A DNA stretch of 64,000 nt. It comes from Calditrichota bacterium (lineage in GTDB: Bacteria > Calditrichota > Calditrichia > Calditrichales > Calditrichaceae). The notes under the pieces are model-generated. The model searched no databases, was not told the origin of the DNA, and was given only the letters and a program-made list of their open reading frames with translations. Position 1 is the stretch's first letter. Every line of letters starts with the position of its first letter. Both the position numbers and the translations under genes were made by a program. Shown one piece after another: positions 1-64,000 of this stretch. The stretch covers positions 62,001 through 126,000 of the forward strand of contig JAJRSO010000020.1 in NCBI GenBank assembly GCA_024278755.1. The letters run 5' to 3'.

Positions 1-79
1 CGGGCGTTTGCCCAAAACTCGTTCCCATGAACACAAAGACAACTGCAATGGTCACCAGGGAAAATAATTGCTTCATCAT
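1..79 (-). CDS. Truncated secreted protein, N-terminus only
   Basis: Only the first 26 codons are inside the window; the gene runs off the left edge. The visible peptide is a signal peptide: MMK, a hydrophobic core (LFSLVTIAVVFVFMG) and an SFGQ-like cleavage region. A strong AAGGAGG lies at 84-90. Two adjacent ATGs (79 and 76) are possible, and the second has the better spacing. A sigma-54-like promoter (154-167) and a large palindrome (263-310) lie upstream, so the gene may be a target of the sigma-54 activator encoded just upstream on the same strand. The mature protein is not visible, so no function can be given. Confidence 0.7.
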   Translation of the reverse strand, partial: MMKQLFSLVTIAVVFVFMGTSFGQTP

Positions 80-153
80 AAATCCTCCTTAGATTTAGTT
101 CTTTTTTTCACAACATTAATTAAGATAATTATGAAATTGTTACTATACTTAAT

Positions 154-167
154 ACAATATTAATGCC
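154..167 (-). promoter_or_regulatory. Putative sigma-54 promoter (-24/-12) of the left-edge gene
   Basis: The minus strand reads TTGGCATTAATATTGTA, with GG at 167-166 and GT at 155-154 in the spacing of a -24/-12 promoter (TGGCAC-N5-TTGC). It differs by T for C at the -12 dinucleotide. The predicted start near 142 leaves a leader of about 63 nt before the ATG at 79. A GGG-N8-CCC palindrome lies about 136 bp upstream, a typical enhancer distance. This is motif reading only. Confidence 0.45.
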
Positions 168-262
168 AAAGAAACCAAGAAAAATGTAGTTTGTTTTCAA
201 GTTATTGTTTCTTAAAGAAATAAAGCTGTTTTATAAGAAGAAAATCTTGAGAGTAGGTATTG

Positions 263-310
263 TATTCCCCACTTGCATTGCGTAAAATTACGCAATGCAA
301 GTGGGGAATA
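263..310. repeat. Perfect 48-bp palindrome (23-bp arms, 2-nt loop)
   Basis: Arms 263-285 and 288-310 are exact reverse complements around AA. The arm starts TATTCCCC and ends GCGTAA. It sits directly after the stop codon of the sigma-54 activator gene and upstream of the left-edge gene, both on the minus strand. Neither side has a T-tract, so it is not a standard intrinsic terminator. Its outer edge overlaps the GGG-N8-CCC site at 303-316. It may be an operator or a 3'-end stabilising hairpin. Confidence 0.85.
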
Positions 311-316
311 TTTCCC
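303..316. promoter_or_regulatory. Candidate activator-binding site GGGGAATATTTCCC
   Basis: This near-perfect 14-bp palindrome (GGG-N8-CCC) reads GGGAAATATTCCCC on the other strand. That matches GGGTAATATTCCCC at 6334-6347 at 13 of 14 positions. It lies about 136 bp upstream of the sigma-54-like promoter at 154-167. Position and symmetry suit an enhancer site for an NtrC-type protein; assignment to the adjacent regulator is inferred. Confidence 0.4.
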
Positions 317-320
317 ATAT

Positions 321-1694
321 TCATAAGTTGTATTTTTTCTGTTTGTACCTAACGGAATCTCTGGAAATGCCTAATAATTTTGCTGCTTTAGTTTGATTAT
401 AATTAGTTTTTTGTAACGCTTGTTTAATTAAAGATTTTTCTACTTCTAACAAAGAAAACCCTTTTTCCGGAATTTGAAAATTAGACAGACAATCGTTATT
501 ACTAACGGGTATCTGTTCATTTCTTATTTCGATAGGGAGGCTTTCGATATTTATATATTCGCCTGTTTCCAAAATCATTGCTCGTTCAATAACATTTTTT
601 AACTCTCTGATATTACCCGGCCATGTATATTTAATCAGATGTTTTTCTGCTTCTGCTGATATTCCTTTAATACTTTTGCGAAACTGAATATTAAAAGAAT
701 CGATAAAATGCGCAATTAAAAGTGAAATATCCTGTTGCCGTTCTTTGAGAGAGGGGATTGTTATCTGAAATACTTTTAGCCTATAGAAGAGATCCTCTCT
801 AAATGTTTTTTCAATAATTGCCTTCTGTAAATCTTTGTTCGTCGCGGCAATTATCCGTACATCAACCTGTAAATCGGCTGTTCCTCCGAGACGGCGAACG
901 GTTTTATTCTCAATAATTCCAAGCAGTTTTACCTGTAAAGAGATGTGAATATCGCCAATTTCATCAAGGAATACGGTTCCGCCGTCTGCGATCTCAAAAA
1001 GCCCTTTTTTCTGTTGTTTGGCATCTGTAAAAGCACCCTTTTCGTGTCCGAAAAGTTCGCTTTCCAATAAGGTTTCCGGGAGAGATGCGCAATTAATTGT
1101 AACAAACGGCTTGCTACTTCGGCTGCTTTCATTATGAATAACCCGGGCCATAAGGTCTTTTCCGGTGCCGCTTGCCCCGAGTAAGAGTATTGTGGTTGCT
1201 TCGGATGCGGCAATCTTTTTAGCCATATGCAGAATACGTTTCAGCGAAGGGGATTGCCCTACGATATGGTCGAAGGTTAATTCTGATTTTTGTTGTCTCC
1301 GAAGTATCTGAACTTCATTATCGAGCTGAATTTTCTTATTTATATTGTTAAGGATTACTTCAATTTCCTCAAATGAAAAGGGCTTGTTGATATATTCAAA
1401 GGCGCCGAGTTTCATCGCTTTTACAGCCGTTTCGATGGTACCAAAGGCGGTCATAAAGACAATTATTGTTTCTTCGTTTTGTGCTTTTATTTTTTGAACT
1501 ATTTCCAGCCCTTGTATACCCGGAAGTTTGTTATCCAAAAAAACGATGTCCGGACTATGCTGTTCAAATAAGCGCAGTCCTTCTTCTCCGGTATCTGCCG
1601 AAATAATACTGTAAACTTTCCCGCTGAGTTTTTTCTTAAAAGACCAGCAAATCAGATTTTCGTCGTCAATAACTAAAATTTTTTGTTTTCTCAT
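321..1694 (-). CDS. NtrC-family sigma-54-dependent response regulator
   Basis: The 457-residue protein has three domains. The receiver domain (about 5-118) has acidic residues D10/D11, phospho-acceptor D54 and K104. The AAA+ sigma-54 interaction domain (about 142-375) has Walker A GASGTGKD (173-180) and Walker B VFLDE (241-245). Its sigma-54 contact loop reads GAFTDA (220-225) rather than GAFTGA, a known natural variant. A Fis-type helix-turn-helix ([17 protein letters not shown]) ends the protein. Its start overlaps the stop of the upstream histidine kinase by 4 nt, so the two form a coupled two-component system. The operon also carries an NHL protein and a 12-haem cytochrome and has a sigma-54-like promoter, so control of electron-transfer genes and autoregulation are likely. 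Confidence 0.95.
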
Positions 1695-3184
1695 TTCAAT
1701 ACCGCATTTCTATGTGAGATAGTTTTCTTAACCGGAAGTGTGATAATAAAAACAGTACCGCAAACGGTATTGTTCTCAATATAAATATCGCCGTTATGCC
1801 GTTCAACTATATCCTTACTTATAGCCAGGCCGAGGCCCGTGCCTTTGTGGCGCATCGTAAAGAACGGCTTAAAAACTTCACTAAATTTTTCGGCGGGAAT
1901 TCCGCTTCCCGTATCCGAAATTTTAATAATTATTTCTTCCTTTTCCGAATCATATTTTGTTGTAAATGTTATGGTTCCTTTATCCTTAATTGCCTGTTGT
2001 GCGTTTAAGCCAAGATTAATAATGACAATTTCCATTTGTTTTATATCAAAGTAAAAATTTGGAATTTCCGGAGCAAATTCCAGGATGTATTTAATCTGAT
2101 TTTTCTGAAATTGATTTTTTAGAAAAAAGACCACTTTTTCTATAATATCATTAATATTATTAAAACTATAATGTAATTCGACCGGCCGGGAGAACTCTAA
2201 TAGATCATTAATTGTTTTATTTACACGTCTGGCCTGACGCTGTACTTCCTCAAGTATTTGTTTGTTATCCGATTCTTTTGCGTCTTCAACAATAATCTGA
2301 ATCGCGTTGGCAATTCCGGTTAACGGATTTTTAATTTCATGCGCCAAACTTGCCGCCATTTCACCTACGGTGGCTAATTTTTGGGCATTTAATAGTTCTT
2401 TTTGATGGTACATTTCCAGTTCGCTCTGTGTACATTTCAGGTTGTCGAGCATCCGGTTAAAGCTTTTTGCAAGGTTACCTAATTCCTCCGATTCAGGGAT
2501 TGAAAAACGTTCATTTATAAAGCCCTGATCGATCTTGTTAATTGTCGTTTTAAACTGGTTTAATGACCTGCGTACAAATCGATAGTGCAGTAACGATACC
2601 GAAAGTAATATAATAATCATTAGTAATAAAGTATAAAAACGGCCGAAATTCTGTAAGAACGAGATGTTCTCTTCAATTTGTCTGGTGGAAAAATCAATTA
2701 CAATATATCCCAATCTTTTTTTTACAGGATTGTGACAGGCGTAGCATTCTTTGGCATTTTGTAGTTGGATATAGGAACGCAGAATTTGACGGTTATTTCT
2801 TTGTATTCTCTTAATTGTTATGGAACCGGAGAGCCCGGAAAGTGTAATTTGGCTTAACGAATCTTTAAAAACGGTTTTTGCTTGTACGGGGAAAACCTGT
2901 TTCCCTTCGCTGTTTAATAAAATAGCATTTATAACAAAATCATTATCCTGAATTTTATTAATCATTGGATAGATTATTTTTTGTCCGTTTTGTGAAACAA
3001 CAAATAAGTATTGTTCCTGTAACAGGGTAAGAATGGGGATGATATTTTTTTCGGTAAACTGATAGAAACGATCTTCCAGATATTTACTGTAAATATAAAA
3101 TGAGAAAAAGGAGCTCAAGACGAGTACAATTATCATTGCAACCGTTATTTTAAAGCGAAACGAAGTGATTTTCATAATAGGCAT
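1691..3184 (-). CDS. Sensor histidine kinase with a c-type haem motif in its periplasmic domain
   Basis: This 497-residue membrane kinase has TM1 (about 13-33), a periplasmic sensor (34-183), TM2 (about 184-201), HAMP (203-255), a HisKA domain with H282 in the H-box (SLAHEIKNPLTG), and a HATPase domain with G boxes (DTGSGIP, GTGLGLA). The sensor contains C147-Y-A-C150-H151 some 33 residues before TM2, in the context NAKECYACHNP. This is a canonical CxxCH haem c attachment site facing the periplasm. Such kinases occur in metal- and nitrogen-respiring bacteria; redox or ligand sensing is inferred. It sits 9 nt after the 12-haem cytochrome gene and overlaps the response regulator by 4 nt. A second in-frame ATG at 3175 is an alternative start. 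Confidence 0.93.
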   Translation of the reverse strand: MPIMKITSFRFKITVAMIIVLVLSSFFSFYIYSKYLEDRFYQFTEKNIIPILTLLQEQYLFVVSQNGQKIIYPMINKIQDNDFVINAILLNSEGKQVFPVQAKTVFKDSLSQITLSGLSGSITIKRIQRNNRQILRSYIQLQNAKECYACHNPVKKRLGYIVIDFSTRQIEENISFLQNFGRFYTLLLMIIILLSVSLLHYRFVRRSLNQFKTTINKIDQGFINERFSIPESEELGNLAKSFNRMLDNLKCTQSELEMYHQKELLNAQKLATVGEMAASLAHEIKNPLTGIANAIQIIVEDAKESDNKQILEEVQRQARRVNKTINDLLEFSRPVELHYSFNNINDIIEKVVFFLKNQFQKNQIKYILEFAPEIPNFYFDIKQMEIVIINLGLNAQQAIKDKGTITFTTKYDSEKEEIIIKISDTGSGIPAEKFSEVFKPFFTMRHKGTGLGLAISKDIVERHNGDIYIENNTVCGTVFIITLPVKKTISHRNAVLK

Positions 3185-3193
3185 TGCCTTGCT

Positions 3194-4870
3194 TTAATAG
3201 GTTTCCGGGCTATGGTTTTTACCGTGGCAGCGGAGATAACAACTTCCTGTAAATTTTCCCAGAGTATTAAACTCCAACTTACCGGTAACCGGATCTTCGG
3301 AAACAACGCGGATATCAAAATTGATAAGATACGAATGGTTGAGGGCGTTGCCTTGAGCGCTGCTGATTCCATGTGGATCATGACATACGTTACAGGGTGT
3401 GTTTTCATCGACAATATGTTTCCTGTGGATTTTTTGAGAATACGTTTCCATACTGTTGAGGATAATACCGCGATTATGGCACTGATAACATAGTTCGTAG
3501 CTTTGATAGCTCTCCGGGGTGAAATCTGTCGTTTCATAGCGGAATTTTAATATATGCGGATAAATGGAGCCGTGGGGGCCGGCCGGGCTTCTGACGCCGT
3601 CACTGGAGTGGCAATTAGTACAATATATTATACTGCTTTCTGTCCTGGGTAAGATTAAACTGGGCACATTCGTATTTTTCCCGCTCCCTTCTATAGGATG
3701 ATAGGAGGGGTTTCCCAAATCAAACTCAAGCCGTACATTGCTTTGTTCTATTTGCCTCGATGTCGGGCTTCCGGGTTTGACAGCGCTTTCGGAATGACAG
3801 CGATAGCACAATTCGTATTGAAACCGTATTTTTTCTACGGGATTGCCATTCGTATCCACGCCTTTTACATCTTTTATACTTCCTTCTGCCAATGGCGGCC
3901 GGGTGCGTAATTTCTTACTGGAATGCGGATTGTGGCAATCCGAGCATTCCACATGTTTTATCCGAACAATGTTTTCTTCTGCCGGATCATGTATTTGATT
4001 ATAGGTATAAACATTGTGGGCAAATGGCTTGTTTTGCATCGCCCGAATGTCTGTGGACGCAACACTTCCGTTATGGCAAATCAAACAGTTATCTTCTTCG
4101 CGAATAAAATTTAAGAGGCGGTCGTGGCTTTCGGCGCCGTGGGGATTATGACAGTTTTCACATCCGTTTTCCTCGACCGTTTTATATGGTGTGTGAAACC
4201 AGGGAGAGCGCCCAAATCCTTTCCAGGTTGCGTTTGATATTTTATGTGCGCTAAAATTCCAATTATCCATTTGATGACATTGAATGCATAACTCAGAATA
4301 TTGGTAGGAGACCGATAAAAAATAATCGTATGTCTGATTATGCGGATCATGACAGGAAGTGCACTGCACTTTTTGGTTTTCGAGTTCAATGGAATGCGGT
4401 AGAAAAGCCGGGTCTGTTAGTTCTGTGTTCCTAAGCGCCAACGTGGAATTGTATGTAAATGATATGGGATGATCATCAGAGAGATCGGTTGTAAGATTTG
4501 CCTTGTTACGCATCATGCTAAGGCTGTTTGCGGCTAAACTGGTTTCGGAAGAGCTAAGCGCAATAGTTCCGTCGTGGCAGGACAGGCATAAAAGGGAAGA
4601 GCCTGTGGGCTGTCCGGGCAAAGCCTGAATGGTAGAACTATTGTACAAAATGTAGTTCTGCCCCGTATCGTTTCTTCTCCATTGTGCGGGTTTGGGTCGT
4701 GATATATGCGTTGTATGACAAAAACGGCACATATCCGATTCACCGCCGCTTTTTGCCAAACTCTGTCCGCTAACCGATAAATTATGTTTGGAATTTATAA
4801 GTCCCTGTGCTAAAAGAAATATCGGACAGAGGATAAAAATAAGCGTTAAAAAGAGTTTTTTTCTATTCAT
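3194..4870 (-). CDS. Secreted dodecahaem c-type cytochrome (paralogue of the one at 32.4 kb)
   Basis: This 558-residue protein has a signal peptide (MNRKKLFLTLIFILCPIFLLAQ). I count 11 CxxCH motifs (CRFCH, CLSCH, CTSCH, CIQCH, CENCH, CLICH, CSDCH, CYRCH, CTNCH, CYQCH, CNVCH) plus a final CX3CH (CYLRCHGKNH), giving 12 potential haems. Many motifs continue as CxxCHxPH, as in the doubled-CXXCH family. Order and spacing match the protein at 32385-34079, including the unusual last motif, so the two are paralogues. A periplasmic or outer-surface electron carrier is likely. The ATG lies inside the end of the NHL gene (8-nt overlap), which supplies GGAGAG as ribosome site. Confidence 0.93.
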   Translation of the reverse strand: MNRKKLFLTLIFILCPIFLLAQGLINSKHNLSVSGQSLAKSGGESDMCRFCHTTHISRPKPAQWRRNDTGQNYILYNSSTIQALPGQPTGSSLLCLSCHDGTIALSSSETSLAANSLSMMRNKANLTTDLSDDHPISFTYNSTLALRNTELTDPAFLPHSIELENQKVQCTSCHDPHNQTYDYFLSVSYQYSELCIQCHQMDNWNFSAHKISNATWKGFGRSPWFHTPYKTVEENGCENCHNPHGAESHDRLLNFIREEDNCLICHNGSVASTDIRAMQNKPFAHNVYTYNQIHDPAEENIVRIKHVECSDCHNPHSSKKLRTRPPLAEGSIKDVKGVDTNGNPVEKIRFQYELCYRCHSESAVKPGSPTSRQIEQSNVRLEFDLGNPSYHPIEGSGKNTNVPSLILPRTESSIIYCTNCHSSDGVRSPAGPHGSIYPHILKFRYETTDFTPESYQSYELCYQCHNRGIILNSMETYSQKIHRKHIVDENTPCNVCHDPHGISSAQGNALNHSYLINFDIRVVSEDPVTGKLEFNTLGKFTGSCYLRCHGKNHSPETY

Positions 4871-5900
4871 CGGTCTCTCCGGAAATATATCGGAAAATCT
4901 GAATCCGGGCGTTATAACTATCTACCACATATATCCGATCTTCAGGATCAATGTAAATTCCTACAGGTAGCCAAAACTGCCCCTGGCCATGGCCCTGTTC
5001 TCCGAAATTAAATAAAAAATCCCCCTCCTTATCAAATATCTGCACAGTGTTAAACAGGGCGTCTACTACATAAATATTGCCCTGCGAATCTGTGGCGATT
5101 CCCTTGGGTCTGGCAAAATAACCGGTTGCATCGCCATTTTCGCCAAAAATGGAAACAACTTCTCCATCTCCGTTAAAAACCTGTACACGGAAGTTCATGG
5201 AGTCTACCACATAAACCATTCCCGCCTCATCTATCCAGATAAATGTAGGAAAATTAAACTCTCCGGTGGCTACTCCTCGCTGGCCTATCGTTTTTATTAA
5301 TGTACCCCGCATGGTGAATATGGAAATTCTGTGGGCATTTGTTTCTACGACCCAAAGTTCATTTTTCTGATCTAAAAAAGCGATACCGGTCGGACGATTG
5401 AGTGGACAAGTTTCATTTAATGCATACGGTTGTTTTTTTTGCCGGTTCGAATAAAAAACTTTTCCCAATTTGGAATCTGTAAAATAAATTCCCCCGCTAT
5501 TAGATTGACAAAGCCCCACCAGCGAGATAAAGGGATAGGCCTCGGTTCGTTTAAACTGGGTAATATTCCCCAAATTGTTTTCGGCAAAAACAAGTGCGCT
5601 TTTTCCCTGATCCAAAATACACAGGGAGCCGTTGTTCATTGTGATGGCAGAAATTGGGCGCAGAAGTTTTAAATCGGTCTTTCCGAAAATAAACTGTCCC
5701 AGTTTACCGGTTAGGCTACTCTTGCTATTATTTCCTCCCAGCACTGATATTTGTTTTAACCATTGAATGACAGGACCGTCTGATTTTGTTTTATCCTGAG
5801 GCCAAATGAGATCCTTTGCCTGTCCGGAAAAAATAAATCCCAATAAAACTATGAGACAAACAGATATACGAAATACGTTTTTTTTTGAATAAGACATCAT
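4863..5900 (-). CDS. Secreted NHL-repeat beta-propeller protein
   Basis: This 345-residue protein has a signal peptide (core ISVCLIVLLGFIFSG) and NHL/6-bladed-propeller repeats from about 75 to the end. The repeat pattern is RPTGIAFLDQ-n-WVVET-n-HRI, FNFPTFIWID, YFARPKGIATD, WLPVGIYIDP. It is close in sequence to the protein at 31.4 kb, sharing the stretches GEFNFPTFIWID and GYFARPKGIATD. Both precede a 12-haem cytochrome gene. No enzyme motif is visible, so a scaffold or partner role for the cytochrome is inferred. It is the first gene of the four-gene minus-strand operon. Two ATGs (5900 and 5897) follow GGAG at 5907-5910. Confidence 0.9.
   Translation of the reverse strand: MMSYSKKNVFRISVCLIVLLGFIFSGQAKDLIWPQDKTKSDGPVIQWLKQISVLGGNNSKSSLTGKLGQFIFGKTDLKLLRPISAITMNNGSLCILDQGKSALVFAENNLGNITQFKRTEAYPFISLVGLCQSNSGGIYFTDSKLGKVFYSNRQKKQPYALNETCPLNRPTGIAFLDQKNELWVVETNAHRISIFTMRGTLIKTIGQRGVATGEFNFPTFIWIDEAGMVYVVDSMNFRVQVFNGDGEVVSIFGENGDATGYFARPKGIATDSQGNIYVVDALFNTVQIFDKEGDFLFNFGEQGHGQGQFWLPVGIYIDPEDRIYVVDSYNARIQIFRYISGETDE
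5557..5574. repeat. 18-bp sequence shared with the 6.3-kb intergenic region
   Basis: TGGGTAATATTCCCCAAA occurs here inside the NHL gene and again, identically, at 6333-6350 in the intergenic region. It contains the GGG-N8-CCC palindrome. It could be an intragenic operator about 350 bp downstream of the operon's promoter, allowing DNA looping, or chance coding sequence (Leu-Gly-Asn-Ile-Thr). Confidence 0.5.
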
Positions 5901-5922
5901 TCACAACTCCATTTCATTCATT

Positions 5923-5940
5923 TGTGCTATTTTCGTGCCG
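5923..5940 (-). promoter_or_regulatory. Sigma-54 promoter of the NHL/cytochrome/two-component operon
   Basis: The minus strand reads CGGCACGAAAATAGCACA. GGCACG is followed at correct spacing by AGCA, with GG at 5939-5938 and GC at 5927-5926. This is the best match in the window to TGGCACG-N4-TTGCA. The predicted start at about 5914 leaves a 14-nt leader that still contains GGAG before the ATG at 5900. As the operon encodes a sigma-54 activator, autoregulation is plausible. Confidence 0.6.
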
Positions 5941-6333
5941 GAAAAACAGGATATCCCATATTTCTTATATTCCATAAGAATCTAAAACCGTATATTATAG
6001 AGACGTTCTTTTTTTCGTTACAGATGTTCCGCAAGGTTCCGTGGGAATGTAAAAAAATAGTAGTTTTAGAAAATAGTGCATTGTTTGTCTCTAACCTATT
6101 TATTAATAAAAAGTTATTTAGACTCCTTTAATCCTTTTCGGTATATGTATGGTATCAAATTGGAACGGTTTTGATTGGGTTTTTGAAAAGACGGACGCAC
6201 AAAACAGTTTCGTGACCGAATAAAAAAGCAAATGCCGGCGAGTCGGGTTTTATATTACTTTTGGGTTAAATTTTTAAATAAGAAAAACGAACACCGGATA
6301 GGAATCATTAAATTATTTAGCGGGCTTAGAATT

Positions 6334-6369
6334 GGGTAATATTCCCCAAAAATTCGGGTGTTTTTACCC
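6334..6369. promoter_or_regulatory. Tandem GGG-N8-CCC palindromes, candidate enhancer
   Basis: GGGTAATATTCCCC (6334-6347) and GGGTGTTTTTACCC (6356-6369) share the GGG-N8-CCC form and start 22 bp apart, about two helical turns. The downstream edge lies about 88 bp before the -24 element at 6457. Paired dimer sites at this distance are usual for NtrC-type activators. The first site is repeated exactly in the NHL gene and nearly so at 303-316. Confidence 0.45.
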
Positions 6370-6456
6370 ATTATCCCTCTTTGTAAATATGCAGAATAAT
6401 ACGATTTACACTTTAATTGTTTAAAACATAACCGGTTAACGATGTTTGTGCTATTG

Positions 6457-6470
6457 GGCATACTATTTGT
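6457..6470 (+). promoter_or_regulatory. Putative sigma-54 promoter of the ccmF/cytochrome operon
   Basis: The sequence TTGGGCATACTATTTGTAT has GG at 6457-6458 and GT at 6469-6470, the GG-N10-GC spacing with T for C at -12. The TTGTAT ending is shared with candidates at 154-167 and 31227-31240. The predicted start near 6482 gives a leader of about 32 nt containing AAGGAA before the ATG at 6514. Confidence 0.45.
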
Positions 6471-6513
6471 ATATCTTTCCTCTTTCATTTACTACTGAAT
6501 AAAAGGAATTTAC

Positions 6514-8766
6514 ATGAACCTGGGGATGAGTTTAATCGTAGGGGCCTTTACCGCCAGCATCGTATCGGCTATGTTTTATTTTTTAGCTTCTAAAGAAGAG
6601 TTGCAAGCAAACAGGAAAGCGCCTGTCCATAAGTCAGGAAAATTTAAGAATGCCCGTTATGCTTTTTTTGTTAGTATAGGATTAATAACGATTGCATCGC
6701 TCTATTTTTACTACCTGATTTTTACACATCAGTTTCAGGTAAAATATATTTATCAGTATTCTTCGAGAGATTTACCGTTTGGATTTTTATTGTCCACGTT
6801 TTGGGCGGGGCAGGAAGGCTCTTTTTTATTTTGGACCTTATGTATCTCTTGGTTAGGGCTTATCTTTATAAAAAGAGCCAAACGCTATGAAAACAGTGGA
6901 ATGGTCGTTGTAAATCTTATTCAGGCCATTTTTCTTTTTATTTTAATCAAAGCGAGTCCTTTCTCTTTGTATGAAGGAACGATACCTTCCGACGGGGCCG
7001 GATTAAATCCGTTGCTTCAGAATTTCTGGATGGTCATTCATCCGCCAATCCTCTTTGTAGGATATGCGGCGGCTACCTTTCCATTTGCCATTGCCATGTC
7101 TGCAATGATAAAAAAAGAATATAAGGATTGGGTTGCACACACCTTTCCATGGGCCCTTGCTGTTTCCCTTACCTTAGGCGCCGGCATTATAATCGGTGCA
7201 TTTTGGTCCTATGAAACCTTGGGTTGGGGAGGTTACTGGGGATGGGATCCGGTTGAGAATTCATCGTTAATTCCCTGGCTTACAACATTAGCGCTTTTTC
7301 ACGGACTTCTTGTGGAAAGAAGAACCGGCGCGTTAAAAAAGACCAATATTGTTTTGGCGTTAACAACTTTTATTCTGGTAATTTATGCTACGTTCTTAAC
7401 GCGGAGCGGCGTTCTCGCAGATTTCTCGAATCACTCTTTTCAGGATTTGGGGATAAGTAAACTACTTGTTCTTTTTCTTTTGCTTAGTGTCCTCTCTGGT
7501 CTTGGCCTTTTCCTGATACGTTATAAAAATATTCCGGTGAACACTCTCGATTTTTCTTCTGTTAATAAAGAAAATGTCGTATTTAGCGGGATGCTTATTT
7601 TAATTGCTTCGGCAACGCTGACTATCCTCGGCACTTCATCCCCGCTGATTACCACCTGGTTTGGCAATCCTTCGCAGGTGAATATCTCTTTTTATAATAC
7701 CGTAAATCTGCCTGTTGGAATCGGAATGGCTTTGTTGATCGGCTTTGTTCCGTTTTTACGTTGGAAAGAGAAAAGTGTTTTTAAAACATTAAAAAAAGCG
7801 ACCCTTTTGCTATTCATTTCTGCTATCGGAATGTTTCCGGCCTTCTTTTTAGGTATGCACTCGGTTGAAATTTTAATCTTTTTTGCACTGACCGTTTTTA
7901 CAATTCTTAGTAATTTAGTCGGATTTACCGCCTGTATAAAACGAGGCTGGAAACAGATAGCCGCGCCTCTGACCCATTTAGGCCTTGGTTTGATGTTTAT
8001 TGGCATAATTGTTTCGGGCAGTTTAACACAAACCGAACGCGTATTACTGATTAAGAATGAAACAAAAACGGTTTTTGAAAAAAAGTTAACTTATTTAGGT
8101 ATCCAAACCCGGCCAAACGAAAAAAACGTGGTAGAAATTAAAGTGGTTGATGGCGCCGCCGTTTATCTGGCGCATCCCCGCTTATACTTTAATAAGAATG
8201 CCGAAGGAACCATGCGTGAGCCGGATATTCAATATGGTTTGTTAAGCGATTTTTATATTGCACCGCTGGAATTACGAAAAACAGAAGTCTCTGCGGATGG
8301 CTCGACTCTTATTCTAAAAAAAGAACAATCGAAATATATTTACGGATTTAAAGTGCATTTTCATGCCTTTCGCATGCAGCAGGATACGGTTACAAACGCC
8401 TTTACAATTGGCGCCGATTTAAATATTGAAAGCGGAACAAACGCATATCAGCTTACCCCTTCCATTAGGATAGGCAACAGCGGAAGGGTATCCGTTCCGG
8501 TTAAACTGCGTCTGGAGAGCGGCACAGAAATTAAAATACTGCTTGCCTCCTTCAATGCCAATACCAAAGAAGTGGTGCTTAAATTCGAAGGCTTTGCAGC
8601 GTCGTCGGGGAAAAAACAGGAAAATACAGAGCAGCTGATAGTGGAAGTAAGCAAAAAACCATTTATGAACGTACTCTGGCTGGGGACAATACTGATAATT
8701 TCCGGCACCCTAATTGCTTTTAAAACCAGTAAAAAAAACAATACACAGACAGCAGGAGTCGTATGA
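6514..8766 (+). CDS. ccmF: Cytochrome c haem lyase subunit CcmF
   Basis: This 750-residue polytopic membrane protein belongs to the CcmF/NrfE (haem-handling) family. It carries the tryptophan-rich signature WGWDPVENSS at about 242-251, within a longer GWGGYWGWDP stretch, for periplasmic haem binding. An HPP(I/L)LFVGYA segment (about 175) and a C-terminal periplasmic domain with a last TM helix (about 725-745) follow family form. It works with CcmH-type proteins in System I to attach haem to apocytochromes. No other ccm gene is in the window, so this may be a copy dedicated to the cytochromes of its operon, or the others lie elsewhere. The next gene's start overlaps its stop by 4 nt. Confidence 0.92.
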   Translation: MNLGMSLIVGAFTASIVSAMFYFLASKEELQANRKAPVHKSGKFKNARYAFFVSIGLITIASLYFYYLIFTHQFQVKYIYQYSSRDLPFGFLLSTFWAGQEGSFLFWTLCISWLGLIFIKRAKRYENSGMVVVNLIQAIFLFILIKASPFSLYEGTIPSDGAGLNPLLQNFWMVIHPPILFVGYAAATFPFAIAMSAMIKKEYKDWVAHTFPWALAVSLTLGAGIIIGAFWSYETLGWGGYWGWDPVENSSLIPWLTTLALFHGLLVERRTGALKKTNIVLALTTFILVIYATFLTRSGVLADFSNHSFQDLGISKLLVLFLLLSVLSGLGLFLIRYKNIPVNTLDFSSVNKENVVFSGMLILIASATLTILGTSSPLITTWFGNPSQVNISFYNTVNLPVGIGMALLIGFVPFLRWKEKSVFKTLKKATLLLFISAIGMFPAFFLGMHSVEILIFFALTVFTILSNLVGFTACIKRGWKQIAAPLTHLGLGLMFIGIIVSGSLTQTERVLLIKNETKTVFEKKLTYLGIQTRPNEKNVVEIKVVDGAAVYLAHPRLYFNKNAEGTMREPDIQYGLLSDFYIAPLELRKTEVSADGSTLILKKEQSKYIYGFKVHFHAFRMQQDTVTNAFTIGADLNIESGTNAYQLTPSIRIGNSGRVSVPVKLRLESGTEIKILLASFNANTKEVVLKFEGFAASSGKKQENTEQLIVEVSKKPFMNVLWLGTILIISGTLIAFKTSKKNNTQTAGVV

Positions 8767-10271
8767 AAATCAGATTGCCAAGATCGACCCATAACTGGGT
8801 TTCCGTTATCGGAGCGGTTATTGCTATCATTGCCTTATTTATGATAGTTTTTCTCTTTCTTGTTTCCGTTATAATGAACGAAAGCAGTTCTTATCTTGGT
8901 TTGATAATTTATATTTTATTGCCCACGATAATGATAATCGGATTGATACTTATTCCCATAGGAATGTTTATAAACATAAAAAAAAGAAACGGGCGCGATA
9001 CCGAAGAGCAGGAAGCCTGGCCGAAAATTGATTTAAACAATGAACGGCATCGGAACGCTTTTTTTATATTCAGTTTCGGAACGACCATTTTATTGCTGAT
9101 TTCCGCCTTAGGCAGTTATGGGGCCTTTCATTATTCCGAATCCGTTGAATTTTGCGGTACAACCTGCCATAAACTGATGATTCCGGAATATACGGCTTAC
9201 AAACCTTCGTCACATGCCCGGGTTGCCTGTGTCGAGTGCCATGTAGGGCAGGGCGCCGACTGGTATGTGCGATCCAAATTATCCGGCCTGTATCAGGTAT
9301 ATGCCGTGCTAACAAATAATTATCCAAAACCGATTCCCACACCCATTCATAGTTTACGTCCGGCACGGGAAACCTGCGAACGCTGCCACTGGCCGCAAAA
9401 GTTTTATGCTCAAAAACTACGCCTCGAGCGTCACTATTTGAATGATGAAAAAAATACCGTTTGGGATATTCAGCTTAAAATGAAAATCGGAGCAGAGCTG
9501 GCCGCCAAAGGTTTGAAAACGGGTATTCACTGGCATATAAATCCCGATGTGCGGATTGAATATATTGCAGCGGATAAAAAAAACCAGCAATTGCCCTGGG
9601 TACGCTATACCAATATCCGTACGGGTAAAATTACGGTGTACCAGGATAAAGAGGCCAAATTTGATACCCTGCAAATTAGACAAAGCGCTGTTCGCAAGAT
9701 GGATTGCATCGATTGCCATAACCGTCCGTCGCATAAATACAATCCGCCTACCATTTTCATAAACGAGGCGCTTACAGCCGGTATGATTCCGTCTGAACTT
9801 CCGGGAATAAAGGATTTGGCAATGGATATTTGTTCAAATGAATTTGGGTCAACCGATTCGGCGATGCAATTTATCCGAAACGAAATTCAGGATAAATACA
9901 ATTCGGAATATCCAGAAATTGTTGCCGAAAAGCCATTTTTAATTGAACAGGCCATTCTTGGATTTCAGGAAGCATTTAAGCGAAATATCTTTCCGGAAAT
10001 GAAAGTACGCTGGGACGCCTATCCCGCCAATATCGGTCATATGGAATTTAATGGCTGTTTTCGCTGCCACGATGATAGACATGTGAGTAACGATGGCAAA
10101 AAAATAAGTAAAAACTGTAATCTATGTCATACCATTATGGCCCAGGGCTCGCCGGATAATTTGGAATATGCGGTGGCTGGCAAGCCTCTGAAGTTTGTTC
10201 ATCCGGCAGAGATAGACGAAGATTTAAATGAAGTGCTGTGTACCGATTGTCATACGGGGTTAAATCCCTAA
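8763..10271 (+). CDS. Seven-haem NapC/NirT-type inner-membrane cytochrome, ImcH-like
   Basis: This 502-residue protein has three predicted TM helices (about 14-38, 44-70, 101-120) followed by a NapC/NirT haem domain. The first haem site is a CX3CH (FCGTTCHK), followed by CVECH, CERCHWP, CIDCHNRPSH, CFRCH, CNLCH and CTDCH, seven in all. Motifs such as PSSHARVACVECHVG and SLRPARETCERCH are typical of the family that includes Geobacter ImcH, a seven-haem quinol oxidase needed for high-potential external acceptors. The likely role is quinol oxidation at the inner membrane with transfer to periplasmic cytochromes. Its AGGAG lies in the end of ccmF and the genes overlap by 4 nt. Confidence 0.9.
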   Translation: MKIRLPRSTHNWVSVIGAVIAIIALFMIVFLFLVSVIMNESSSYLGLIIYILLPTIMIIGLILIPIGMFINIKKRNGRDTEEQEAWPKIDLNNERHRNAFFIFSFGTTILLLISALGSYGAFHYSESVEFCGTTCHKLMIPEYTAYKPSSHARVACVECHVGQGADWYVRSKLSGLYQVYAVLTNNYPKPIPTPIHSLRPARETCERCHWPQKFYAQKLRLERHYLNDEKNTVWDIQLKMKIGAELAAKGLKTGIHWHINPDVRIEYIAADKKNQQLPWVRYTNIRTGKITVYQDKEAKFDTLQIRQSAVRKMDCIDCHNRPSHKYNPPTIFINEALTAGMIPSELPGIKDLAMDICSNEFGSTDSAMQFIRNEIQDKYNSEYPEIVAEKPFLIEQAILGFQEAFKRNIFPEMKVRWDAYPANIGHMEFNGCFRCHDDRHVSNDGKKISKNCNLCHTIMAQGSPDNLEYAVAGKPLKFVHPAEIDEDLNEVLCTDCHTGLNP

Positions 10272-10344
10272 CCGTAAAGTCATAGGAAATGAGTATGCAA
10301 CTAAGGAGAGATAACCGTTAAACCATTTTTTAAGGAGAAGATGT

Positions 10345-10893
10345 ATGAAAGTTCGTTTTAGTTTTATTTCGATTGTTTTGGTTCTGTTTCTCAGTTCGGC
10401 GGTTTTTGCCCAGGGAAATTCGTTTAAATATATTGGCGCCAAAAAATGTAAGATGTGTCATAATAAGAAAAAAGACGGCGCACAGTATAAAATATGGGCG
10501 GATGGCCCGCATGCCAAGGCAATGGAGTCGCTGTCCGGTGAAAAAGCGCTTAAATATGCTAAGGAAAACGGAATTGCAGATCCCGCAAAAGAAGCAAAAT
10601 GTTTAAAATGCCATTCAACGAAAGCTTCGATTGACGCCTCTCTGGTTGATCCCAAGGGTAAACTGACCATGGAAGAAGGCGTTTCCTGCGAATCATGCCA
10701 TGGACCGGGCAGCGTGTATAAAAAGAAAAAAATTATGAAGGATCATGAATTAGCCCTAAAAAGCGGCTTAATAGTTCCGGATGAAAAAACCTGTATAAAA
10801 TGCCATACGGAAAAAGACAATCCCTTCTTTAAGGCTTTTAATTTTAAAGAGCGGGTTAAAAAAATTGCGCATCCGATTCTGTCCAAAAAATAA
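10345..10893 (+). CDS. Periplasmic tetrahaem cytochrome, c554-like
   Basis: This 182-residue protein has a signal peptide (core ISIVLVLFLSSAVFA) and four CxxCH motifs: CKMCH, CLKCH, CESCHGPGS and CIKCH. The CESCHGPGS block with spaced histidines resembles the cytochrome c554 family. It follows the ImcH-like gene and so probably takes electrons from it as a soluble shuttle. The ATG at 10345 follows TAAGGAGAAG. A hairpin terminator lies downstream at 10915-10967, so the upstream transcript may end here. Confidence 0.88.
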   Translation: MKVRFSFISIVLVLFLSSAVFAQGNSFKYIGAKKCKMCHNKKKDGAQYKIWADGPHAKAMESLSGEKALKYAKENGIADPAKEAKCLKCHSTKASIDASLVDPKGKLTMEEGVSCESCHGPGSVYKKKKIMKDHELALKSGLIVPDEKTCIKCHTEKDNPFFKAFNFKERVKKIAHPILSKK

Positions 10894-10914
10894 ACTAAAT
10901 TATAATTCAATACT

Positions 10915-10967
10915 AAGCCTAATACCGCCCGGTCCATACTCTGAGTGGTATTAGGTTTGATTTTTTT
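10915..10967 (+). terminator. Intrinsic terminator after the tetrahaem cytochrome
   Basis: The stem CCTAATACC (10918-10926) / GGTATTAGG (10947-10955) has a 20-nt loop and is followed by GATTTTTTTCC. It separates ccmF/NapC/c554 from the Rieske/cytochrome b genes, though read-through is possible. Confidence 0.65.
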
Positions 10968-11013
10968 CCGCGCAAAATAAAACGGTTTACTGACTTAGGA
11001 TGGAGATTAAACG

Positions 11014-11454
11014 ATGTCCATTAATCGACGTAATTTTTTAAACATCTTTCTCGGCACCGGATTTTTGGGTTGGGTGGGAAGCATACTCTATCCATTGATT
11101 TCTTATCTGATTCCTCCCAAAGTTTCCGAGGCAAAGATACAATCCGTAAAGGCGGGAATTGCGGCCGATTTTCCATCCAACAGTGGAAAGATTATTAAAT
11201 TTGGACGTAAACCGGTTATTTTAATAAAAACAAATAAAAACAAATTTGTTGCCTTATCGGCTACCTGTACACATCTGGACTGCATCGTTCGGTATCGCGC
11301 CGATACAAACCAAATATTGTGCGCCTGCCACAATGGTTTATATGACTTAAAAGGACGCAATATCTCCGGCCCTCCGCCCCGGCCGCTCACCGCGTTTAAT
11401 GTAAATATCCTTAACGAAGAAATCATTATTTCAAAACCGTCCGAAATGAGTTGA
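11014..11454 (+). CDS. Rieske [2Fe-2S] protein of a cytochrome bc-type complex
   Basis: This 146-residue protein has an N-terminal anchor (about 8-34) after NRRNF, a partial Tat-like signal. The Rieske boxes are C85-T-H87-L-D-C90 and C103-A-C105-H106. C85, H87, C103 and H106 are the expected cluster ligands, and C90/C105 the stabilising disulfide. It is the quinol-oxidising iron-sulfur subunit paired with the cytochrome b encoded directly downstream. Length is normal for small bacterial Rieske proteins. Confidence 0.93.
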   Translation: MSINRRNFLNIFLGTGFLGWVGSILYPLISYLIPPKVSEAKIQSVKAGIAADFPSNSGKIIKFGRKPVILIKTNKNKFVALSATCTHLDCIVRYRADTNQILCACHNGLYDLKGRNISGPPPRPLTAFNVNILNEEIIISKPSEMS

Positions 11455-11456
11455 AA

Positions 11457-12539
11457 ATGAATAAAAAGAGTGACGATCGTTTACTAAACTGGCTGGACGA
11501 GCGCTTTAATATTAGTCCGTTTTTAGATTTTATGAAGCATAAACAAGTTCCGATTCATAAACACTCGGTTTGGTATTATATGGGCGGCGTAGCCTTATTC
11601 CTGTTTATGGTACAGGTTTTAACCGGTATTTTGCTTTTGCTGTATTATCAACCCGGAGTGGACAGCAGTTATGAAAGTATTCGCTTTATTGTTACAAAAG
11701 TTAATTTTGGCTGGCTAATCCGTTCCTTGCACAGTTGGTCGGCCAATCTTTTGGTTCTGTTTATCTTTATTCATATGTTTAGCACTTTTTTTACCGGCGC
11801 TTTTAAAAACCCCAGAGAACTAACCTGGCTTTCGGGATTTATTCTGCTGGCGCTGGCTCTTGGCTTTGGTTTTAGCGGATATCTTCTTCCCTGGAATGAA
11901 CTTGCTTTTTTTGCAACAAAAGTGGGAACCGATATCACCGGCGCCGTTCCTTTGGTTGGAAAGGCCATTAAAATATTTCTGCGGGGAAGCGAAGATGTAA
12001 CCGGTGGAACGCTTTTACGTTTTTATGCTTTTCATGTGGCCATTATACCGGCAATTTTTACATTCGTTCTGAGTGTGCATTTATTGTTTATTCAGCGCCA
12101 GGGCATGCACGAACCCGATTTTTATAAAAAATTACCGCGTGAGAAACAAAAAACAATCGCTTTCTTTCCTGATTTTTTTCTGAAAGATATTCTCCTGTGG
12201 CTGATTGTTTTAAATATTTTACTCTTTCTTGCCGTGTTTTTCCCCTGGGATATAGGTATAAAAGCCGATCCTTTTGCTTCTGCGCCACAGGGTATCCGCC
12301 CCGAATGGTATTTTATGTTTATGTTTCAGACACTTAAGCTTTTGCCGGCCCATATTCTGTTTATTGAAGGGGAAATTGTAGGCGTACTGATGTTTGGCGT
12401 TGGCGGCGTCGCTTGGATGCTGCTTCCTTTTTGGGCGGGGAAAATAAATGCACAGATAAGAACCCGGGTTTTAACAACTTTAGGGCTTCTTGTGGTTGCG
12501 TTTATACTTGTTATGACTATCATCGGTTATGTTATGTAA
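11457..12539 (+). CDS. Cytochrome b of a bc-type quinol-oxidising complex
   Basis: This protein of about 360 residues carries both the b6-like N-terminal four-helix part and the subunit-IV-like C-terminal part. The Qo-site motif PEWYF (in IRPEWYFMFMFQTLKLLP) and paired histidines in the second and fourth helices for two b haems are visible. The chosen ATG at 11457 lies 2 nt after the Rieske stop; a TTG at 11451 overlapping that stop (TTGA) would add two codons. With the Rieske protein and the following nine-haem cytochrome it forms a three-subunit complex in which a multihaem protein replaces cytochrome c1. Confidence 0.93.
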   Translation: MNKKSDDRLLNWLDERFNISPFLDFMKHKQVPIHKHSVWYYMGGVALFLFMVQVLTGILLLLYYQPGVDSSYESIRFIVTKVNFGWLIRSLHSWSANLLVLFIFIHMFSTFFTGAFKNPRELTWLSGFILLALALGFGFSGYLLPWNELAFFATKVGTDITGAVPLVGKAIKIFLRGSEDVTGGTLLRFYAFHVAIIPAIFTFVLSVHLLFIQRQGMHEPDFYKKLPREKQKTIAFFPDFFLKDILLWLIVLNILLFLAVFFPWDIGIKADPFASAPQGIRPEWYFMFMFQTLKLLPAHILFIEGEIVGVLMFGVGGVAWMLLPFWAGKINAQIRTRVLTTLGLLVVAFILVMTIIGYVM

Positions 12540-12552
12540 AGGAATTTCTATA

Positions 12553-13830
12553 ATGTCAGTATTGAAATTACAACCATATAAAATTTTTACGGTACTCATA
12601 ACAGGGATGGTTTTGCTCGGTCCGGGATTGGTTTCCGGAGAGAAACAATTAGCGTATACGTCCAATACCTGTCTAGCCTGCCACAAAGATGAAGAGGTGC
12701 TGCCGGAAGATTTTTTTAAACAGGATATTCATTTTATCTCCGGAATTTTGTGTGCCGATTGCCACGGCGGCGATTCTGCGGAAGAGGACGAAGAGCTGGC
12801 CATGAGCGCCAGAAGAGGATTTACCGGTGTGCCTTCGAAACGTCAGATTCCTGCGTTTTGTGGTAAATGTCATTCCAAAATCGAATATATGCGTGTATAC
12901 CGGCCGCGAATCGCCACCGACCAGGTGCAGCAGTATCTTCAGAGTGTTCATGGTAAAAAATTAGGACAGGGAGATGAGAAGGTTGCCGATTGTACAAGCT
13001 GCCATTCGGCCCATCGTATTCTGCCGGCCAGCGACCCGCGTTCTTCCACCCATGCCTTAAACGTACCGCAGACATGCAAAAAATGCCACAGTAACAGCAT
13101 TTACATGAAAGAATACAATATCCCTACGGATCAATTTGAGCAATATGCAAAAAGCGTACATGGTATGGCTTTAATGGATAAAGGCGATTTAGCATCGCCG
13201 GCTTGTAACGACTGCCATGGCAATCACGGAGCAACTCCCCCCGGGTTGGAATCCATATCGCATGTTTGTGGAACGTGCCATCTTAATAATATGCAATATT
13301 TTTCAGACTCTAAAATGGGAGAAGCCTTTGTAGAGCAAAAACTGCACGGCTGTGAAGAATGCCATGGAAATCACGGGATTCAGAGCACTTCCGATAACCT
13401 GCTTGGAATTGGTGAAAAAGCCATTTGTATGAATTGTCATGAACAGGGTGATGATGGATACATAACTGCAGACGCCCTGCATAAAATGCTGCGGCGGGTT
13501 GTCTCTTTATATGATTCGGCAAAAGTGAAACGTAACAAAGTGCAGCAAATAGGAATGGATGATATCGAAATCGGTTTTTTACTTCAGGAGGCAAAACAAA
13601 GTATTGTCCAGGCGCGAACACTTATCCATACGTTCGATACGGTAAAAGTAGGGCAGAAAACGGCGGAAGGATATAAAAAAACAAAGCAGGCGGTTATTTT
13701 GGCCGATAATACGATAAATGATTTTTATGTACGGCGTTATGGCTTTGGTGCGGCCACTTTTTTTATCACCATTCTCATCGTCGCCCTGTTCTTTAAAATA
13801 CGTGAAATTGATAAACAAAAACGGGCGTGA
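12553..13830 (+). CDS. Nine-haem membrane-anchored cytochrome c, partner of Rieske/cytochrome b
   Basis: This protein of about 425 residues has a signal peptide (MSVLKLQPYKIF start) and nine CxxCH motifs: CLACH, CADCHGG, CGKCH, CTSCHSAH, CKKCH, CNDCHGNHG, CGTCH, CEECHGNHG and CMNCH. A helical tail ends in a C-terminal TM anchor (about 396-418, GAATFFITILIVALFF). It probably takes electrons from the Rieske centre and passes them to periplasmic carriers. An upstream in-frame ATG at 12529 lies inside the cytochrome b gene; the ATG at 12553 has AAGGA at good distance and gives a proper signal peptide. Confidence 0.9.
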   Translation: MSVLKLQPYKIFTVLITGMVLLGPGLVSGEKQLAYTSNTCLACHKDEEVLPEDFFKQDIHFISGILCADCHGGDSAEEDEELAMSARRGFTGVPSKRQIPAFCGKCHSKIEYMRVYRPRIATDQVQQYLQSVHGKKLGQGDEKVADCTSCHSAHRILPASDPRSSTHALNVPQTCKKCHSNSIYMKEYNIPTDQFEQYAKSVHGMALMDKGDLASPACNDCHGNHGATPPGLESISHVCGTCHLNNMQYFSDSKMGEAFVEQKLHGCEECHGNHGIQSTSDNLLGIGEKAICMNCHEQGDDGYITADALHKMLRRVVSLYDSAKVKRNKVQQIGMDDIEIGFLLQEAKQSIVQARTLIHTFDTVKVGQKTAEGYKKTKQAVILADNTINDFYVRRYGFGAATFFITILIVALFFKIREIDKQKRA

Positions 13831-13835
13831 ATGTT

Positions 13836-15086
13836 ATGAACGTTTTTAAACAAAAACAAGCTTATTTCGCTATCGGTCCAATTTTAATTCTATCTGTTCT
13901 TCTGCCCTGGATTGCCCGAGGTCAGAGTAAGATACCCAAAAAAACCGTTTATTATAAAAATATTACGAACGGAATAAAAGGGCCGTTACGTATAATGGCG
14001 GCGTCCGAAAATGCCATCTATGTAACCGATTTTACGAAAAAAAGTATCTGCCGATACGACTCCAGCGGCCATTTATCAACCGAAATTAAACTTCCTTTTT
14101 CTCCTTTGTGTATTGCTTCGTATAATGAAACAAAATTGTATGTCGGCGATGCGCAGAGCGGCAGAATAAATATCATCGACAGCAGCGGCACAGTGTTAAA
14201 AACCTTTGGCGCTTTAAAGCAACCCTCCGACGCTGTATTTGACGATACTCATCTTCTGTATGTGGTTGATAGTAAAAAGGGACATATCGCCGTTTATAAT
14301 CAGGATGGTGTTTTTCAACGATCTTTTGGCGAAGACGTACTGAACTTTCCTACCGGCATTGCTTTTGACCGGCAAAATCAGCGCATACTTGTTGCGGAAC
14401 ACGGAGGCATAACGCCCCCCGATAGTTCCGGCCCCACGGCAAAAATCCACCTGTTTGGGAAGAATGGACAATGGATAACCTGTTTTGGCGATTATGGCAA
14501 CAAGGCCGGACGTTTTACGCGCATACAGGGAATGACGGTGGACCCATTCGGAAGAATATTTGCCGTTGATTCCTATCAGGGCGTTGTAACGGTTTTGGAT
14601 GAACAGGGAGAATTCCTGGGGAAAATTGGGGAATACGGCGCCGCTCCGGGCCAGTTGCGTTTACCCATGGATGTTTTGCTTGATGCGCATAACCGGCTGT
14701 GGGTGACCGCGCTAAATAACGGCAGCATAGATATTTTTGATATAAATACGCTGCCTACCGCTATCGGGAACGACCCGGAACCTTTGTTACCGTTGCAAAG
14801 CCGGTTGCTACAGAACTTCCCCAATCCGTTTAATCCGGGAACCCAAATCCCGTTTACTATCGGGAACGATGAAACGGTTACCATCCATATTTATAATTTA
14901 ACGGGTCAAAAAGTGCGGACGGTTCATCTGGGATTTTTAAATCGCGGTGAATACCTGACAAAAGGAAAATCATATTACTGGAATGGAAAAAATGACGCCG
15001 GCAAAAATGTAGCCAGCGGATTTTATTTATATGAACTGCGTACAGACAGCTTTAGCAAAGTACGGCGTATGTTATTACTTAAATAA
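13836..15086 (+). CDS. Secreted NHL-repeat protein with type-IX-like sorting domain
   Basis: This protein of about 416 residues has a signal peptide (core FAIGPILILSVLLPWIA), NHL propeller repeats (about 60-305) and a C-terminal domain of about 90 residues. That domain starts QNFPNPFNPGTQIPF and ends in FSKVRRMLLLK, the pattern of type-IX-secretion or FlgD-like sorting domains. Secretion to the cell surface is therefore likely. It directly follows the nine-haem cytochrome; a GTG at 13827 that overlaps the preceding stop (GTGA) is an alternative start. A structural or docking role for surface cytochromes is inferred. Confidence 0.87.
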   Translation: MNVFKQKQAYFAIGPILILSVLLPWIARGQSKIPKKTVYYKNITNGIKGPLRIMAASENAIYVTDFTKKSICRYDSSGHLSTEIKLPFSPLCIASYNETKLYVGDAQSGRINIIDSSGTVLKTFGALKQPSDAVFDDTHLLYVVDSKKGHIAVYNQDGVFQRSFGEDVLNFPTGIAFDRQNQRILVAEHGGITPPDSSGPTAKIHLFGKNGQWITCFGDYGNKAGRFTRIQGMTVDPFGRIFAVDSYQGVVTVLDEQGEFLGKIGEYGAAPGQLRLPMDVLLDAHNRLWVTALNNGSIDIFDINTLPTAIGNDPEPLLPLQSRLLQNFPNPFNPGTQIPFTIGNDETVTIHIYNLTGQKVRTVHLGFLNRGEYLTKGKSYYWNGKNDAGKNVASGFYLYELRTDSFSKVRRMLLLK

Positions 15087-15113
15087 ATGGGTAACAGAAA
15101 GAGCTGATGTGAA

Positions 15114-18100
15114 ATGAAGCGAATAAAAAAAATAATCTTTTTATGTATTTTACTTACCGGCTTAAGCAGTATTATTCCAAAATATTTAACAAGCCAGGCT
15201 CGGCAAGGCGCGGTACAGAATGATTCGGATTTGCAAAAAATCACAAAGCAATTAATGGATAGTCCGCATTGGGGTAACGGTATTAGCTGCGGTTCCTGCC
15301 ATGTAACGCACAATAGCCCCGGCGCTCAGTTAAGCAGTGTTGCAGGGAATGCCAATCTTTGTATGAGTTGTCATAATCCGGCCGGAATGGCCAGTGCAAA
15401 ACCATTTTCGGAAGCGGATAAAGCCCGGCCGGGTATTTCCGGGACCTCCCATGCATGGGAAGCCCCTGCCGAGAATACGCGATTCGAAACTCAGCTTCCC
15501 GCCGATCCGCAAATGTCTGCCCGGATAATGGAAGGAAACATTGTCTGTTCAACTTGTCACGATCAGCATGATCAAACTTACACGCCGTTTCTGCGGGCCG
15601 CAAATTATCAAAACGCATTGTGTAAAGAGTGCCATAAAATCCGTAATGTAGGTAGTTACAGAGACAGCTCGGATTATAAAGGCAGTCATCCCGTTGGCGT
15701 TGTATATCCCGATGCAAATGACCGTTTTTTCAGCGCACCTCAGGACACAAATCTTACACTTGTCGATCCTGATCGGGTGGAATGCACCACCTGCCACGGG
15801 GTTCACTATTCCGATTCCGGTGGCGCAAACGGAGGCCAGGGAGATGGGAATATATTAAAAGCAGCCAATGATTTTACGCTTTGTGAATCCTGCCATACAT
15901 ATACTTCACACGAGGGCATGGATTGCTTAACATGTCATCAGCCGCATAATCCCAATAAAACAAATATATTTATGGTGCGGGATACGATATCCACGCCGAA
16001 CAGCGGAAGCCGTTTAGCGGTGTTTACTTCGGAAACAGGGCAAAATTCATTTGCGGATGGCGATGCGGTTTACGACGGTATTTGTGAGGTGTGCCATACG
16101 GAAACCGATCATTTTAGAAACGATGGTACCGCCCCGGATCAAAACCATTTGGGAATGGGCGGACAAGCCGGTGAAAATTGTACTTCCTGCCATCCGCACG
16201 AAAACAGTTTTAAGCACGGCGGTGCGGGTTCGGGTTGTGAAACCTGCCATGGCCATGACGCCGGTTATGAATATGAACCGGGGCTTTTTTGTGAGGGAGA
16301 AGGAACCGTGCAAAGCCATTCCACACATACCGAAAACGACAGTGACGATCAAAAAGGCCCCTTTATTACTTGTACGGCCTGCCACGATACCAGTAACTAT
16401 CCCTATTTTATTTCCGGTAACGATTTAAACGGAGACGGAAAGTTTAATCTTTCGGAAACCGATGTATGCAATACCTGTCACAGTTCCGAAGGCAGTTATG
16501 ACGGAATAAATGATTTGCAAATTGGAGCAAAAGAAAATTGGGAAAACGGAATTTATGAAGGCAATACATTAATTAGCAGTAAAGAAAAATGGTGTGCAAC
16601 CTGCCACGACGAAGTTCCGGCAAACAGCCGGCAGAATGGTAGCGGAGCCGATGCGCCTAATGTAATCGGCCATGAAACAGACGACTATATTTATGGAACC
16701 GGCTGGGGCTTTTACGAAACGGGTCACGGACTCCCTGCCGATCGGTTTTATCCGGCCAGCGGAAATATCACCGCGGGCGCCGGTTTAAACTGCGAAAGCT
16801 GCCATGACTTGTCTTTAAAACATATCGATCATGTGGATCGAACGTTTGACTGTACCGGCGGTTGTGATCCGTCTGAGTATCAGCAATCGTACCGTCTAAA
16901 ACTAATTGACGGGCAATATCCCATGGAAATTCCTTTATCTAAAGGAATGGGGCCCTCTAATAATACAAGTTCGCAATTCCGGCTCTGTTATAGCTGTCAT
17001 GATTCGGGTCCGTTTCTTAATTCAGGAAATATGAACACAAACCTTGTTACCGATGGTTCAAACCGGCATGCCTATCATTTAAATAACAACCACCTGCGCT
17101 ATCCCGCCGATTATGATTATAATGGTTCCTATAACAGCCGAATGACCTGTGTGGTTTGTCATAATGTGCATGGCTCTTATCGGTTGGCAATGGTACGTAC
17201 CGGAGAACTGATAAACAGGGAACCCGGATTACGAATCTGGTATAATAATGATTTGGCCGTGAGTTACGTTTCCTCCAAACCCTATCCGCCCGATCCCGAA
17301 GATGTGCCGCTCTCGGCAAGCGAAGGGACTTTATGGCGTCCGGGTGATTCCGGGAATCTGTGTTCAAATTGCCATGGTAGTCCGAATATCTATAAAGAAT
17401 ACCGGGCGCCTTTTCAAAATGTGGAACAGATACCGATTCTTAGCTGGACAGGTGAATTTGCCTATACAACCGATGGAGTAAATCCTGATAACGGCTCAGC
17501 GGAAAGTGCGTTTCAGTTCCGAGTCGATTATACCGATTTAAATAATGATATTCCGGCTCCAATTCAACTTTGGGTTGATCAAAATGATGATGGCGATTAT
17601 GATGATACCGGTGAAAAAATAGATATGGATGCAGTTAACAGCGGCGACAACAGTTATTATGATGGAAAACGGTATAGCCAAACCATCGTTCTTAGCAAAG
17701 CGGGGGATAATGTTTTTAACTATCGTTTCTACGCTTCCGACAATACCGAAGCAAGCGGCGAGCCAACACAGAACCAAACGGTAACTGTTACGAACAATGG
17801 TCCTCTCCTCAGCTGGACGGATGAATCAGGCTATGTAAATGACGGCGTAAATCCCGATATTGGCGGTAACGGCGCGTCTTATGAGTTTCGTGTTGACTAT
17901 ACGGATGCGGATAACGAAATACCGTCATCCATTGAGGTTTGGGTAGATGAAAATGATAACGGCCTGTTTGAGGCCTCCGAAAAATTCAATATGAATCCTG
18001 TGGACGGGACAGATCTGGATTATAGCGACGGCAAACGATTTACGCGCACGCTTACGCTTTCATTTACCGGAGATGGTGTTTTAAACTATCGCTTTTATGC

Positions 18101-19802
18101 ATCGGATGGCGAAGACCCTGCAGAAGGTGAACCTGCAAATACTCATACGCTGACGGTCTCATCCTCTGCCAACAATCCACCCACGCTCGACTGGGAGGTA
18201 AGCGCATGCCGTCCAGCGGGCGTGAAACCAACCCGCGGCGCTAATGATGCGGAATATGAGTTTTTAGTAAAATACACCGATCCCGACAATAATTTTCCTT
18301 CTGCATCGGGCGGCATTCAGGTATGGATTGATGGAAACGACAACGGCCTTTATGAGGAGACAGAAAAATATAATCTGAGTGCGGATGATCCTTCCGATGC
18401 GGATTGCACGGATGGTAAATTATATTCGACCATCAGGACACTCGCTTATGTAGGAGACGGCAGACTGATTTACCGTTTCTTTGCCAGTGACGGTAGTGAC
18501 CGGGCCAAAGGAGAACCGGTTACGGGAGATACGGTAGTTGTGATTAAAGCCCTAAAGGTCAGACCTGCAGGCGGTACAGGATGGTACAGCACAATCCAGG
18601 CTGCCGTTGACGCATCCTCCGACGGAAGCAGCATTGTCGTTTACGATGGCACGTATGCGGAAGATGTCGTTCTAAACGGAACCCCTAACCGAACGCTTCT
18701 TTCGGCCTGCGGTGCGCGTGTGACCATCGTATCGGGCAGCGTTCAGGCACTGCGTTACAACAACAGTGATAATTGTGTGTTGGATGGATTTTCTTTTACA
18801 AACAGTGACTATGGTATGTATGTGAACGGCGGTTCGCAGGTAACCATAAAAAATTGTCAGGTATATGGAAATGCGTATGGAATTTATCTCAATAATGGCG
18901 CAAACCCGGTTAATATCCTGAATACCGAAATATATAGCAATACAACAAGAGGTATTCACAGCAACGGTTCGGCTACGTCATCTGTAATTACCGGTTGTGA
19001 CGTCTATTCGAATAGCGGTTCCGGAACAGGCAGCGCTATGTATCTGAATTACGGGACGCATCATATTGAATCATCCACATTCAGAGACAATACCAATTCC
19101 GGTGAAGGCGCCGGTCTGGTTTTTAACGGAACCGACAGTACCACCACCGTGACCAATACCCTCATTAGGAATAATAATTCAACGGCAGCGCGCGGCGGCG
19201 GTATGTATTTTGGCAACGAGGCCAAACCGGTATTTGACAAATGTACAATCTCGGGAAATATAGCGTCAGGCGGCGGTGGCGGAATTTATATAAATAGCAG
19301 TTCGGCGCCAACCTTTAAAAATTGCATTTTTAACGGCAATAGTTCGAATACGGGCGGCGCTATTTATATTAACAGTACCGGAGTAAACTTAATAAATTGT
19401 ACGGTGACGGATAATCATGCCACCTCGGGAGACGGAGGAGCGATCTATTTTAACAACGGAACTTTAATTATCCGGAATAGTGTTTTCTGGAATAATTCCG
19501 CTACGGGTTTGGGAAACAATATCGGTAAATCCAATACCGATGCAACGGCGGTTCATATTACCGATTCCGATATCAGCACGAGTTCTTACTGGATATACAA
19601 TGGAAAAGAGTGGTGGGATTATCAAAATAATATTGATCCGGCCCGGGATCCGCTATTTAACAGCGCTAGTGATTTCCATATTCAGGCCGGTTCTCCGGTG
19701 GTCGATCGGGCGAATGCCGCCTATGCTCCGGCTGACGATATAGACGGTGATAGCCGGCCGCAGGGCACTGCCCCCGATATGGGAGCGGATGAATATAAAT
19801 AA
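15114..19802 (+). CDS. Giant fusion: 17-haem cytochrome, Ig-like repeats and right-handed beta-helix
   Basis: This 1562-residue protein has a signal peptide and three regions. Residues about 58-755 hold 17 CxxCH motifs, from CGSCHVTH to CSNCHGS. Residues about 773-1140 hold three Ig-like repeats marked by GVNPD, FRVDYTD and VWVD-N-DNG patterns, which may bind calcium. Residues about 1145-1550 form a right-handed beta-helix with pectate-lyase-like repeats (YSNTTRGIHSNG, GGGIYINSSSAPTF) and a TAPDMGADEYK ending. I found no sorting domain at the C-terminus. The design suggests a surface protein that carries electrons and also adheres to, or spans distance from, the cell. Whether the beta-helix has enzyme activity cannot be told. 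Confidence 0.88.
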   Translation: MKRIKKIIFLCILLTGLSSIIPKYLTSQARQGAVQNDSDLQKITKQLMDSPHWGNGISCGSCHVTHNSPGAQLSSVAGNANLCMSCHNPAGMASAKPFSEADKARPGISGTSHAWEAPAENTRFETQLPADPQMSARIMEGNIVCSTCHDQHDQTYTPFLRAANYQNALCKECHKIRNVGSYRDSSDYKGSHPVGVVYPDANDRFFSAPQDTNLTLVDPDRVECTTCHGVHYSDSGGANGGQGDGNILKAANDFTLCESCHTYTSHEGMDCLTCHQPHNPNKTNIFMVRDTISTPNSGSRLAVFTSETGQNSFADGDAVYDGICEVCHTETDHFRNDGTAPDQNHLGMGGQAGENCTSCHPHENSFKHGGAGSGCETCHGHDAGYEYEPGLFCEGEGTVQSHSTHTENDSDDQKGPFITCTACHDTSNYPYFISGNDLNGDGKFNLSETDVCNTCHSSEGSYDGINDLQIGAKENWENGIYEGNTLISSKEKWCATCHDEVPANSRQNGSGADAPNVIGHETDDYIYGTGWGFYETGHGLPADRFYPASGNITAGAGLNCESCHDLSLKHIDHVDRTFDCTGGCDPSEYQQSYRLKLIDGQYPMEIPLSKGMGPSNNTSSQFRLCYSCHDSGPFLNSGNMNTNLVTDGSNRHAYHLNNNHLRYPADYDYNGSYNSRMTCVVCHNVHGSYRLAMVRTGELINREPGLRIWYNNDLAVSYVSSKPYPPDPEDVPLSASEGTLWRPGDSGNLCSNCHGSPNIYKEYRAPFQNVEQIPILSWTGEFAYTTDGVNPDNGSAESAFQFRVDYTDLNNDIPAPIQLWVDQNDDGDYDDTGEKIDMDAVNSGDNSYYDGKRYSQTIVLSKAGDNVFNYRFYASDNTEASGEPTQNQTVTVTNNGPLLSWTDESGYVNDGVNPDIGGNGASYEFRVDYTDADNEIPSSIEVWVDENDNGLFEASEKFNMNPVDGTDLDYSDGKRFTRTLTLSFTGDGVLNYRFYASDGEDPAEGEPANTHTLTVSSSANNPPTLDWEVSACRPAGVKPTRGANDAEYEFLVKYTDPDNNFPSASGGIQVWIDGNDNGLYEETEKYNLSADDPSDADCTDGKLYSTIRTLAYVGDGRLIYRFFASDGSDRAKGEPVTGDTVVVIKALKVRPAGGTGWYSTIQAAVDASSDGSSIVVYDGTYAEDVVLNGTPNRTLLSACGARVTIVSGSVQALRYNNSDNCVLDGFSFTNSDYGMYVNGGSQVTIKNCQVYGNAYGIYLNNGANPVNILNTEIYSNTTRGIHSNGSATSSVITGCDVYSNSGSGTGSAMYLNYGTHHIESSTFRDNTNSGEGAGLVFNGTDSTTTVTNTLIRNNNSTAARGGGMYFGNEAKPVFDKCTISGNIASGGGGGIYINSSSAPTFKNCIFNGNSSNTGGAIYINSTGVNLINCTVTDNHATSGDGGAIYFNNGTLIIRNSVFWNNSATGLGNNIGKSNTDATAVHITDSDISTSSYWIYNGKEWWDYQNNIDPARDPLFNSASDFHIQAGSPVVDRANAAYAPADDIDGDSRPQGTAPDMGADEYK

Positions 19803-19812
19803 CAGAGGAGAG

Positions 19813-21843
19813 TTAAATATCTATAAAGTGTATCTGGAATTCCGTTCCTTTTACCGGGTTTTGTTTTAACGTTCCCTTTAATTTTCCTTCAGCCAGTAAT
19901 TGTACTAATTGCAGGCCAAATGTCTCGGCTTGGTTAATATCAATCTGTTTGGGTAGCCCGATTCCGTTGTCGCTTACAATTAATTCGTATTCGTTCTTGC
20001 CCATCGCTATTAGCCGGATAGTAATCGACCCCATTCGTTCATCGGGAAAGGCGTGTTTGAGCGCATTGGATAACAATTCATTGATAAGTAAACCGCAATG
20101 AATGGCTGTATCTATTCCAAATGAAATCTGTTCGATTTGTACATTCAGCTTAATCCGGTTCCTATTTACTTTATAGGATGCAAAAAGATCGCCGGCAAGA
20201 TCTGTTATATATTCATTAATATTAATTTCCGATAAATTTTTTGACCGGTATAGCTTTTCGTGTACCTGTGCCATCGAAAGAATCTGGTTTTGGCAGTCTT
20301 TTAATATATTGCAATATTTTTTCTGTTTTACATATTCGGTTTGAATACTGAGGAGACTGTAAATAACCTGTAAATTGTTTTTGACCCGGTGGTGAATTTC
20401 ACCTAAAAGGACTTCTTTTTCTTTAAGAGATTCCCGTATTTGATTTTCCGCTTTTTTACGATCTGTAACATCTTGAGAATAGATAATCATTTGAGTTACA
20501 TTGCCATCCTTATCCAAAATAGGATATCCGTGCACTTCAATGTTTTTTACTCCGGTTCCGGCCGTGCGGTGGACATGCTCTACCACTACCGTCTGTTTTG
20601 TACGCACTACTTCATTGAGGGGGCAGGGGTGATCGGCCGATCCGCAGGGGATTTTGTTTTTATGCGATGAAAAATAGCAGGTGTTGTTTTCGAAAATACC
20701 TTCGTTTTTTGCAGAGGTATTGGAAAGAGATACCGTATAATCGCGGGCGTCGATTACATAAAAAGGATGAGTGAGGGACTCCAGAATATTGTGTAAAAAA
20801 GCATTTTGTTTCTGGATCTTTTCTTCCGCCTGCTGGCGCTCGAAAATTTCTGCATGCAATTGTTCATTCGATAACTTTAGTTCTTTATTCCACTGGCTAA
20901 TAAAATATACGGTTCCGAGAATCATGACGATAATGAGAATAATTAAAAACAAAATGGTAAGTCCGAAACTAACCGAGGATTGCCGGAATACTTTACTGAC
21001 TATTTCTTTGGGGGTGGCTATTACAAAATAACATTTTTGGTCTGCCATTCTTAATTGCTGAATAACGGCAATCATTTCTTTTTTATTCGCCGATACATAT
21101 TCAACCCGCATCGAAGTATGTGATTTAAATTGCGCCTGAATATCTTTAAATGAATTTTGCAGGTTAGGAATGGTATTTATCTTTGTTCCCACAGAATAGT
21201 CAGGATGAAAAAGAATCCGTTGTCCGGAATCAAAAAACCAAAATATATGACGTTTTTTTTCAAATAACGAATAGTTATTAAATAGGTTCTTTATAGCAAT
21301 GGTAAATACTAAAACGCCCTTTAACGTATTTTGTGTGCCAAGAATAGGCAGCGCAATGAGAATGCCTCTCTGACCGTCATACGCTTCTGAAAAAGAAATG
21401 TATTCATAAACCGGCTTGTCTTTTAATTCCTGCCGGATTTTTTTATAATAATTATGCCTGGAATAATCTTTTCCTTTCGTGGTGACGGCTTTTAACGAAA
21501 ACGTAACAATCCCTTTGGCATTAAGTATGGTGATATCGGTTACATGTAAATTTTTTATAAATCCAAATGTCTCCCGAATCAGTGGCTCTGCCTTTTTAAT
21601 ATTTAGTTGTTTAATTGCCGACGCTTTAGCGAGGAGGTCTATCTCTCGTTCCAGCAGAGTAATTTTTTCTTCAATTCCTATTGCCATTTGCTTTGCTAAC
21701 AAATCCTGTTCATTCTTAAACTGTTTAATTCCAAAAGCGCGGGTTTCCCGATGAATGTTATAAATCAGGTAGCCCAATCCGATTAAAACGACGACAAAAG
21801 AGATTAATATTATTTTTATAGATTTTTGAACAGTCGAATTCAT
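19813..21843 (-). CDS. Membrane histidine kinase with CACHE-type sensor and PAS domain
   Basis: This 676-residue protein has TM1 (about 10-30), a large extracytoplasmic region (31-285) with CACHE-like features (YEYISFSEAYDGQRGILIALPI), TM2 (about 287-312), a coiled coil, a PAS domain (about 345-470), and a HisKA_2 domain with EIHHRVKNNLQVIYSLLS, H near 481. A HATPase domain with DNGIGLP follows. The catalytic core is the HisKA_2/HWE type, often acting through separate regulators. No response regulator is adjacent. It converges on the giant cytochrome gene with a gap of only 10 nt, and I see no terminator between them. Confidence 0.92.
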   Translation of the reverse strand: MNSTVQKSIKIILISFVVVLIGLGYLIYNIHRETRAFGIKQFKNEQDLLAKQMAIGIEEKITLLEREIDLLAKASAIKQLNIKKAEPLIRETFGFIKNLHVTDITILNAKGIVTFSLKAVTTKGKDYSRHNYYKKIRQELKDKPVYEYISFSEAYDGQRGILIALPILGTQNTLKGVLVFTIAIKNLFNNYSLFEKKRHIFWFFDSGQRILFHPDYSVGTKINTIPNLQNSFKDIQAQFKSHTSMRVEYVSANKKEMIAVIQQLRMADQKCYFVIATPKEIVSKVFRQSSVSFGLTILFLIILIIVMILGTVYFISQWNKELKLSNEQLHAEIFERQQAEEKIQKQNAFLHNILESLTHPFYVIDARDYTVSLSNTSAKNEGIFENNTCYFSSHKNKIPCGSADHPCPLNEVVRTKQTVVVEHVHRTAGTGVKNIEVHGYPILDKDGNVTQMIIYSQDVTDRKKAENQIRESLKEKEVLLGEIHHRVKNNLQVIYSLLSIQTEYVKQKKYCNILKDCQNQILSMAQVHEKLYRSKNLSEININEYITDLAGDLFASYKVNRNRIKLNVQIEQISFGIDTAIHCGLLINELLSNALKHAFPDERMGSITIRLIAMGKNEYELIVSDNGIGLPKQIDINQAETFGLQLVQLLAEGKLKGTLKQNPVKGTEFQIHFIDI

Positions 21844-22070
21844 ACTTTTACCTATCAGGTTTCATACCACAATATAAACAAATTTGAGCTTTTTGAATAT
21901 TTTTTTTCAATGAAAATAACCATCCGGGCTGGGAAAGCCCTTCATAAACTCCTGCAATCCGAAATAGGGAACAGACTTTTTCCGTTTAAGCGGAGTAAAC
22001 CGGATAACAGCAAGAAAAATATTTGAAAATTGGATGTGCATTTTATGCATAGTTTTCTTATTTTGCGCAG

Positions 22071-23081
22071 GTGAAAGGAAAAAAAATACAGGTTTACCCG
22101 TACAGTTTTTTTTATTTGAAGATATTTGCACTAGCGGCTCTCTTTCTCTTTTCGGGATGTTTGCAGGATGTTCCGCATAGTAATCCGCTCGACCCGAAAA
22201 ATAACAACGGTACGTTTACGTTAAGCGGCAAGGTGTTTACGTATTATCATCCGCGCACGCCCATAAGCAGCGTTCAGTTGTTACTGGTGCCAGGCAGCCA
22301 TATTTCCCGTACATCGGACGATGGTTCATTCGTAATAAAGAATGTAAAAAAAGGGCAGTACGTACTGAAATACGGCGCCGAAGGCTATCAGCGGGATTCG
22401 TTTGCGGTAAATATTTCATCCAATATTATTTTTGATTTACATTTAAACGGACTTCCTTATTTTATTAACAATTCCGTAATCACACACCATGTTGCCCGCT
22501 GGTTTCCGCTGGAAGATATTTATTATCTGGATTTACTGACACGTGTAAACGATTTGGACGGCCCCGGCGATATTAAAAATGTATTTTATACACTTCCGGA
22601 TATGACTTTAAGTGATACCCTAAATCCCGGGTTACAGACAGGTGTTTTCTCCGAAACCCTGTTTGAAAAGGATTTATCCGTAACATCGGTACAGGAATTG
22701 ATGGGACGCCCTTTTTATTTTCGGGTGGAAGATGAGCCCGGTGCGGCGGTTGTGTCGCAGCCAATTTATTTAACGCGCATTATCGAAAAATCGGCGTCTG
22801 TTGTCAGTCCCTCCGAGCTGCAAACAGTTCAGTCCGATTCCATCGATTTTCGGTGGCAGTTAAACACACTGCCGTATTCTTATACATTACGAATTGATAT
22901 TTTTGCCATTAATGCCGGCATTCCCGTCGCCGTGGAATCAATTTCTGATATTCCGGCAGAGCGGCAGGATTGGTCGTACTCGTCTTCGCTTACCGCCGGT
23001 GATTATTTTTGGACCGTAACCATTGTGGACAGATATGGAAACAGCAGTCGTTCCAAAGAGGGTGTTTTTAATGTGCCCTAA
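22071..23081 (+). CDS. Lipoprotein with carboxypeptidase-regulatory-like domain
   Basis: This 336-residue protein has a signal with lipobox LFSGC (Cys about 30), so it is probably membrane-anchored. Residues about 47-115 form a CarboxypepD_reg-like beta domain (TLSGKVFTYYHPRTPISSVQ, TSDDGSFVIKNVKKGQYVL). The rest contains Ig/fibronectin-like strands of unknown role. The start is GTG at 22071 without a clear ribosome site; a TTG at 22116 would give a shorter, classic lipoprotein signal. It begins a run of five genes with a GAF-AAA+ regulator and a Ser/Thr kinase, 23 nt before the next gene. Confidence 0.75.
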   Translation: MKGKKIQVYPYSFFYLKIFALAALFLFSGCLQDVPHSNPLDPKNNNGTFTLSGKVFTYYHPRTPISSVQLLLVPGSHISRTSDDGSFVIKNVKKGQYVLKYGAEGYQRDSFAVNISSNIIFDLHLNGLPYFINNSVITHHVARWFPLEDIYYLDLLTRVNDLDGPGDIKNVFYTLPDMTLSDTLNPGLQTGVFSETLFEKDLSVTSVQELMGRPFYFRVEDEPGAAVVSQPIYLTRIIEKSASVVSPSELQTVQSDSIDFRWQLNTLPYSYTLRIDIFAINAGIPVAVESISDIPAERQDWSYSSSLTAGDYFWTVTIVDRYGNSSRSKEGVFNVP

Positions 23082-23104
23082 GATAAAAACTGAAAGGATA
23101 ATCC

Positions 23105-24580
23105 ATGTCGTTAACAATGCCGTATGAAACATTACTGCGTATCAGTGAAGAGATAAATGCTGTCCATGATATCAATACATTGCTGGAACGCATTATGGAT
23201 TTGGCGCTGGAAACACTAAAGGCCGGGCGCGGTTTTATTTTACTAAAAAACAGTTCGGACACGACAAGTTACGAGGTTGTTACTATGCGTAATATTAGTC
23301 GTGAATCGGTTGCATCCATCCGCGATTTATCAACCAGCGTTGTGAATCAGGTATTGGAATCCGGCGAGGCCCTACTCAGTTTGGACGCCCAGGCCGATAA
23401 CCGGTTTGCCGGCGCCGAAAGTATTGTAATGCAGCAAATTAAATCGGTTATGTGTACACCTTTAAAAACGGAAACCCGATCGTTAGGTGCCATTTATGTG
23501 GACAGCCGCGCCGCAGCACGCCGGTTTGATAAAGAAAGTTTAACCTTTTTACAGGCTTTTGCCGGGCAGGCGGCCCTTGCCATCAGCAATACGCGTTTGA
23601 TGGAAGAGCTGCAAACGGAAAATAAAAAATTAAAAAAACAAATTGTATCCGGCGGGCTTTTTCCGGAAATCATCGGGAAAAGTGCACCGATGATAAAAAT
23701 TTATGACCTGATCCGTGATGTGGCCGATTCGACGGCTTCCATACTTATTGAAGGAGAGAGTGGAACGGGAAAGGAACTGGTGGCCCGCGCTCTGCATGTA
23801 CATTCTTCGCGCAGCAATCATCCCTTTTTACCTATTTTCTGCGGAAGCATGGCGGAGAATCTTTTGGAAAGCGAATTATTCGGACATAAAAAAGGCGCTT
23901 TTACGGGCGCATCCGAAAACAAATCCGGCCTGTTCGAAGAGGCGCATATGGGGACTCTGTTTTTAGATGAAATCGCCGATATCAGTATGAATATTCAGAC
24001 AAAACTATTACGCGTTATTCAGGAAGGCGAAACAAAACGGGTGGGAGACAATCAGTTGCGTCACGTGGATGTGCGCATCCTTTCGGCCACGAATAAAGAT
24101 TTGTGGAAAGAAGTGGAAGCCGGTAATTTTCGTGAGGATTTATATTTTAGGCTGAATGTGATCGATATTAAAATGCCCCCGTTGCGCGAACGAACGGATG
24201 ATATCCCTCTGCTTTGCGCACATTTTTTAAAAAAGTATGCACAAAAAAACAAGAAAAATGTAAAACGTATTTCACCACAGGCGATTCGCACTCTGCAAGC
24301 CTACGGTTGGCCGGGTAATGTAAGAGAATTAGAGAATGCCGTAGAACGGGCTGTTATTTTTGCGCGTAGTTCGGAACTGGGCCCGGAGCTTTTTCAGATG
24401 CGTAAAAGTGAGGCGAAGCTCCCTATTGGAAAGTCTTTAAAAGAGATCAATAAATTTGCTATCCTGCAAACCATAAAAATGGTTGACGGAAACCGAACCA
24501 GGGCGGCAGAAATCCTCGGCGTTTCACGGCGCTGGCTACAATATCAGTTAAAGGAATGGGGTATGGTGGATGGTAATTAA
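23105..24580 (+). CDS. GAF-domain sigma-54-dependent transcriptional activator
   Basis: The 491-residue protein has an N-terminal GAF domain (about 10-165), a short coiled linker, an AAA+ domain with Walker A GESGTGKE (217-224), sigma-54 loop GAFTGA (264-269) and Walker B LFLDEIAD, and a C-terminal Fis-type helix-turn-helix (NRTRAAEILGVSRRWLQ). Unlike the regulator at the left edge it has no receiver domain, so it should sense a small molecule or partner through GAF, or be controlled by the kinase that follows. The ATG follows AAAGGA. Its end overlaps the kinase gene by 11 nt. Confidence 0.94.
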   Translation: MSLTMPYETLLRISEEINAVHDINTLLERIMDLALETLKAGRGFILLKNSSDTTSYEVVTMRNISRESVASIRDLSTSVVNQVLESGEALLSLDAQADNRFAGAESIVMQQIKSVMCTPLKTETRSLGAIYVDSRAAARRFDKESLTFLQAFAGQAALAISNTRLMEELQTENKKLKKQIVSGGLFPEIIGKSAPMIKIYDLIRDVADSTASILIEGESGTGKELVARALHVHSSRSNHPFLPIFCGSMAENLLESELFGHKKGAFTGASENKSGLFEEAHMGTLFLDEIADISMNIQTKLLRVIQEGETKRVGDNQLRHVDVRILSATNKDLWKEVEAGNFREDLYFRLNVIDIKMPPLRERTDDIPLLCAHFLKKYAQKNKKNVKRISPQAIRTLQAYGWPGNVRELENAVERAVIFARSSELGPELFQMRKSEAKLPIGKSLKEINKFAILQTIKMVDGNRTRAAEILGVSRRWLQYQLKEWGMVDGN

Positions 24581-26186
24581 AGGGTATACAATAATTCGCG
24601 AAATCAACCGCGGACCCATTACCACGGTATACCAGGCTCGGCAGGAAGCGCTTGACCGTTCGGCACTGTTAAAAATACTCAATGTTCAGTGGAAAAATGA
24701 GCGCGATTTGATTGCCCGTTTCCGGCGGGAAGCAAAGATTTGCGCCCGGCTCCACCATCCCAATATTGTAACCGTTTATGATTTTGGCACCGGCACAGAG
24801 CAGTTTTATATCTCTATGGAGTTTGTGGAAGGACAATCGCTGGCGGATTTAATTCGGGATTATGCCCCGTTACCGATTGCGGTGGTTGTTTATCTGATTT
24901 ATGAGATTCTGAATGGACTGGATTATGCGCACCGCCATGGTGTGATTCACCGGGATATAAAACCTTCAAATATCATGCTCAGCGCAGACGGCGCAGTAAA
25001 GATATCCGATTTTGGCATGGCGATGATTTCCGGAATTCCCGGCATTACCGAACAAGGGGATGCCGTGGGTTCGCCGGCATATATTTCGCCAGAGCAGGCC
25101 CTGGGAAAAGAAATAACGGCAAATAGCGATCTTTTTAGTTTAGGCGTAACAATTTACGAAATGATTAACGGTTCCTCGCCATTTAAAGGGGCTAATATTG
25201 CCGAGTCGATTAATAAAACTCTAAATGAAGAACCGTTGCCATTAAATGTGATAAATAAAGGAACTCCCGATTGGCTTTCGCAAATGGTAGCGGGAATGTT
25301 GCAAAAGAAAGCAAAAGACCGGGTAGCCGACTGTGCGCAGCTATTAGAGCAACTGCAAGGTGTAGGGCAAACGGATGCGGCGGGTATGGCGGCGTATTTA
25401 AAAAATCCTCAGCCGTTAAATGTAGTCGCAGATCCGGTTCCGGCTGAGGCATTACCTGTTCCGAAACGTAAATGGATTTACGGCTTTGTGGCCGTGCTTT
25501 TTGTTATCGGTCTAATTCTTTTCGTTAATCAATACCGTCAAAACGGATTGATGCCGCCTCCTTTTGTTGCAGATAGTTTACAGGAAATAACGCAGGAAAA
25601 TCCGAAAGAAAACCCACCGGCCGGCGAGTTAACGATTCGGACAGAAGATAAACGCATTAAAAAACCACAAAACAAAACAATTAACAAGACGGCCGTTCCT
25701 GAGAGCAATAGACGCATGAACAGGGTGATTGCACCGGGAAAAGAAAAACATGTTAATCTGTCGGAAGAGGCGGGTCTGTTTGTTATTTGCAATCCTTGGG
25801 CCGAGATTTATGTTGACGGAGAAAAAATAGACACGACACCTTTAAACGAAGCCTTTTTCCTGACAGCAGGATTTCATTCAATTGAATTAAAAAACCCAAA
25901 CTATAAAACATATCTAAGACGGATTGAGTTAAACGACGGACAAACGGATACGCTGCGTGTGACCTTGTTGCCGCAAAGCGGTGCACTGGAATTACGTGTG
26001 CATCCCTGGGCAAAGGTTTATATAGATAATGCTTATTACGAAACAACCCCGCTGACCAAACCGATTGCACTCACTGCGGGCATACATGTATTGCGTTATG
26101 AAAACCCAAATTTCGCGGCAATCCGAGATACGGTTGAAATTATTTCGGGAGAAACAATACAAAAAAGAGTACGTTTTGGAAAGTGA
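24570..26186 (+). CDS. Transmembrane Ser/Thr protein kinase with two PEGA domains
   Basis: The 538-residue protein has a Hanks-type kinase domain (about 5-260) with lysine K35, catalytic HRDIKPSN (127-134) and DFG (147-149). The glycine-rich loop is degenerate (INRGPITTVY in place of GxGxxG). A linker, one TM helix (about 305-325) and two extracytoplasmic PEGA repeats (about 410-470 and 472-537, each with a PWAxxYxD start) follow. PEGA domains are often surface-binding. The gene overlaps the GAF activator by 11 nt, so the kinase may phosphorylate it in response to an envelope signal; that link is inferred from position. Confidence 0.92.
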   Translation: MVIKGYTIIREINRGPITTVYQARQEALDRSALLKILNVQWKNERDLIARFRREAKICARLHHPNIVTVYDFGTGTEQFYISMEFVEGQSLADLIRDYAPLPIAVVVYLIYEILNGLDYAHRHGVIHRDIKPSNIMLSADGAVKISDFGMAMISGIPGITEQGDAVGSPAYISPEQALGKEITANSDLFSLGVTIYEMINGSSPFKGANIAESINKTLNEEPLPLNVINKGTPDWLSQMVAGMLQKKAKDRVADCAQLLEQLQGVGQTDAAGMAAYLKNPQPLNVVADPVPAEALPVPKRKWIYGFVAVLFVIGLILFVNQYRQNGLMPPPFVADSLQEITQENPKENPPAGELTIRTEDKRIKKPQNKTINKTAVPESNRRMNRVIAPGKEKHVNLSEEAGLFVICNPWAEIYVDGEKIDTTPLNEAFFLTAGFHSIELKNPNYKTYLRRIELNDGQTDTLRVTLLPQSGALELRVHPWAKVYIDNAYYETTPLTKPIALTAGIHVLRYENPNFAAIRDTVEIISGETIQKRVRFGK

Positions 26187-26235
26187 TGGCACTGAACTTG
26201 CATAAAACAGATCGCATACTATTCGAGGTTCATAG

Positions 26236-27486
26236 ATGAACAATAAAAGACGGTTTATCTTTACTATTGTCCTTATTCTAATCCCGCTTTTTATACAGGC
26301 CCAGGGCTGGACCAGTGTACATATGATGCATATGCCGCGAGGAGGCGCTTCGGCCGTAAAGTGGGGAAATTATATATATGTCTTTGGAGGCAAAACAAAA
26401 AATAACAGAGTGTTAAACTCTGTTGAACGTTTTGACCTCTCCACCGGTTTCTGGGATAAAAAAACGGTGCGAAGCTTTGATAAGGCGCGTTATGACGCGG
26501 CCGCTGTGGCCTTTGAAAATAAGATATATCTTATTGGCGGGAAAGATGAAGCGGAAGTGTTTGATGATGTCCAGATTTATGATCCTGTGCAAAATACGTG
26601 GACAGAAGCGCATGATCTGCACAAAGAGCGGGAGGGATTTGCTATTGCTATTCTGGATAGCCACATCTATGTTCTTGGTGGCCGAAAAGAACAATCGTCG
26701 CTCATTAAAGATATCGAATGGTATAACGAGGAAGACGATAAATGGGAAGAAGCCAACTGGGAAATGAATAATCGCCGGGCCGATCTGTTTTCGGCCGCTT
26801 ACGACAATCATTTTTATATGTTTGGCGGTTACTATTACGGATTGACAAAATCCAGTTACAGTGCAACGCAAGCACAATGGGGATATTACTGGCAGAGTGG
26901 CCCGGATTTAAGCGTGAGCAGGATGTATGGCGCTTCCGTTCGTATTGACGATAAAATTTATATGTTGGGCGGGGAAACGACCGGCGGTAAAACCGACATG
27001 GTAGAGGTGTTTGATATATCTGATAACGAAATTTCAACCCTAACAGGGTTAGATAATCCGCGCAGCGGAATGGCCGGAGTAGCTGTAGGCGATACAATAT
27101 ATATTATCGGCGGTTTTGAAGGTAATAGCGATACGCCTGTTTCAAAAGTAGCGTACAAAGTGTATAGTCCAACGTCAATCGGAACGAGCCATGGCCTGTC
27201 AATTCCGGATAGCCGGTTACTTGTTTCGGGTTATCCGAATCCATTTAACGGTTCCGTTTCTCTACGGGCGCTAATTCCACGCAGCGGATTGTATAAAATG
27301 GAAATCTTTGATATTAATGGGAAATTAGTGAAAACGATTTCCGATACATATATCCGCGCAGGATCGCACCGGTTTATCTGGAACGCATCGAATAATAACT
27401 TGAATTTAATCTCTACCGGTGTATATTTCTTCGTTGTTCGTTCTTCACGGGAAATTCAGAAATTTAAAATGGTCTATGTTAAATAG
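26236..27486 (+). CDS. Secreted kelch-repeat protein with sorting domain
   Basis: The 416-residue protein has a signal peptide (core FIFTIVLILIPLFIQA). Kelch repeats form a six-bladed propeller (about 30-310), seen in repeated IYVFGGK, IYLIGGKDE, IYVLGGRKE, FYMFGGYYY and IYMLGGE. The C-terminal domain (about 330-416) starts VSGYPNPFNGSVS and ends EIQKFKMVYVK, the pattern of type-IX-like sorting domains. It follows GAGGT and the kinase gene. It may be a surface partner sensed by, or made under control of, the upstream kinase; no direct evidence is visible. Confidence 0.88.
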   Translation: MNNKRRFIFTIVLILIPLFIQAQGWTSVHMMHMPRGGASAVKWGNYIYVFGGKTKNNRVLNSVERFDLSTGFWDKKTVRSFDKARYDAAAVAFENKIYLIGGKDEAEVFDDVQIYDPVQNTWTEAHDLHKEREGFAIAILDSHIYVLGGRKEQSSLIKDIEWYNEEDDKWEEANWEMNNRRADLFSAAYDNHFYMFGGYYYGLTKSSYSATQAQWGYYWQSGPDLSVSRMYGASVRIDDKIYMLGGETTGGKTDMVEVFDISDNEISTLTGLDNPRSGMAGVAVGDTIYIIGGFEGNSDTPVSKVAYKVYSPTSIGTSHGLSIPDSRLLVSGYPNPFNGSVSLRALIPRSGLYKMEIFDINGKLVKTISDTYIRAGSHRFIWNASNNNLNLISTGVYFFVVRSSREIQKFKMVYVK

Positions 27487-28258
27487 AATATTTTTTTTTA
27501 CCTTAATAGTTCTTCTGATTAATAGTGCCGGATTGCAAGCGCAATCGGCCGATAATCGTCCGCTTAAAGTAAAAAAATTATACGATAAACTTCAATTCGA
27601 AGAGGCTGTTAAGAGCGGTAGAGAGTCGCTGCGTAGGGGACGTTCTTATGACGGCGACGGACTGGCCTTGATCCACCGGTATATGGCCTATTCGTTTTTT
27701 AATCTTAGTGAACGTGATTCTGCCCGCGCACATTTCTTAACCCTTCTATCCATAAATCCTCAAACAGAACTGGATATTGTCCGAACATCGCCTAAAATAA
27801 TTGCTTTTTTTGAACAGGTGCGAAAAGAGTATGAACAGTTGAAATCAGAAAACAAAATTATTGCGGTTAAACAATATGTTTTTGTAGATGATAAGCGTCC
27901 GGGAGCGGCTTGGCGGTCGGCGCTGTTTCCGGGTTGGGGACAGTACTATAAAAATCAAAAGACGAAAGCATACTGGGCCAGCGGATTGTTTCTTGGCGGT
28001 GTTGTTCTTTCTGTAATTTCATATGCGCAGGAAGGCAGATATAAAGACCTGTATCTAAAGGAAACAGATTCAGATAAAATAACTTCGGTTTATAATAGAT
28101 ACAATATGTATTCAAAAGCCCGCCGTTTTTTAAGCTACACAACAGCAGCCGTTTGGCTTACTTCTTTTGCCGATGCTCTGTGGTCGGCATATCCCGGAAT
28201 TTCCATACAGTCCGATGGGCAAGATAAGTTGTCATTTGCGTACCAAATACATTTCTAA
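27476..28258 (+). CDS. DUF5683-like membrane protein
   Basis: This protein of about 260 residues has a signal peptide (MLNRIFFFTLIVLLINSAG), a helical region resembling one TPR pair (about 28-115), and a C-terminal membrane part with RSALFPGWGQYYKNQKTKAYW, the signature of DUF5683-like proteins, then two or three TM helices. The function is unknown. The frame extends further upstream (to a GTG at 27419) inside the kelch gene, but the ATG at 27476 gives the signal peptide and an 11-nt overlap with that gene. It is the last gene of the cassette. Confidence 0.83.
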   Translation: MLNRIFFFTLIVLLINSAGLQAQSADNRPLKVKKLYDKLQFEEAVKSGRESLRRGRSYDGDGLALIHRYMAYSFFNLSERDSARAHFLTLLSINPQTELDIVRTSPKIIAFFEQVRKEYEQLKSENKIIAVKQYVFVDDKRPGAAWRSALFPGWGQYYKNQKTKAYWASGLFLGGVVLSVISYAQEGRYKDLYLKETDSDKITSVYNRYNMYSKARRFLSYTTAAVWLTSFADALWSAYPGISIQSDGQDKLSFAYQIHF

Positions 28259-28677
28259 TCCCCTGTAGTTAAATTCTTTATGCCAACCTTTGTTTTCAGC
28301 ATCTGTGCGATTTCCGCAATAGGCTGTTAATTGTTTATTCCGGAAAAATAAAATTATTTCGCAAAGCACCCTAAATAAAAAGATTAAAAAAAAATCCCCT
28401 TTCTTTGCGCATTGTGTGATGATACAATACTCAATTTATCCCGAGTAGTAAATATAAAGCCCGTTGGCTATTTACGTAAGACGAAAACAGATTTAAAACT
28501 TGACTGAAGAATAGAATGATTCATTTGCCCAACGGAGGGCAATAAAAAAAGAGAAAGATAAGTGATTCTAAACACGCTGTGTGTGAGTAGATAAATCCCT
28601 TTTTATATAATAAAAGAAAGGCTGGCCCGTGAGGGGCAGCCTTTCTTTATTTACGGCAGTATTTGTTTTACGGATAC
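28259..28677. other. Convergent intergenic region with terminator
   Basis: This 419-bp region lies between converging genes. It holds a strong bidirectional terminator (28613-28648). A long-range pairing GCCCGTTGG (28459-28467) with CCAACGGAGGGC (28529-28540) encloses about 61 nt and is followed by A-rich sequence, which could be a structured RNA or chance. I found no gene and no known riboswitch. Confidence 0.6.
28613..28648. terminator. Bidirectional intrinsic terminator
   Basis: AAAGAAAGGCTG (28613-28624) pairs with CAGCCTTTCTTT (28637-28648) around a loop that can itself pair (CCC with GGG). The A-rich and T-rich flanks let it serve both converging genes. Confidence 0.85.
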
Positions 28678-30999
28678 TTAGCGCACAAGAAGCATCTGCT
28701 TTACACTGCTCTTTCCTGCAATATTAAGCTTGTAAAAATACATTCCGCTTGAAACATTCTGACCGAAATCATTGGTTGCATTCCAACGGAAAGTGTATTT
28801 TCCGGCGCCCAGAACACCATTGAATAACGTTTTAACACGCTGTCCTAAAATATTATACACATCAAGTCTTACCTGTTGAAATTGTTTTCCCTGAATGTAT
28901 AGCGGAATTGTTGTGGCCGGGTTAAACGGATTGGGGTAATTCTGTTGTAAATCAAACCCGGAAGGCAGTTCTGCAAGAGCACTATTTCCCACGGACGTTA
29001 CAGAAAGAGCGGCGCCCAGTTTTACCTGTACGGCATCCGACGAAACATCATCCTGCTGTGCCCATACGGTTACTTCATCTCCAGCCGAATAAACGCTTAA
29101 ATCAACCGGTTGATAAGTTTCATTTAGGATAATGGTGGACGCATTTATTCGGATTTCCTGCCCACCGACTATCAAAAGATTACCGGAAAAACCATTTAAA
29201 GTTGCACTGTACACACTCATACCGGGAGAGTCTTCCAGCTTTATTCGCACAGCAAGGTACGTGCCGTCGCTCTGAATGTACGCTTTTACTTCTACATACT
29301 GTCCGGCAGACAAATCACTTAACAACAGAGTCGCGCCGGTATAATCGTGAATGGTGGTTGAATCATCAATAAAAATCGTAATTCCACCGAGCATCAAAAA
29401 ATCGGTTCCAATGCTATCAATAGATGCAGATAATTCGATACGGCCAATTTTTTCATCTTCCAGCTTTATGCGTTTCGCCAGCCATGAACCGTCATCCAGG
29501 CGGATTGCTTTAATTTCCACAAAGTCGGCTATGTTGATTTGACTGAGTGTGACGGGCAACCGGTTAATATCCAGAATAATAGTTGCGTCGTCGACCATAA
29601 AGGTTACCTGATTAACCTGTATCCAATCTGTTCCTAACGAATCCACATATCCTTCAAATTCAACGGAGTACTCATAAAAGGATTTAATTTTAATTTGAGA
29701 GGCAAAAACACTACCGTCATCCTGCAGATAGCCTTTTACTTTTACACGTTGTCCTTTTTCCAAATCGGAAAACGCAAGAGTACTGTTCCTATGGCCTTTA
29801 ATTTCACTTGTCTCATCGATATAGATCATATATCCGAACACGATAATAGCGTTGTTTGCCACCGAATCGATAATGCCGGTAAAATGTATGGAATTCATAT
29901 ATTCTTCTTCGATTTCGATTTTACGGGCAAGGTAGCTGCTATCGGCCTGAATGGCGGCTTTAATCTCTACGGACATACCTTGCGTCAATTCATTTAAACT
30001 ACCTTTTCGGTGGTTACCAAACATGACAACGGTTTGGGCATTGGTATAAAAGGTAACACCGTTAACAATTACATAATCGACGCCTAAAGAATCAATGATT
30101 CCTTTAAATTCCATCTGATGTTCATCGGCGTTACAACACTGATTCATTATTTTTATTTCTTTGGCCCATAAGGTGTCATCTGCCTGTTTACGGGATTCTA
30201 TTTTTACAAATAAGCCGGGCGTGAGATCGGAAAGACTCATATAAGAATGATTGTCACCCTTAATTTCGGTTTGATCATTCACAAAAAACCGTAGTCCGTT
30301 TACATCAATAAAATCAATACCTACCGAATCGATAGTTCCCGAGTATTCCATGTCATACTCATCGTGGTGTGTGTTTTTATCTTCCAGTTTGATTCTACTT
30401 GCCAGGTAGCTTCCATCCTCCAGTTCATATGCTTCCACTTCAACATAATCTCCGATTTGCAGGTCCGAATAAGAGAAGGTGTTATGGCGCATATCGCTTA
30501 CGACCGTGTTGGAATCTGTCCGGAACACATAACCGTCGACTATCAGGCTGTCGGCGCCGATAGAGTTGATATATCCTTTAAGTTCAAACTCTTTGCCGTC
30601 GCCGGCCGGCCGGTATTGATAGGTGAATTGCGCTTCATATTCCGCTTCGTTTCCGTTATGATCTTTAAGTTTTGCTTCCCAGTCCCATTCACCTGTCTCC
30701 GGAAGACCGTCAAGCACGAATGTCGCTTCAAAATATCCGTTGAATTTATTCGTAAACTGTCCTTCAAAATCAGACATATGAGAGCGTTTAATCATCCATT
30801 TCATTTTCATCATATTATTAACATTTAAATTTGGCGCAAATACATTCATATACAAAGTGTCGCCTTCATTGAAATGGTATAGACTGCTATCCGCCCCGGT
30901 TTGATTGGAAAGCACATAGTAGCCCTGGGCAAATGTGCTTGTAAACGGCAGCGCCGAAAACAGCAAAGCCAAAAGCATCGCACGTAGATTCTTGTTCAT
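28678..30999 (-). CDS. Secreted protein of seven DUF5666-like repeats with sorting domain
   Basis: The 773-residue protein has a signal peptide (core AMLLALLFSALPFTSTFA), an N-terminal Ig-like domain (about 30-130), seven DUF5666-like repeats of about 73 residues (about 133-650), and a C-terminal sorting domain starting QNYPNPFNPATTIPL. Each repeat reads roughly GxIDSxGxDxxxVNG, then a strand, then LSDLxxGxxVEVKA, DGSxLAxRIKLED. This OB-like fold is common in secreted proteins of unknown role. GGAGGT precedes the ATG, and a good sigma-54-like promoter lies upstream at 31049-31064. Confidence 0.88.
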   Translation of the reverse strand: MNKNLRAMLLALLFSALPFTSTFAQGYYVLSNQTGADSSLYHFNEGDTLYMNVFAPNLNVNNMMKMKWMIKRSHMSDFEGQFTNKFNGYFEATFVLDGLPETGEWDWEAKLKDHNGNEAEYEAQFTYQYRPAGDGKEFELKGYINSIGADSLIVDGYVFRTDSNTVVSDMRHNTFSYSDLQIGDYVEVEAYELEDGSYLASRIKLEDKNTHHDEYDMEYSGTIDSVGIDFIDVNGLRFFVNDQTEIKGDNHSYMSLSDLTPGLFVKIESRKQADDTLWAKEIKIMNQCCNADEHQMEFKGIIDSLGVDYVIVNGVTFYTNAQTVVMFGNHRKGSLNELTQGMSVEIKAAIQADSSYLARKIEIEEEYMNSIHFTGIIDSVANNAIIVFGYMIYIDETSEIKGHRNSTLAFSDLEKGQRVKVKGYLQDDGSVFASQIKIKSFYEYSVEFEGYVDSLGTDWIQVNQVTFMVDDATIILDINRLPVTLSQINIADFVEIKAIRLDDGSWLAKRIKLEDEKIGRIELSASIDSIGTDFLMLGGITIFIDDSTTIHDYTGATLLLSDLSAGQYVEVKAYIQSDGTYLAVRIKLEDSPGMSVYSATLNGFSGNLLIVGGQEIRINASTIILNETYQPVDLSVYSAGDEVTVWAQQDDVSSDAVQVKLGAALSVTSVGNSALAELPSGFDLQQNYPNPFNPATTIPLYIQGKQFQQVRLDVYNILGQRVKTLFNGVLGAGKYTFRWNATNDFGQNVSSGMYFYKLNIAGKSSVKQMLLVR

Positions 31000-31048
31000 G
31001 TGTTACCTCCGATTGGTTATAAAACTGTGATTGAATTACGGTTGTTCT

Positions 31049-31064
31049 TTCAAATGGTGTGCCA
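31049..31064 (-). promoter_or_regulatory. Sigma-54 promoter of the DUF5666 protein gene
   Basis: The minus strand reads TGGCACACCATTTGAA, with GG at 31063-31062 and correct spacing to TTGA. It is one base from TGGCAC-N5-TTGC. The predicted start near 31038 leaves a 39-nt leader with GGAGGT. Confidence 0.5.
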
Positions 31065-31097
31065 TAAATGCAAACGGCCGTATACAAAGGTTTAGCC

Positions 31098-31125
31098 CGT
31101 TCCGGATGTTTTTAAATCCGGAACG
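31098..31125. repeat. Inverted repeat between divergent promoters
   Basis: CGTTCCGGAT (31098-31107) and ATCCGGAACG (31116-31125) are perfect 10-bp arms with an 8-nt spacer (GTTTTTAA). It lies about 102-129 bp upstream of the plus-strand promoter candidate and 35-62 bp upstream of the minus-strand one. It is an operator candidate; its sequence differs from the GGG-N8-CCC sites. Confidence 0.5.
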
Positions 31126-31226
31126 GAGTGCAAATAATAATAGCGCAGCGCAAAATGTGCGCACCTAAAATCCCAATTAGAATAAAATTTGTACGGAACG
31201 CCTGTGTCTTTTTCTTTCTCCGGACT

Positions 31227-31240
31227 GGTATGCGTTTTGT
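31227..31240 (+). promoter_or_regulatory. Weak sigma-54-like promoter of the second NHL/cytochrome operon
   Basis: CTGGTATGCGTTTTGTAT has GG at 31227-31228 and GT at 31239-31240 in -24/-12 spacing, but CAC is not conserved. It shares TTGTAT with two other candidates. Confidence 0.3.
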
Positions 31241-31378
31241 ATCGATTATCACAACTATTTTTCTTTTGTGTTGATTCTTATTTGATTATTAAGGAAATTA
31301 TTCACGTAATTCTAGCAATAGGAAGGATAGGCTTTTTTTGTGATTGCAAGAGTAAAAAATAAACAAAAATGTGTTTTT

Positions 31379-32395
31379 ATGTTAAAATACAGGACGCTTA
31401 GAATCCTTACACTTTTTGCGTTAACCGGATTGGTTTATATGATTATTTGCGGAACTGCTTTTGCCGTTGCGGTGAATGCCGATAAAGCGTTTCCCTATTC
31501 CGTTAAATGGGTCGGAGCCTTCTCCGGTTCTAAAGATTTTAAGCAAAAAGAAGGTTTCTTTTCCGGCATTTTAAAACTGATAACCGGTTCCGATGCATTT
31601 ACCCTGAAACGCCCCGTTGCCGTATGGAACAGTCCGGACGGAAATTTACGTGTGCTCGATCAGGAATTGCAGTCACTCCTATTAATCCGGCAAAACGACC
31701 GCGACATTAAATCGGCTTCTTCCTTTCCCTCTCTGGTTTCTATGTGCATGACAAAAAGCGGTGTTTTGTATTTTACAGACTCCAAACGAAATGGGGTGTT
31801 TATTCAGGAGACTCCGGATAAAACACCCCATTTGTTTAATAAAAATGTTTCGTTAAATCGTCCCACAGGAATTGCATTTCTGGAGCAAAAACAGGAAATA
31901 TGGGTTGTGGAGACGGGCGCACATCGCATTGCTATTCTGGATAGTAAAGGGAAGTTCCTTCGCTATATTGGTAAAAGAGGCATTTCCGCCGGTGAATTTA
32001 ACTTTCCTACTTTTATATGGATTGATACCAGTGGCACTGTATATATTGTGGATTCCATGAACTTTCGAGCCCAGATTTTAAGCAGTTCCGGTCTTGTGCT
32101 CACTGTTTTCGGGGAGGCCGGAGATGCCAGCGGCTACTTTGCGCGTCCCAAAGGGATTGCCACCGATACATTTGGCCATATCTATATTGCAGATGCTCTG
32201 TTTCATACGGTTCAGGTGTTTGATCAAAAAGGAAACTATCTCTATCATTTTGGCGAGCAGGGAAGCGCCAAAGGTAAATTTTGGATGCCTATGGGCATAT
32301 TTATCGGGGAGGACGATCGCATTTTTGTTGCCGATAGTTACAACCACCGTATTCAGATTTTTAAGATACAACAAAGGGAATCAAATGACGGGTAG
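31379..32395 (+). CDS. Secreted NHL-repeat protein, paralogue of the one at 4.9-5.9 kb
   Basis: This protein of about 338 residues has a signal peptide (core ILTLFALTGLVYMIICGTAFA) followed by NHL propeller repeats. It aligns along most of its length with the protein at 4863-5900, with shared stretches such as LNRPTGIAFLEQ, GEFNFPTFIWID and GYFARPKGIATD. Both sit directly before a 12-haem cytochrome gene, so the pair duplicated as a unit. A GTG at 31340 with an upstream AGGAAGGA would add 13 residues. It overlaps the cytochrome gene by 11 nt. Function as a cytochrome partner is inferred. Confidence 0.88.
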   Translation: MLKYRTLRILTLFALTGLVYMIICGTAFAVAVNADKAFPYSVKWVGAFSGSKDFKQKEGFFSGILKLITGSDAFTLKRPVAVWNSPDGNLRVLDQELQSLLLIRQNDRDIKSASSFPSLVSMCMTKSGVLYFTDSKRNGVFIQETPDKTPHLFNKNVSLNRPTGIAFLEQKQEIWVVETGAHRIAILDSKGKFLRYIGKRGISAGEFNFPTFIWIDTSGTVYIVDSMNFRAQILSSSGLVLTVFGEAGDASGYFARPKGIATDTFGHIYIADALFHTVQVFDQKGNYLYHFGEQGSAKGKFWMPMGIFIGEDDRIFVADSYNHRIQIFKIQQRESNDG

Positions 32396-34079
32396 ATTTA
32401 TTTCATTGTTTATACTTGTTGCATTTTCTTCGTTTGTTTTTTCACAATCCGTTGTGAATACGGTGCATAATCTTTCGGCAAATGGTCCCGGGACGGTAAA
32501 GGCAAGCAGTGAAACCGAGGTTTGCATTTTTTGCCACACACCACATAACAGCAGTCCCCGTAAACCGTTATGGAATCGCGAAGACCCCGGTTTAAATTAC
32601 ACGTTATACAACAGCTCTACTATCCAGGCTTCACCGGGGCAACCCGACGGCGCGTCTCTTTTATGTTTGTCCTGCCATGATGGCACAATCGCTCTGGGCA
32701 ACGTACTCAGCTTAAACGAACCGATTGTATTTAACAATGGTGTAACGGTAATGCCGTCGGGTGCGTCAAATTTATCCACCGATTTGTCTGATGACCATCC
32801 GGTATCATTTATATACGACGCCTCTTTAGCGGCGGCAGATAATGAACTGGCCGATCCCGCTTCGCTCAGCGGACCGGTGCATCTGGAAAATAATAAATTG
32901 CAATGCACCGCCTGTCATGATGCTCATAAAGATATCTATCATGATTTTTTAACCGTAAACAACCAAAACTCGGAATTATGCCTCTATTGTCATCAAAAAA
33001 CAGGTTGGGATAATGCCAGTCATAAAACATCTCTGGCTACATGGAACGGATCGGGAGACGACCCGTGGCCGCATTCGGATTTTTCAACCGTTAGTGAAAA
33101 TGGCTGCGAAAATTGTCACCAGCCGCATACAGCCGCAGGCGCACTGCGCATCTTAAATTATTATCGCGAAGAAGACAATTGTTTTATTTGCCACAGCGGA
33201 ACGGTGGCTTCTAAAAATGTAGAGGCCGATTTTGGCAAGCAATGGATTCACAATGTAACACCCACAACAAATGTGCACGATCCCGAAGAGCTTTTGCCGG
33301 TTCAGACGGAGCACGTAGAATGTGTTGACTGTCATAATCCTCATATGGCCGGGTCGATAGTAGCAACAGCTCCCGACGCCAGCGCCTATATACAGGGAGT
33401 GCCCGGTATTAATTCGGGCGGCACAGCCGTTAATTCTATTCAATTTGAATATGAGCTGTGTTACAAATGCCATGCCGACAGCCCTGATAAACCCGGCACC
33501 AATATTCCCAGACAAATCGAACAAACCAATGTGCGTCTGGAATTTGATTTGGGAAATCCCTCCTTTCACCCCGTGGAAGGAGCGGGGAAAAATATGGATG
33601 TTCCCAGTTTAATTACTCCTTATTCGGAATCGAGCGTCATTTATTGTACCGAATGCCATGCCAGTAATAACAGTTCGGTAAAGGGACCGCACGGATCGGA
33701 TTACACCCATTTATTAAAGTTTAATTACGAGACAGCAGATTTTACAACGGAATCCTATCAGGCATATGAATTGTGTTACCAGTGTCACGACAGAAACAGC
33801 ATTATAAACAATACCAGTACACAGTTTGCCGAAGATGTACACCAGCAACATATCGTGGACGAAGATACGCCGTGCAGTGTGTGCCACGATGCTCACGGCA
33901 TTAGCAGTACACAGGGGAATACAACAAACAATACACATCTGATTAATTTTAACACATCTGTCGTACGGGCCAGTAACGGTGGCGGTTCACGGCTGGAATT
34001 TATTGATAATGGTAATTTTGCAGGCGAATGCTTCCTGTACTGCCACGGAAAAAATCATAATCCAAGAAGCTATAATTAA
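32385..34079 (+). CDS. Secreted dodecahaem c-type cytochrome
   Basis: This 564-residue protein has a signal peptide (MTGRFISLFILVAFSSFVFS). It has 11 CxxCH motifs (CIFCH, CLSCH, CTACH, CLYCH, CENCH, CFICH, CVDCH, CYKCH, CTECH, CYQCH, CSVCH) and a last CX3CH (CFLYCHGKNH), 12 candidate haems in the same order as the paralogue at 3194-4870. The open frame extends upstream to 32094 inside the NHL gene, but the ATG at 32385 gives a clean signal peptide and an 11-nt overlap (ATG...TAG). It is probably a carrier in the export chain of this operon. Confidence 0.92.
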   Translation: MTGRFISLFILVAFSSFVFSQSVVNTVHNLSANGPGTVKASSETEVCIFCHTPHNSSPRKPLWNREDPGLNYTLYNSSTIQASPGQPDGASLLCLSCHDGTIALGNVLSLNEPIVFNNGVTVMPSGASNLSTDLSDDHPVSFIYDASLAAADNELADPASLSGPVHLENNKLQCTACHDAHKDIYHDFLTVNNQNSELCLYCHQKTGWDNASHKTSLATWNGSGDDPWPHSDFSTVSENGCENCHQPHTAAGALRILNYYREEDNCFICHSGTVASKNVEADFGKQWIHNVTPTTNVHDPEELLPVQTEHVECVDCHNPHMAGSIVATAPDASAYIQGVPGINSGGTAVNSIQFEYELCYKCHADSPDKPGTNIPRQIEQTNVRLEFDLGNPSFHPVEGAGKNMDVPSLITPYSESSVIYCTECHASNNSSVKGPHGSDYTHLLKFNYETADFTTESYQAYELCYQCHDRNSIINNTSTQFAEDVHQQHIVDEDTPCSVCHDAHGISSTQGNTTNNTHLINFNTSVVRASNGGGSRLEFIDNGNFAGECFLYCHGKNHNPRSYN

Positions 34080-34107
34080 TTAAACAATTAACATACGGAG
34101 GTACCTC

Positions 34108-34725
34108 ATGCGTGCTTTTAAAATTTTGTTTACATCCTTTTTAATGCTCTGGATTGTAAACCTGTCAGCACAATCAATTGTAGGTTCGGCGCACGATTTC
34201 TCGGATGATAACTGGAATACCACAGGACAAATTTGTCTGGTTTGCCATACACCGCATAATGCCGACGCCAGCATCAGCAATGCGCCGTTATGGAATCATG
34301 AATCCACCAGTGCAACCTTTACGACCTATACCAGCGCAACGATGGATGCCACAACGGGGCAGCCGGATGCCTCATCAAAATTATGCCTGAGTTGCCACGA
34401 CGGTACGGTTGCCGTGGATAATTTCGGCAATCAGACCGGCGGAACATATTTTATCAGCGGAAATGATAATATCGGTACGACTCTGAGCGATGATCATCCC
34501 ATCTCTTTTACCTATGATGCCGCGCTTGCTACCACAGATAACGGCTTGTATGATCCCACAACCGCAAATTCCGGTTTGGGCGGGACGATTAGCGAAGACC
34601 TGTTAATTGGCGGGCAGGTTAAGTGCGCCTCTTGTCATGATGTGCACAACGGTAGCGGAATTGACAAGTTATTGCGTCTTTCCAATGACGCCAGCGCTCT
34701 TTGCCTGACCTGTCATAATAAATAG
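34108..34725 (+). CDS. Secreted tetrahaem cytochrome, OmcE-like candidate
   Basis: This 205-residue protein has a signal peptide (core ILFTSFLMLWIVNLSA) and four CxxCH motifs: CLVCHTPHN, CLSCHDG, CASCHDVHN and CLTCH. The start GSAHDFSDDNWNTTGQICLVCH and the DDHPISFTYDAAL stretch also occur, with changes, in the two 12-haem proteins, so it resembles one third of them. Small tetrahaem proteins of this type include OmcE, which polymerises into extracellular nanowires in Geobacter. A filament-forming role is therefore possible but unproven. GGAGGT precedes the ATG. Confidence 0.87.
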   Translation: MRAFKILFTSFLMLWIVNLSAQSIVGSAHDFSDDNWNTTGQICLVCHTPHNADASISNAPLWNHESTSATFTTYTSATMDATTGQPDASSKLCLSCHDGTVAVDNFGNQTGGTYFISGNDNIGTTLSDDHPISFTYDAALATTDNGLYDPTTANSGLGGTISEDLLIGGQVKCASCHDVHNGSGIDKLLRLSNDASALCLTCHNK

Positions 34726-34771
34726 ATACGTTATTCCGTTTTATCGATAAAATTGCGGGTTTCCGAACACT

Positions 34772-35845
34772 ATGAAAAAACAAATAATTCTCTCCGGATT
34801 TCTGATTCTCGGCTTGTGGATGTTAACGCTATCCTGTTCCGCTTCTCTTCGAAACTTAGACATCAGCAAGCCGATATTGTTCCCGTCTGCTCCGGATACG
34901 GCGCGGATTCAGTTTTTTATGAACATCAGCAATTCTTTGGATGTTGCGGGCAGGCAAACAGCTTTTAGCCACTATGTAACGGGGGACGAGGAGGGAAAAC
35001 CGATAATCAAACCGTATGGTATCGGTGCGTTTAAAGGAAAACTCTACATTTGCGATACCATGTTACCCGGCCTGGAAATTATTAATCTGAAAAGCGGACA
35101 GTTTAAATATTTTATTCCCGAAGGACCCGGGGAGCTAAAAAAACCACTAAACTGCGCTTTTGGAGAAGACGGCAGCCTGTATGTTTGCGATGTCGGGCGA
35201 AATCAGGTAGTGGGGTTTGATCGAAAATTAAACTATCTTTTTGCGCTTGGTGACGGCAAATCGGGCCGGCCTACCGATGTGCAGATTTATGATAGAAAAA
35301 TATGGGTCTGTGATTTGCAGGCCCATCAGATAAAAGTTTACGATAAAGATTCGCAACAGTTGTTGTTTACTTTTCCCGAAGTAAAAAAAGCCACGCCGCA
35401 GTATCTTTTTTCTCCGACAAACATATCCGTGCGTGGTGGTAAAGTGTACGTTACCGATACCGGCGACGCCCGGATTAAAGTGTTTACGGATAGAGGAAGA
35501 TTTATAAAAAGAATTGGCGGTTTTGGAAAATCTCCCGGATTTTTTGTCCGGCCCAAGGGATTAACAACGGATAATGACGGATTGCTTTATGTTGTGGATG
35601 CCGCCTTTGAAAATGTACAGATGTTCGATGCGCAGGGCCGCATTTTAATGTATTTTGGCGGTTCCAAAAAACATGCGGGCAGCATGTGGCTGCCGGCCGG
35701 AATTGAGATAAGTTATGAACTGGCGGATTTTTTTAAACCGTATGTTTTTTCGGGATATGTATTAAAATATATCATTGCCGTAAGTAATCAGTATGGTCCA
35801 AATAAAATAGGGATTTACGGTTTTATCGAGCCGAAGAAAAAATAA
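34772..35845 (+). CDS. NHL-repeat lipoprotein
   Basis: The 357-residue protein has a lipoprotein signal (ILGLWMLTLSC, Cys about 22) and NHL repeats (about 80-320) such as PYGIGAFKGKLYICDT and FVRPKGLTTDNDGLLYVVD. It is the third propeller of this type in the window but is diverged. In Geobacter and other exporters, propeller genes accompany extracellular cytochromes, and a role in assembly or anchoring is plausible. The ribosome site is weak. The next gene starts 1 nt after its stop. Confidence 0.85.
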   Translation: MKKQIILSGFLILGLWMLTLSCSASLRNLDISKPILFPSAPDTARIQFFMNISNSLDVAGRQTAFSHYVTGDEEGKPIIKPYGIGAFKGKLYICDTMLPGLEIINLKSGQFKYFIPEGPGELKKPLNCAFGEDGSLYVCDVGRNQVVGFDRKLNYLFALGDGKSGRPTDVQIYDRKIWVCDLQAHQIKVYDKDSQQLLFTFPEVKKATPQYLFSPTNISVRGGKVYVTDTGDARIKVFTDRGRFIKRIGGFGKSPGFFVRPKGLTTDNDGLLYVVDAAFENVQMFDAQGRILMYFGGSKKHAGSMWLPAGIEISYELADFFKPYVFSGYVLKYIIAVSNQYGPNKIGIYGFIEPKKK

Positions 35846-35846
35846 T

Positions 35847-36449
35847 ATGCCCGGTATTTTAAAACACAGCTACTATCTCGCTGTTTTTTTGCTTTTTGCC
35901 GCAGCCTGCAATACGCAAAAAAACTACCAAACGCTCTCAACTTTTTTTGACGGAGTTCCAAAGCCAGAGTCGCCGAAAGAGGAAAAAAACAAAAAAGCGT
36001 CGACGAGTGGGGCGGCCGAACTGAAACTCTTCGATGACTACAAAGGGGCAATGGAAAATGAAAAAAATAAAATACTAAACCGGCCGCTTTCCAGCCATCC
36101 GGATTTTCAAAAAAAACAGTGTGAAAAATGCCACAGCGTTCAACATGCCAATCGTGTAAAACAGCGGCAACCGGAATTATGCTATAAATGCCATAAGCCA
36201 TTTGAGGAACGCTATTTAAAACTACACGGGCCGGTGGCGGCCGGATTTTGCAATGCCTGCCATACACCCCACCAGTCGCCATATATTTCCTTGTTACAAA
36301 TGCCTGTGCGTAAGATTTGTTTGCATTGCCATGATTCCGGAGATGTAAATAAAAATAAAGCCCATAGTTCCGTTAGCGAACGCTCGTGTATGGAGTGCCA
36401 TAATGCGCATGGCGGGAGCACGGTAAATTTTTTGAGAAAGAAAATATAA
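35847..36449 (+). CDS. Pentahaem cytochrome lipoprotein
   Basis: The 200-residue protein has a lipoprotein signal (LAVFLLFAAAC, Cys about 21), a charged linker (about 22-85) with LSTFFDGVPKP, and five CxxCH motifs: CEKCH, CYKCH, CNACHTPHQ, CLHCH and CMECHNAHG. A FF-GVP stretch of this sort is common in outer-membrane cytochrome lipoproteins of porin-cytochrome systems. It directly precedes the barrel protein, so it probably sits at one mouth of the conduit. It is comparable in haem number to ExtC of Geobacter; orthology is not claimed. Confidence 0.9.
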   Translation: MPGILKHSYYLAVFLLFAAACNTQKNYQTLSTFFDGVPKPESPKEEKNKKASTSGAAELKLFDDYKGAMENEKNKILNRPLSSHPDFQKKQCEKCHSVQHANRVKQRQPELCYKCHKPFEERYLKLHGPVAAGFCNACHTPHQSPYISLLQMPVRKICLHCHDSGDVNKNKAHSSVSERSCMECHNAHGGSTVNFLRKKI

Positions 36450-36453
36450 AACC

Positions 36454-38415
36454 ATGATGCGATTGCAAAACAGTGTTTTTATACTTCTCTTTTTAGGTAC
36501 GGGATTGTTATCTGCGCAGGATTACCTGTATCAGTTCGGTCAATGGAAGCAGCAGTCCTTAACCGGTTCGATACTGGTAGAGGGATTGTACCGCTCGCAG
36601 GAAAATACGTTACGATCGGGCTTTACGGAAAAACCGGAAATGCAAAAACTTAACGGAAGGTTCAAATTAAATTCCGGCAGCGTTATCTGGCACCCCAATT
36701 TTTTACAACTAAACGTCCAGGCCCTTTATGCGCCAAATATAAAAAATGAACAGTTCCTTGTTTTGCCGGAGCGTTCGGAAACCCGTACAGCAGAGCAGCT
36801 ACGCATTAATTCCTATTTTTTCAGGCAACGTCCTCTGTCTGCAAATCTCTTTGCCAATTTTCAGCGCAGTTTTGTAAACCGTGCATATACGACGAATGTG
36901 GAAACCCGCACAAAGGACTATGGGGCGGGACTCTCTGTTCTCAATTCCGTTGCTCCGTTAAATATTAGATATACTAAAAACGATCGTTGGCAGAAGGAGT
37001 TGCAAAGCGGACGTATTTATATCAATAAGCAAGAGGATTTTCAGATAGAAGCAAACGCCTCTTTTGGTAAATTTGATACACACCGGCTAAGTTATTCGTA
37101 TCAGAATTACCTGCGAAGTTACGTAGGAAATGATAAAACCCGTGCATATATTAATAATTACCGCTTACAAAACAATGTGAAATTTGGCAATGAAAAGAAG
37201 AATTCCTGGCGCTCTTTTGTGTTTCTTCGCAGGCAGCAGGGCAGTTATCGGCACAGCCGGTTGCAATTAAACGAAAACTTTATTTATCATCTTCCTGCCG
37301 GTTTTAAAATGTCGGCTTTGTATAGCTTCTCCGATTTCAGTCGTTCCGGTCTCGGTACAATCCAATCCAACGGTTTACTGCGTGCCGAACATACGCTCTT
37401 TTTAAGTTTGCACAGTCAGGCTTTTTTTGAATATATCAATACCCGCAATAATAGTTATAACGAAAATGTCCGACAGGGAGGCGCCGGATTTGCGTATAAT
37501 AAAAAGATTCCGGCAGATGGCCGCATAACCGTTGCTTATAATTACCGTCGTCGTAATGAAGAGCGCCGAAGTCAGCCAACCCTGTTAAATATTGTCAATG
37601 AAAAGCTGAACCTGGCCGACGCTCAGCCGGCCTATCTGAATAATCCGGATGTTATTCAGACCACCGTAGAGGTAAGAAACGAGAATAGCACTGTTTTGTA
37701 TCGTTTGAATATCGATTATGTTTTAATTGAACGGGATGCCTATCTCGAAATACAACGCTTACCCGGCGGGCAGATAAGTGACGGTGCGACGGTTTATGTT
37801 TCGTATCAGACACGTCAGGCGTTTTCTTATAATTATGGTCTTAATAACAACACGGTACGTTTGGCGCTTTCGTTATGGAAAGGGTTTGCAGAGGGCTATT
37901 TTCGCTATTTCGGCCAATCGTACAGCGATATAATAAACAGCGATCAAAATATTTTTAAAACCGTTCAGCAGCAGGTATACGGGTTACGTATTTCTAAAAG
38001 TTTTATAACTGCCGGTTTCGAAATATCCAATTATAATTCAAACATAATTCCCTACAAAGCACAACGTGTCTATTGCCGCTTTACGCGTAATTTCGGGCGT
38101 AGGGTCAGAAGCACATTAAATGCTAACTGGCGTAACCAACGGCTCTCCGCATCAAATGAAAAACAACAATATGCGGATATAAATGCCCGGGTAAGTTATG
38201 CAATTACCATGTATTCGCAGGTTTTTAGCGAAGGCGGTTACCGTTTTCAGAATGGGCGCGGAATAGATTTAAATTTAATCAACTGGCGGGCAGAATACTC
38301 CACACGATTCCGGCAGCTCTATTTTAGTGTGGGCGTCGAAATGTACCGGCGTGATTATTCCGGGGAGAAAATAAACTATAACGGGGGCTATGTAAGAGTA
38401 GAACGTAAATTTTAA
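36454..38415 (+). CDS. Outer-membrane beta-barrel of a porin-cytochrome conduit
   Basis: The 653-residue protein has a signal peptide (core VFILLFLGTGLLSA), and the rest is dominated by alternating hydrophobic and aromatic strands rich in Tyr, Arg and Asn. It ends VRVERKF, with the terminal Phe typical of outer-membrane proteins. No haem motif is present. Flanked by two cytochrome genes with 4-12 nt gaps, it is likely the sheath that lets haems cross the outer membrane, functionally like MtrB or OmbB. Sequence similarity to those families could not be tested. Confidence 0.83.
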   Translation: MMRLQNSVFILLFLGTGLLSAQDYLYQFGQWKQQSLTGSILVEGLYRSQENTLRSGFTEKPEMQKLNGRFKLNSGSVIWHPNFLQLNVQALYAPNIKNEQFLVLPERSETRTAEQLRINSYFFRQRPLSANLFANFQRSFVNRAYTTNVETRTKDYGAGLSVLNSVAPLNIRYTKNDRWQKELQSGRIYINKQEDFQIEANASFGKFDTHRLSYSYQNYLRSYVGNDKTRAYINNYRLQNNVKFGNEKKNSWRSFVFLRRQQGSYRHSRLQLNENFIYHLPAGFKMSALYSFSDFSRSGLGTIQSNGLLRAEHTLFLSLHSQAFFEYINTRNNSYNENVRQGGAGFAYNKKIPADGRITVAYNYRRRNEERRSQPTLLNIVNEKLNLADAQPAYLNNPDVIQTTVEVRNENSTVLYRLNIDYVLIERDAYLEIQRLPGGQISDGATVYVSYQTRQAFSYNYGLNNNTVRLALSLWKGFAEGYFRYFGQSYSDIINSDQNIFKTVQQQVYGLRISKSFITAGFEISNYNSNIIPYKAQRVYCRFTRNFGRRVRSTLNANWRNQRLSASNEKQQYADINARVSYAITMYSQVFSEGGYRFQNGRGIDLNLINWRAEYSTRFRQLYFSVGVEMYRRDYSGEKINYNGGYVRVERKF

Positions 38416-38427
38416 GAGAGATCCAAA

Positions 38428-39735
38428 ATGAAAACATTTGTAAATTGTAGCTTCGTTTTTGTCCTTATCTTTAGTTTCCCCGCATCTCAATTATTAGCAA
38501 ACGATTTTTCCAACTGTTCGGCCAAGGGATGCCACCTGTTACAAAAAAAATACGAACCGGTGCACAGTCCGGTAGAAGACGATTGTATGGCCTGTCATCA
38601 GACGGAGGCAAACGAACATCCACTTGCCGGCAAGAAAGAATTTACCCTGACGGAGGATGTGCCAGCACTTTGCTACGAATGCCATGATGCGCTGAATGAT
38701 AAAACGTATATTCATTCTCCGGTCGAAGAGGGCGATTGCCTGTCTTGCCATACCCCCCATAGTTCCGAAAACGAATTTCTGCTACGTACCGAAGGCGGTG
38801 CGGTTTGCATTGATTGCCACGATTTAAATGAAAATGGAAACAGTATGCACGGCCCCGTGGCGGCCAACATGTGTATGGCCTGTCACGATCCGCACCAGTC
38901 GGAATTAGCTGGTTTATTGCAGCGGGAAGATTTGGACTTATGTCTTTTCTGTCATGTTAATAAAAAAGATTTGCAAAACAAGCCGAGTGTTCACGAACCG
39001 TTTACGGAAGGCTGTCTCTCTTGCCACAGTCCGCACAGCTCGCCCTACCAATTCATGGTTAATCAGGATGTCCCTTCGCTCTGTTTTGGGTGTCACGAAG
39101 AGGTGGAAGTGAAACTCGATAGACAGTCCAGCGTACACGGTCCGTTTCAAAAAGGGGAGAAATGTTATCTTTGTCATAATGCGCATGTTTCGGATTATGA
39201 TCACCTGTTGCAGGATAAAGAAGAGAAACTCTGTTTTAAGTGCCATAATAAAAAAATAAAAAAAGGGAACCATGTCGTTAAAAATATTGCCATTCGTGTA
39301 AATAAAGCCAATTATGTCCACGAACCTATCAAAGACGATGGCTGTTCGGCCTGTCATGAAGCGCATACGCCCGATAATTATTTCCTTTTGTCTTCCGCAT
39401 TTCCCAAAGGCGCATACAGTGAGGGGAAAACCGAATCCTTTGCTCATTGTTTTGACTGCCATGACGAATCTCTAATGAAAGAGGCGCAAACCATCGAAGC
39501 CACCGGTTTTCGCGACGGAAACCGGAATTTGCACTATGTACATGTGAATCGTAAAAAAGCCCGGAGTTGCACGGTGTGTCATGATATACACGGAGCGAAA
39601 TACGCACATTTAATCGCTGCAAAAATTCCGTTTGGAAAATGGGAAATGCCCATGAGATTCGAGAATACGGCAAGCGGCGGATCGTGTTTAACAGGGTGTC
39701 ACAAGAAGTTAACCTATTCCCGAATAAAAAAATAA
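38428..39735 (+). CDS. Cytochrome with 13 CxxCH and two non-standard haem motifs
   Basis: The 435-residue protein has a signal peptide (core CSFVFVLIFSFPASQLLA) and 13 CxxCH motifs, mostly in the doubled form CxxC-H-x-PH with repeats of about 50 residues (VHSPVE, MHGPVA, VHEPFT). It also has a CX4CH at the start (NCSAKGCH) and a CX3CH at the end (CLTGCH), giving up to 15 haems in 435 residues. It lies next to the barrel gene with AAGAGAG before its ATG, so it is the likely large cytochrome of the conduit. Its side of the membrane is uncertain as it lacks a lipobox. Confidence 0.9.
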   Translation: MKTFVNCSFVFVLIFSFPASQLLANDFSNCSAKGCHLLQKKYEPVHSPVEDDCMACHQTEANEHPLAGKKEFTLTEDVPALCYECHDALNDKTYIHSPVEEGDCLSCHTPHSSENEFLLRTEGGAVCIDCHDLNENGNSMHGPVAANMCMACHDPHQSELAGLLQREDLDLCLFCHVNKKDLQNKPSVHEPFTEGCLSCHSPHSSPYQFMVNQDVPSLCFGCHEEVEVKLDRQSSVHGPFQKGEKCYLCHNAHVSDYDHLLQDKEEKLCFKCHNKKIKKGNHVVKNIAIRVNKANYVHEPIKDDGCSACHEAHTPDNYFLLSSAFPKGAYSEGKTESFAHCFDCHDESLMKEAQTIEATGFRDGNRNLHYVHVNRKKARSCTVCHDIHGAKYAHLIAAKIPFGKWEMPMRFENTASGGSCLTGCHKKLTYSRIKK

Positions 39736-39809
39736 AACTGTGTTATGCGTTTTATCTTCGGCTTTCGGCCTATCTGCCGGTAGCAACTGAATATACATCA
39801 GCAGGTGCC

Positions 39810-39868
39810 GGCAGGTCTTTCAAAAATCGGTATACCCGAAGTTGTCAAAAAGTTCCTGCCTTTTTTTT
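39810..39868 (+). terminator. Possible terminator of the porin-cytochrome operon
   Basis: GGCAGG (39810-39815) can pair with CCTGCC (39855-39860), enclosing a small inner hairpin (TCGGTATACCCGA), and eight T follow. The stem is short and the loop long. Confidence 0.35.
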
Positions 39869-39963
39869 CTAAACTTGCCACGCATTGCGTTTTTTTGCAA
39901 ATTCAAATTAAAACACACATTAATACGAAACAGAGAAATATCTCTTAAAAGGAAGAGGATCTA

Positions 39964-40656
39964 ATGGCTGGATTCCAGGAAATAATTCATACGGACGGGA
40001 GTTTTATTCTACGGTTATTGGTAGCAATGGTACTTGGCGGACTTATCGGCTTTGAGCGGCAAACAAGAGGCCGGCCGGCCGGACTTCGCACTAATATTGT
40101 GGTTTGCCTTGGGTCTGCAGCCGTTATCGTTGCGTTTCAGAAGCTTTCTCTGGAATTGAACCTGGACGCGGAATCGATTGTACGCATGGACCCGGCTCGC
40201 GCCGCTGCAGGCGTTGTCACGGGAATTGGCTTTTTAGGCGCCGGAACAATTATTAAAAGTAATGATTTTATACGGGGGCTTACAACAGCGGCTTCCATTT
40301 GGGTCGTTGCCGCCGTGGGAGTGACCGTCGGCCTTGGCGACTATGTTATCGGTGTTGTGCTGACCCTGCTGGTTCTTTTGGCTCTATATGCGCTTCATCG
40401 ACTTTCAATAAGCAGTGATCACTATTTTTCATTACATCTGAAATGGCATGGAAATATGGATTTACTCAACGAAGTCACAGATACTCTGAAAAAACAGCAG
40501 ATCCATATCAAAAGCCGTGCGGTGACCTGTCATCCAAATAGCGGAAAATACGAGGTGCATTTAGCATTGCGTATGCGGTATAAGGGGTATGAAAACCATG
40601 TAATAGAAAAATACCAGTCGGATACGCGTTTTGATGAAGTCGCTCTGGGCAGATGA
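39964..40656 (+). CDS. MgtC/SapB-family inner-membrane protein
   Basis: The 230-residue protein has four or five TM helices (about 14-145) with family motifs GGLIGFERQTRGRPAGLRTN and GFLGAGTIIKSN, followed by a cytoplasmic ACT-like domain (about 150-225). MgtC-type proteins are linked to survival at low magnesium and to ATP synthase control in some pathogens; in environmental bacteria the role is open. SD is AGGAAGAGG. The gene is single, unlinked in function to its neighbours. Confidence 0.92.
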   Translation: MAGFQEIIHTDGSFILRLLVAMVLGGLIGFERQTRGRPAGLRTNIVVCLGSAAVIVAFQKLSLELNLDAESIVRMDPARAAAGVVTGIGFLGAGTIIKSNDFIRGLTTAASIWVVAAVGVTVGLGDYVIGVVLTLLVLLALYALHRLSISSDHYFSLHLKWHGNMDLLNEVTDTLKKQQIHIKSRAVTCHPNSGKYEVHLALRMRYKGYENHVIEKYQSDTRFDEVALGR

Positions 40657-40720
40657 CACGGTTTTAAGCAATAGATATAAATTTGTTTGCATGCGTAATA
40701 AAGACGCCGCATTTATTCAG

Positions 40721-40854
40721 TACCCTAAATTTTAAAGTACAAACAACAAAAATCACCTGGCAGACGAAGGTTTAAGTTTTAGGATTTGCTGTTTATTTGT
40801 TATTTGGCGCTTGTACTTTGGTAGTTCCTAAGTTTTATTTTAGAAATTTGGGTA
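40721..40854 (+). repeat. MITE-like intergenic repeat, copy 1
   Basis: This 134-bp element runs from TACCCTAAATTTTAAA to TTTTAGAAATTTGGGTA, so its ends are imperfect inverted repeats bounded by TA. The core (ATTTGTTATTTGGCGCTTGTA) is shared with copies at 45280-45439 and, reversed, 52917-53092. No open frame is present. TA at both ends would suit a Tc1/mariner-type target, but this is inference. Confidence 0.7.
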
Positions 40855-40915
40855 GTCTTCAAATAGCGATGGTGAAAACGTATTTTTTTGTAAATCGATT
40901 CTGTGAGTGTCTTGG

Positions 40916-42439
40916 GTGAAAATCTTTAAGAGTAGTATTTTATGTTTTCTTTTTATGTTGAAGATTGTATCGCTTCCGGCACAAACAGAAGGCTTTTACA
41001 AAGATATTTTTATGGATGGAGGGGTAAGCCTGACCTCGCGGACCAGTCTCCCGGCTGCCGACGCATTACACCTTTCAATGGAGTTTCTTGCTTCCGGCGA
41101 TACCAGTTTACAACGGAAAACAATCACTAAAAACAACTATGACCAAAACGGATATCTTTTATATCCGGACGGAGCGCCTCGTTTTGCGGTGGTTTATGTA
41201 AATGGCGGAAGCGCTACCGGGCACGGAAAATCGCTCGGAGAAACCGGACGTGAGCGTTTTCGTTCATTTTATTATAACGGCGGAAGCTATACCGGTTCCT
41301 GCGCCGGGATGTTTATTGCCAGCGTCAGTTATATGGAAGACGGGATTTATGAACCGTATTTTCATATCTGGCCGGGACGAACGAAACAGGCCGGATTGGC
41401 CTCCACATACACGGGGCATTTTATTCCGGCCGATTCCCCGCTTTTAAAGTATGCTGATTTTGGCGGTGATCATTACATTCGCAAGGTGTATCATAATTAT
41501 GGCGGCTATGCCCGAGAAGATCTCGATTTTCCGGAAGGCACAGAAGTGCTGCTGCGTTATGATTATCCCGATAAAACGATGGATGAAAAACCAAGCTGCT
41601 GGGCCTATATCGAAAATGACCAAAGCGGCCGTCTTGTGGTTATAGGTTCGCATCCCGAATCGGTTACCTCGGGAGAAAGATTAGATTTAATGAAAGCTAT
41701 TTTGTCGTATGCGCTGGACGGAGTGGCAAAGCCGCGGGTAAAAGGAACCTTGCTTAACGGTCAAGAAAGAATTATGGATAAAAATACTGCGGCAAAGGAA
41801 CCGGCCTATACAAAAATAGGTGATAAACAATATCATCATTTTATGGCAAAAATTCCTCCGGGCGCCCGGAATTTTAAGGTGCTGCTCAGCGGTGACGATA
41901 CCTGTGATCTGTATCTTTATATCAACAGAGAAGAATTTGCTTTTGACGGAGCTTCGGAATTTACGTTACAAACAGCCGGTGCCAACAAAACCTTTTCTCT
42001 TTTGCAGCCAGAATCCGGTACCTGGTATATTGGCGTTAAATGTGCCACAACGGTTCAGTCCGTACGACAGAACCAAGGCTATGTTTATTCTGGCCGGCTG
42101 GATATTTTGAACGGATCGGCCTATTCCATCAAAGCTTCCTGGGATACAGTTACAACGGTTAGCGCAGGAATAAAATCTTTTAAACTGTATCAAAACTTTC
42201 CTAATCCTTTTAATTCAGCCACTCGTATCCGTTATCAATTATTCAGGGAAAGTAACGTCAATTTATCCGTTTTTAACGCGCTCGGGCAAAGAATAGAAAT
42301 ACCTGTAAACAAACAACAGGCGGAAGATGAATATGTGTATGATTGGGATGCCGGACATCTGCCCGGCGGAGTATATTTTATTCGGCTGAAAACAGATGGG
42401 GAAAATGTACAAACAGAGAAAATAGTTCTAATACATTAA
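40916..42439 (+). CDS. Secreted protein with BPL_N amidotransferase-like and PPC domains, sorting tail
   Basis: This protein of about 507 residues has a signal peptide (core SSILCFLFMLKIVSLPA). A BPL_N-like domain (about 60-265) resembles class-I glutamine amidotransferases, with VVYVNGGSATG and GSCAGMFIAS, where the Cys would be the nucleophile-elbow position. A prepeptidase-type PPC beta domain (about 300-385) with GDDTCDLYLYIN and a sorting domain starting QNFPNPFNSATRI follow. Activity is unknown. The start is GTG (40916, or 40907) without a good ribosome site. It precedes the sulfatase/GH3 genes. Confidence 0.83.
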   Translation: MKIFKSSILCFLFMLKIVSLPAQTEGFYKDIFMDGGVSLTSRTSLPAADALHLSMEFLASGDTSLQRKTITKNNYDQNGYLLYPDGAPRFAVVYVNGGSATGHGKSLGETGRERFRSFYYNGGSYTGSCAGMFIASVSYMEDGIYEPYFHIWPGRTKQAGLASTYTGHFIPADSPLLKYADFGGDHYIRKVYHNYGGYAREDLDFPEGTEVLLRYDYPDKTMDEKPSCWAYIENDQSGRLVVIGSHPESVTSGERLDLMKAILSYALDGVAKPRVKGTLLNGQERIMDKNTAAKEPAYTKIGDKQYHHFMAKIPPGARNFKVLLSGDDTCDLYLYINREEFAFDGASEFTLQTAGANKTFSLLQPESGTWYIGVKCATTVQSVRQNQGYVYSGRLDILNGSAYSIKASWDTVTTVSAGIKSFKLYQNFPNPFNSATRIRYQLFRESNVNLSVFNALGQRIEIPVNKQQAEDEYVYDWDAGHLPGGVYFIRLKTDGENVQTEKIVLIH

Positions 42440-42562
42440 TTGAAATCCTATCCCATTGGGTCCTATTTCCCGAAACTTGGTTCGCAATAATTATACGGTT
42501 TTATCCGGGCCTCCGTTTTTTGCGGTGGGAGGATACACTCGAAACAAAATTGTGGTAAAACG

Positions 42563-44152
42563 ATGAACTATAAACGCCGCGAATTTACTAAAACACTTGC
42601 GCTTGGTACAATTGGGCTTAACTCTACTGTCTTGTTTTATTCCTGTGATTTTAAATCCCAAAAACCAAATATTCTCTTTATGATGAGCGATGACCATGCC
42701 GAACAGGCGATCAGCTGCTACGGGAGCAAACTGATACAGACACCGAATATCGATCGTATTGCCAGGGAAGGCATTCGCTTTAAAAATAGTTTTGTAACCA
42801 ACTCCATCTGTGCGCCAAGCAGGGCAACATTACTTACCGGTAAATACAGCCATAAAAACGGTTTGCGCGATAATCAGGATACGTTTGACAGTGATCAGTT
42901 AACCTTTATCAAACTATTGAAGAAAGCCGGCTATCAAACATCTGTTATCGGCAAATGGCATTTAAAATCCTTACCCGTCGGTTTTGATCAGTCCCGTATC
43001 TTAATTGGTCAGGGGCCTTACTACAACCCAACGGTTGTAGAAAACGAGATAAGCCGGGTGATAACCGGTTACACAACGGATATTATTACGGATTTGGCTT
43101 TGGATGTGCTAAACAAAAGGGATAAAGAAAAACCGTTTTGTATGTTGCTGCACCATAAAGCGCCGCACCGCAACTGGATGCCAAGTCCGAAATACTTCAA
43201 TGCGTTTGAAGATGATGAAATTCCATTGCCGAATACTTTTTCGGATAATTATGCCGGCCGTCCGCCGGCCGCCGAAGCAGATATGCGTATCAACGATATG
43301 TATTTATCGTTTGATTTGAAATTGCAGCCCGGATCGTATGAGGTGGAAACCGGCAGCGGTGGAAATAAGGAATATGCAAAAAATATCGAGGAGAACTGGA
43401 AGAAAACATACGAACGGTTTACACCCGAACAAAAGAAAGAATGGGATGCCTATTACGATAAAGTAAACGCCGATTTTAAAAAAACAAAGCCAAAGGGTAA
43501 GGCGTTGCTTAAATGGAAATACCAGCGCTTTATGAAAGATTACTTACGCTGCGTCCTTTCTGTGGATGAGAATGTAGGCAGAGTATTGGATTATTTAGAT
43601 AAAAATAATCTGTCCGAAAATACAATTGTTGTTTATACTTCGGATCAGGGGCTTTTTCTTGGGGAGCATGGTTGGTATGACAAACGTTTTATGTATGAAC
43701 AATCCCTGGAAATGCCCCTGGTTATGCGTTATCCCGGGCAGATAAACCCCGGACAGGTGAGTCGGGAGATGGTATTAAATATCGATTTTGCCTCCACATT
43801 TCTGGACTTTGCCAATGTACCGATTCCTGAAGAAATGCAGGGTAAGTCGCTACGGCCTTTGCTATTGGGAAGTAGACAACACCACTGGCGTAAATCTATC
43901 TATTATCATTACTACGAACATCCCTATGGCTGGCACAATGTACGCAAACATTACGGGGTGCGTACAGAACGGTATAAACTCATTCGCTTTTATGAGGATG
44001 AAGGCAGTTGGGAATTATTTGATTTACATAACGATCCCGATGAGCTGCATAATTGCTATGGAGATTCTGACTATACGGATATTATTAGGCAGCTAAAGAG
44101 AGAACTGAAACGGTTACAGAAAATATATGGAGATACAAACATTCCGGAATAA
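42563..44152 (+). CDS. Type I sulfatase, probably exported
   Basis: The 529-residue protein starts with a Tat-like RREFTKTLALG segment and a possible lipobox (LFYSC), so export is likely. The sulfatase core has SDDH metal ligands, C83-A-P-S-R as the formylglycine maturation motif in NSICAPSRATLLTGK, GKWHLKS, and YTSDQGLFLGEHGWYDKR. The C-terminal part (about 430-529) resembles the DUF4976 region. With the nearby NagZ-like, GH20, symporter and ROK genes, a sulfated amino-sugar such as GlcNAc-6-sulfate is the likely substrate; this is by context. No maturation enzyme is in the window. Confidence 0.93.
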   Translation: MNYKRREFTKTLALGTIGLNSTVLFYSCDFKSQKPNILFMMSDDHAEQAISCYGSKLIQTPNIDRIAREGIRFKNSFVTNSICAPSRATLLTGKYSHKNGLRDNQDTFDSDQLTFIKLLKKAGYQTSVIGKWHLKSLPVGFDQSRILIGQGPYYNPTVVENEISRVITGYTTDIITDLALDVLNKRDKEKPFCMLLHHKAPHRNWMPSPKYFNAFEDDEIPLPNTFSDNYAGRPPAAEADMRINDMYLSFDLKLQPGSYEVETGSGGNKEYAKNIEENWKKTYERFTPEQKKEWDAYYDKVNADFKKTKPKGKALLKWKYQRFMKDYLRCVLSVDENVGRVLDYLDKNNLSENTIVVYTSDQGLFLGEHGWYDKRFMYEQSLEMPLVMRYPGQINPGQVSREMVLNIDFASTFLDFANVPIPEEMQGKSLRPLLLGSRQHHWRKSIYYHYYEHPYGWHNVRKHYGVRTERYKLIRFYEDEGSWELFDLHNDPDELHNCYGDSDYTDIIRQLKRELKRLQKIYGDTNIPE

Positions 44153-44197
44153 TACAATGTAAAAAAATAAATCTTTTTTGTAAAAGAACGGGTATCC

Positions 44198-45238
44198 ATG
44201 GAATATTCACTGGAAGAAAAGATTGGTCAAATGGTAATGAGCGGATTTGCCGGATACGAACTGCATGAGAATACAACGGTTTTTAAGGCCATCAAAAAGT
44301 ATCATCTCGGAAATGTCTGGCTGACAGACAGTCCTGCAAAGGAAGGAAATATAAAATCGGCCGATCAGTTAAAGACACTCATCGACGGTCTTAATACAAT
44401 GAGCGGGCTTCCTTTACTGGTTGCCATAGATGCCGAAGGAGGAAGGGTAATCCGTCTTAAAGAAGAATACGGTTTCCCGGCTACTTTTTCTGCTGAGCGT
44501 ATCGGTCGTATGGATAATCCGAAACAAACCTTTGCAGAAGCGCAAAAGATCGCGATTTTGCTGCGTTCATTAGGGATTAATATTAATTTGGCGCCTGTTG
44601 TGGATTTAGCGATAAATCCGCATAATCCTTCTTTGGCTAATAAAGAACGCTGTTTCTCGGATCAGCCGGAAATTGTTTACAAGCATGCCCGCGCGGTAAT
44701 TGAAGCCCATCATACGCAAGGCGTTTTATGTTGTCTTAAACATTTCCCTGGCCACGGAAGTACCGCAGAAGATTCACATCTGGGTTTTGTGGATGCCAGT
44801 AAAACCTGGAGCAGAACGGAACTGGAACCATATATAAGATTATTAAAGGATTCGCTTGTTGACGCCATTATTCCTGCCCATATTTTAATCAATCAAATGG
44901 AACCTGTTCATCCGGCCACATTGTCCGGAAATATTATTAACGGCTTACTACGCGCCGAAATGGGTTATGACGGATTGGTTATTTCGGATGATCTGCTAAT
45001 GGGCGCCATACGGCAGAATTATTCGCAAACGGAGGCTATTGAACTGGCCGTTAACGCCGGAGTGGATATTCTTTTGTATTCTAAAATGGAACAGGACGGT
45101 GTAAATATAGCGATTGAAGCAATTAAAAAGCTCAAATATTTATGCGAAAAAGGGCGGATTCCTTCCGAACGTATTGAACAGTCTTTTAGGCGCATATTAC
45201 GCTTAAAAAGGAGAGTAAATCAAAAGTTATTACTATAA
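44198..45238 (+). CDS. nagZ: GH3 beta-N-acetylhexosaminidase, NagZ-like
   Basis: The 346-residue protein has the GH3 fold with the NagZ signature LKHFPGHGSTAEDSHLG (about 184-200), which supplies the histidine/aspartate acid-base pair, and VISDDLLMGAI (Asp nucleophile about 264). No signal peptide is present, so it is cytoplasmic. It removes terminal N-acetyl-hexosamine from glycans or muropeptides. The length is usual for NagZ. It follows the sulfatase by 45 nt. The role may be cell-wall recycling or use of imported oligosaccharides. Confidence 0.92.
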   Translation: MEYSLEEKIGQMVMSGFAGYELHENTTVFKAIKKYHLGNVWLTDSPAKEGNIKSADQLKTLIDGLNTMSGLPLLVAIDAEGGRVIRLKEEYGFPATFSAERIGRMDNPKQTFAEAQKIAILLRSLGININLAPVVDLAINPHNPSLANKERCFSDQPEIVYKHARAVIEAHHTQGVLCCLKHFPGHGSTAEDSHLGFVDASKTWSRTELEPYIRLLKDSLVDAIIPAHILINQMEPVHPATLSGNIINGLLRAEMGYDGLVISDDLLMGAIRQNYSQTEAIELAVNAGVDILLYSKMEQDGVNIAIEAIKKLKYLCEKGRIPSERIEQSFRRILRLKRRVNQKLLL

Positions 45239-45687
45239 ATTCAATAAAATAATTCCGCTGCTTAATTCGGTTAAACAAAACCATAAATTCTAAGGTAGAA
45301 ATATCAAAAATCAAATAACTTGAGTCTCAAACAAAAATCACCTTGCAGGGGCCTGTTTAAATTTTAGAATTTGCTGTCTAATTGTTATTTGGCGCCTGTA
45401 TTTTGGTGTTTCCTAAATTTTATTTTAGAAATTTGGGTAACATGTAATTTGTACTATTGGTAGGGGACGTTGTTTTTCTGTTAAAACTGAGGCGCTTAAT
45501 AGCGTTGTCGCTATACTCGGAATGACAGAACTCGTTTTGTTATTGCACACCGGCTCATCGGGTTGAGGAATTTCATATACAGAGCAAAGGAAAAAATCAA
45601 AATAAAATCTTTTAATTGTTAAAAATCACTTCTTTTAACTGCATTTATGCAATATATTGGACTATTTAATAATACAAAGGGGAGCAT
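45239..45687. other. Intergenic region holding repeat copy 2
   Basis: This 449-bp region contains the MITE-like copy at 45280-45439. The remainder (45440-45687) is AT-rich; I see no gene, and no clear promoter beyond AAGGGGAG before the next ATG. Confidence 0.6.
45280..45439 (+). repeat. MITE-like intergenic repeat, copy 2
   Basis: This element of about 160 bp shares with copy 1 the blocks AAAAATCACCT, TTTAGAATTTGCTGT, TTGTTATTTGGCGC and TTTTATTTTAGAAATTTGGGTA. The left end (ACCATAAATTCTAAGGTA) is less well preserved than in copy 1 and carries about 25 extra bases. Confidence 0.7.
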
Positions 45688-47610
45688 ATGAAACATTCAT
45701 TGTTACGTTTTACTATTTTTCCATTTTTACTTACGGCATTCTTAGGCAATCCGTTAACTGCAGAAACACATTTATTCAAACAATATCGCCAAACCACAAC
45801 ACCGCGTATTTCTGCCGGCGCCCGGTTTTACCAGTCCAGACATCGTGGGGATATTCAGATATCTACACAGGCAAAGCTGCAACCGTTAGCCAAACAGACC
45901 CGGACAACGGCCAACCCTCAGCTTTCCGGTCCGGTTACCGAATCCATTAACTACGCCCGTGACGATAGTTTAAACGGTTGGGGACAATCACCTCCGGATA
46001 ATGCCGGATGTGTGGGGCCGAACCATTTTTTGCTTGCCGTAAATACGGCAATTGAATGGTATGATAAGAATACCCGTACCCGGGAATACAGCCAGAGTTT
46101 GAATACATTTTTTGCGCCCACTTCACCGACGGATTTATTTGATCCCCGTGTACTTTGGGATCAATATAATAACCGGTATGTGGTAATTGCCGATGAACAG
46201 AGTGACAGCAATAACAGCGCCTTTATTCATATTGCCGTTTCACAAACCAGTAATCCTAACGACGGCTGGTATTTTCAGCGAATCGACACAAAACTGAATA
46301 TAAACGGGACGGATACCTGGCTGGATTTCCCCTCGTTGGGGGTTAGCAGCGAAGCGCTGTATTTAAGCGGTAATATGTTTACATTTAGCAATGCATATCA
46401 GGCCACCCGTATCTGGATTATTGATAAAACGTTATACAGCGGTGGCACATCGGCCTACACGATGCACGATCCGTCTACGGAAGCCGGACTGAGCAGTCAG
46501 GCCTTTACCATCCAGCCTGCTCATATGTATGGAGTTCAGCCGACGAATGTGGGCGCCTTTATGTTTAGCAGCGAATGGGATGATAACAACGGAAACAACG
46601 ATTTAATCGCCGTCTTTCGGGTGGATGACCCGCTTGGAACATCCGGCGGTCCGTTGTTTACGGTACAATTCCTCAATCCCGGAGAAATTCATAACAATAG
46701 TTCCGGCGTTCCAACGTCTCCGCAAAAAGACAGCAATGTAAATATCGATTTTGGAGATGATCGAGCGCAAAGTTGTGTTTGGCGCCAAGGAACCCTGGCC
46801 GGCGCTTTTACCATCAATCCATCTTCTGGTACACAGGCAGGACAGGCAACGAATTTTTGGTTTACGGCAACCACTTCCGAACTGACCGCAGTTAGCCTGG
46901 TACAGCAGGGACTTGTGGAAGGCGATGATATTGCCGATAATGCCGCTACCGGTTTTCCTGCCATCTCCATCAACGCAAATGGTGATATCGGCATCGGATA
47001 TTCTGCCTGCGCCTCCACCATTTATGCCGGCGCCTATTATACCGTGCACCAGGCCGCCGATGCGCCTGGCAGTAATCAGGGCTCGTTTTTAATGCATGAC
47101 GGATTAAACGCATATGTACGCACCGGTTTGCCGATACATATCGGTAACCGCTGGGGCGATTATAGTTCCATCGCTCTGGATCCGAATGATGAAAATGATT
47201 TTTGGGTATTTAATCAATATGCCTGGACACCGGGAAATTACGACCCGTTTGCCGATGAAGACGGCCGCTGGGCAACCGCATTTGCCCGCATTCTTCCTAA
47301 CGGACCGTCGGCTCTAAGGAAAAATGCAGGAGGTGTAACTCCCGCTGGTTTTATCTTATCACAAAACTATCCCAATCCTTTTAATCCCGCCACAACTATT
47401 CGCTACTCACTTTCATACCGGGCAAACGTGCGGATAATTGTTTATAATGCACTCGGCGAAACGGTGCGGGAACTAGTAAACACAGAGCAAAACAGCGGTT
47501 TTTATCAAATTTCATTTAACGCCTCCGGCCTGTCCAGCGGGATATATTTTTATACGATGTTTGTAAATAATTCCAAACATCAGATACGAAAAATGATGCT
47601 AATTGAATAA
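45688..47610 (+). CDS. Secreted beta-propeller-like protein with sorting domain
   Basis: The 640-residue protein has a signal peptide (core FTIFPFLLTAFLGN), a long central region (about 80-540) of beta repeats with Asp/Asn-rich stretches (DPRVLWDQYNNRYVVIAD, DTWLDFPSLGVS), and a sorting domain starting QNYPNPFNPATTIRYSL and ending HQIRKMMLIE. I do not recognise a catalytic motif; a surface-exposed propeller of unknown role fits. Strong SD (AAGGGGAG). A hairpin terminator follows. Confidence 0.85.
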   Translation: MKHSLLRFTIFPFLLTAFLGNPLTAETHLFKQYRQTTTPRISAGARFYQSRHRGDIQISTQAKLQPLAKQTRTTANPQLSGPVTESINYARDDSLNGWGQSPPDNAGCVGPNHFLLAVNTAIEWYDKNTRTREYSQSLNTFFAPTSPTDLFDPRVLWDQYNNRYVVIADEQSDSNNSAFIHIAVSQTSNPNDGWYFQRIDTKLNINGTDTWLDFPSLGVSSEALYLSGNMFTFSNAYQATRIWIIDKTLYSGGTSAYTMHDPSTEAGLSSQAFTIQPAHMYGVQPTNVGAFMFSSEWDDNNGNNDLIAVFRVDDPLGTSGGPLFTVQFLNPGEIHNNSSGVPTSPQKDSNVNIDFGDDRAQSCVWRQGTLAGAFTINPSSGTQAGQATNFWFTATTSELTAVSLVQQGLVEGDDIADNAATGFPAISINANGDIGIGYSACASTIYAGAYYTVHQAADAPGSNQGSFLMHDGLNAYVRTGLPIHIGNRWGDYSSIALDPNDENDFWVFNQYAWTPGNYDPFADEDGRWATAFARILPNGPSALRKNAGGVTPAGFILSQNYPNPFNPATTIRYSLSYRANVRIIVYNALGETVRELVNTEQNSGFYQISFNASGLSSGIYFYTMFVNNSKHQIRKMMLIE

Positions 47611-47645
47611 AAATATCAGGAATTGATAAAACATAGTTTTTCTTT

Positions 47646-47685
47646 AAGGCGGCGGCTTAATTGCCGCCTTTTTTGTTTTTTTTAG
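47646..47685 (+). terminator. Intrinsic terminator
   Basis: AAGGCGGC (47646-47653) pairs with GCCGCCTT (47663-47670), loop GGCTTAATT, followed by a long T-tract. Confidence 0.9.
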
Positions 47686-47865
47686 CTAACTTAAATCCCA
47701 GCCGCATGGTTCTTATTGGCCGATACTCGGATTGCAATAATACATTAGATCTTTTTGGATTTCCCACCGGTTACGATAGATTGTTCCTTTATCTGTTTTC
47801 CTTATGATATTTTCGAATTTGCCGAATATACAAATAATGTATTTACCTATTACCGGAGAGAGGGT

Positions 47866-50800
47866 ATGAAAGACGAACAGAAGACAAAAGCACAGCTTAT
47901 TGCCGAACTGCAGGTCCTGCGTAAACAATTGGAACCCTCCGGAGACTTATTGGCAAAGCCGCCCTATCAGTTGGCAAAATTTATGCATCTGATCACAGAA
48001 AATACGGCGGTTAATATTGCGTTTACTACCTTCGATTTAAAAGCAAACTATGTTTATGTAAATCAATCGGTGAAGGCCACTCTTGGGTATGAACCGGAAG
48101 AAATTATCGGAAAATCATTTTTCGAATTTATTCATCCCGATGATAAAAAAGCGCTTTTGCCGTTGTTAAAAACCTATCTGCAAAAGAAACTAAAGAAATT
48201 ATTTACCGGAAAAGAATCGGAAATAACAGAAATAATCGAATTTCGCTTTAAGGCAAAAGACGGCCGCTGGCATTTTATGCGCAGTACAATTAATGTGGCC
48301 GACAACTACCTGTTAGCCATTACAAATGATATCAGCGCTCAAAAAGAAATAGATATGCGTCTTCAGGAAGCGGCCGCCAAATGGGAAACCACATTTAATG
48401 CCATGAGCGATTCGGTAAGCATTATCGATACCGACGGGCATTTGATTCAGTACAATGAAGCCACACTTAAAATGTTTGATATTTCCAAATTAGAAATTCA
48501 AGCGAAGCACTGTTGGGAATTAGTCCACAAAACCTCCGAGCCCATCGAAGATTGTCCTATTGTTCGAATGAAGAAAAGTAAGAAAGCGGAATCTATGGTT
48601 TTTCAGGATGACGAGCGCTGGCTGGAAGTTGCCGTGGATCCGGTTTTCGATTCCAATAAAAACATCATAGGCGCCGTTCATATAGTAAGTGATATTAGCA
48701 GCCGTAAACAGGTAGAAAAGGCGCTTCTTAAAAGCGAGAACAAATACCGTACACTTTTTGAACAATCGGCCGATGCCCTTCTTATTATAAAAGACGGTGT
48801 CTTTGTTGACTGTAATCCCGCAACCGTAAAAATGTTGGGATATAGAAATAAAGAGATGTTTTTAGACACGCACCCTTCGGAACTCTCTCCGGAACACCAG
48901 CCGGACGGAAAGCCTTCATTTAAAAAAGCCAATGAAATGATAGCCATCGCCCTAAAGAAAGGGAGCCATCGTTTTGAATGGTATCATAAAAAACACAGCG
49001 GAGAGGTTTTCCCGGTGGAAGTGTTGCTTACCACGATATCGCTTGATGAAGAAAACTTTATTCATGTTGTATGGCGCGACATTACCGAACGCAAACAGGT
49101 TGAGAAAGCCTTAAGAGAAAGCGAACAAAAAAACCGCATCTTAATTGATATGGCGCCCGACAGCTTCTTTCAGGGCGATATGGATGGCAATCTGATTCGT
49201 GTTAATGCCAAAGCCTGTGAGCTGACCGGTTATACCGAAGAAGAACTTTTAACCTTTAATATTTCAGAATTATTCAATATCAAAAGTCTATCTGAAAAGC
49301 CATTACGCTACGATTTGCTCGATACCGGTTCCGTGCTCACTACCGAAAGGCAAATGCAACGGAAAGACGGTTCGGCTGTTTATATTGAAATGAATTCGCG
49401 ATTAATGCCGGACGGGACCTATCAATCTTTTATTAGGGATATTTCGGATAGAATTAGGTTTCAGGAAAGGTTAAAAGAAAGAGAAGCTCTGTTTAGGAAT
49501 TTATTTGAAAAGAACCAGGCGGTTATGATATTAATTGAGCCTGAAAACGGAGAAATTATTGATGTGAACAAGGCAGCCTGTTCTTATTACGGGTGGAGCC
49601 GTGAAGAGATGCTCACGAAAAATATAAAACAAATTAATACGCTATCGGATTCTGAAGTTCAGGAAGAAATGAAACGCGCCCTAAATCATCAGCAAAATTA
49701 TTTTGAATTTAAACACCGCCTGGCAGACGGTTCCATACGTAATGTTGAAGTATATAGCGGGGCCGTAAAGATTTATCAGCGCAAACTGCTCTATTCGTTA
49801 GTCTTTGATATTACCGAACGAAAACAGGCCGAAAAAAGACTCGAAGAGAGTGAAAATAAGTTGCGTTTGATAGTGGAGGGAACCCCGAATCTATTTTTTT
49901 ATATGCAGGATAAAAATGGTGATTTATCCTATATTTCTCCTTCCGTTGAAAAAATTACCGGCCGCTCTGTAGAAGAATGGAAAAAGAGAAAAGACTGGTT
50001 CTTAACAGATAATCCATTTAACGATTTAGTAAAAGATGCAACCCGGAAGCATTTAAATGGCGAAACTACCGATGGACCTATCATTGCAGAAATTGAACAT
50101 GCCGACAACTATCCGATTCTCTTGGAAATCTATGAAAATATTGTTTTTGAAGATGGAACCGTTCAGGGCCTGCAGGGCGTTGCGCATGACATTACGCAGC
50201 GTTACAAAGCGGAGGAGGCGTTGAAAAAAAGTGAGAAAAGTTTCAGACTCTTATTCGAAAGTTCCCCGTTGGGCATCTATTTTGCCACACCTGAAGGCAA
50301 AATTCTCGATGGGAATCGGGCGATGCTGGACATTTTGGGTTCTCCCTCGCTGGAAGCAACAAAACAAATAAATGTTTTGACTTTCCCTCCTCTCGTTAAA
50401 AACGGATTTGCCGCTTCCTTTAAAAAATGTGTCAGGGAGAAGAGAACACATCTGTTTGAGGTTTCATATACATCCAAATGGGGAAAGAAAATTTTATTAT
50501 CCAGTTATATTGTACCATTAACCGATGCACAAGGCAAGGTTGAAAAAGTTTACACTTTAATGCAGGATATCACCGAGCGAAAACAGGCCGAAGAGCGGAT
50601 TAAGGAGAGTGAAGAACGTTTTAGAATGGCCTTTTATACCAGTCCGGATGCCATTACAATAAGCAGTGTAACGAACGGTAAATATTTGGATGTAAATGAT
50701 GGATTTACAAACATCACCGGTTATGCAAAAGAAGAAGCTCTGGGGAAAACGGTATCGGATTTAGATATTTGGCATGAAAACAAAGAACGTATTCGGTTTG

Positions 50801-52887
50801 TGAAAGAGTTAAAAAAGAATAAAGTGGTCCATAACCTGGAAGTTCGGTTTCATATAAAAAGTGGAGGTATTGTATTTGGCCTGTTATCGGCAACACTGAT
50901 TCAGTTAAACAGGGAAAAGGTTATCCTTTCCATAGTAAGAGACATAACCGATAGAAAACTCGCGGAAAAACAATTATATGAAAGTGAAGAGCGATACCGT
51001 AATCTGGTGGAACAGATGACCGATGGGGTTTACCGAAGTACGGAAGACGGACGGTTTTTAGATGTGAACCCCGCGATGGTAAGGATTTTAGGCTATGACA
51101 GTAAAGAAGAATTAATGAACGTAGATATTAAGAAAAAACTGTATTTTAAGGATTCGGAAAGAAAGGAAATCGTTCAGAGTTTAAAAATATCCGGTGACCA
51201 AAAAATAGAAACGTTTCGCCTGCGTCATAAAGACGGCCATGAAATTTGGGTGGAAGATCATGGGCGCCTTGTATGTGATGAGCAGGGTAATATCTTATAT
51301 CACGAAGGTGTAATGCGTGATATAACCGAACGCAAAGAGGCTCAGGAGCGGATTGCCCGTTTAGCCGAGTTTAATAAAAATATTGTCTCTTCCGCACCGG
51401 TGGGGATAATTACCGTTAACAATAAAAAGAAAGTGACCAGCGCCAACGATACTTTCCTTAAAATGATGGGTAGTCCCGGATTGGAAGAGACGCTTAAAAT
51501 AGGTATCAAACTACCTATCATTGCAAATGAAAACATCCGGAGTTTTTTCCAGAATGCCATGACCAAAGGACAAAGTTTTGAAATTAAACATCTGCCGTAT
51601 ACGTCATATTGGGGAAAAGAATTAGTTGTCGATTTAAAAGGCGTGCCGCAAAAAACAGAATCCGGCCTTATTTATGGTGTGATTATTGTTGTAAATGATG
51701 TGACGAAAAGCGTTCAGGCCGATGAAGATAGAAAGAAACTGGAAGTGCAACTGCGCCGGGCACAAAAACTGGAAACCATTGGTACGCTTGCCGGTGGAAT
51801 TGCCCATGATTTTAATAATATTCTGGCGCCTATAATGGGCTTTACGGAATTAGCGTTATTAAAAGTAGATGAAGCAACCTCGCTGGCCCGGGATTTAAAT
51901 CAGGTACTAAAAGGAGCGCACCGGGCAAAAGAACTTGTGGAACAAATTTTACTTTTCAGTAAACAAAGTGAAAAAGAACATCAGCCTATTGCTTTACAGC
52001 CACTCATTGACGAAGCGTTAAAACTGCTGCGGCCGTCCATTCCGTCTACTGTTGAAATTATAAAAAATATTAGTCCTTCCTGTGCCAAAGTACGGGCAGA
52101 CGCCACGCAGATCCATCAGATCATTGTAAATCTTTGTACCAATGCCTGGCAGGCGATGGAAGAAGGGGGCGCCCTAACTATTCAGCTTGAGCAAACAAAA
52201 GTTGATCCGCAGATGTCAAAAATGCATCCCAATTTAACAGAAGGGGATTTTGTCCGCCTATCCATTATTGATACGGGCGCCGGAATGGATGAAGCGACTA
52301 TGGACCGTATTTTTGAGCCGTTCTTTACGACAAAGGCGGTAAATAAAGGAACCGGGTTAGGGCTTTCGGTTGTGCATGGAATTGTACGTAATCATCGTGG
52401 AGATATTCTTGTATACAGCGAACCGGGAAAAGGCTCGGCCTTTCACATATATCTGCCGGCTCTTCAGGCAGACGACGACGCCATAACGCAGCGCCCTCAA
52501 ACTGTAATGGGGGGTGCTGAATCGGTAATGATTGTGGATGACGAACCGGTAATTGCGGAAATGGTAAAAACTATGCTGGAAAATTTTGGCTATCAGGCCC
52601 ATATTTATAAAACCGCTATGGAAGCCGTAGAAGCCTTTGAAGGACAGCCGCAGCAATTTGACCTTTTAATTACCGACTTAACCATGCCGCAGATGACCGG
52701 CCTGGATTTAGCAGATCAGTTGCATGAAACGAGTCCTAAATTTCCCGTTATTATAATGACCGGATTTGGAGATAATCTGACCAAACCCACATTAAAACGG
52801 TATGGGATTAGACAGGTAATAGGTAAGCCGGTAATCGTAAAAGAATTAGCAACCGCCGTACGAAAAGTATTGGATAAAAACGGGTAA
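47866..52887 (+). CDS. Hybrid histidine kinase with ten PAS domains
   Basis: This protein of about 1673 residues has a short coiled start and ten successive PAS (or PAS-like) sensor domains, most joined by PAC ends of the form DITERKQAE. A HisKA domain (GGIAHDFNNILAPIMGF, His about 1314), a HATPase domain (DTGAGMDEATM, GTGLGLS) and a C-terminal receiver (VDDEP, Asp about 1604 in LITDLTMPQMTG) follow. No TM helix or signal peptide is visible, so it is cytoplasmic. Signals could be many: haem, FAD or other ligands. I chose the ATG at 47866 because GGAGAGAGG lies just upstream; the frame continues to a TTG at 47755 without support. No regulator gene is adjacent. Confidence 0.92.
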   Translation: MKDEQKTKAQLIAELQVLRKQLEPSGDLLAKPPYQLAKFMHLITENTAVNIAFTTFDLKANYVYVNQSVKATLGYEPEEIIGKSFFEFIHPDDKKALLPLLKTYLQKKLKKLFTGKESEITEIIEFRFKAKDGRWHFMRSTINVADNYLLAITNDISAQKEIDMRLQEAAAKWETTFNAMSDSVSIIDTDGHLIQYNEATLKMFDISKLEIQAKHCWELVHKTSEPIEDCPIVRMKKSKKAESMVFQDDERWLEVAVDPVFDSNKNIIGAVHIVSDISSRKQVEKALLKSENKYRTLFEQSADALLIIKDGVFVDCNPATVKMLGYRNKEMFLDTHPSELSPEHQPDGKPSFKKANEMIAIALKKGSHRFEWYHKKHSGEVFPVEVLLTTISLDEENFIHVVWRDITERKQVEKALRESEQKNRILIDMAPDSFFQGDMDGNLIRVNAKACELTGYTEEELLTFNISELFNIKSLSEKPLRYDLLDTGSVLTTERQMQRKDGSAVYIEMNSRLMPDGTYQSFIRDISDRIRFQERLKEREALFRNLFEKNQAVMILIEPENGEIIDVNKAACSYYGWSREEMLTKNIKQINTLSDSEVQEEMKRALNHQQNYFEFKHRLADGSIRNVEVYSGAVKIYQRKLLYSLVFDITERKQAEKRLEESENKLRLIVEGTPNLFFYMQDKNGDLSYISPSVEKITGRSVEEWKKRKDWFLTDNPFNDLVKDATRKHLNGETTDGPIIAEIEHADNYPILLEIYENIVFEDGTVQGLQGVAHDITQRYKAEEALKKSEKSFRLLFESSPLGIYFATPEGKILDGNRAMLDILGSPSLEATKQINVLTFPPLVKNGFAASFKKCVREKRTHLFEVSYTSKWGKKILLSSYIVPLTDAQGKVEKVYTLMQDITERKQAEERIKESEERFRMAFYTSPDAITISSVTNGKYLDVNDGFTNITGYAKEEALGKTVSDLDIWHENKERIRFVKELKKNKVVHNLEVRFHIKSGGIVFGLLSATLIQLNREKVILSIVRDITDRKLAEKQLYESEERYRNLVEQMTDGVYRSTEDGRFLDVNPAMVRILGYDSKEELMNVDIKKKLYFKDSERKEIVQSLKISGDQKIETFRLRHKDGHEIWVEDHGRLVCDEQGNILYHEGVMRDITERKEAQERIARLAEFNKNIVSSAPVGIITVNNKKKVTSANDTFLKMMGSPGLEETLKIGIKLPIIANENIRSFFQNAMTKGQSFEIKHLPYTSYWGKELVVDLKGVPQKTESGLIYGVIIVVNDVTKSVQADEDRKKLEVQLRRAQKLETIGTLAGGIAHDFNNILAPIMGFTELALLKVDEATSLARDLNQVLKGAHRAKELVEQILLFSKQSEKEHQPIALQPLIDEALKLLRPSIPSTVEIIKNISPSCAKVRADATQIHQIIVNLCTNAWQAMEEGGALTIQLEQTKVDPQMSKMHPNLTEGDFVRLSIIDTGAGMDEATMDRIFEPFFTTKAVNKGTGLGLSVVHGIVRNHRGDILVYSEPGKGSAFHIYLPALQADDDAITQRPQTVMGGAESVMIVDDEPVIAEMVKTMLENFGYQAHIYKTAMEAVEAFEGQPQQFDLLITDLTMPQMTGLDLADQLHETSPKFPVIIMTGFGDNLTKPTLKRYGIRQVIGKPVIVKELATAVRKVLDKNG

Positions 52888-53388
52888 GCTATGCTGTTTT
52901 CCGTCTGAATAAGTTTTACCCAAATTCCTAAAGAAAATTTAGGAAACACAAAAATACAAGCGCAAATAATAAATAAACAATAACTTATAAAGTTTAAACA
53001 TGCCTCTTCAAGGTGATTTTAATTGAGATTTATGTTATTCCTATTTTGAAATTGATTTGAATTTTGTTATTTGTAGTTTAGAATTTAAGGTAACATAGAT
53101 TAAATAAAAGGCCGCGAATTTACACGGATTCATGGATAGGACGATTGTTTTATTTTATGCCCGGTTAAAGAGATTCGCGTTCATTCGTAAAATAAACGGC
53201 TTTAGATTTTTCTGTGTTTGCTCTTACCCTTGCGGATCGACATAGAGCCGAATCAATTCAACTATATCTGAAATAAGAATTTGATTCTTAATTTACCCTC
53301 AATTATTTTATTGTCTGCGGAGGAAATAGTCTTAATAGAACGATTTCTCTGAAATGTAACATTAACAATAAAAACATAAGAGGAAAAA
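52888..53388. other. Intergenic region holding repeat copy 3
   Basis: This 501-bp region contains the reversed MITE-like copy at 52917-53092. Next comes a degenerate stretch (GCGAATTTACACGGATTC, with a partial echo at 60485) of a kind found as intergenic junk repeats. I see no gene. AAGAGGA precedes the symporter ATG. Confidence 0.6.
52917..53092 (-). repeat. MITE-like intergenic repeat, copy 3 (reverse orientation)
   Basis: On the minus strand this 176-bp element reads from TACCTTAAATTCTAAAC to TTAGGAATTTGGGTA. It shares with copies 1 and 2 the blocks AAAATCACCTT, TTTATTATTTGCGCTTGTA and GTTTCCTAAATTTTCTTTAG, and is longer on its left side. Its ends are TACC/GGTA. Confidence 0.7.
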
Positions 53389-55182
53389 ATGGCCCTGCAA
53401 TGGATTGACTGGATTTCAATCATCGGCTTTTTTGTTTTATCGCTGGCAATTGGCATTAGTGTTGCCAAACGCGCCGGCTCTGATGCAACGGAATTTTTCG
53501 CCTCCGGACGCAGTATGCCCTGGTGGTTATTAGGCGTATCCATGGTAGCCACCACCTTTTCGGCGGATACGCCGAATCTGGTAACGGACCTCGTACGACA
53601 GCACGGAGTTTCGGGAAACTGGATGTGGTGGGCTTTTTTATTAACCGGAATGGTGACCGTATTTATTTACGCCAAATTATGGCGGCGTTCGGAAGTGTTG
53701 ACCGATGTTGAGTTTTATGAATTACGATATAGCGGCAAAGCGGCCGCTTTTTTACGGGGATTCCGTGCGCTCTATCTTGGTGTGTTTTTTAATGTTGTCA
53801 TTATGGCCACAGTATTGCTGGCGGCGATAAAAATTGGCGGCGTGATGCTGGGTTTAACGCCCTTTCAAACAATCTTTTGGGCTTCGTTAGTAACGGTGCT
53901 TTACAGTATGCTGGGCGGTTTGCGCGGGGTGCTGATTACCGATTTTATCCAGTTTATTATCGCCATGGCCGGAGCCATATATGCAGCGGTGATTGTGGTT
54001 AATCTACCCGAAGTGGGCGGCTTGCAGAATCTACTGGCCCACCCGTTAGTAGAGGGAAAAATTTCTTTGCTGCCGGATTTTTCGGATACAAATCTGTTGA
54101 TGACGGTTCTCATTATTCCGCTTGCGGTACAATGGTGGAGCGTGTGGTATCCCGGCGCCGAACCGGGCGGGGGAGGCTATATTGCTCAACGTATGCTAGC
54201 TGCGAAAGATGAAAAGAACGCCATGGGCGCCACCCTGTTTTTTAACCTGGCGCATTATGCCTTACGTCCCTGGCCGTGGATACTGGTGGCCCTGGCCTCT
54301 CTGGTGGTTTTTCCGGACCTGACTTCTCTCGCCGCCGCATATCCAAATATCGATGCGGGAATTTTAAAAAATGATTTGGCCTATTCGGCCATGCTCACCT
54401 ATTTGCCGTCCGGTATTCTGGGGCTTGTTGTGGCTTCCTTAATCGCAGCGGTTATGTCTACAATTTCCACCCATTTGAACTGGGGAGCATCCTATGTGGT
54501 AAATGATTTCTATAAACGTTTTTTAGTGCAAAATCCCAGCGAAAAAAAACTGGTGCTGGTGGGTCGGGTCACAATTTTTGTCCTAATGCTATTAGCGGCA
54601 ATTTTAGCCCTGTTTTTAAGCAATGCTTTGCAGGCTTTTCATCTGATGTTGCAAATTGGAGCGGGTACCGGCTTGCTGTTCCTGCTGCGCTGGTTCTGGT
54701 GGCGCATTAATGCCGCCAGTGAAATAGCAGCGATGGTAATTTCATTTTTTGTAGCGCTCTATTTTGAAATTATTCATCCAGCTCTGGGATTACCGCAAAT
54801 AATCGAATGGAAACGATTGGTTCTTGGTGTAGCTATCACGACTATCGGCTGGATTCTCGTAACTCTGTTTAGCAAACCGACCAAACAGGAAACCTTGTTA
54901 AACTTTTACCGCAAAATTCGTCCCGGCGGGCCGGGATGGAAACGTATCTTGAAAAAAGCCAAACAAAGCGGAGCGGATGTTGATGCGTTAATTGAAGAGA
55001 AATGGGATCTGCCGTCCAGTTTGCTGGGTGTGTTTTTAGGCCTGCTGGTAATTTATAATGGATTGTTTACCATTGGTTTTTGGCTGTACGGAAATATTTT
55101 TGCAGGGATGATAACCACAACCGTTTCGGTTGTTGCCACTCTTTTTCTGATTAAGATGTGGGCCCATTTTAGAGTGCGCTGA
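53389..55182 (+). CDS. Sodium:solute symporter (SSS family)
   Basis: The 597-residue inner-membrane protein has about 13-14 TM helices. Family features are an early GRSMPWWLLGVSMVATTFSADTPN segment, GGLRGVLITDFIQF and a TM with a Ser-Thr pair near VMSTISTHLNWG (sodium site). SSS proteins cotransport sugars, amino acids or related solutes with sodium. Between the sulfatase/NagZ genes and GH20/ROK genes, an amino-sugar is the likely cargo; context only. The gene 26 nt downstream encodes the GH20 enzyme. Confidence 0.9.
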   Translation: MALQWIDWISIIGFFVLSLAIGISVAKRAGSDATEFFASGRSMPWWLLGVSMVATTFSADTPNLVTDLVRQHGVSGNWMWWAFLLTGMVTVFIYAKLWRRSEVLTDVEFYELRYSGKAAAFLRGFRALYLGVFFNVVIMATVLLAAIKIGGVMLGLTPFQTIFWASLVTVLYSMLGGLRGVLITDFIQFIIAMAGAIYAAVIVVNLPEVGGLQNLLAHPLVEGKISLLPDFSDTNLLMTVLIIPLAVQWWSVWYPGAEPGGGGYIAQRMLAAKDEKNAMGATLFFNLAHYALRPWPWILVALASLVVFPDLTSLAAAYPNIDAGILKNDLAYSAMLTYLPSGILGLVVASLIAAVMSTISTHLNWGASYVVNDFYKRFLVQNPSEKKLVLVGRVTIFVLMLLAAILALFLSNALQAFHLMLQIGAGTGLLFLLRWFWWRINAASEIAAMVISFFVALYFEIIHPALGLPQIIEWKRLVLGVAITTIGWILVTLFSKPTKQETLLNFYRKIRPGGPGWKRILKKAKQSGADVDALIEEKWDLPSSLLGVFLGLLVIYNGLFTIGFWLYGNIFAGMITTTVSVVATLFLIKMWAHFRVR

Positions 55183-55208
55183 ACAGAAAACTATCAAGAG
55201 GAAAACTG

Positions 55209-57260
55209 GTGGATATAAAATTAAAACACGTTTATCTGCTGCTTTTTAGCGGCATGCTTTTCCTGAATGGAAATTATTTGTATGGAAAAAAAATGAATTC
55301 ATATAAGAATCTCATGCCGGTTCCGGCTAAAATGAGCGTTTCGGAAGGCTGCTTTAGGCTGGATAGCTCTTTTGCGGTTAGTGTAAATCGCTCATATCCG
55401 CGTTTGGATAGGGCGGTGGGACGGACCATCCAACGGCTGGCCGGGCGAACCGGTCTGTTTTTGCCCCAGTCCTTTTTTAATGTGCAGGAAAGCCAGGATT
55501 CTGTGAATTTTAAAATATCGGTATCCGATACCGCAAAAATTCGTTTCGGAATAAATGAGACCTATCGGTTAACCGTAACAGATAATCAAATTCTGCTAAC
55601 CGCGGTTACGGATATCGGGGCAATTCGCGGTTTGGAAACATTTTTACAATTACTCGATTCGGATGAGAAAGGATATTTCTTCCCGGCCGTGCAAATAACG
55701 GATGCGCCCCGCTTTCCTTGGCGCGGCCTGCTTATCGACGCCTGCCGTCATTTTATGCCGCCCGAGGTTATCAAACGCAATCTGGATGGTATGGCTGCTG
55801 TAAAAATGAATGTACTGCACTGGCATTTATCGGAAGATCAGGGTTTTCGTGTGGAATGTAAAACCTTTCCCAAACTGCATCAAAAAGGCTCGGACGGTTT
55901 GTACTACACACAAACTCAGATAAAAGAGATTATTCGCTATGCCAATGATCGGGGGATTCGTGTAATTCCGGAGTTTGATTTACCAGGCCACGCCACCAGC
56001 TGGCTTGCCGCATATCCCAAATTGGCTTCGGCCCCAGGGCCTTATCATATTGAGCGCGGCTGGGGTGTAAAGGATCCGGTATTTAATCCGGCTAGCGAAC
56101 AGACCTACACCTTCCTTGACGCCTTTTTTAAAGAGATGAGCGCTTTGTTTAATGATGATTATATTCATATCGGCGGGGATGAGAATAACGGCAAACAGTG
56201 GGATGCCAATCCTGAAATCCAGAAATTTATGAAAAGTAAAGGCTTCAAAGATAATCATGCCTTGCAAAATTATTTTAATGAACAGCTGCTTGCCATTTTA
56301 ACCCGCTATCATAAAAAAATGATCGGCTGGGATGAAATTTTACATGAAAATATGCCTAAGGATATTGTTTTGCAGTCATGGCGCGGTAAGGAGGCCATGA
56401 TTAAAGCGGCCCAACGCGGCTACCGCAGTTTGCTTTCCAACGGCTATTATATTGATTTAATTCAACCGGCCTTCGTACATTATCTAAACGATCCGCTGCC
56501 GGAAGATTCGCCTTTAACAGCGGAACAGAAAAAATCCATCCTCGGCGGGGAGGCAACCATGTGGAGCGAATTAGTATCTGCCGAAAATATTGATTCCCGT
56601 ATCTGGCCGCGCACGGCCGCCATTGCCGAGCGTTTCTGGTCGCCGGTTTCCGTCCGTGATGTGGACGACATGTACCGGCGCCTGGAAATACTTAGTTTTC
56701 ATCTGGAAGAGCTTGGCCTGTCACACAAAAAAAATTATGAAATGATGTTACGCCGCTTAACAGGCGGAGGCGATATTACTGCTCTTAAAACACTGGTCGA
56801 TGTGCTTGAACCGATAAAAAACTATACACGGCACCGCCAGCGCAAACTATATTCTTACACCCCCTTAACGCGGGTAGTAGACGCCGCTAGGCCGGATGCC
56901 GCGGTTGCCCGTAATTTTCGTAAAAGGGTAGCCGCCTTTCTGAAAACCGGAGGAAAGAATCATAAAATGGGGGCGGAACTTGAAACGGCGCTGACGGTCT
57001 GGAAAAATAATTACAAATGTTTAGAACCGATAATTGCCGCCTCACCCGTTTTATGGGAAATTGAACCTATGGCGCAAAATGTATCACGTTGCGCAGAAAT
57101 AGGGCTGGAAGCATTAAAGCGCATCAGAAAGGGAGAAAAAGCGGATGCCGTTTGGCTGAATAAAAGCGCAAATATAATTCAAAACGCCAAGAAACCCTGC
57201 GCCCAAACCGAATTGATGATTCTTCCGGCCATCGAAGCGCTTAGGGAACAGGTAAGATAA
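55209..57260 (+). CDS. Secreted GH20 beta-N-acetylhexosaminidase
   Basis: The 683-residue protein has a signal peptide (core VYLLLFSGMLFLNG), an N-terminal GH20b domain (about 35-165), then the catalytic barrel with RGLLIDACRHFMP, HLSEDQGFRVE, IPEFDLPGHATSW and the catalytic Asp-Glu pair in HIGGDENNGKQWD (about 318-330). A helical tail (about 530-683) follows. It removes terminal GlcNAc or GalNAc from chitin or glycans outside the cytoplasm by substrate-assisted catalysis. The start is GTG with AAGAGGAAAA upstream. The gene is 26 nt after the symporter, probably one transcript. Confidence 0.94.
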   Translation: MDIKLKHVYLLLFSGMLFLNGNYLYGKKMNSYKNLMPVPAKMSVSEGCFRLDSSFAVSVNRSYPRLDRAVGRTIQRLAGRTGLFLPQSFFNVQESQDSVNFKISVSDTAKIRFGINETYRLTVTDNQILLTAVTDIGAIRGLETFLQLLDSDEKGYFFPAVQITDAPRFPWRGLLIDACRHFMPPEVIKRNLDGMAAVKMNVLHWHLSEDQGFRVECKTFPKLHQKGSDGLYYTQTQIKEIIRYANDRGIRVIPEFDLPGHATSWLAAYPKLASAPGPYHIERGWGVKDPVFNPASEQTYTFLDAFFKEMSALFNDDYIHIGGDENNGKQWDANPEIQKFMKSKGFKDNHALQNYFNEQLLAILTRYHKKMIGWDEILHENMPKDIVLQSWRGKEAMIKAAQRGYRSLLSNGYYIDLIQPAFVHYLNDPLPEDSPLTAEQKKSILGGEATMWSELVSAENIDSRIWPRTAAIAERFWSPVSVRDVDDMYRRLEILSFHLEELGLSHKKNYEMMLRRLTGGGDITALKTLVDVLEPIKNYTRHRQRKLYSYTPLTRVVDAARPDAAVARNFRKRVAAFLKTGGKNHKMGAELETALTVWKNNYKCLEPIIAASPVLWEIEPMAQNVSRCAEIGLEALKRIRKGEKADAVWLNKSANIIQNAKKPCAQTELMILPAIEALREQVR

Positions 57261-57352
57261 ACTTTATTTTTATACATCGTTTGCATTGTGCGCACATATA
57301 GCGGCGAATTCCCATTTGTGCCGGAACCGAGGGATGCTTAATTTTCAATCTG

Positions 57353-57380
57353 AATAAAACCCATCCGGATGGGTTTTATT
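57353..57380. terminator. Palindromic terminator
   Basis: AATAAAACCCATCC (57353-57366) and GGATGGGTTTTATT (57367-57380) are perfect 14-bp arms without a loop. The stem can open to a short hairpin, and A- and T-rich flanks allow it to work in both directions. It follows the GH20 gene. Confidence 0.75.
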
Positions 57381-57501
57381 TCCTTGCCCTTGGATCGTGA
57401 TAAAGAGTCAAGTTATTCCGGATACTCCGATGCACAGATAAATCGGTATGTTTACCTGCGGCGGAGTCGTTCATTTATTGTTTTGGTAATACAGGAGTTG
57501 T

Positions 57502-58470
57502 ATGGAAAAGATACATGTTGTACTGGGCGTTGATATTGGCGGAACCAACACAGCGTTTGGATTAGTAAATGCGGATGGGAAATGCTTACTGAAAGATAAA
57601 ATTTCGACACAATCGCACAAACCGGTGGAAGCGTTTTTTGAACGGCTGTTTACACAACTGCGTCAGATGCAGCGGCAGACAAAATCCGAATTTGTAATTA
57701 AAGGCGCTGGCATTGGTGCGCCGAACGCTAATTATTATACTGGGTTAATGGAAAATCCTCCCAATCTCGGCTGGGGAACCGTGGATATTTCACACCATAT
57801 AAATCAGCATATAAAAGTCCCCGTTGTCATTACCAATGACGCCAACGCGGCCGCGCTGGGCGAACTCTATTTTGGAGCGGCGCAAAAAATGAAACATTTT
57901 TTAGAAATTACGCTCGGTACCGGACTGGGAAGCGGAATTGTGGTGAACGGGGAAGTCCTGTATGGTAGTAACGGCAGCGCCGGTGAAATGGGACATGTAA
58001 TCGTTGTTCCGGACGGACGTTTGTGTAGTTGCGGACGGCGCGGTTGTCTCGAAACTTACGTATCTGCCGAAGGAATTAAAAAGACCGTACTGGAATATTT
58101 GGAGGCGTCCCAGACAAGTAGTATCCTACATAAAAAGGATTCTGCCGAAATCACATCAAAGATGATTGCCGATGCTGCCAACGAGGGAGACGCTCTGGCG
58201 CTTAAAGCATTTGATTTTACCGGAAAGGTTCTGGGCAAGGCCGCAGCAGATGCGGCTGCTTATTTTAGTCCCGAGGCATTTATCTTGTTTGGCGGGCTGG
58301 CTCAGGCAGGGGAATTGCTGCTTACTCCGACGCGAGCCTCCTTTGACCGCTATGTAATAAATTCCTTAAAAGGGAAAGTCAAAATTCTGCCTTCCGGCTT
58401 AAAAGAAGACGAAGCCGCCATTCTGGGAGCCGCTACGCTGGCCTGGCATGAATTTTTTAAGACGAATTGA
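57502..58470 (+). CDS. ROK-family sugar kinase
   Basis: The 322-residue protein has an N-terminal ATP phosphate-binding motif (GVDIGGTNTAFGLV), a catalytic stretch ITNDANAAALGEL, and the ROK zinc-binding motif CSCGRRGC (about 175-182) in GRLCSCGRRGCLETY. There is no DNA-binding domain, so it is a kinase rather than a repressor. Glucose or N-acetylglucosamine are the common substrates; the neighbouring GH20 and NagZ genes favour GlcNAc. SD is CAGGAG. The next gene starts about 10 nt downstream. Confidence 0.92.
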   Translation: MEKIHVVLGVDIGGTNTAFGLVNADGKCLLKDKISTQSHKPVEAFFERLFTQLRQMQRQTKSEFVIKGAGIGAPNANYYTGLMENPPNLGWGTVDISHHINQHIKVPVVITNDANAAALGELYFGAAQKMKHFLEITLGTGLGSGIVVNGEVLYGSNGSAGEMGHVIVVPDGRLCSCGRRGCLETYVSAEGIKKTVLEYLEASQTSSILHKKDSAEITSKMIADAANEGDALALKAFDFTGKVLGKAAADAAAYFSPEAFILFGGLAQAGELLLTPTRASFDRYVINSLKGKVKILPSGLKEDEAAILGAATLAWHEFFKTN

Positions 58471-58480
58471 AATCGTAATT

Positions 58481-60370
58481 ATGGCTATTTTAATACTTCG
58501 GGATATCTGTATTGCTTTTGGCGGGCAGAAAGTTTTAGAGTCGATTAACCTGCAAATTGAGAAGGGACAGCGTATCTGCCTGCTGGGGCGGAATGGTTCC
58601 GGAAAATCGACGCTGATGAAAATTATCAGCGGACGGATTACTGCGGACAGCGGAGAACTTCATAAAGAAACGGCCACAAAAATATCCTATTTTTCTCAGG
58701 AAATCCCCCGTGACTTACAGGGTACTGTTTTCGAAATAACCGCGGCCGGTTTGGGTTTGCGGGGAGAGCTTCTTTTGAAACATCATACATTGGAAAAAGA
58801 GGCCCTCCAGGAAACCGCAATCGAACCTGACGTTCACACCCGTTTAAATGAACAGATGGATTTACACAATGTCTGGCCGGCTGTCGACGAGATAAAAAAG
58901 ATTCATTCCCGCATGAATCTGAATGCCGATTGGGAATACCAGGCCTTATCCGGAGGACAGAAGCGCCGTGTCCTGCTGGCGGCCGCGCTCGTATCGCAGC
59001 CGGAAATTTTACTTCTGGATGAACCGACCAACCATCTTGATATTGAAACCATTTCCTGGCTTGAGGAATTCCTGCTGCGTTCGGGTGTAACCCTGCTTTT
59101 TGTAACCCATGATCGCAGCCTGTTAAAACGTCTCGCCGACCGGATTATCGAATTAGACCGCGGCCGACTCACAGACTGGTCATGCGATTACGAAACATTT
59201 CTGCAACGTAAACAGGCGGTTTTGGACGCCGAAGAAAAAGAATGGGAAAATTTTGATAAAAAATTAGCCCGTGAGGAACAGTGGATCCGCAAGGGAATAC
59301 GGGCGCGGCGCACGCGCAACGAAGGACGGGTACGGGCGCTTGAAAAAATGCGTGAAGAACGGAAGCAACGCCGAACCCAAGAGGGAACGGCGATACTGCC
59401 GGCGGCAGAGGCGGGAAAATCCGGCAAGCTGGTTCTGGAAGCGAAATCTGCTTATTATAGTTACGATGCCAAACCGTTAATTGCTGATTTTAGCTGTACC
59501 ATCCGGCGTGGAGATAAAATTGGCATTATTGGGCCCAATGGATGTGGAAAAACCACCCTGGTAAATCTGCTTTTAGGACGTATACAACCGCAAAAAGGAA
59601 GGATCCGTTTCGGTACAAATTTAGAAACTCTATATTTTGACCAGATGCGCGAGCAATTGGACGAGCATAAATCAGTTTGGGAAAATGTGCTTCCAAACGG
59701 AAATATGGTGTCTGTGAACGGGAAGAATGTCCATATTATCACCTATTTAAAAGATTTTTTATTTACACCGGAACGGGCGGCAAGTCCGGTTAGCCAGCTT
59801 TCCGGCGGGGAACGCAGCCGGCTTTTGCTGGCGCGTCTGTTTACCAGAGAGGCGAATTTTTTGATATTGGATGAACCCACCAATGATCTGGATACCGAGA
59901 CACTTGAATTGCTGGAAGAACTGCTGGCCCGATTTAAAGGCACCGTTATACTTGTTTCCCATGACCGCACATTTTTAAATAATGTGGTGACCAGTATTTT
60001 TGCGTTTTCCGAAAATGGAATGGTAAACGAATTTATAGGGGGCTATGATGACTGGCTGCGGCAACGGAAAACAAGCGAACCAGCGTTGCCGGCGGCTTCT
60101 AAAATAGATAAAAAGAAAACCTATAAAGAAGAAAAAAAGGCTAAGCGCAGGAAAAAACGATCGTTTAAAGAGGAGCAGGAATATAAAGCGCTGCCGGAGC
60201 AGATTGAGTCGCTGGAAGAAGAGCAAAAGGCGATATTTAAGAAAATGTCCGATCCGGGATTTTACCGAGACAGGGAAGAGGCGTCTGCCCTGAGCGCGCG
60301 CCTGAAAACCATCGAAGCGGAACTAACGGCAACGTACGAGCGCTGGGAATATCTGGGCGCTATCGAATAA
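58481..60370 (+). CDS. uup: ABC-F ATPase, Uup-like
   Basis: This protein of about 629 residues has two ABC domains and no TM. NBD1 has GRNGSGKST, LSGGQKRRV and LLLDEPTNHLD; NBD2 has GPNGCGKTT, LSGGERSRL and LILDEPTNDLD. The C-terminal coiled coil (about 545-629) is Lys/Glu-rich (KKTYKEEKKAKRRKKRSFKE) and ends in a Uup-like ABC_tran_CTD. ABC-F proteins act on the ribosome or nucleic acids, in Uup's case with DNA-linked effects. The frame runs from an ATG at 58448 inside the ROK gene, but ATG 58481 gives the family's usual N-terminus. Confidence 0.9.
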   Translation: MAILILRDICIAFGGQKVLESINLQIEKGQRICLLGRNGSGKSTLMKIISGRITADSGELHKETATKISYFSQEIPRDLQGTVFEITAAGLGLRGELLLKHHTLEKEALQETAIEPDVHTRLNEQMDLHNVWPAVDEIKKIHSRMNLNADWEYQALSGGQKRRVLLAAALVSQPEILLLDEPTNHLDIETISWLEEFLLRSGVTLLFVTHDRSLLKRLADRIIELDRGRLTDWSCDYETFLQRKQAVLDAEEKEWENFDKKLAREEQWIRKGIRARRTRNEGRVRALEKMREERKQRRTQEGTAILPAAEAGKSGKLVLEAKSAYYSYDAKPLIADFSCTIRRGDKIGIIGPNGCGKTTLVNLLLGRIQPQKGRIRFGTNLETLYFDQMREQLDEHKSVWENVLPNGNMVSVNGKNVHIITYLKDFLFTPERAASPVSQLSGGERSRLLLARLFTREANFLILDEPTNDLDTETLELLEELLARFKGTVILVSHDRTFLNNVVTSIFAFSENGMVNEFIGGYDDWLRQRKTSEPALPAASKIDKKKTYKEEKKAKRRKKRSFKEEQEYKALPEQIESLEEEQKAIFKKMSDPGFYRDREEASALSARLKTIEAELTATYERWEYLGAIE

Positions 60371-60640
60371 CTCTTTCCGAAATTCGGGAAGTTAGATTGA
60401 ATACCAGACTGAGAGTTAAACGGATTCCAACGATACAGGGTGTTGATCGAAAATGGTTCCGTTGAAACAGTTTCGTTTTTTCCGCTAATTTACACGGATA
60501 AGTGTAACCAAAAAACGCTGAAAAGCTGATATTTTAGTTTTTATGTTTTATCTCCGCAAACGCGGTGTCTTCAGCGGTTAGTTTTTTTTGCGACTGATTG
60601 GCAGGGATTGCTAAATGTAGGTTGCCCTGTCAGCGGGCGT

Positions 60641-61780
60641 TTAATACAGCTCGTATTTTACCAACCGTCCGTCCAGTCCGCCGTTGCTGAGCGGTTTTTT
60701 CCAGGCCGATCGCAAGCCGATTTTCTTAATATATTTGCGATCGCCAAAATAGATAAATGCTTCCGAACCGGTGCAGCGTTGCTTTAAAAAGTCCCCGATA
60801 TTCTTATAAAAACTACTCAGATCCGCTCCCTGTTTCATACGGATGCCATATGGCGGATTAAATACAAGAACCCGCCCGGTCAAATTGTCTATTTTAAATA
60901 CATCCTGCTGCCGAATTTGGATAAGATTTTCCTTATCAATTACAGCGCAATTTTGTTTGGCTGTTTTCACCGCCTTTTTATCCAGGTCGCTGCCGGCAAT
61001 AAGCCCCTCCGCAACCGGCTTTATTTTACGAAATTCTTCCTTTCGCACCTTTTCCCAAAGACGGGCGTCAAAATCCGGCAGTCGCTCAAATCCAAATTTT
61101 TTACGCATATAGGCCGAAGGCGTGCGGGATGCGTACAGATAGGATTCGCAGAGCAGGGTGCCGGAACCGCAAAAGGGATCGTAAAGCGGTTTGCCGCCGT
61201 CCCAGCCGGCATATCTGATGATGGATGCGGCCACGGTTTCGGCCATGGGCGCCTGAACGGCATCGAGACGGTAACCGCGGCGGTGCAGGGAGCCGCCGGA
61301 AGTATCCACGCTGATTACCGCTTCGTTGTTTTCGATGTATAGGTTCAGCCATAAATCGGGATTCCGGGTGTCGATGGAAGGCCGGCTGCCGGTGCGTTCT
61401 CTAAAATAGTCCACTACGGCGTCTTTTAGCCGCAGGGCGGCGTATTTGGAGTGGCGGATATTGCTTTGTGTAACCGAAGCAAAAACCGCAAAGGTTTGGC
61501 CGGGATTTAAAAAATCTTCCCATTTTATTTGCAGGGCGGTGGAATACAAATACTTGTCGGAGTGACAATTAAACTGTAAAAGCGGAGCCAGCACACGATT
61601 GATTAAGCGCGCCTGTAAATTAATTTTATAAAGCGTTTTTTGGGAAGCGTTAAAATAGACTCCCCGGTAGGCCGGGCTAATTTCTTCCGCTCCCAATGCC
61701 GTGAGTTCTTCTTCCACAATATCCAAAATATCGTTGGCGGCCTGAGCAAAATAACGCTTTGTTTTTTGATAATTGTACAT
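60641..61780 (-). CDS. RlmL/YpsC-type RNA guanine-N2 methyltransferase
   Basis: The 379-residue protein has an N-terminal THUMP RNA-binding domain (about 45-160) and a C-terminal Rossmann methyltransferase domain of the UPF0020 type (about 165-375), with PLYDPFCGSGTLLCE for AdoMet binding and catalytic NPPYGIRM. The family methylates guanine of 23S rRNA or tRNA. The length fits the Bacillus YpsC form. The minus-strand gene stands alone and I see no clear ribosome site, though AAGAAA precedes the ATG. Confidence 0.92.
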   Translation of the reverse strand: MYNYQKTKRYFAQAANDILDIVEEELTALGAEEISPAYRGVYFNASQKTLYKINLQARLINRVLAPLLQFNCHSDKYLYSTALQIKWEDFLNPGQTFAVFASVTQSNIRHSKYAALRLKDAVVDYFRERTGSRPSIDTRNPDLWLNLYIENNEAVISVDTSGGSLHRRGYRLDAVQAPMAETVAASIIRYAGWDGGKPLYDPFCGSGTLLCESYLYASRTPSAYMRKKFGFERLPDFDARLWEKVRKEEFRKIKPVAEGLIAGSDLDKKAVKTAKQNCAVIDKENLIQIRQQDVFKIDNLTGRVLVFNPPYGIRMKQGADLSSFYKNIGDFLKQRCTGSEAFIYFGDRKYIKKIGLRSAWKKPLSNGGLDGRLVKYELY

Positions 61781-61921
61781 TTATTTCTTTCGTTTAATGG
61801 CGTCTGAAAAATCTTCGGCGCGTTCAGGATCAGGTTTGTTCTTCGGGCCTGTAAATGGTTGCCGATTTTATTTTAAATCAGCCTTCTATTGCAGGCTTGC
61901 GCCCTGTATACCGCGCCGGGG

Positions 61922-63619
61922 TTATCGGTTCATTTCATAGGCGTCTATTAATGCATATACATGATTTTCCAGAATGCGTTTAAACCGCTCCGTGTCTGTA
62001 ACCGGTTTGCGCAACATCTGCTTGCAAATTTTTTGCTGCAATTTGGTGCTGCTTGTTTTGGAATAGAGCTGCATGGCAAATTTGGAAAAATCACGAATCA
62101 TAAAATCGAATATCTGATCGATAAGATCCGTATCAATATTTAAAAGTTTTGCGTTTTCGATTATCAATTGCCCGTATACGACCAGGGTAAAAAGCTCACC
62201 GAGATTAAGCAAGAAATCGAAATCTTTAATTTGTTCTTTGTTGGGTTTCGCTGCGACCAACAGAAGTTTCAGCAGCCGGATTTGTTTTTTAAAGATAGCA
62301 ATATTGGGTAAGGCGAGGCTGTTATAAGTGGTTTTGTAATCATGAAATTTAATTTTTCCCAATCCCCGCGTAGGCCCCTGGGCAAATAGAAAATCGTCAT
62401 TTTTGGGTTCACTGACAGTAGCAATTTCCGGGTATTCTCCCGGTTTGAAAAAATAGTTGGCCATAAACTTGATAATTAAGGCCATATTCACATGCACGGT
62501 GCCTTCCAGCTTGGGCAGGGCGCGAATATCGCGGGCTGCCGATTCGAAAAACATATCTTTTTCAAACCCCTTGGCGGCGATGATATCCCAAAGCAGGTTA
62601 ATCACCTCTTCTCCCTGAGACGTGACCTTCATTTTTACCATGGGATTGTATAATAAATAGCGGCGGTCTTGCAGGGAAGCGCTGCGAAAATAATCGGAGG
62701 CGCGCAAGGCAAACAGTTTCATCGCTGTCAGACGGGTGTAGGCGTCTACAAAAAATTGTTTAATATGCGTAAATTCGGTAACCGTGTGTTTGAATAAAAC
62801 CCGTTTCGATGCGTGGTTCACCGCTTCGTACAAAGCATGCGTACACATGCCGATGGAGGCCCAGCCTAAATTGTATTTTCCTACATTTACCGTATTCAGG
62901 CCGGCGTCCCAGGCATTCTGTCCCCGCGACAAAATATCCGCTTCGGTAACAGGGTAGTCGCTCAGTTTAATCTCGGCCACATAATTTTGAGAGTTGACCA
63001 CATTCTGTACACATTCATAATTTTTATGTTCCGGCCGGACGGTGAAAAAAACGTATTTATCATTTTCTTTCATCCTTCCGAATACAGAAACAAGCGCGGC
63101 TTTATTGCCGTTTCCGATATAATATTTGCTGCCGCTGGCCCGGTAGTTTCCGTTGCCATCGGGCGTTAAAACCATATCGGTGGTGTAAATATCGGCGCCG
63201 TGTTCTTTTTCGGAAAGACCAAAGGCAAAGATGCCGCCATCTTTTAATAACTGGGCGGTTTCTGTTTTAACGGCTTCGTTGTCGCTCATCCAAATCGGGC
63301 CCAGCCCCAAAATGGTAACCTGCCACACATACCAGTAATTCAGTCCGTAAAACCCCAGGATTTCATTTAGCTGCGCGTTACGGTAGGTGTCCCAGCGGGC
63401 ATTTTCTGAGCCGTATTGTTCCGGCGTTAAAAAAGAAGCGAAAAGGCTTTCCTGTTTTGCAAATTCAATAAAATCGGCATACCAGATCCGTTCACGATCG
63501 TCTTCCTTTAGCTTGTCCAGACCTTTGCTTTCGAAAAAAGAAATAGTTTTTTGTAAGATTTCTCTGGAAAAATCATCCAGATGATCGCGTGCGTCTTTTT
63601 TTGGATTCAGTAAAAGCAT
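61922..63619 (-). CDS. Acyl-CoA dehydrogenase family protein
   Basis: This protein of about 565 residues has an FAD-binding beta domain with GLSEKEHGADIYTTDM and GSKYYIGNGNKA (about 130-170), then helical domains characteristic of acyl-CoA dehydrogenases. It is longer than the usual 380-400 residues, with a C-terminal helical extension, as in acyl-CoA dehydrogenase/oxidase-like proteins. Substrate cannot be told. The ATG at 63619 has GGAGAGG upstream; the frame reaches 63799 without support. Its promoter region is shared with the divergent gene at 63781. Confidence 0.88.
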   Translation of the reverse strand: MLLLNPKKDARDHLDDFSREILQKTISFFESKGLDKLKEDDRERIWYADFIEFAKQESLFASFLTPEQYGSENARWDTYRNAQLNEILGFYGLNYWYVWQVTILGLGPIWMSDNEAVKTETAQLLKDGGIFAFGLSEKEHGADIYTTDMVLTPDGNGNYRASGSKYYIGNGNKAALVSVFGRMKENDKYVFFTVRPEHKNYECVQNVVNSQNYVAEIKLSDYPVTEADILSRGQNAWDAGLNTVNVGKYNLGWASIGMCTHALYEAVNHASKRVLFKHTVTEFTHIKQFFVDAYTRLTAMKLFALRASDYFRSASLQDRRYLLYNPMVKMKVTSQGEEVINLLWDIIAAKGFEKDMFFESAARDIRALPKLEGTVHVNMALIIKFMANYFFKPGEYPEIATVSEPKNDDFLFAQGPTRGLGKIKFHDYKTTYNSLALPNIAIFKKQIRLLKLLLVAAKPNKEQIKDFDFLLNLGELFTLVVYGQLIIENAKLLNIDTDLIDQIFDFMIRDFSKFAMQLYSKTSSTKLQQKICKQMLRKPVTDTERFKRILENHVYALIDAYEMNR

Positions 63620-63780
63620 TTTATCCTCTCCTATATTATTCCGTCGGATGCATGACCAAAAGATACTAACAAAACGGCAATAGAATATAATTTTTTTAAT
63701 TTCATTTTGCGGGAAATAATTGACCCGGAACGGAAACATATTAAATTTACCGGAAGAGTAAAAGCAATGAGGATAAAAAC

Positions 63781-64000
63781 ATGCGCCATAAAACCGCAAA
63801 AATAATGCTGGTGATTTACCTGATTGTTTTTTCCGTCTGTGCTGTCAATCCGTACAGCCGCACAGTGTGGTGGGCCGAAAATATCCCTATTATACTTATT
63901 GTCCTGCTGTTGGTCGTATTGTTTAGGTATTTTAAGTTTTCTCCGACAGCTTATGTTCTGATGTCTTTTTTACTCATTCTGCATACAATCGGCGGGCATT
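63781..64000 (+). CDS. DUF2238/YjdF-like membrane protein, 3' truncated by the window
   Basis: About 73 codons are visible. Two hydrophobic segments (about 8-25 and 36-52) surround NPYSRTVWWAENIP, followed by FSPTAYVLMSFLLILHTIGGH. This last block matches the DUF2238 (YjdF) pattern, in which a conserved HTIGAH motif occurs. The ATG follows a GAGG at 63769-63772. Function of the family is unknown. Confidence 0.72.
   Translation, partial: MRHKTAKIMLVIYLIVFSVCAVNPYSRTVWWAENIPIILIVLLLVVLFRYFKFSPTAYVLMSFLLILHTIGGH

Follow-up and report, generated by a model that had tools for sequence, protein, structure and literature searches.

A 17-haem cytochrome with a C-terminal Ig-like and β-helix tail from a Calditrichota bacterium, and its relatives in other bacterial phyla

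Surface multihaem cytochromes and β-helix surface proteins have been described in several systems that resemble the protein considered here. The type C multihaem cytochrome (MHC-C) of ANME archaea is described as a very large multihaem cytochrome containing a pectin-lyase-type (β-helix) domain; it was proposed to function in extracellular electron transfer (EET) and partner recognition, and its relative MHC-B has a dedicated CcmF encoded beside it (Chadwick et al., 2022, PMC9012536). In Geobacter-type conduits (OmcS/OmcX/OetABI), a surface multihaem protein is found together with porin-cytochrome clusters and with quinol-linked cytochromes of the inner membrane (PMC10553843). Two further points of comparison are the OmcA/MtrC decahaem family and the choice-of-anchor Q β-helix surface proteins (NF041518).

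The window analysed is a stretch of 64,000 nucleotides from a Calditrichota contig. One of its genes encodes a protein, referred to here as the focal protein, that like MHC-C carries a multihaem chain and a β-helix in one polypeptide. The helix is N-terminal in archaeal MHC-C and C-terminal in the focal protein, whose homologues and relatives are bacterial. The Ig-like repeats of the focal protein are not mentioned for MHC-C in the available portion of PMC9012536, and the likeness considered here is one of architecture. Adding a tip to a chain of haems is not a new concept, because multihaem–β-helix fusions have already been described in ANME archaea. None of the literature searched, which included few subscription journals or preprints, described the C-terminal Ig-helix block of these bacteria, its occurrence in three phyla or the swapping of tips, and searches combining multihaem with NHL/Rieske, NHL or laminin G returned no paper on this family. 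The focal protein resembles the Geobacter-type conduits in its genomic setting of porin-cytochrome-like clusters and quinol-linked cytochromes, whereas an Ig–β-helix tail is not described for Geobacter-type surface cytochromes in the available text of PMC10553843, and no sequence relation to them was found beyond short haem-motif matches. With OmcA/MtrC, the focal protein shares a generic haem-domain match (PF22113) and, as proposed here, a surface reductase role; membership was rejected, as TIGR03507 gave no match in the focal protein and only 25–28 bits in the Bacteroidales homologues, against a cut-off of 209. DmsE decahaem (TIGR03508, 46.6 bits against a cut-off of 192.2) and the NosD copper protein (TIGR04247, 29.6 against 300) were likewise rejected. 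With the choice-of-anchor Q proteins the focal protein shares the helix and the terminal cap, but no anchor follows the cap.

Table 1. Features of the focal gene and of its neighbourhood, in window coordinates.
Feature	Position	Strand	Remarks
Focal ORF	15114–19802	+	1562 aa, ATG to stop, no internal stop
Putative Sec-type signal peptide, residues 1–28	15114–15197	+	No lipobox; direct reading: KRIKK, hydrophobic IIFLCILLTGL, then LTSQA
N-terminal ten-haem module, residues 47–390	15252–16283	+	Ten CxxCH
C-terminal heptahaem module, residues 391–765	16284–17408	+	Seven CxxCH
Three Ig-like repeats, residues 766–1145	17409–18548	+	About 125 residues each; one EF-hand-like loop in each
Right-handed β-helix, residues 1146–1562	18549–19799	+	PF13229, E = 5.9e-22, best stretch 1203–1348; TIGR03804
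Choice-of-anchor Q cap, residues 1520–1561	19671–19796	+	NF041518, 32.7 bits (cut-off 25)
NHL β-propeller protein with type IX sorting tail	13827–15086	+	Directly upstream of the focal gene
Nine-haem cytochrome	12529–13830	+	C-terminal hydrophobic (TM-like) segment
Cytochrome b/b6-type subunit	11451–12539	+	NCBIfam b6 and ExtP-like matches, below cut-off
Rieske-type iron-sulfur protein	11014–11454	+	Motif CTHLDC...CACHNGLYD, direct reading
Tetrahaem c554-like cytochrome	10345–10893	+	PF13435, 7.2e-17; 54% identical homologue in Bacteroidales islands
NapC/NrfH-type membrane cytochrome	8763–10271	+	Six CxxCH; PF03264; 49% homologue in L042
CcmF/NrfE-type haem lyase	6514–8766	+	TIGR00353, 280 bits, below cut-off of 569
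σ54 response regulator (321–1709) and histidine kinase (1691–3193)	321–3193	−	Divergent; Pfam
Eleven-haem cytochrome (3194–4921) and NHL protein (4863–5900)	3194–5900	−	Similar pair in G358 and G442 islands
Porin-cytochrome-like cluster: NHL, 11-haem, 4-haem, NHL, 5-haem, 659-aa putative barrel, 13-haem	31331–39735	+	Syntenic in G358 and G442

The initial annotation described a single chain with 17 CxxCH motifs, three Ig-like and possibly calcium-binding repeats, and a right-handed β-helix of about 400 residues, and each of these was borne out. All 17 CxxCH motifs were located within residues 59–754 (at 59, 83, 145, 170, 224, 257, 271, 324, 356, 375, 420, 452, 494, 560, 625, 679 and 750), against a mean of 0.04 and a maximum of 2 in composition shuffles. 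In an alignment with three related proteins (L131, L132 and the 712-aa protein of L034), none of the 17 proximal His residues was lost, and of the 23 other His residues in the haem region 18 were kept. Across 13 aligned proteins, one of them 5′-truncated and lacking some of the positions, all seven sites of the heptahaem module were kept, some of them in the form CX3-4CH, and the invariant distal His residues numbered exactly seven (402, 405, 538, 570, 652, 655 and 686). The number of conserved His residues is therefore what bis-His ligation of every haem would need. The AlphaFold2 model of the haem part was poor (pLDDT 38), and unusable for haem-chain geometry.

Each Ig-like repeat contains an EF-hand-like D-x-[ND]-x-[ND]-G loop (DQNDDG at 822, DENDNG at 945 and DGNDNG at 1073), three in all against 0.17 expected from shuffles (P(≥3) = 0.0018). 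Such loops, three in each protein, also occur in several Desulfuromonadia homologues. The repeats matched no Pfam model. AlphaFold2, applied to residues 756–1562, gave Ig-like strands for this part at low confidence (pLDDT mostly 30–60), and a Foldseek search with the Ig-helix model returned mainly Ig-like PDB entries at low TM-scores; these matches weakly support Ig-like strands and say nothing on the helix. The same type of repeat (LSWTGE..Y..DGVNPD.G) was also seen in non-haem proteins, some of them giant, of other genomes searched (L007, L014 and L015).

In the Pfam search, multihaem models matched the first half of the focal protein, and PF13229 (Beta_helix) and a weaker NosD match fell in its last 400 residues. 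The modelled core of the helix consists of regular short strands, with a pLDDT of about 80–95 over roughly residues 1290–1475. Right-handed β-helices are common in lyases, and the helix might accordingly act as an enzyme, a polysaccharide lyase or hydrolase whose activity is coupled to redox chemistry. This is very improbable: the matches are limited to the generic Beta_helix, NosD and anchor-Q models, with no enzyme family above threshold, and within the block shared with homologues the helix shows the lowest conservation, at 29–37% identity in most of them compared with 46–61% for the heptahaem module of the same proteins.

A profile search with the haem module detected relatives in KSB1, Calditrichaeota-labelled and Bacteroidetes contigs; within the focal genome's own phylum, the module was found in that genome only, among 40 genomes. 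The full architecture was found in three Bacteroidales genomes (G358, G442 and G547), in proteins of 1974–1978 aa with 26 CxxCH motifs, and the heptahaem module, Ig-like repeats and helix occur in the same order in seven Desulfuromonadia genomes (G1153, twice, G1179, G958, G951, G962, G1034 and G956), these order and class names resting on the named loci behind the genome sets, Carboxylicivirga marina (L042) and Geobacter sp. (L044). Contig ends truncate some Desulfuromonadia copies; the best matches share 44–49% identity over nearly the full length. In the G1034 homologue (L190, 5516–16003), a TAA lies within the helix and the next frame repeats the Ig and helix sequence, possibly representing a pseudogene, a duplication or an assembly fault. 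A cassette profile gave no match in 395 Bacteroidia genomes, weak evidence of absence, with at most two candidates scored per genome, and a tblastn search of plasmids gave one match, to the helix only, in Runella.

Unrelated genomes from two further phyla have the same architecture, which rules out the frameshift or assembly error, joining two genes, that the initial annotation had raised as a possible refutation; the likelihood left to it is negligible. The fusion is found in G358, G442, G547, G1153, G1179, G958, G951 and G962, and the GC content is even across the module joints of the focal gene, including the boundary between haem part and tail. The related suggestion, that the domains might mostly be separated by a stop at that boundary, was partly confirmed: many relatives of the haem module do end there (the 712-aa protein of L034, L033, L032 and L192, among others), and ten other genomes keep the fusion. 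As for the proposed fusion of a β-helix to a haem wire, the fusion itself is real, but the wire is not uniform, the last seven haems, the Ig-like repeats and the helix co-occurring as a block in homologues. Judged by these comparisons, the focal design is shared by no fewer than three bacterial phyla, and in two of these phyla it lies within conserved, putatively electron-exporting gene sets.

The modules of the focal protein differ in their nearest relatives. Residues 47–390 share 63% identity with a KSB1 protein (L032), 53–55% with Bacteroidales proteins and 27–29% with Desulfuromonadia proteins, whereas residues 391–765 share 56–61% with Bacteroidales, 46–57% with Desulfuromonadia and only 36–39% with KSB1/Calditrichota-like proteins. 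The Ig-like repeats share up to 55% with Desulfuromonadia (L186/L157) and 35% with Bacteroidales. In phylogenetic trees, the N-terminal module was placed in a KSB1-type clade (99/100, in a tree without Desulfuromonadia rows), the heptahaem module grouped with Bacteroidales (95/95), and the Ig-helix part fell inside the Desulfuromonadia rows (95/95). Recombination is the simplest reading of the segment identities and trees, with unequal rates as an alternative.

Related haem modules were also found with other tails or none. Tail-less forms occur in L034 (712 aa), L033, L032 and L105; a LamG tail was found in L104 (by Pfam) and in a 1300-aa protein of L034 (by eye only); and L106 carries a 2132-residue tail rich in cadherin-like repeats. 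Some Bacteroidota members have N-terminal PKD-type extensions instead, and in G053 separate genes encode related haem segments. In L034 (4181–11723), an NHL gene is followed by tandem haem paralogues, the tail-less 712-aa protein and one with a 445-aa β-rich tail (LamG-like by eye). On one Desulfuromonadia contig (G951 C150; L193, 2960–18999, and L188, 2835–12580), at least five neighbouring multihaem paralogues have differing tails, namely SBBP β-propeller/TSP3, LamG plus propeller, Ig-like and β-helix, an apparent case of tip swapping. Overall, these proteins seem to form a genuine family of mosaics that exchange modules, and not to have arisen by accident. A broader proposal, put forward tentatively and falling just short of an even chance, is that of a surface haem-wire family recombining across phyla, in which modules and β-rich tips (β-helix, LamG, cadherin-like and β-propeller) are shuffled, including among neighbouring paralogues, retargeting the electron outlet to different surfaces. 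The focal protein would then be a chimera of an N-terminal module of KSB1/Calditrichota type, a heptahaem module nearest to that of Bacteroidales and an Ig-helix part nearest to that of Desulfuromonadia.

The focal gene is the last in a same-strand run that extends from the haem lyase to the NHL propeller, and it is linked to a porin-cytochrome-like cluster and to quinol-linked cytochromes (Table 1). The 659-aa putative barrel of that cluster matched no Pfam model, and its porin identity is proposed from size and position. A second porin-cytochrome-like cluster lies just upstream of the window (L029, 2929–12089), beside a 926-aa protein with 19 CxxCH motifs and a membrane part. Islands in Bacteroidales G358 and G442 contain the two-component pair, the 11-haem, NHL and 4-haem proteins, the porin-like cluster, the NHL partner and the full-architecture cytochrome. 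The σ54 regulator is 61–62% identical to those of the G442 and G358 islands, compared with 49–51% in KSB1-type genomes, where the pair of NHL protein and cytochrome recurs with a divergent two-component pair beside it. The island was not seen around the Desulfuromonadia copies in the stretches read, and it is therefore not obligatory. Elsewhere in the window, the minus strand encodes a type IX-tailed protein of 774 aa that contains six DUF5666 stretches (28678–31002), and the plus strand a hybrid histidine kinase of 1712 aa whose PAS domains number about eight or more (47749–52887).

The initial annotation had also stated that the focal protein has no sorting domain and that the preceding gene has one, and Pfam and NCBIfam searches agreed on both points. 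No match to TIGR04183 or PF18962 was found in the focal protein, and no remnant of a sorting tail was detected downstream of the gene in the three plus-strand frames. The PorU sortase is encoded in the focal genome. In other phyla the NHL partner adjoins the haem gene or lies one gene away, with its tail present, and a type IX-like tail was seen at the C-terminus of each of the 14 NHL partners checked. None of the Bacteroidales and Desulfuromonadia cytochromes with an intact C-terminus has such a tail, most of them being judged by eye. Since complete homologues also lack it, the missing tail looks like a family trait; its loss from the focal protein was rejected on the same ground and on the missing remnant. 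Several β-helix proteins of other searched genomes run from the same anchor-Q cap into a type IX tail, whereas the focal gene ends at the cap.

Taking gene content and architecture together, the focal protein is probably a cell-surface terminal multihaem cytochrome of an EET island, its non-redox tail serving to attach or position it. Quinol electrons would enter via the cytochrome b/Rieske proteins or the NapC-type protein and pass via periplasmic cytochromes and an outer-membrane conduit to the focal protein, whose two haem modules would relay them along or away from the surface. The Ig-like repeats may form a stalk, probably stabilised by calcium, and the β-helix a non-redox tip for binding or packing against matrix polysaccharide, a partner cell or a neighbouring protein; the attachment to minerals, partner cells or polysaccharide suggested in the initial annotation is plausible. 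The NHL partner, which bears the export tail missing from the cytochrome, may help surface placement by co-export or anchoring, as we suggest.

Large tails of the Ig, LamG and helix kinds are typically seen on surface proteins, which counts against a periplasmic location of the focal protein or a homopolymeric cytochrome filament with the Ig-like repeats and helix decorating its outside. Such an arrangement would fit the missing sorting tail and the long multihaem chain, and some large extracellular Geobacter cytochromes do form filaments (PMC9473688). It is nevertheless unlikely: PDB sequence searches gave no clear relation to known filament cytochromes, OmcE (7tfs) being matched over a short haem-motif stretch only, and with the focal protein as single query no match was returned. 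The role of the tail within the surface-cytochrome reading might be narrower, that of chiefly a recognition adhesin: the β-helix would bind one particular carbohydrate or the surface of a partner cell and so bring the haem module into direct interspecies contact, a role proposed for ANME MHC-C (PMC9012536), the precedent for it. The alternation of β-helix, LamG and cadherin-like tails on related haem modules is as expected if binding specificity were swapped, but the focal protein matched no carbohydrate-binding family in Pfam or NCBIfam. This possibility, appreciably less likely than the general reading, would refine rather than exclude it.

Little is known about how bacteria place extracellular cytochromes with respect to minerals, electrodes or partner cells, and related haem modules with differing covalent tips offer a directly testable handle on this. 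The pairing of tailed NHL partners with tail-less cytochromes poses a concrete question about export. Finally, the island conserved in two phyla flags EET capacity in Bacteroidales and in KSB1/Calditrichota-like genomes.
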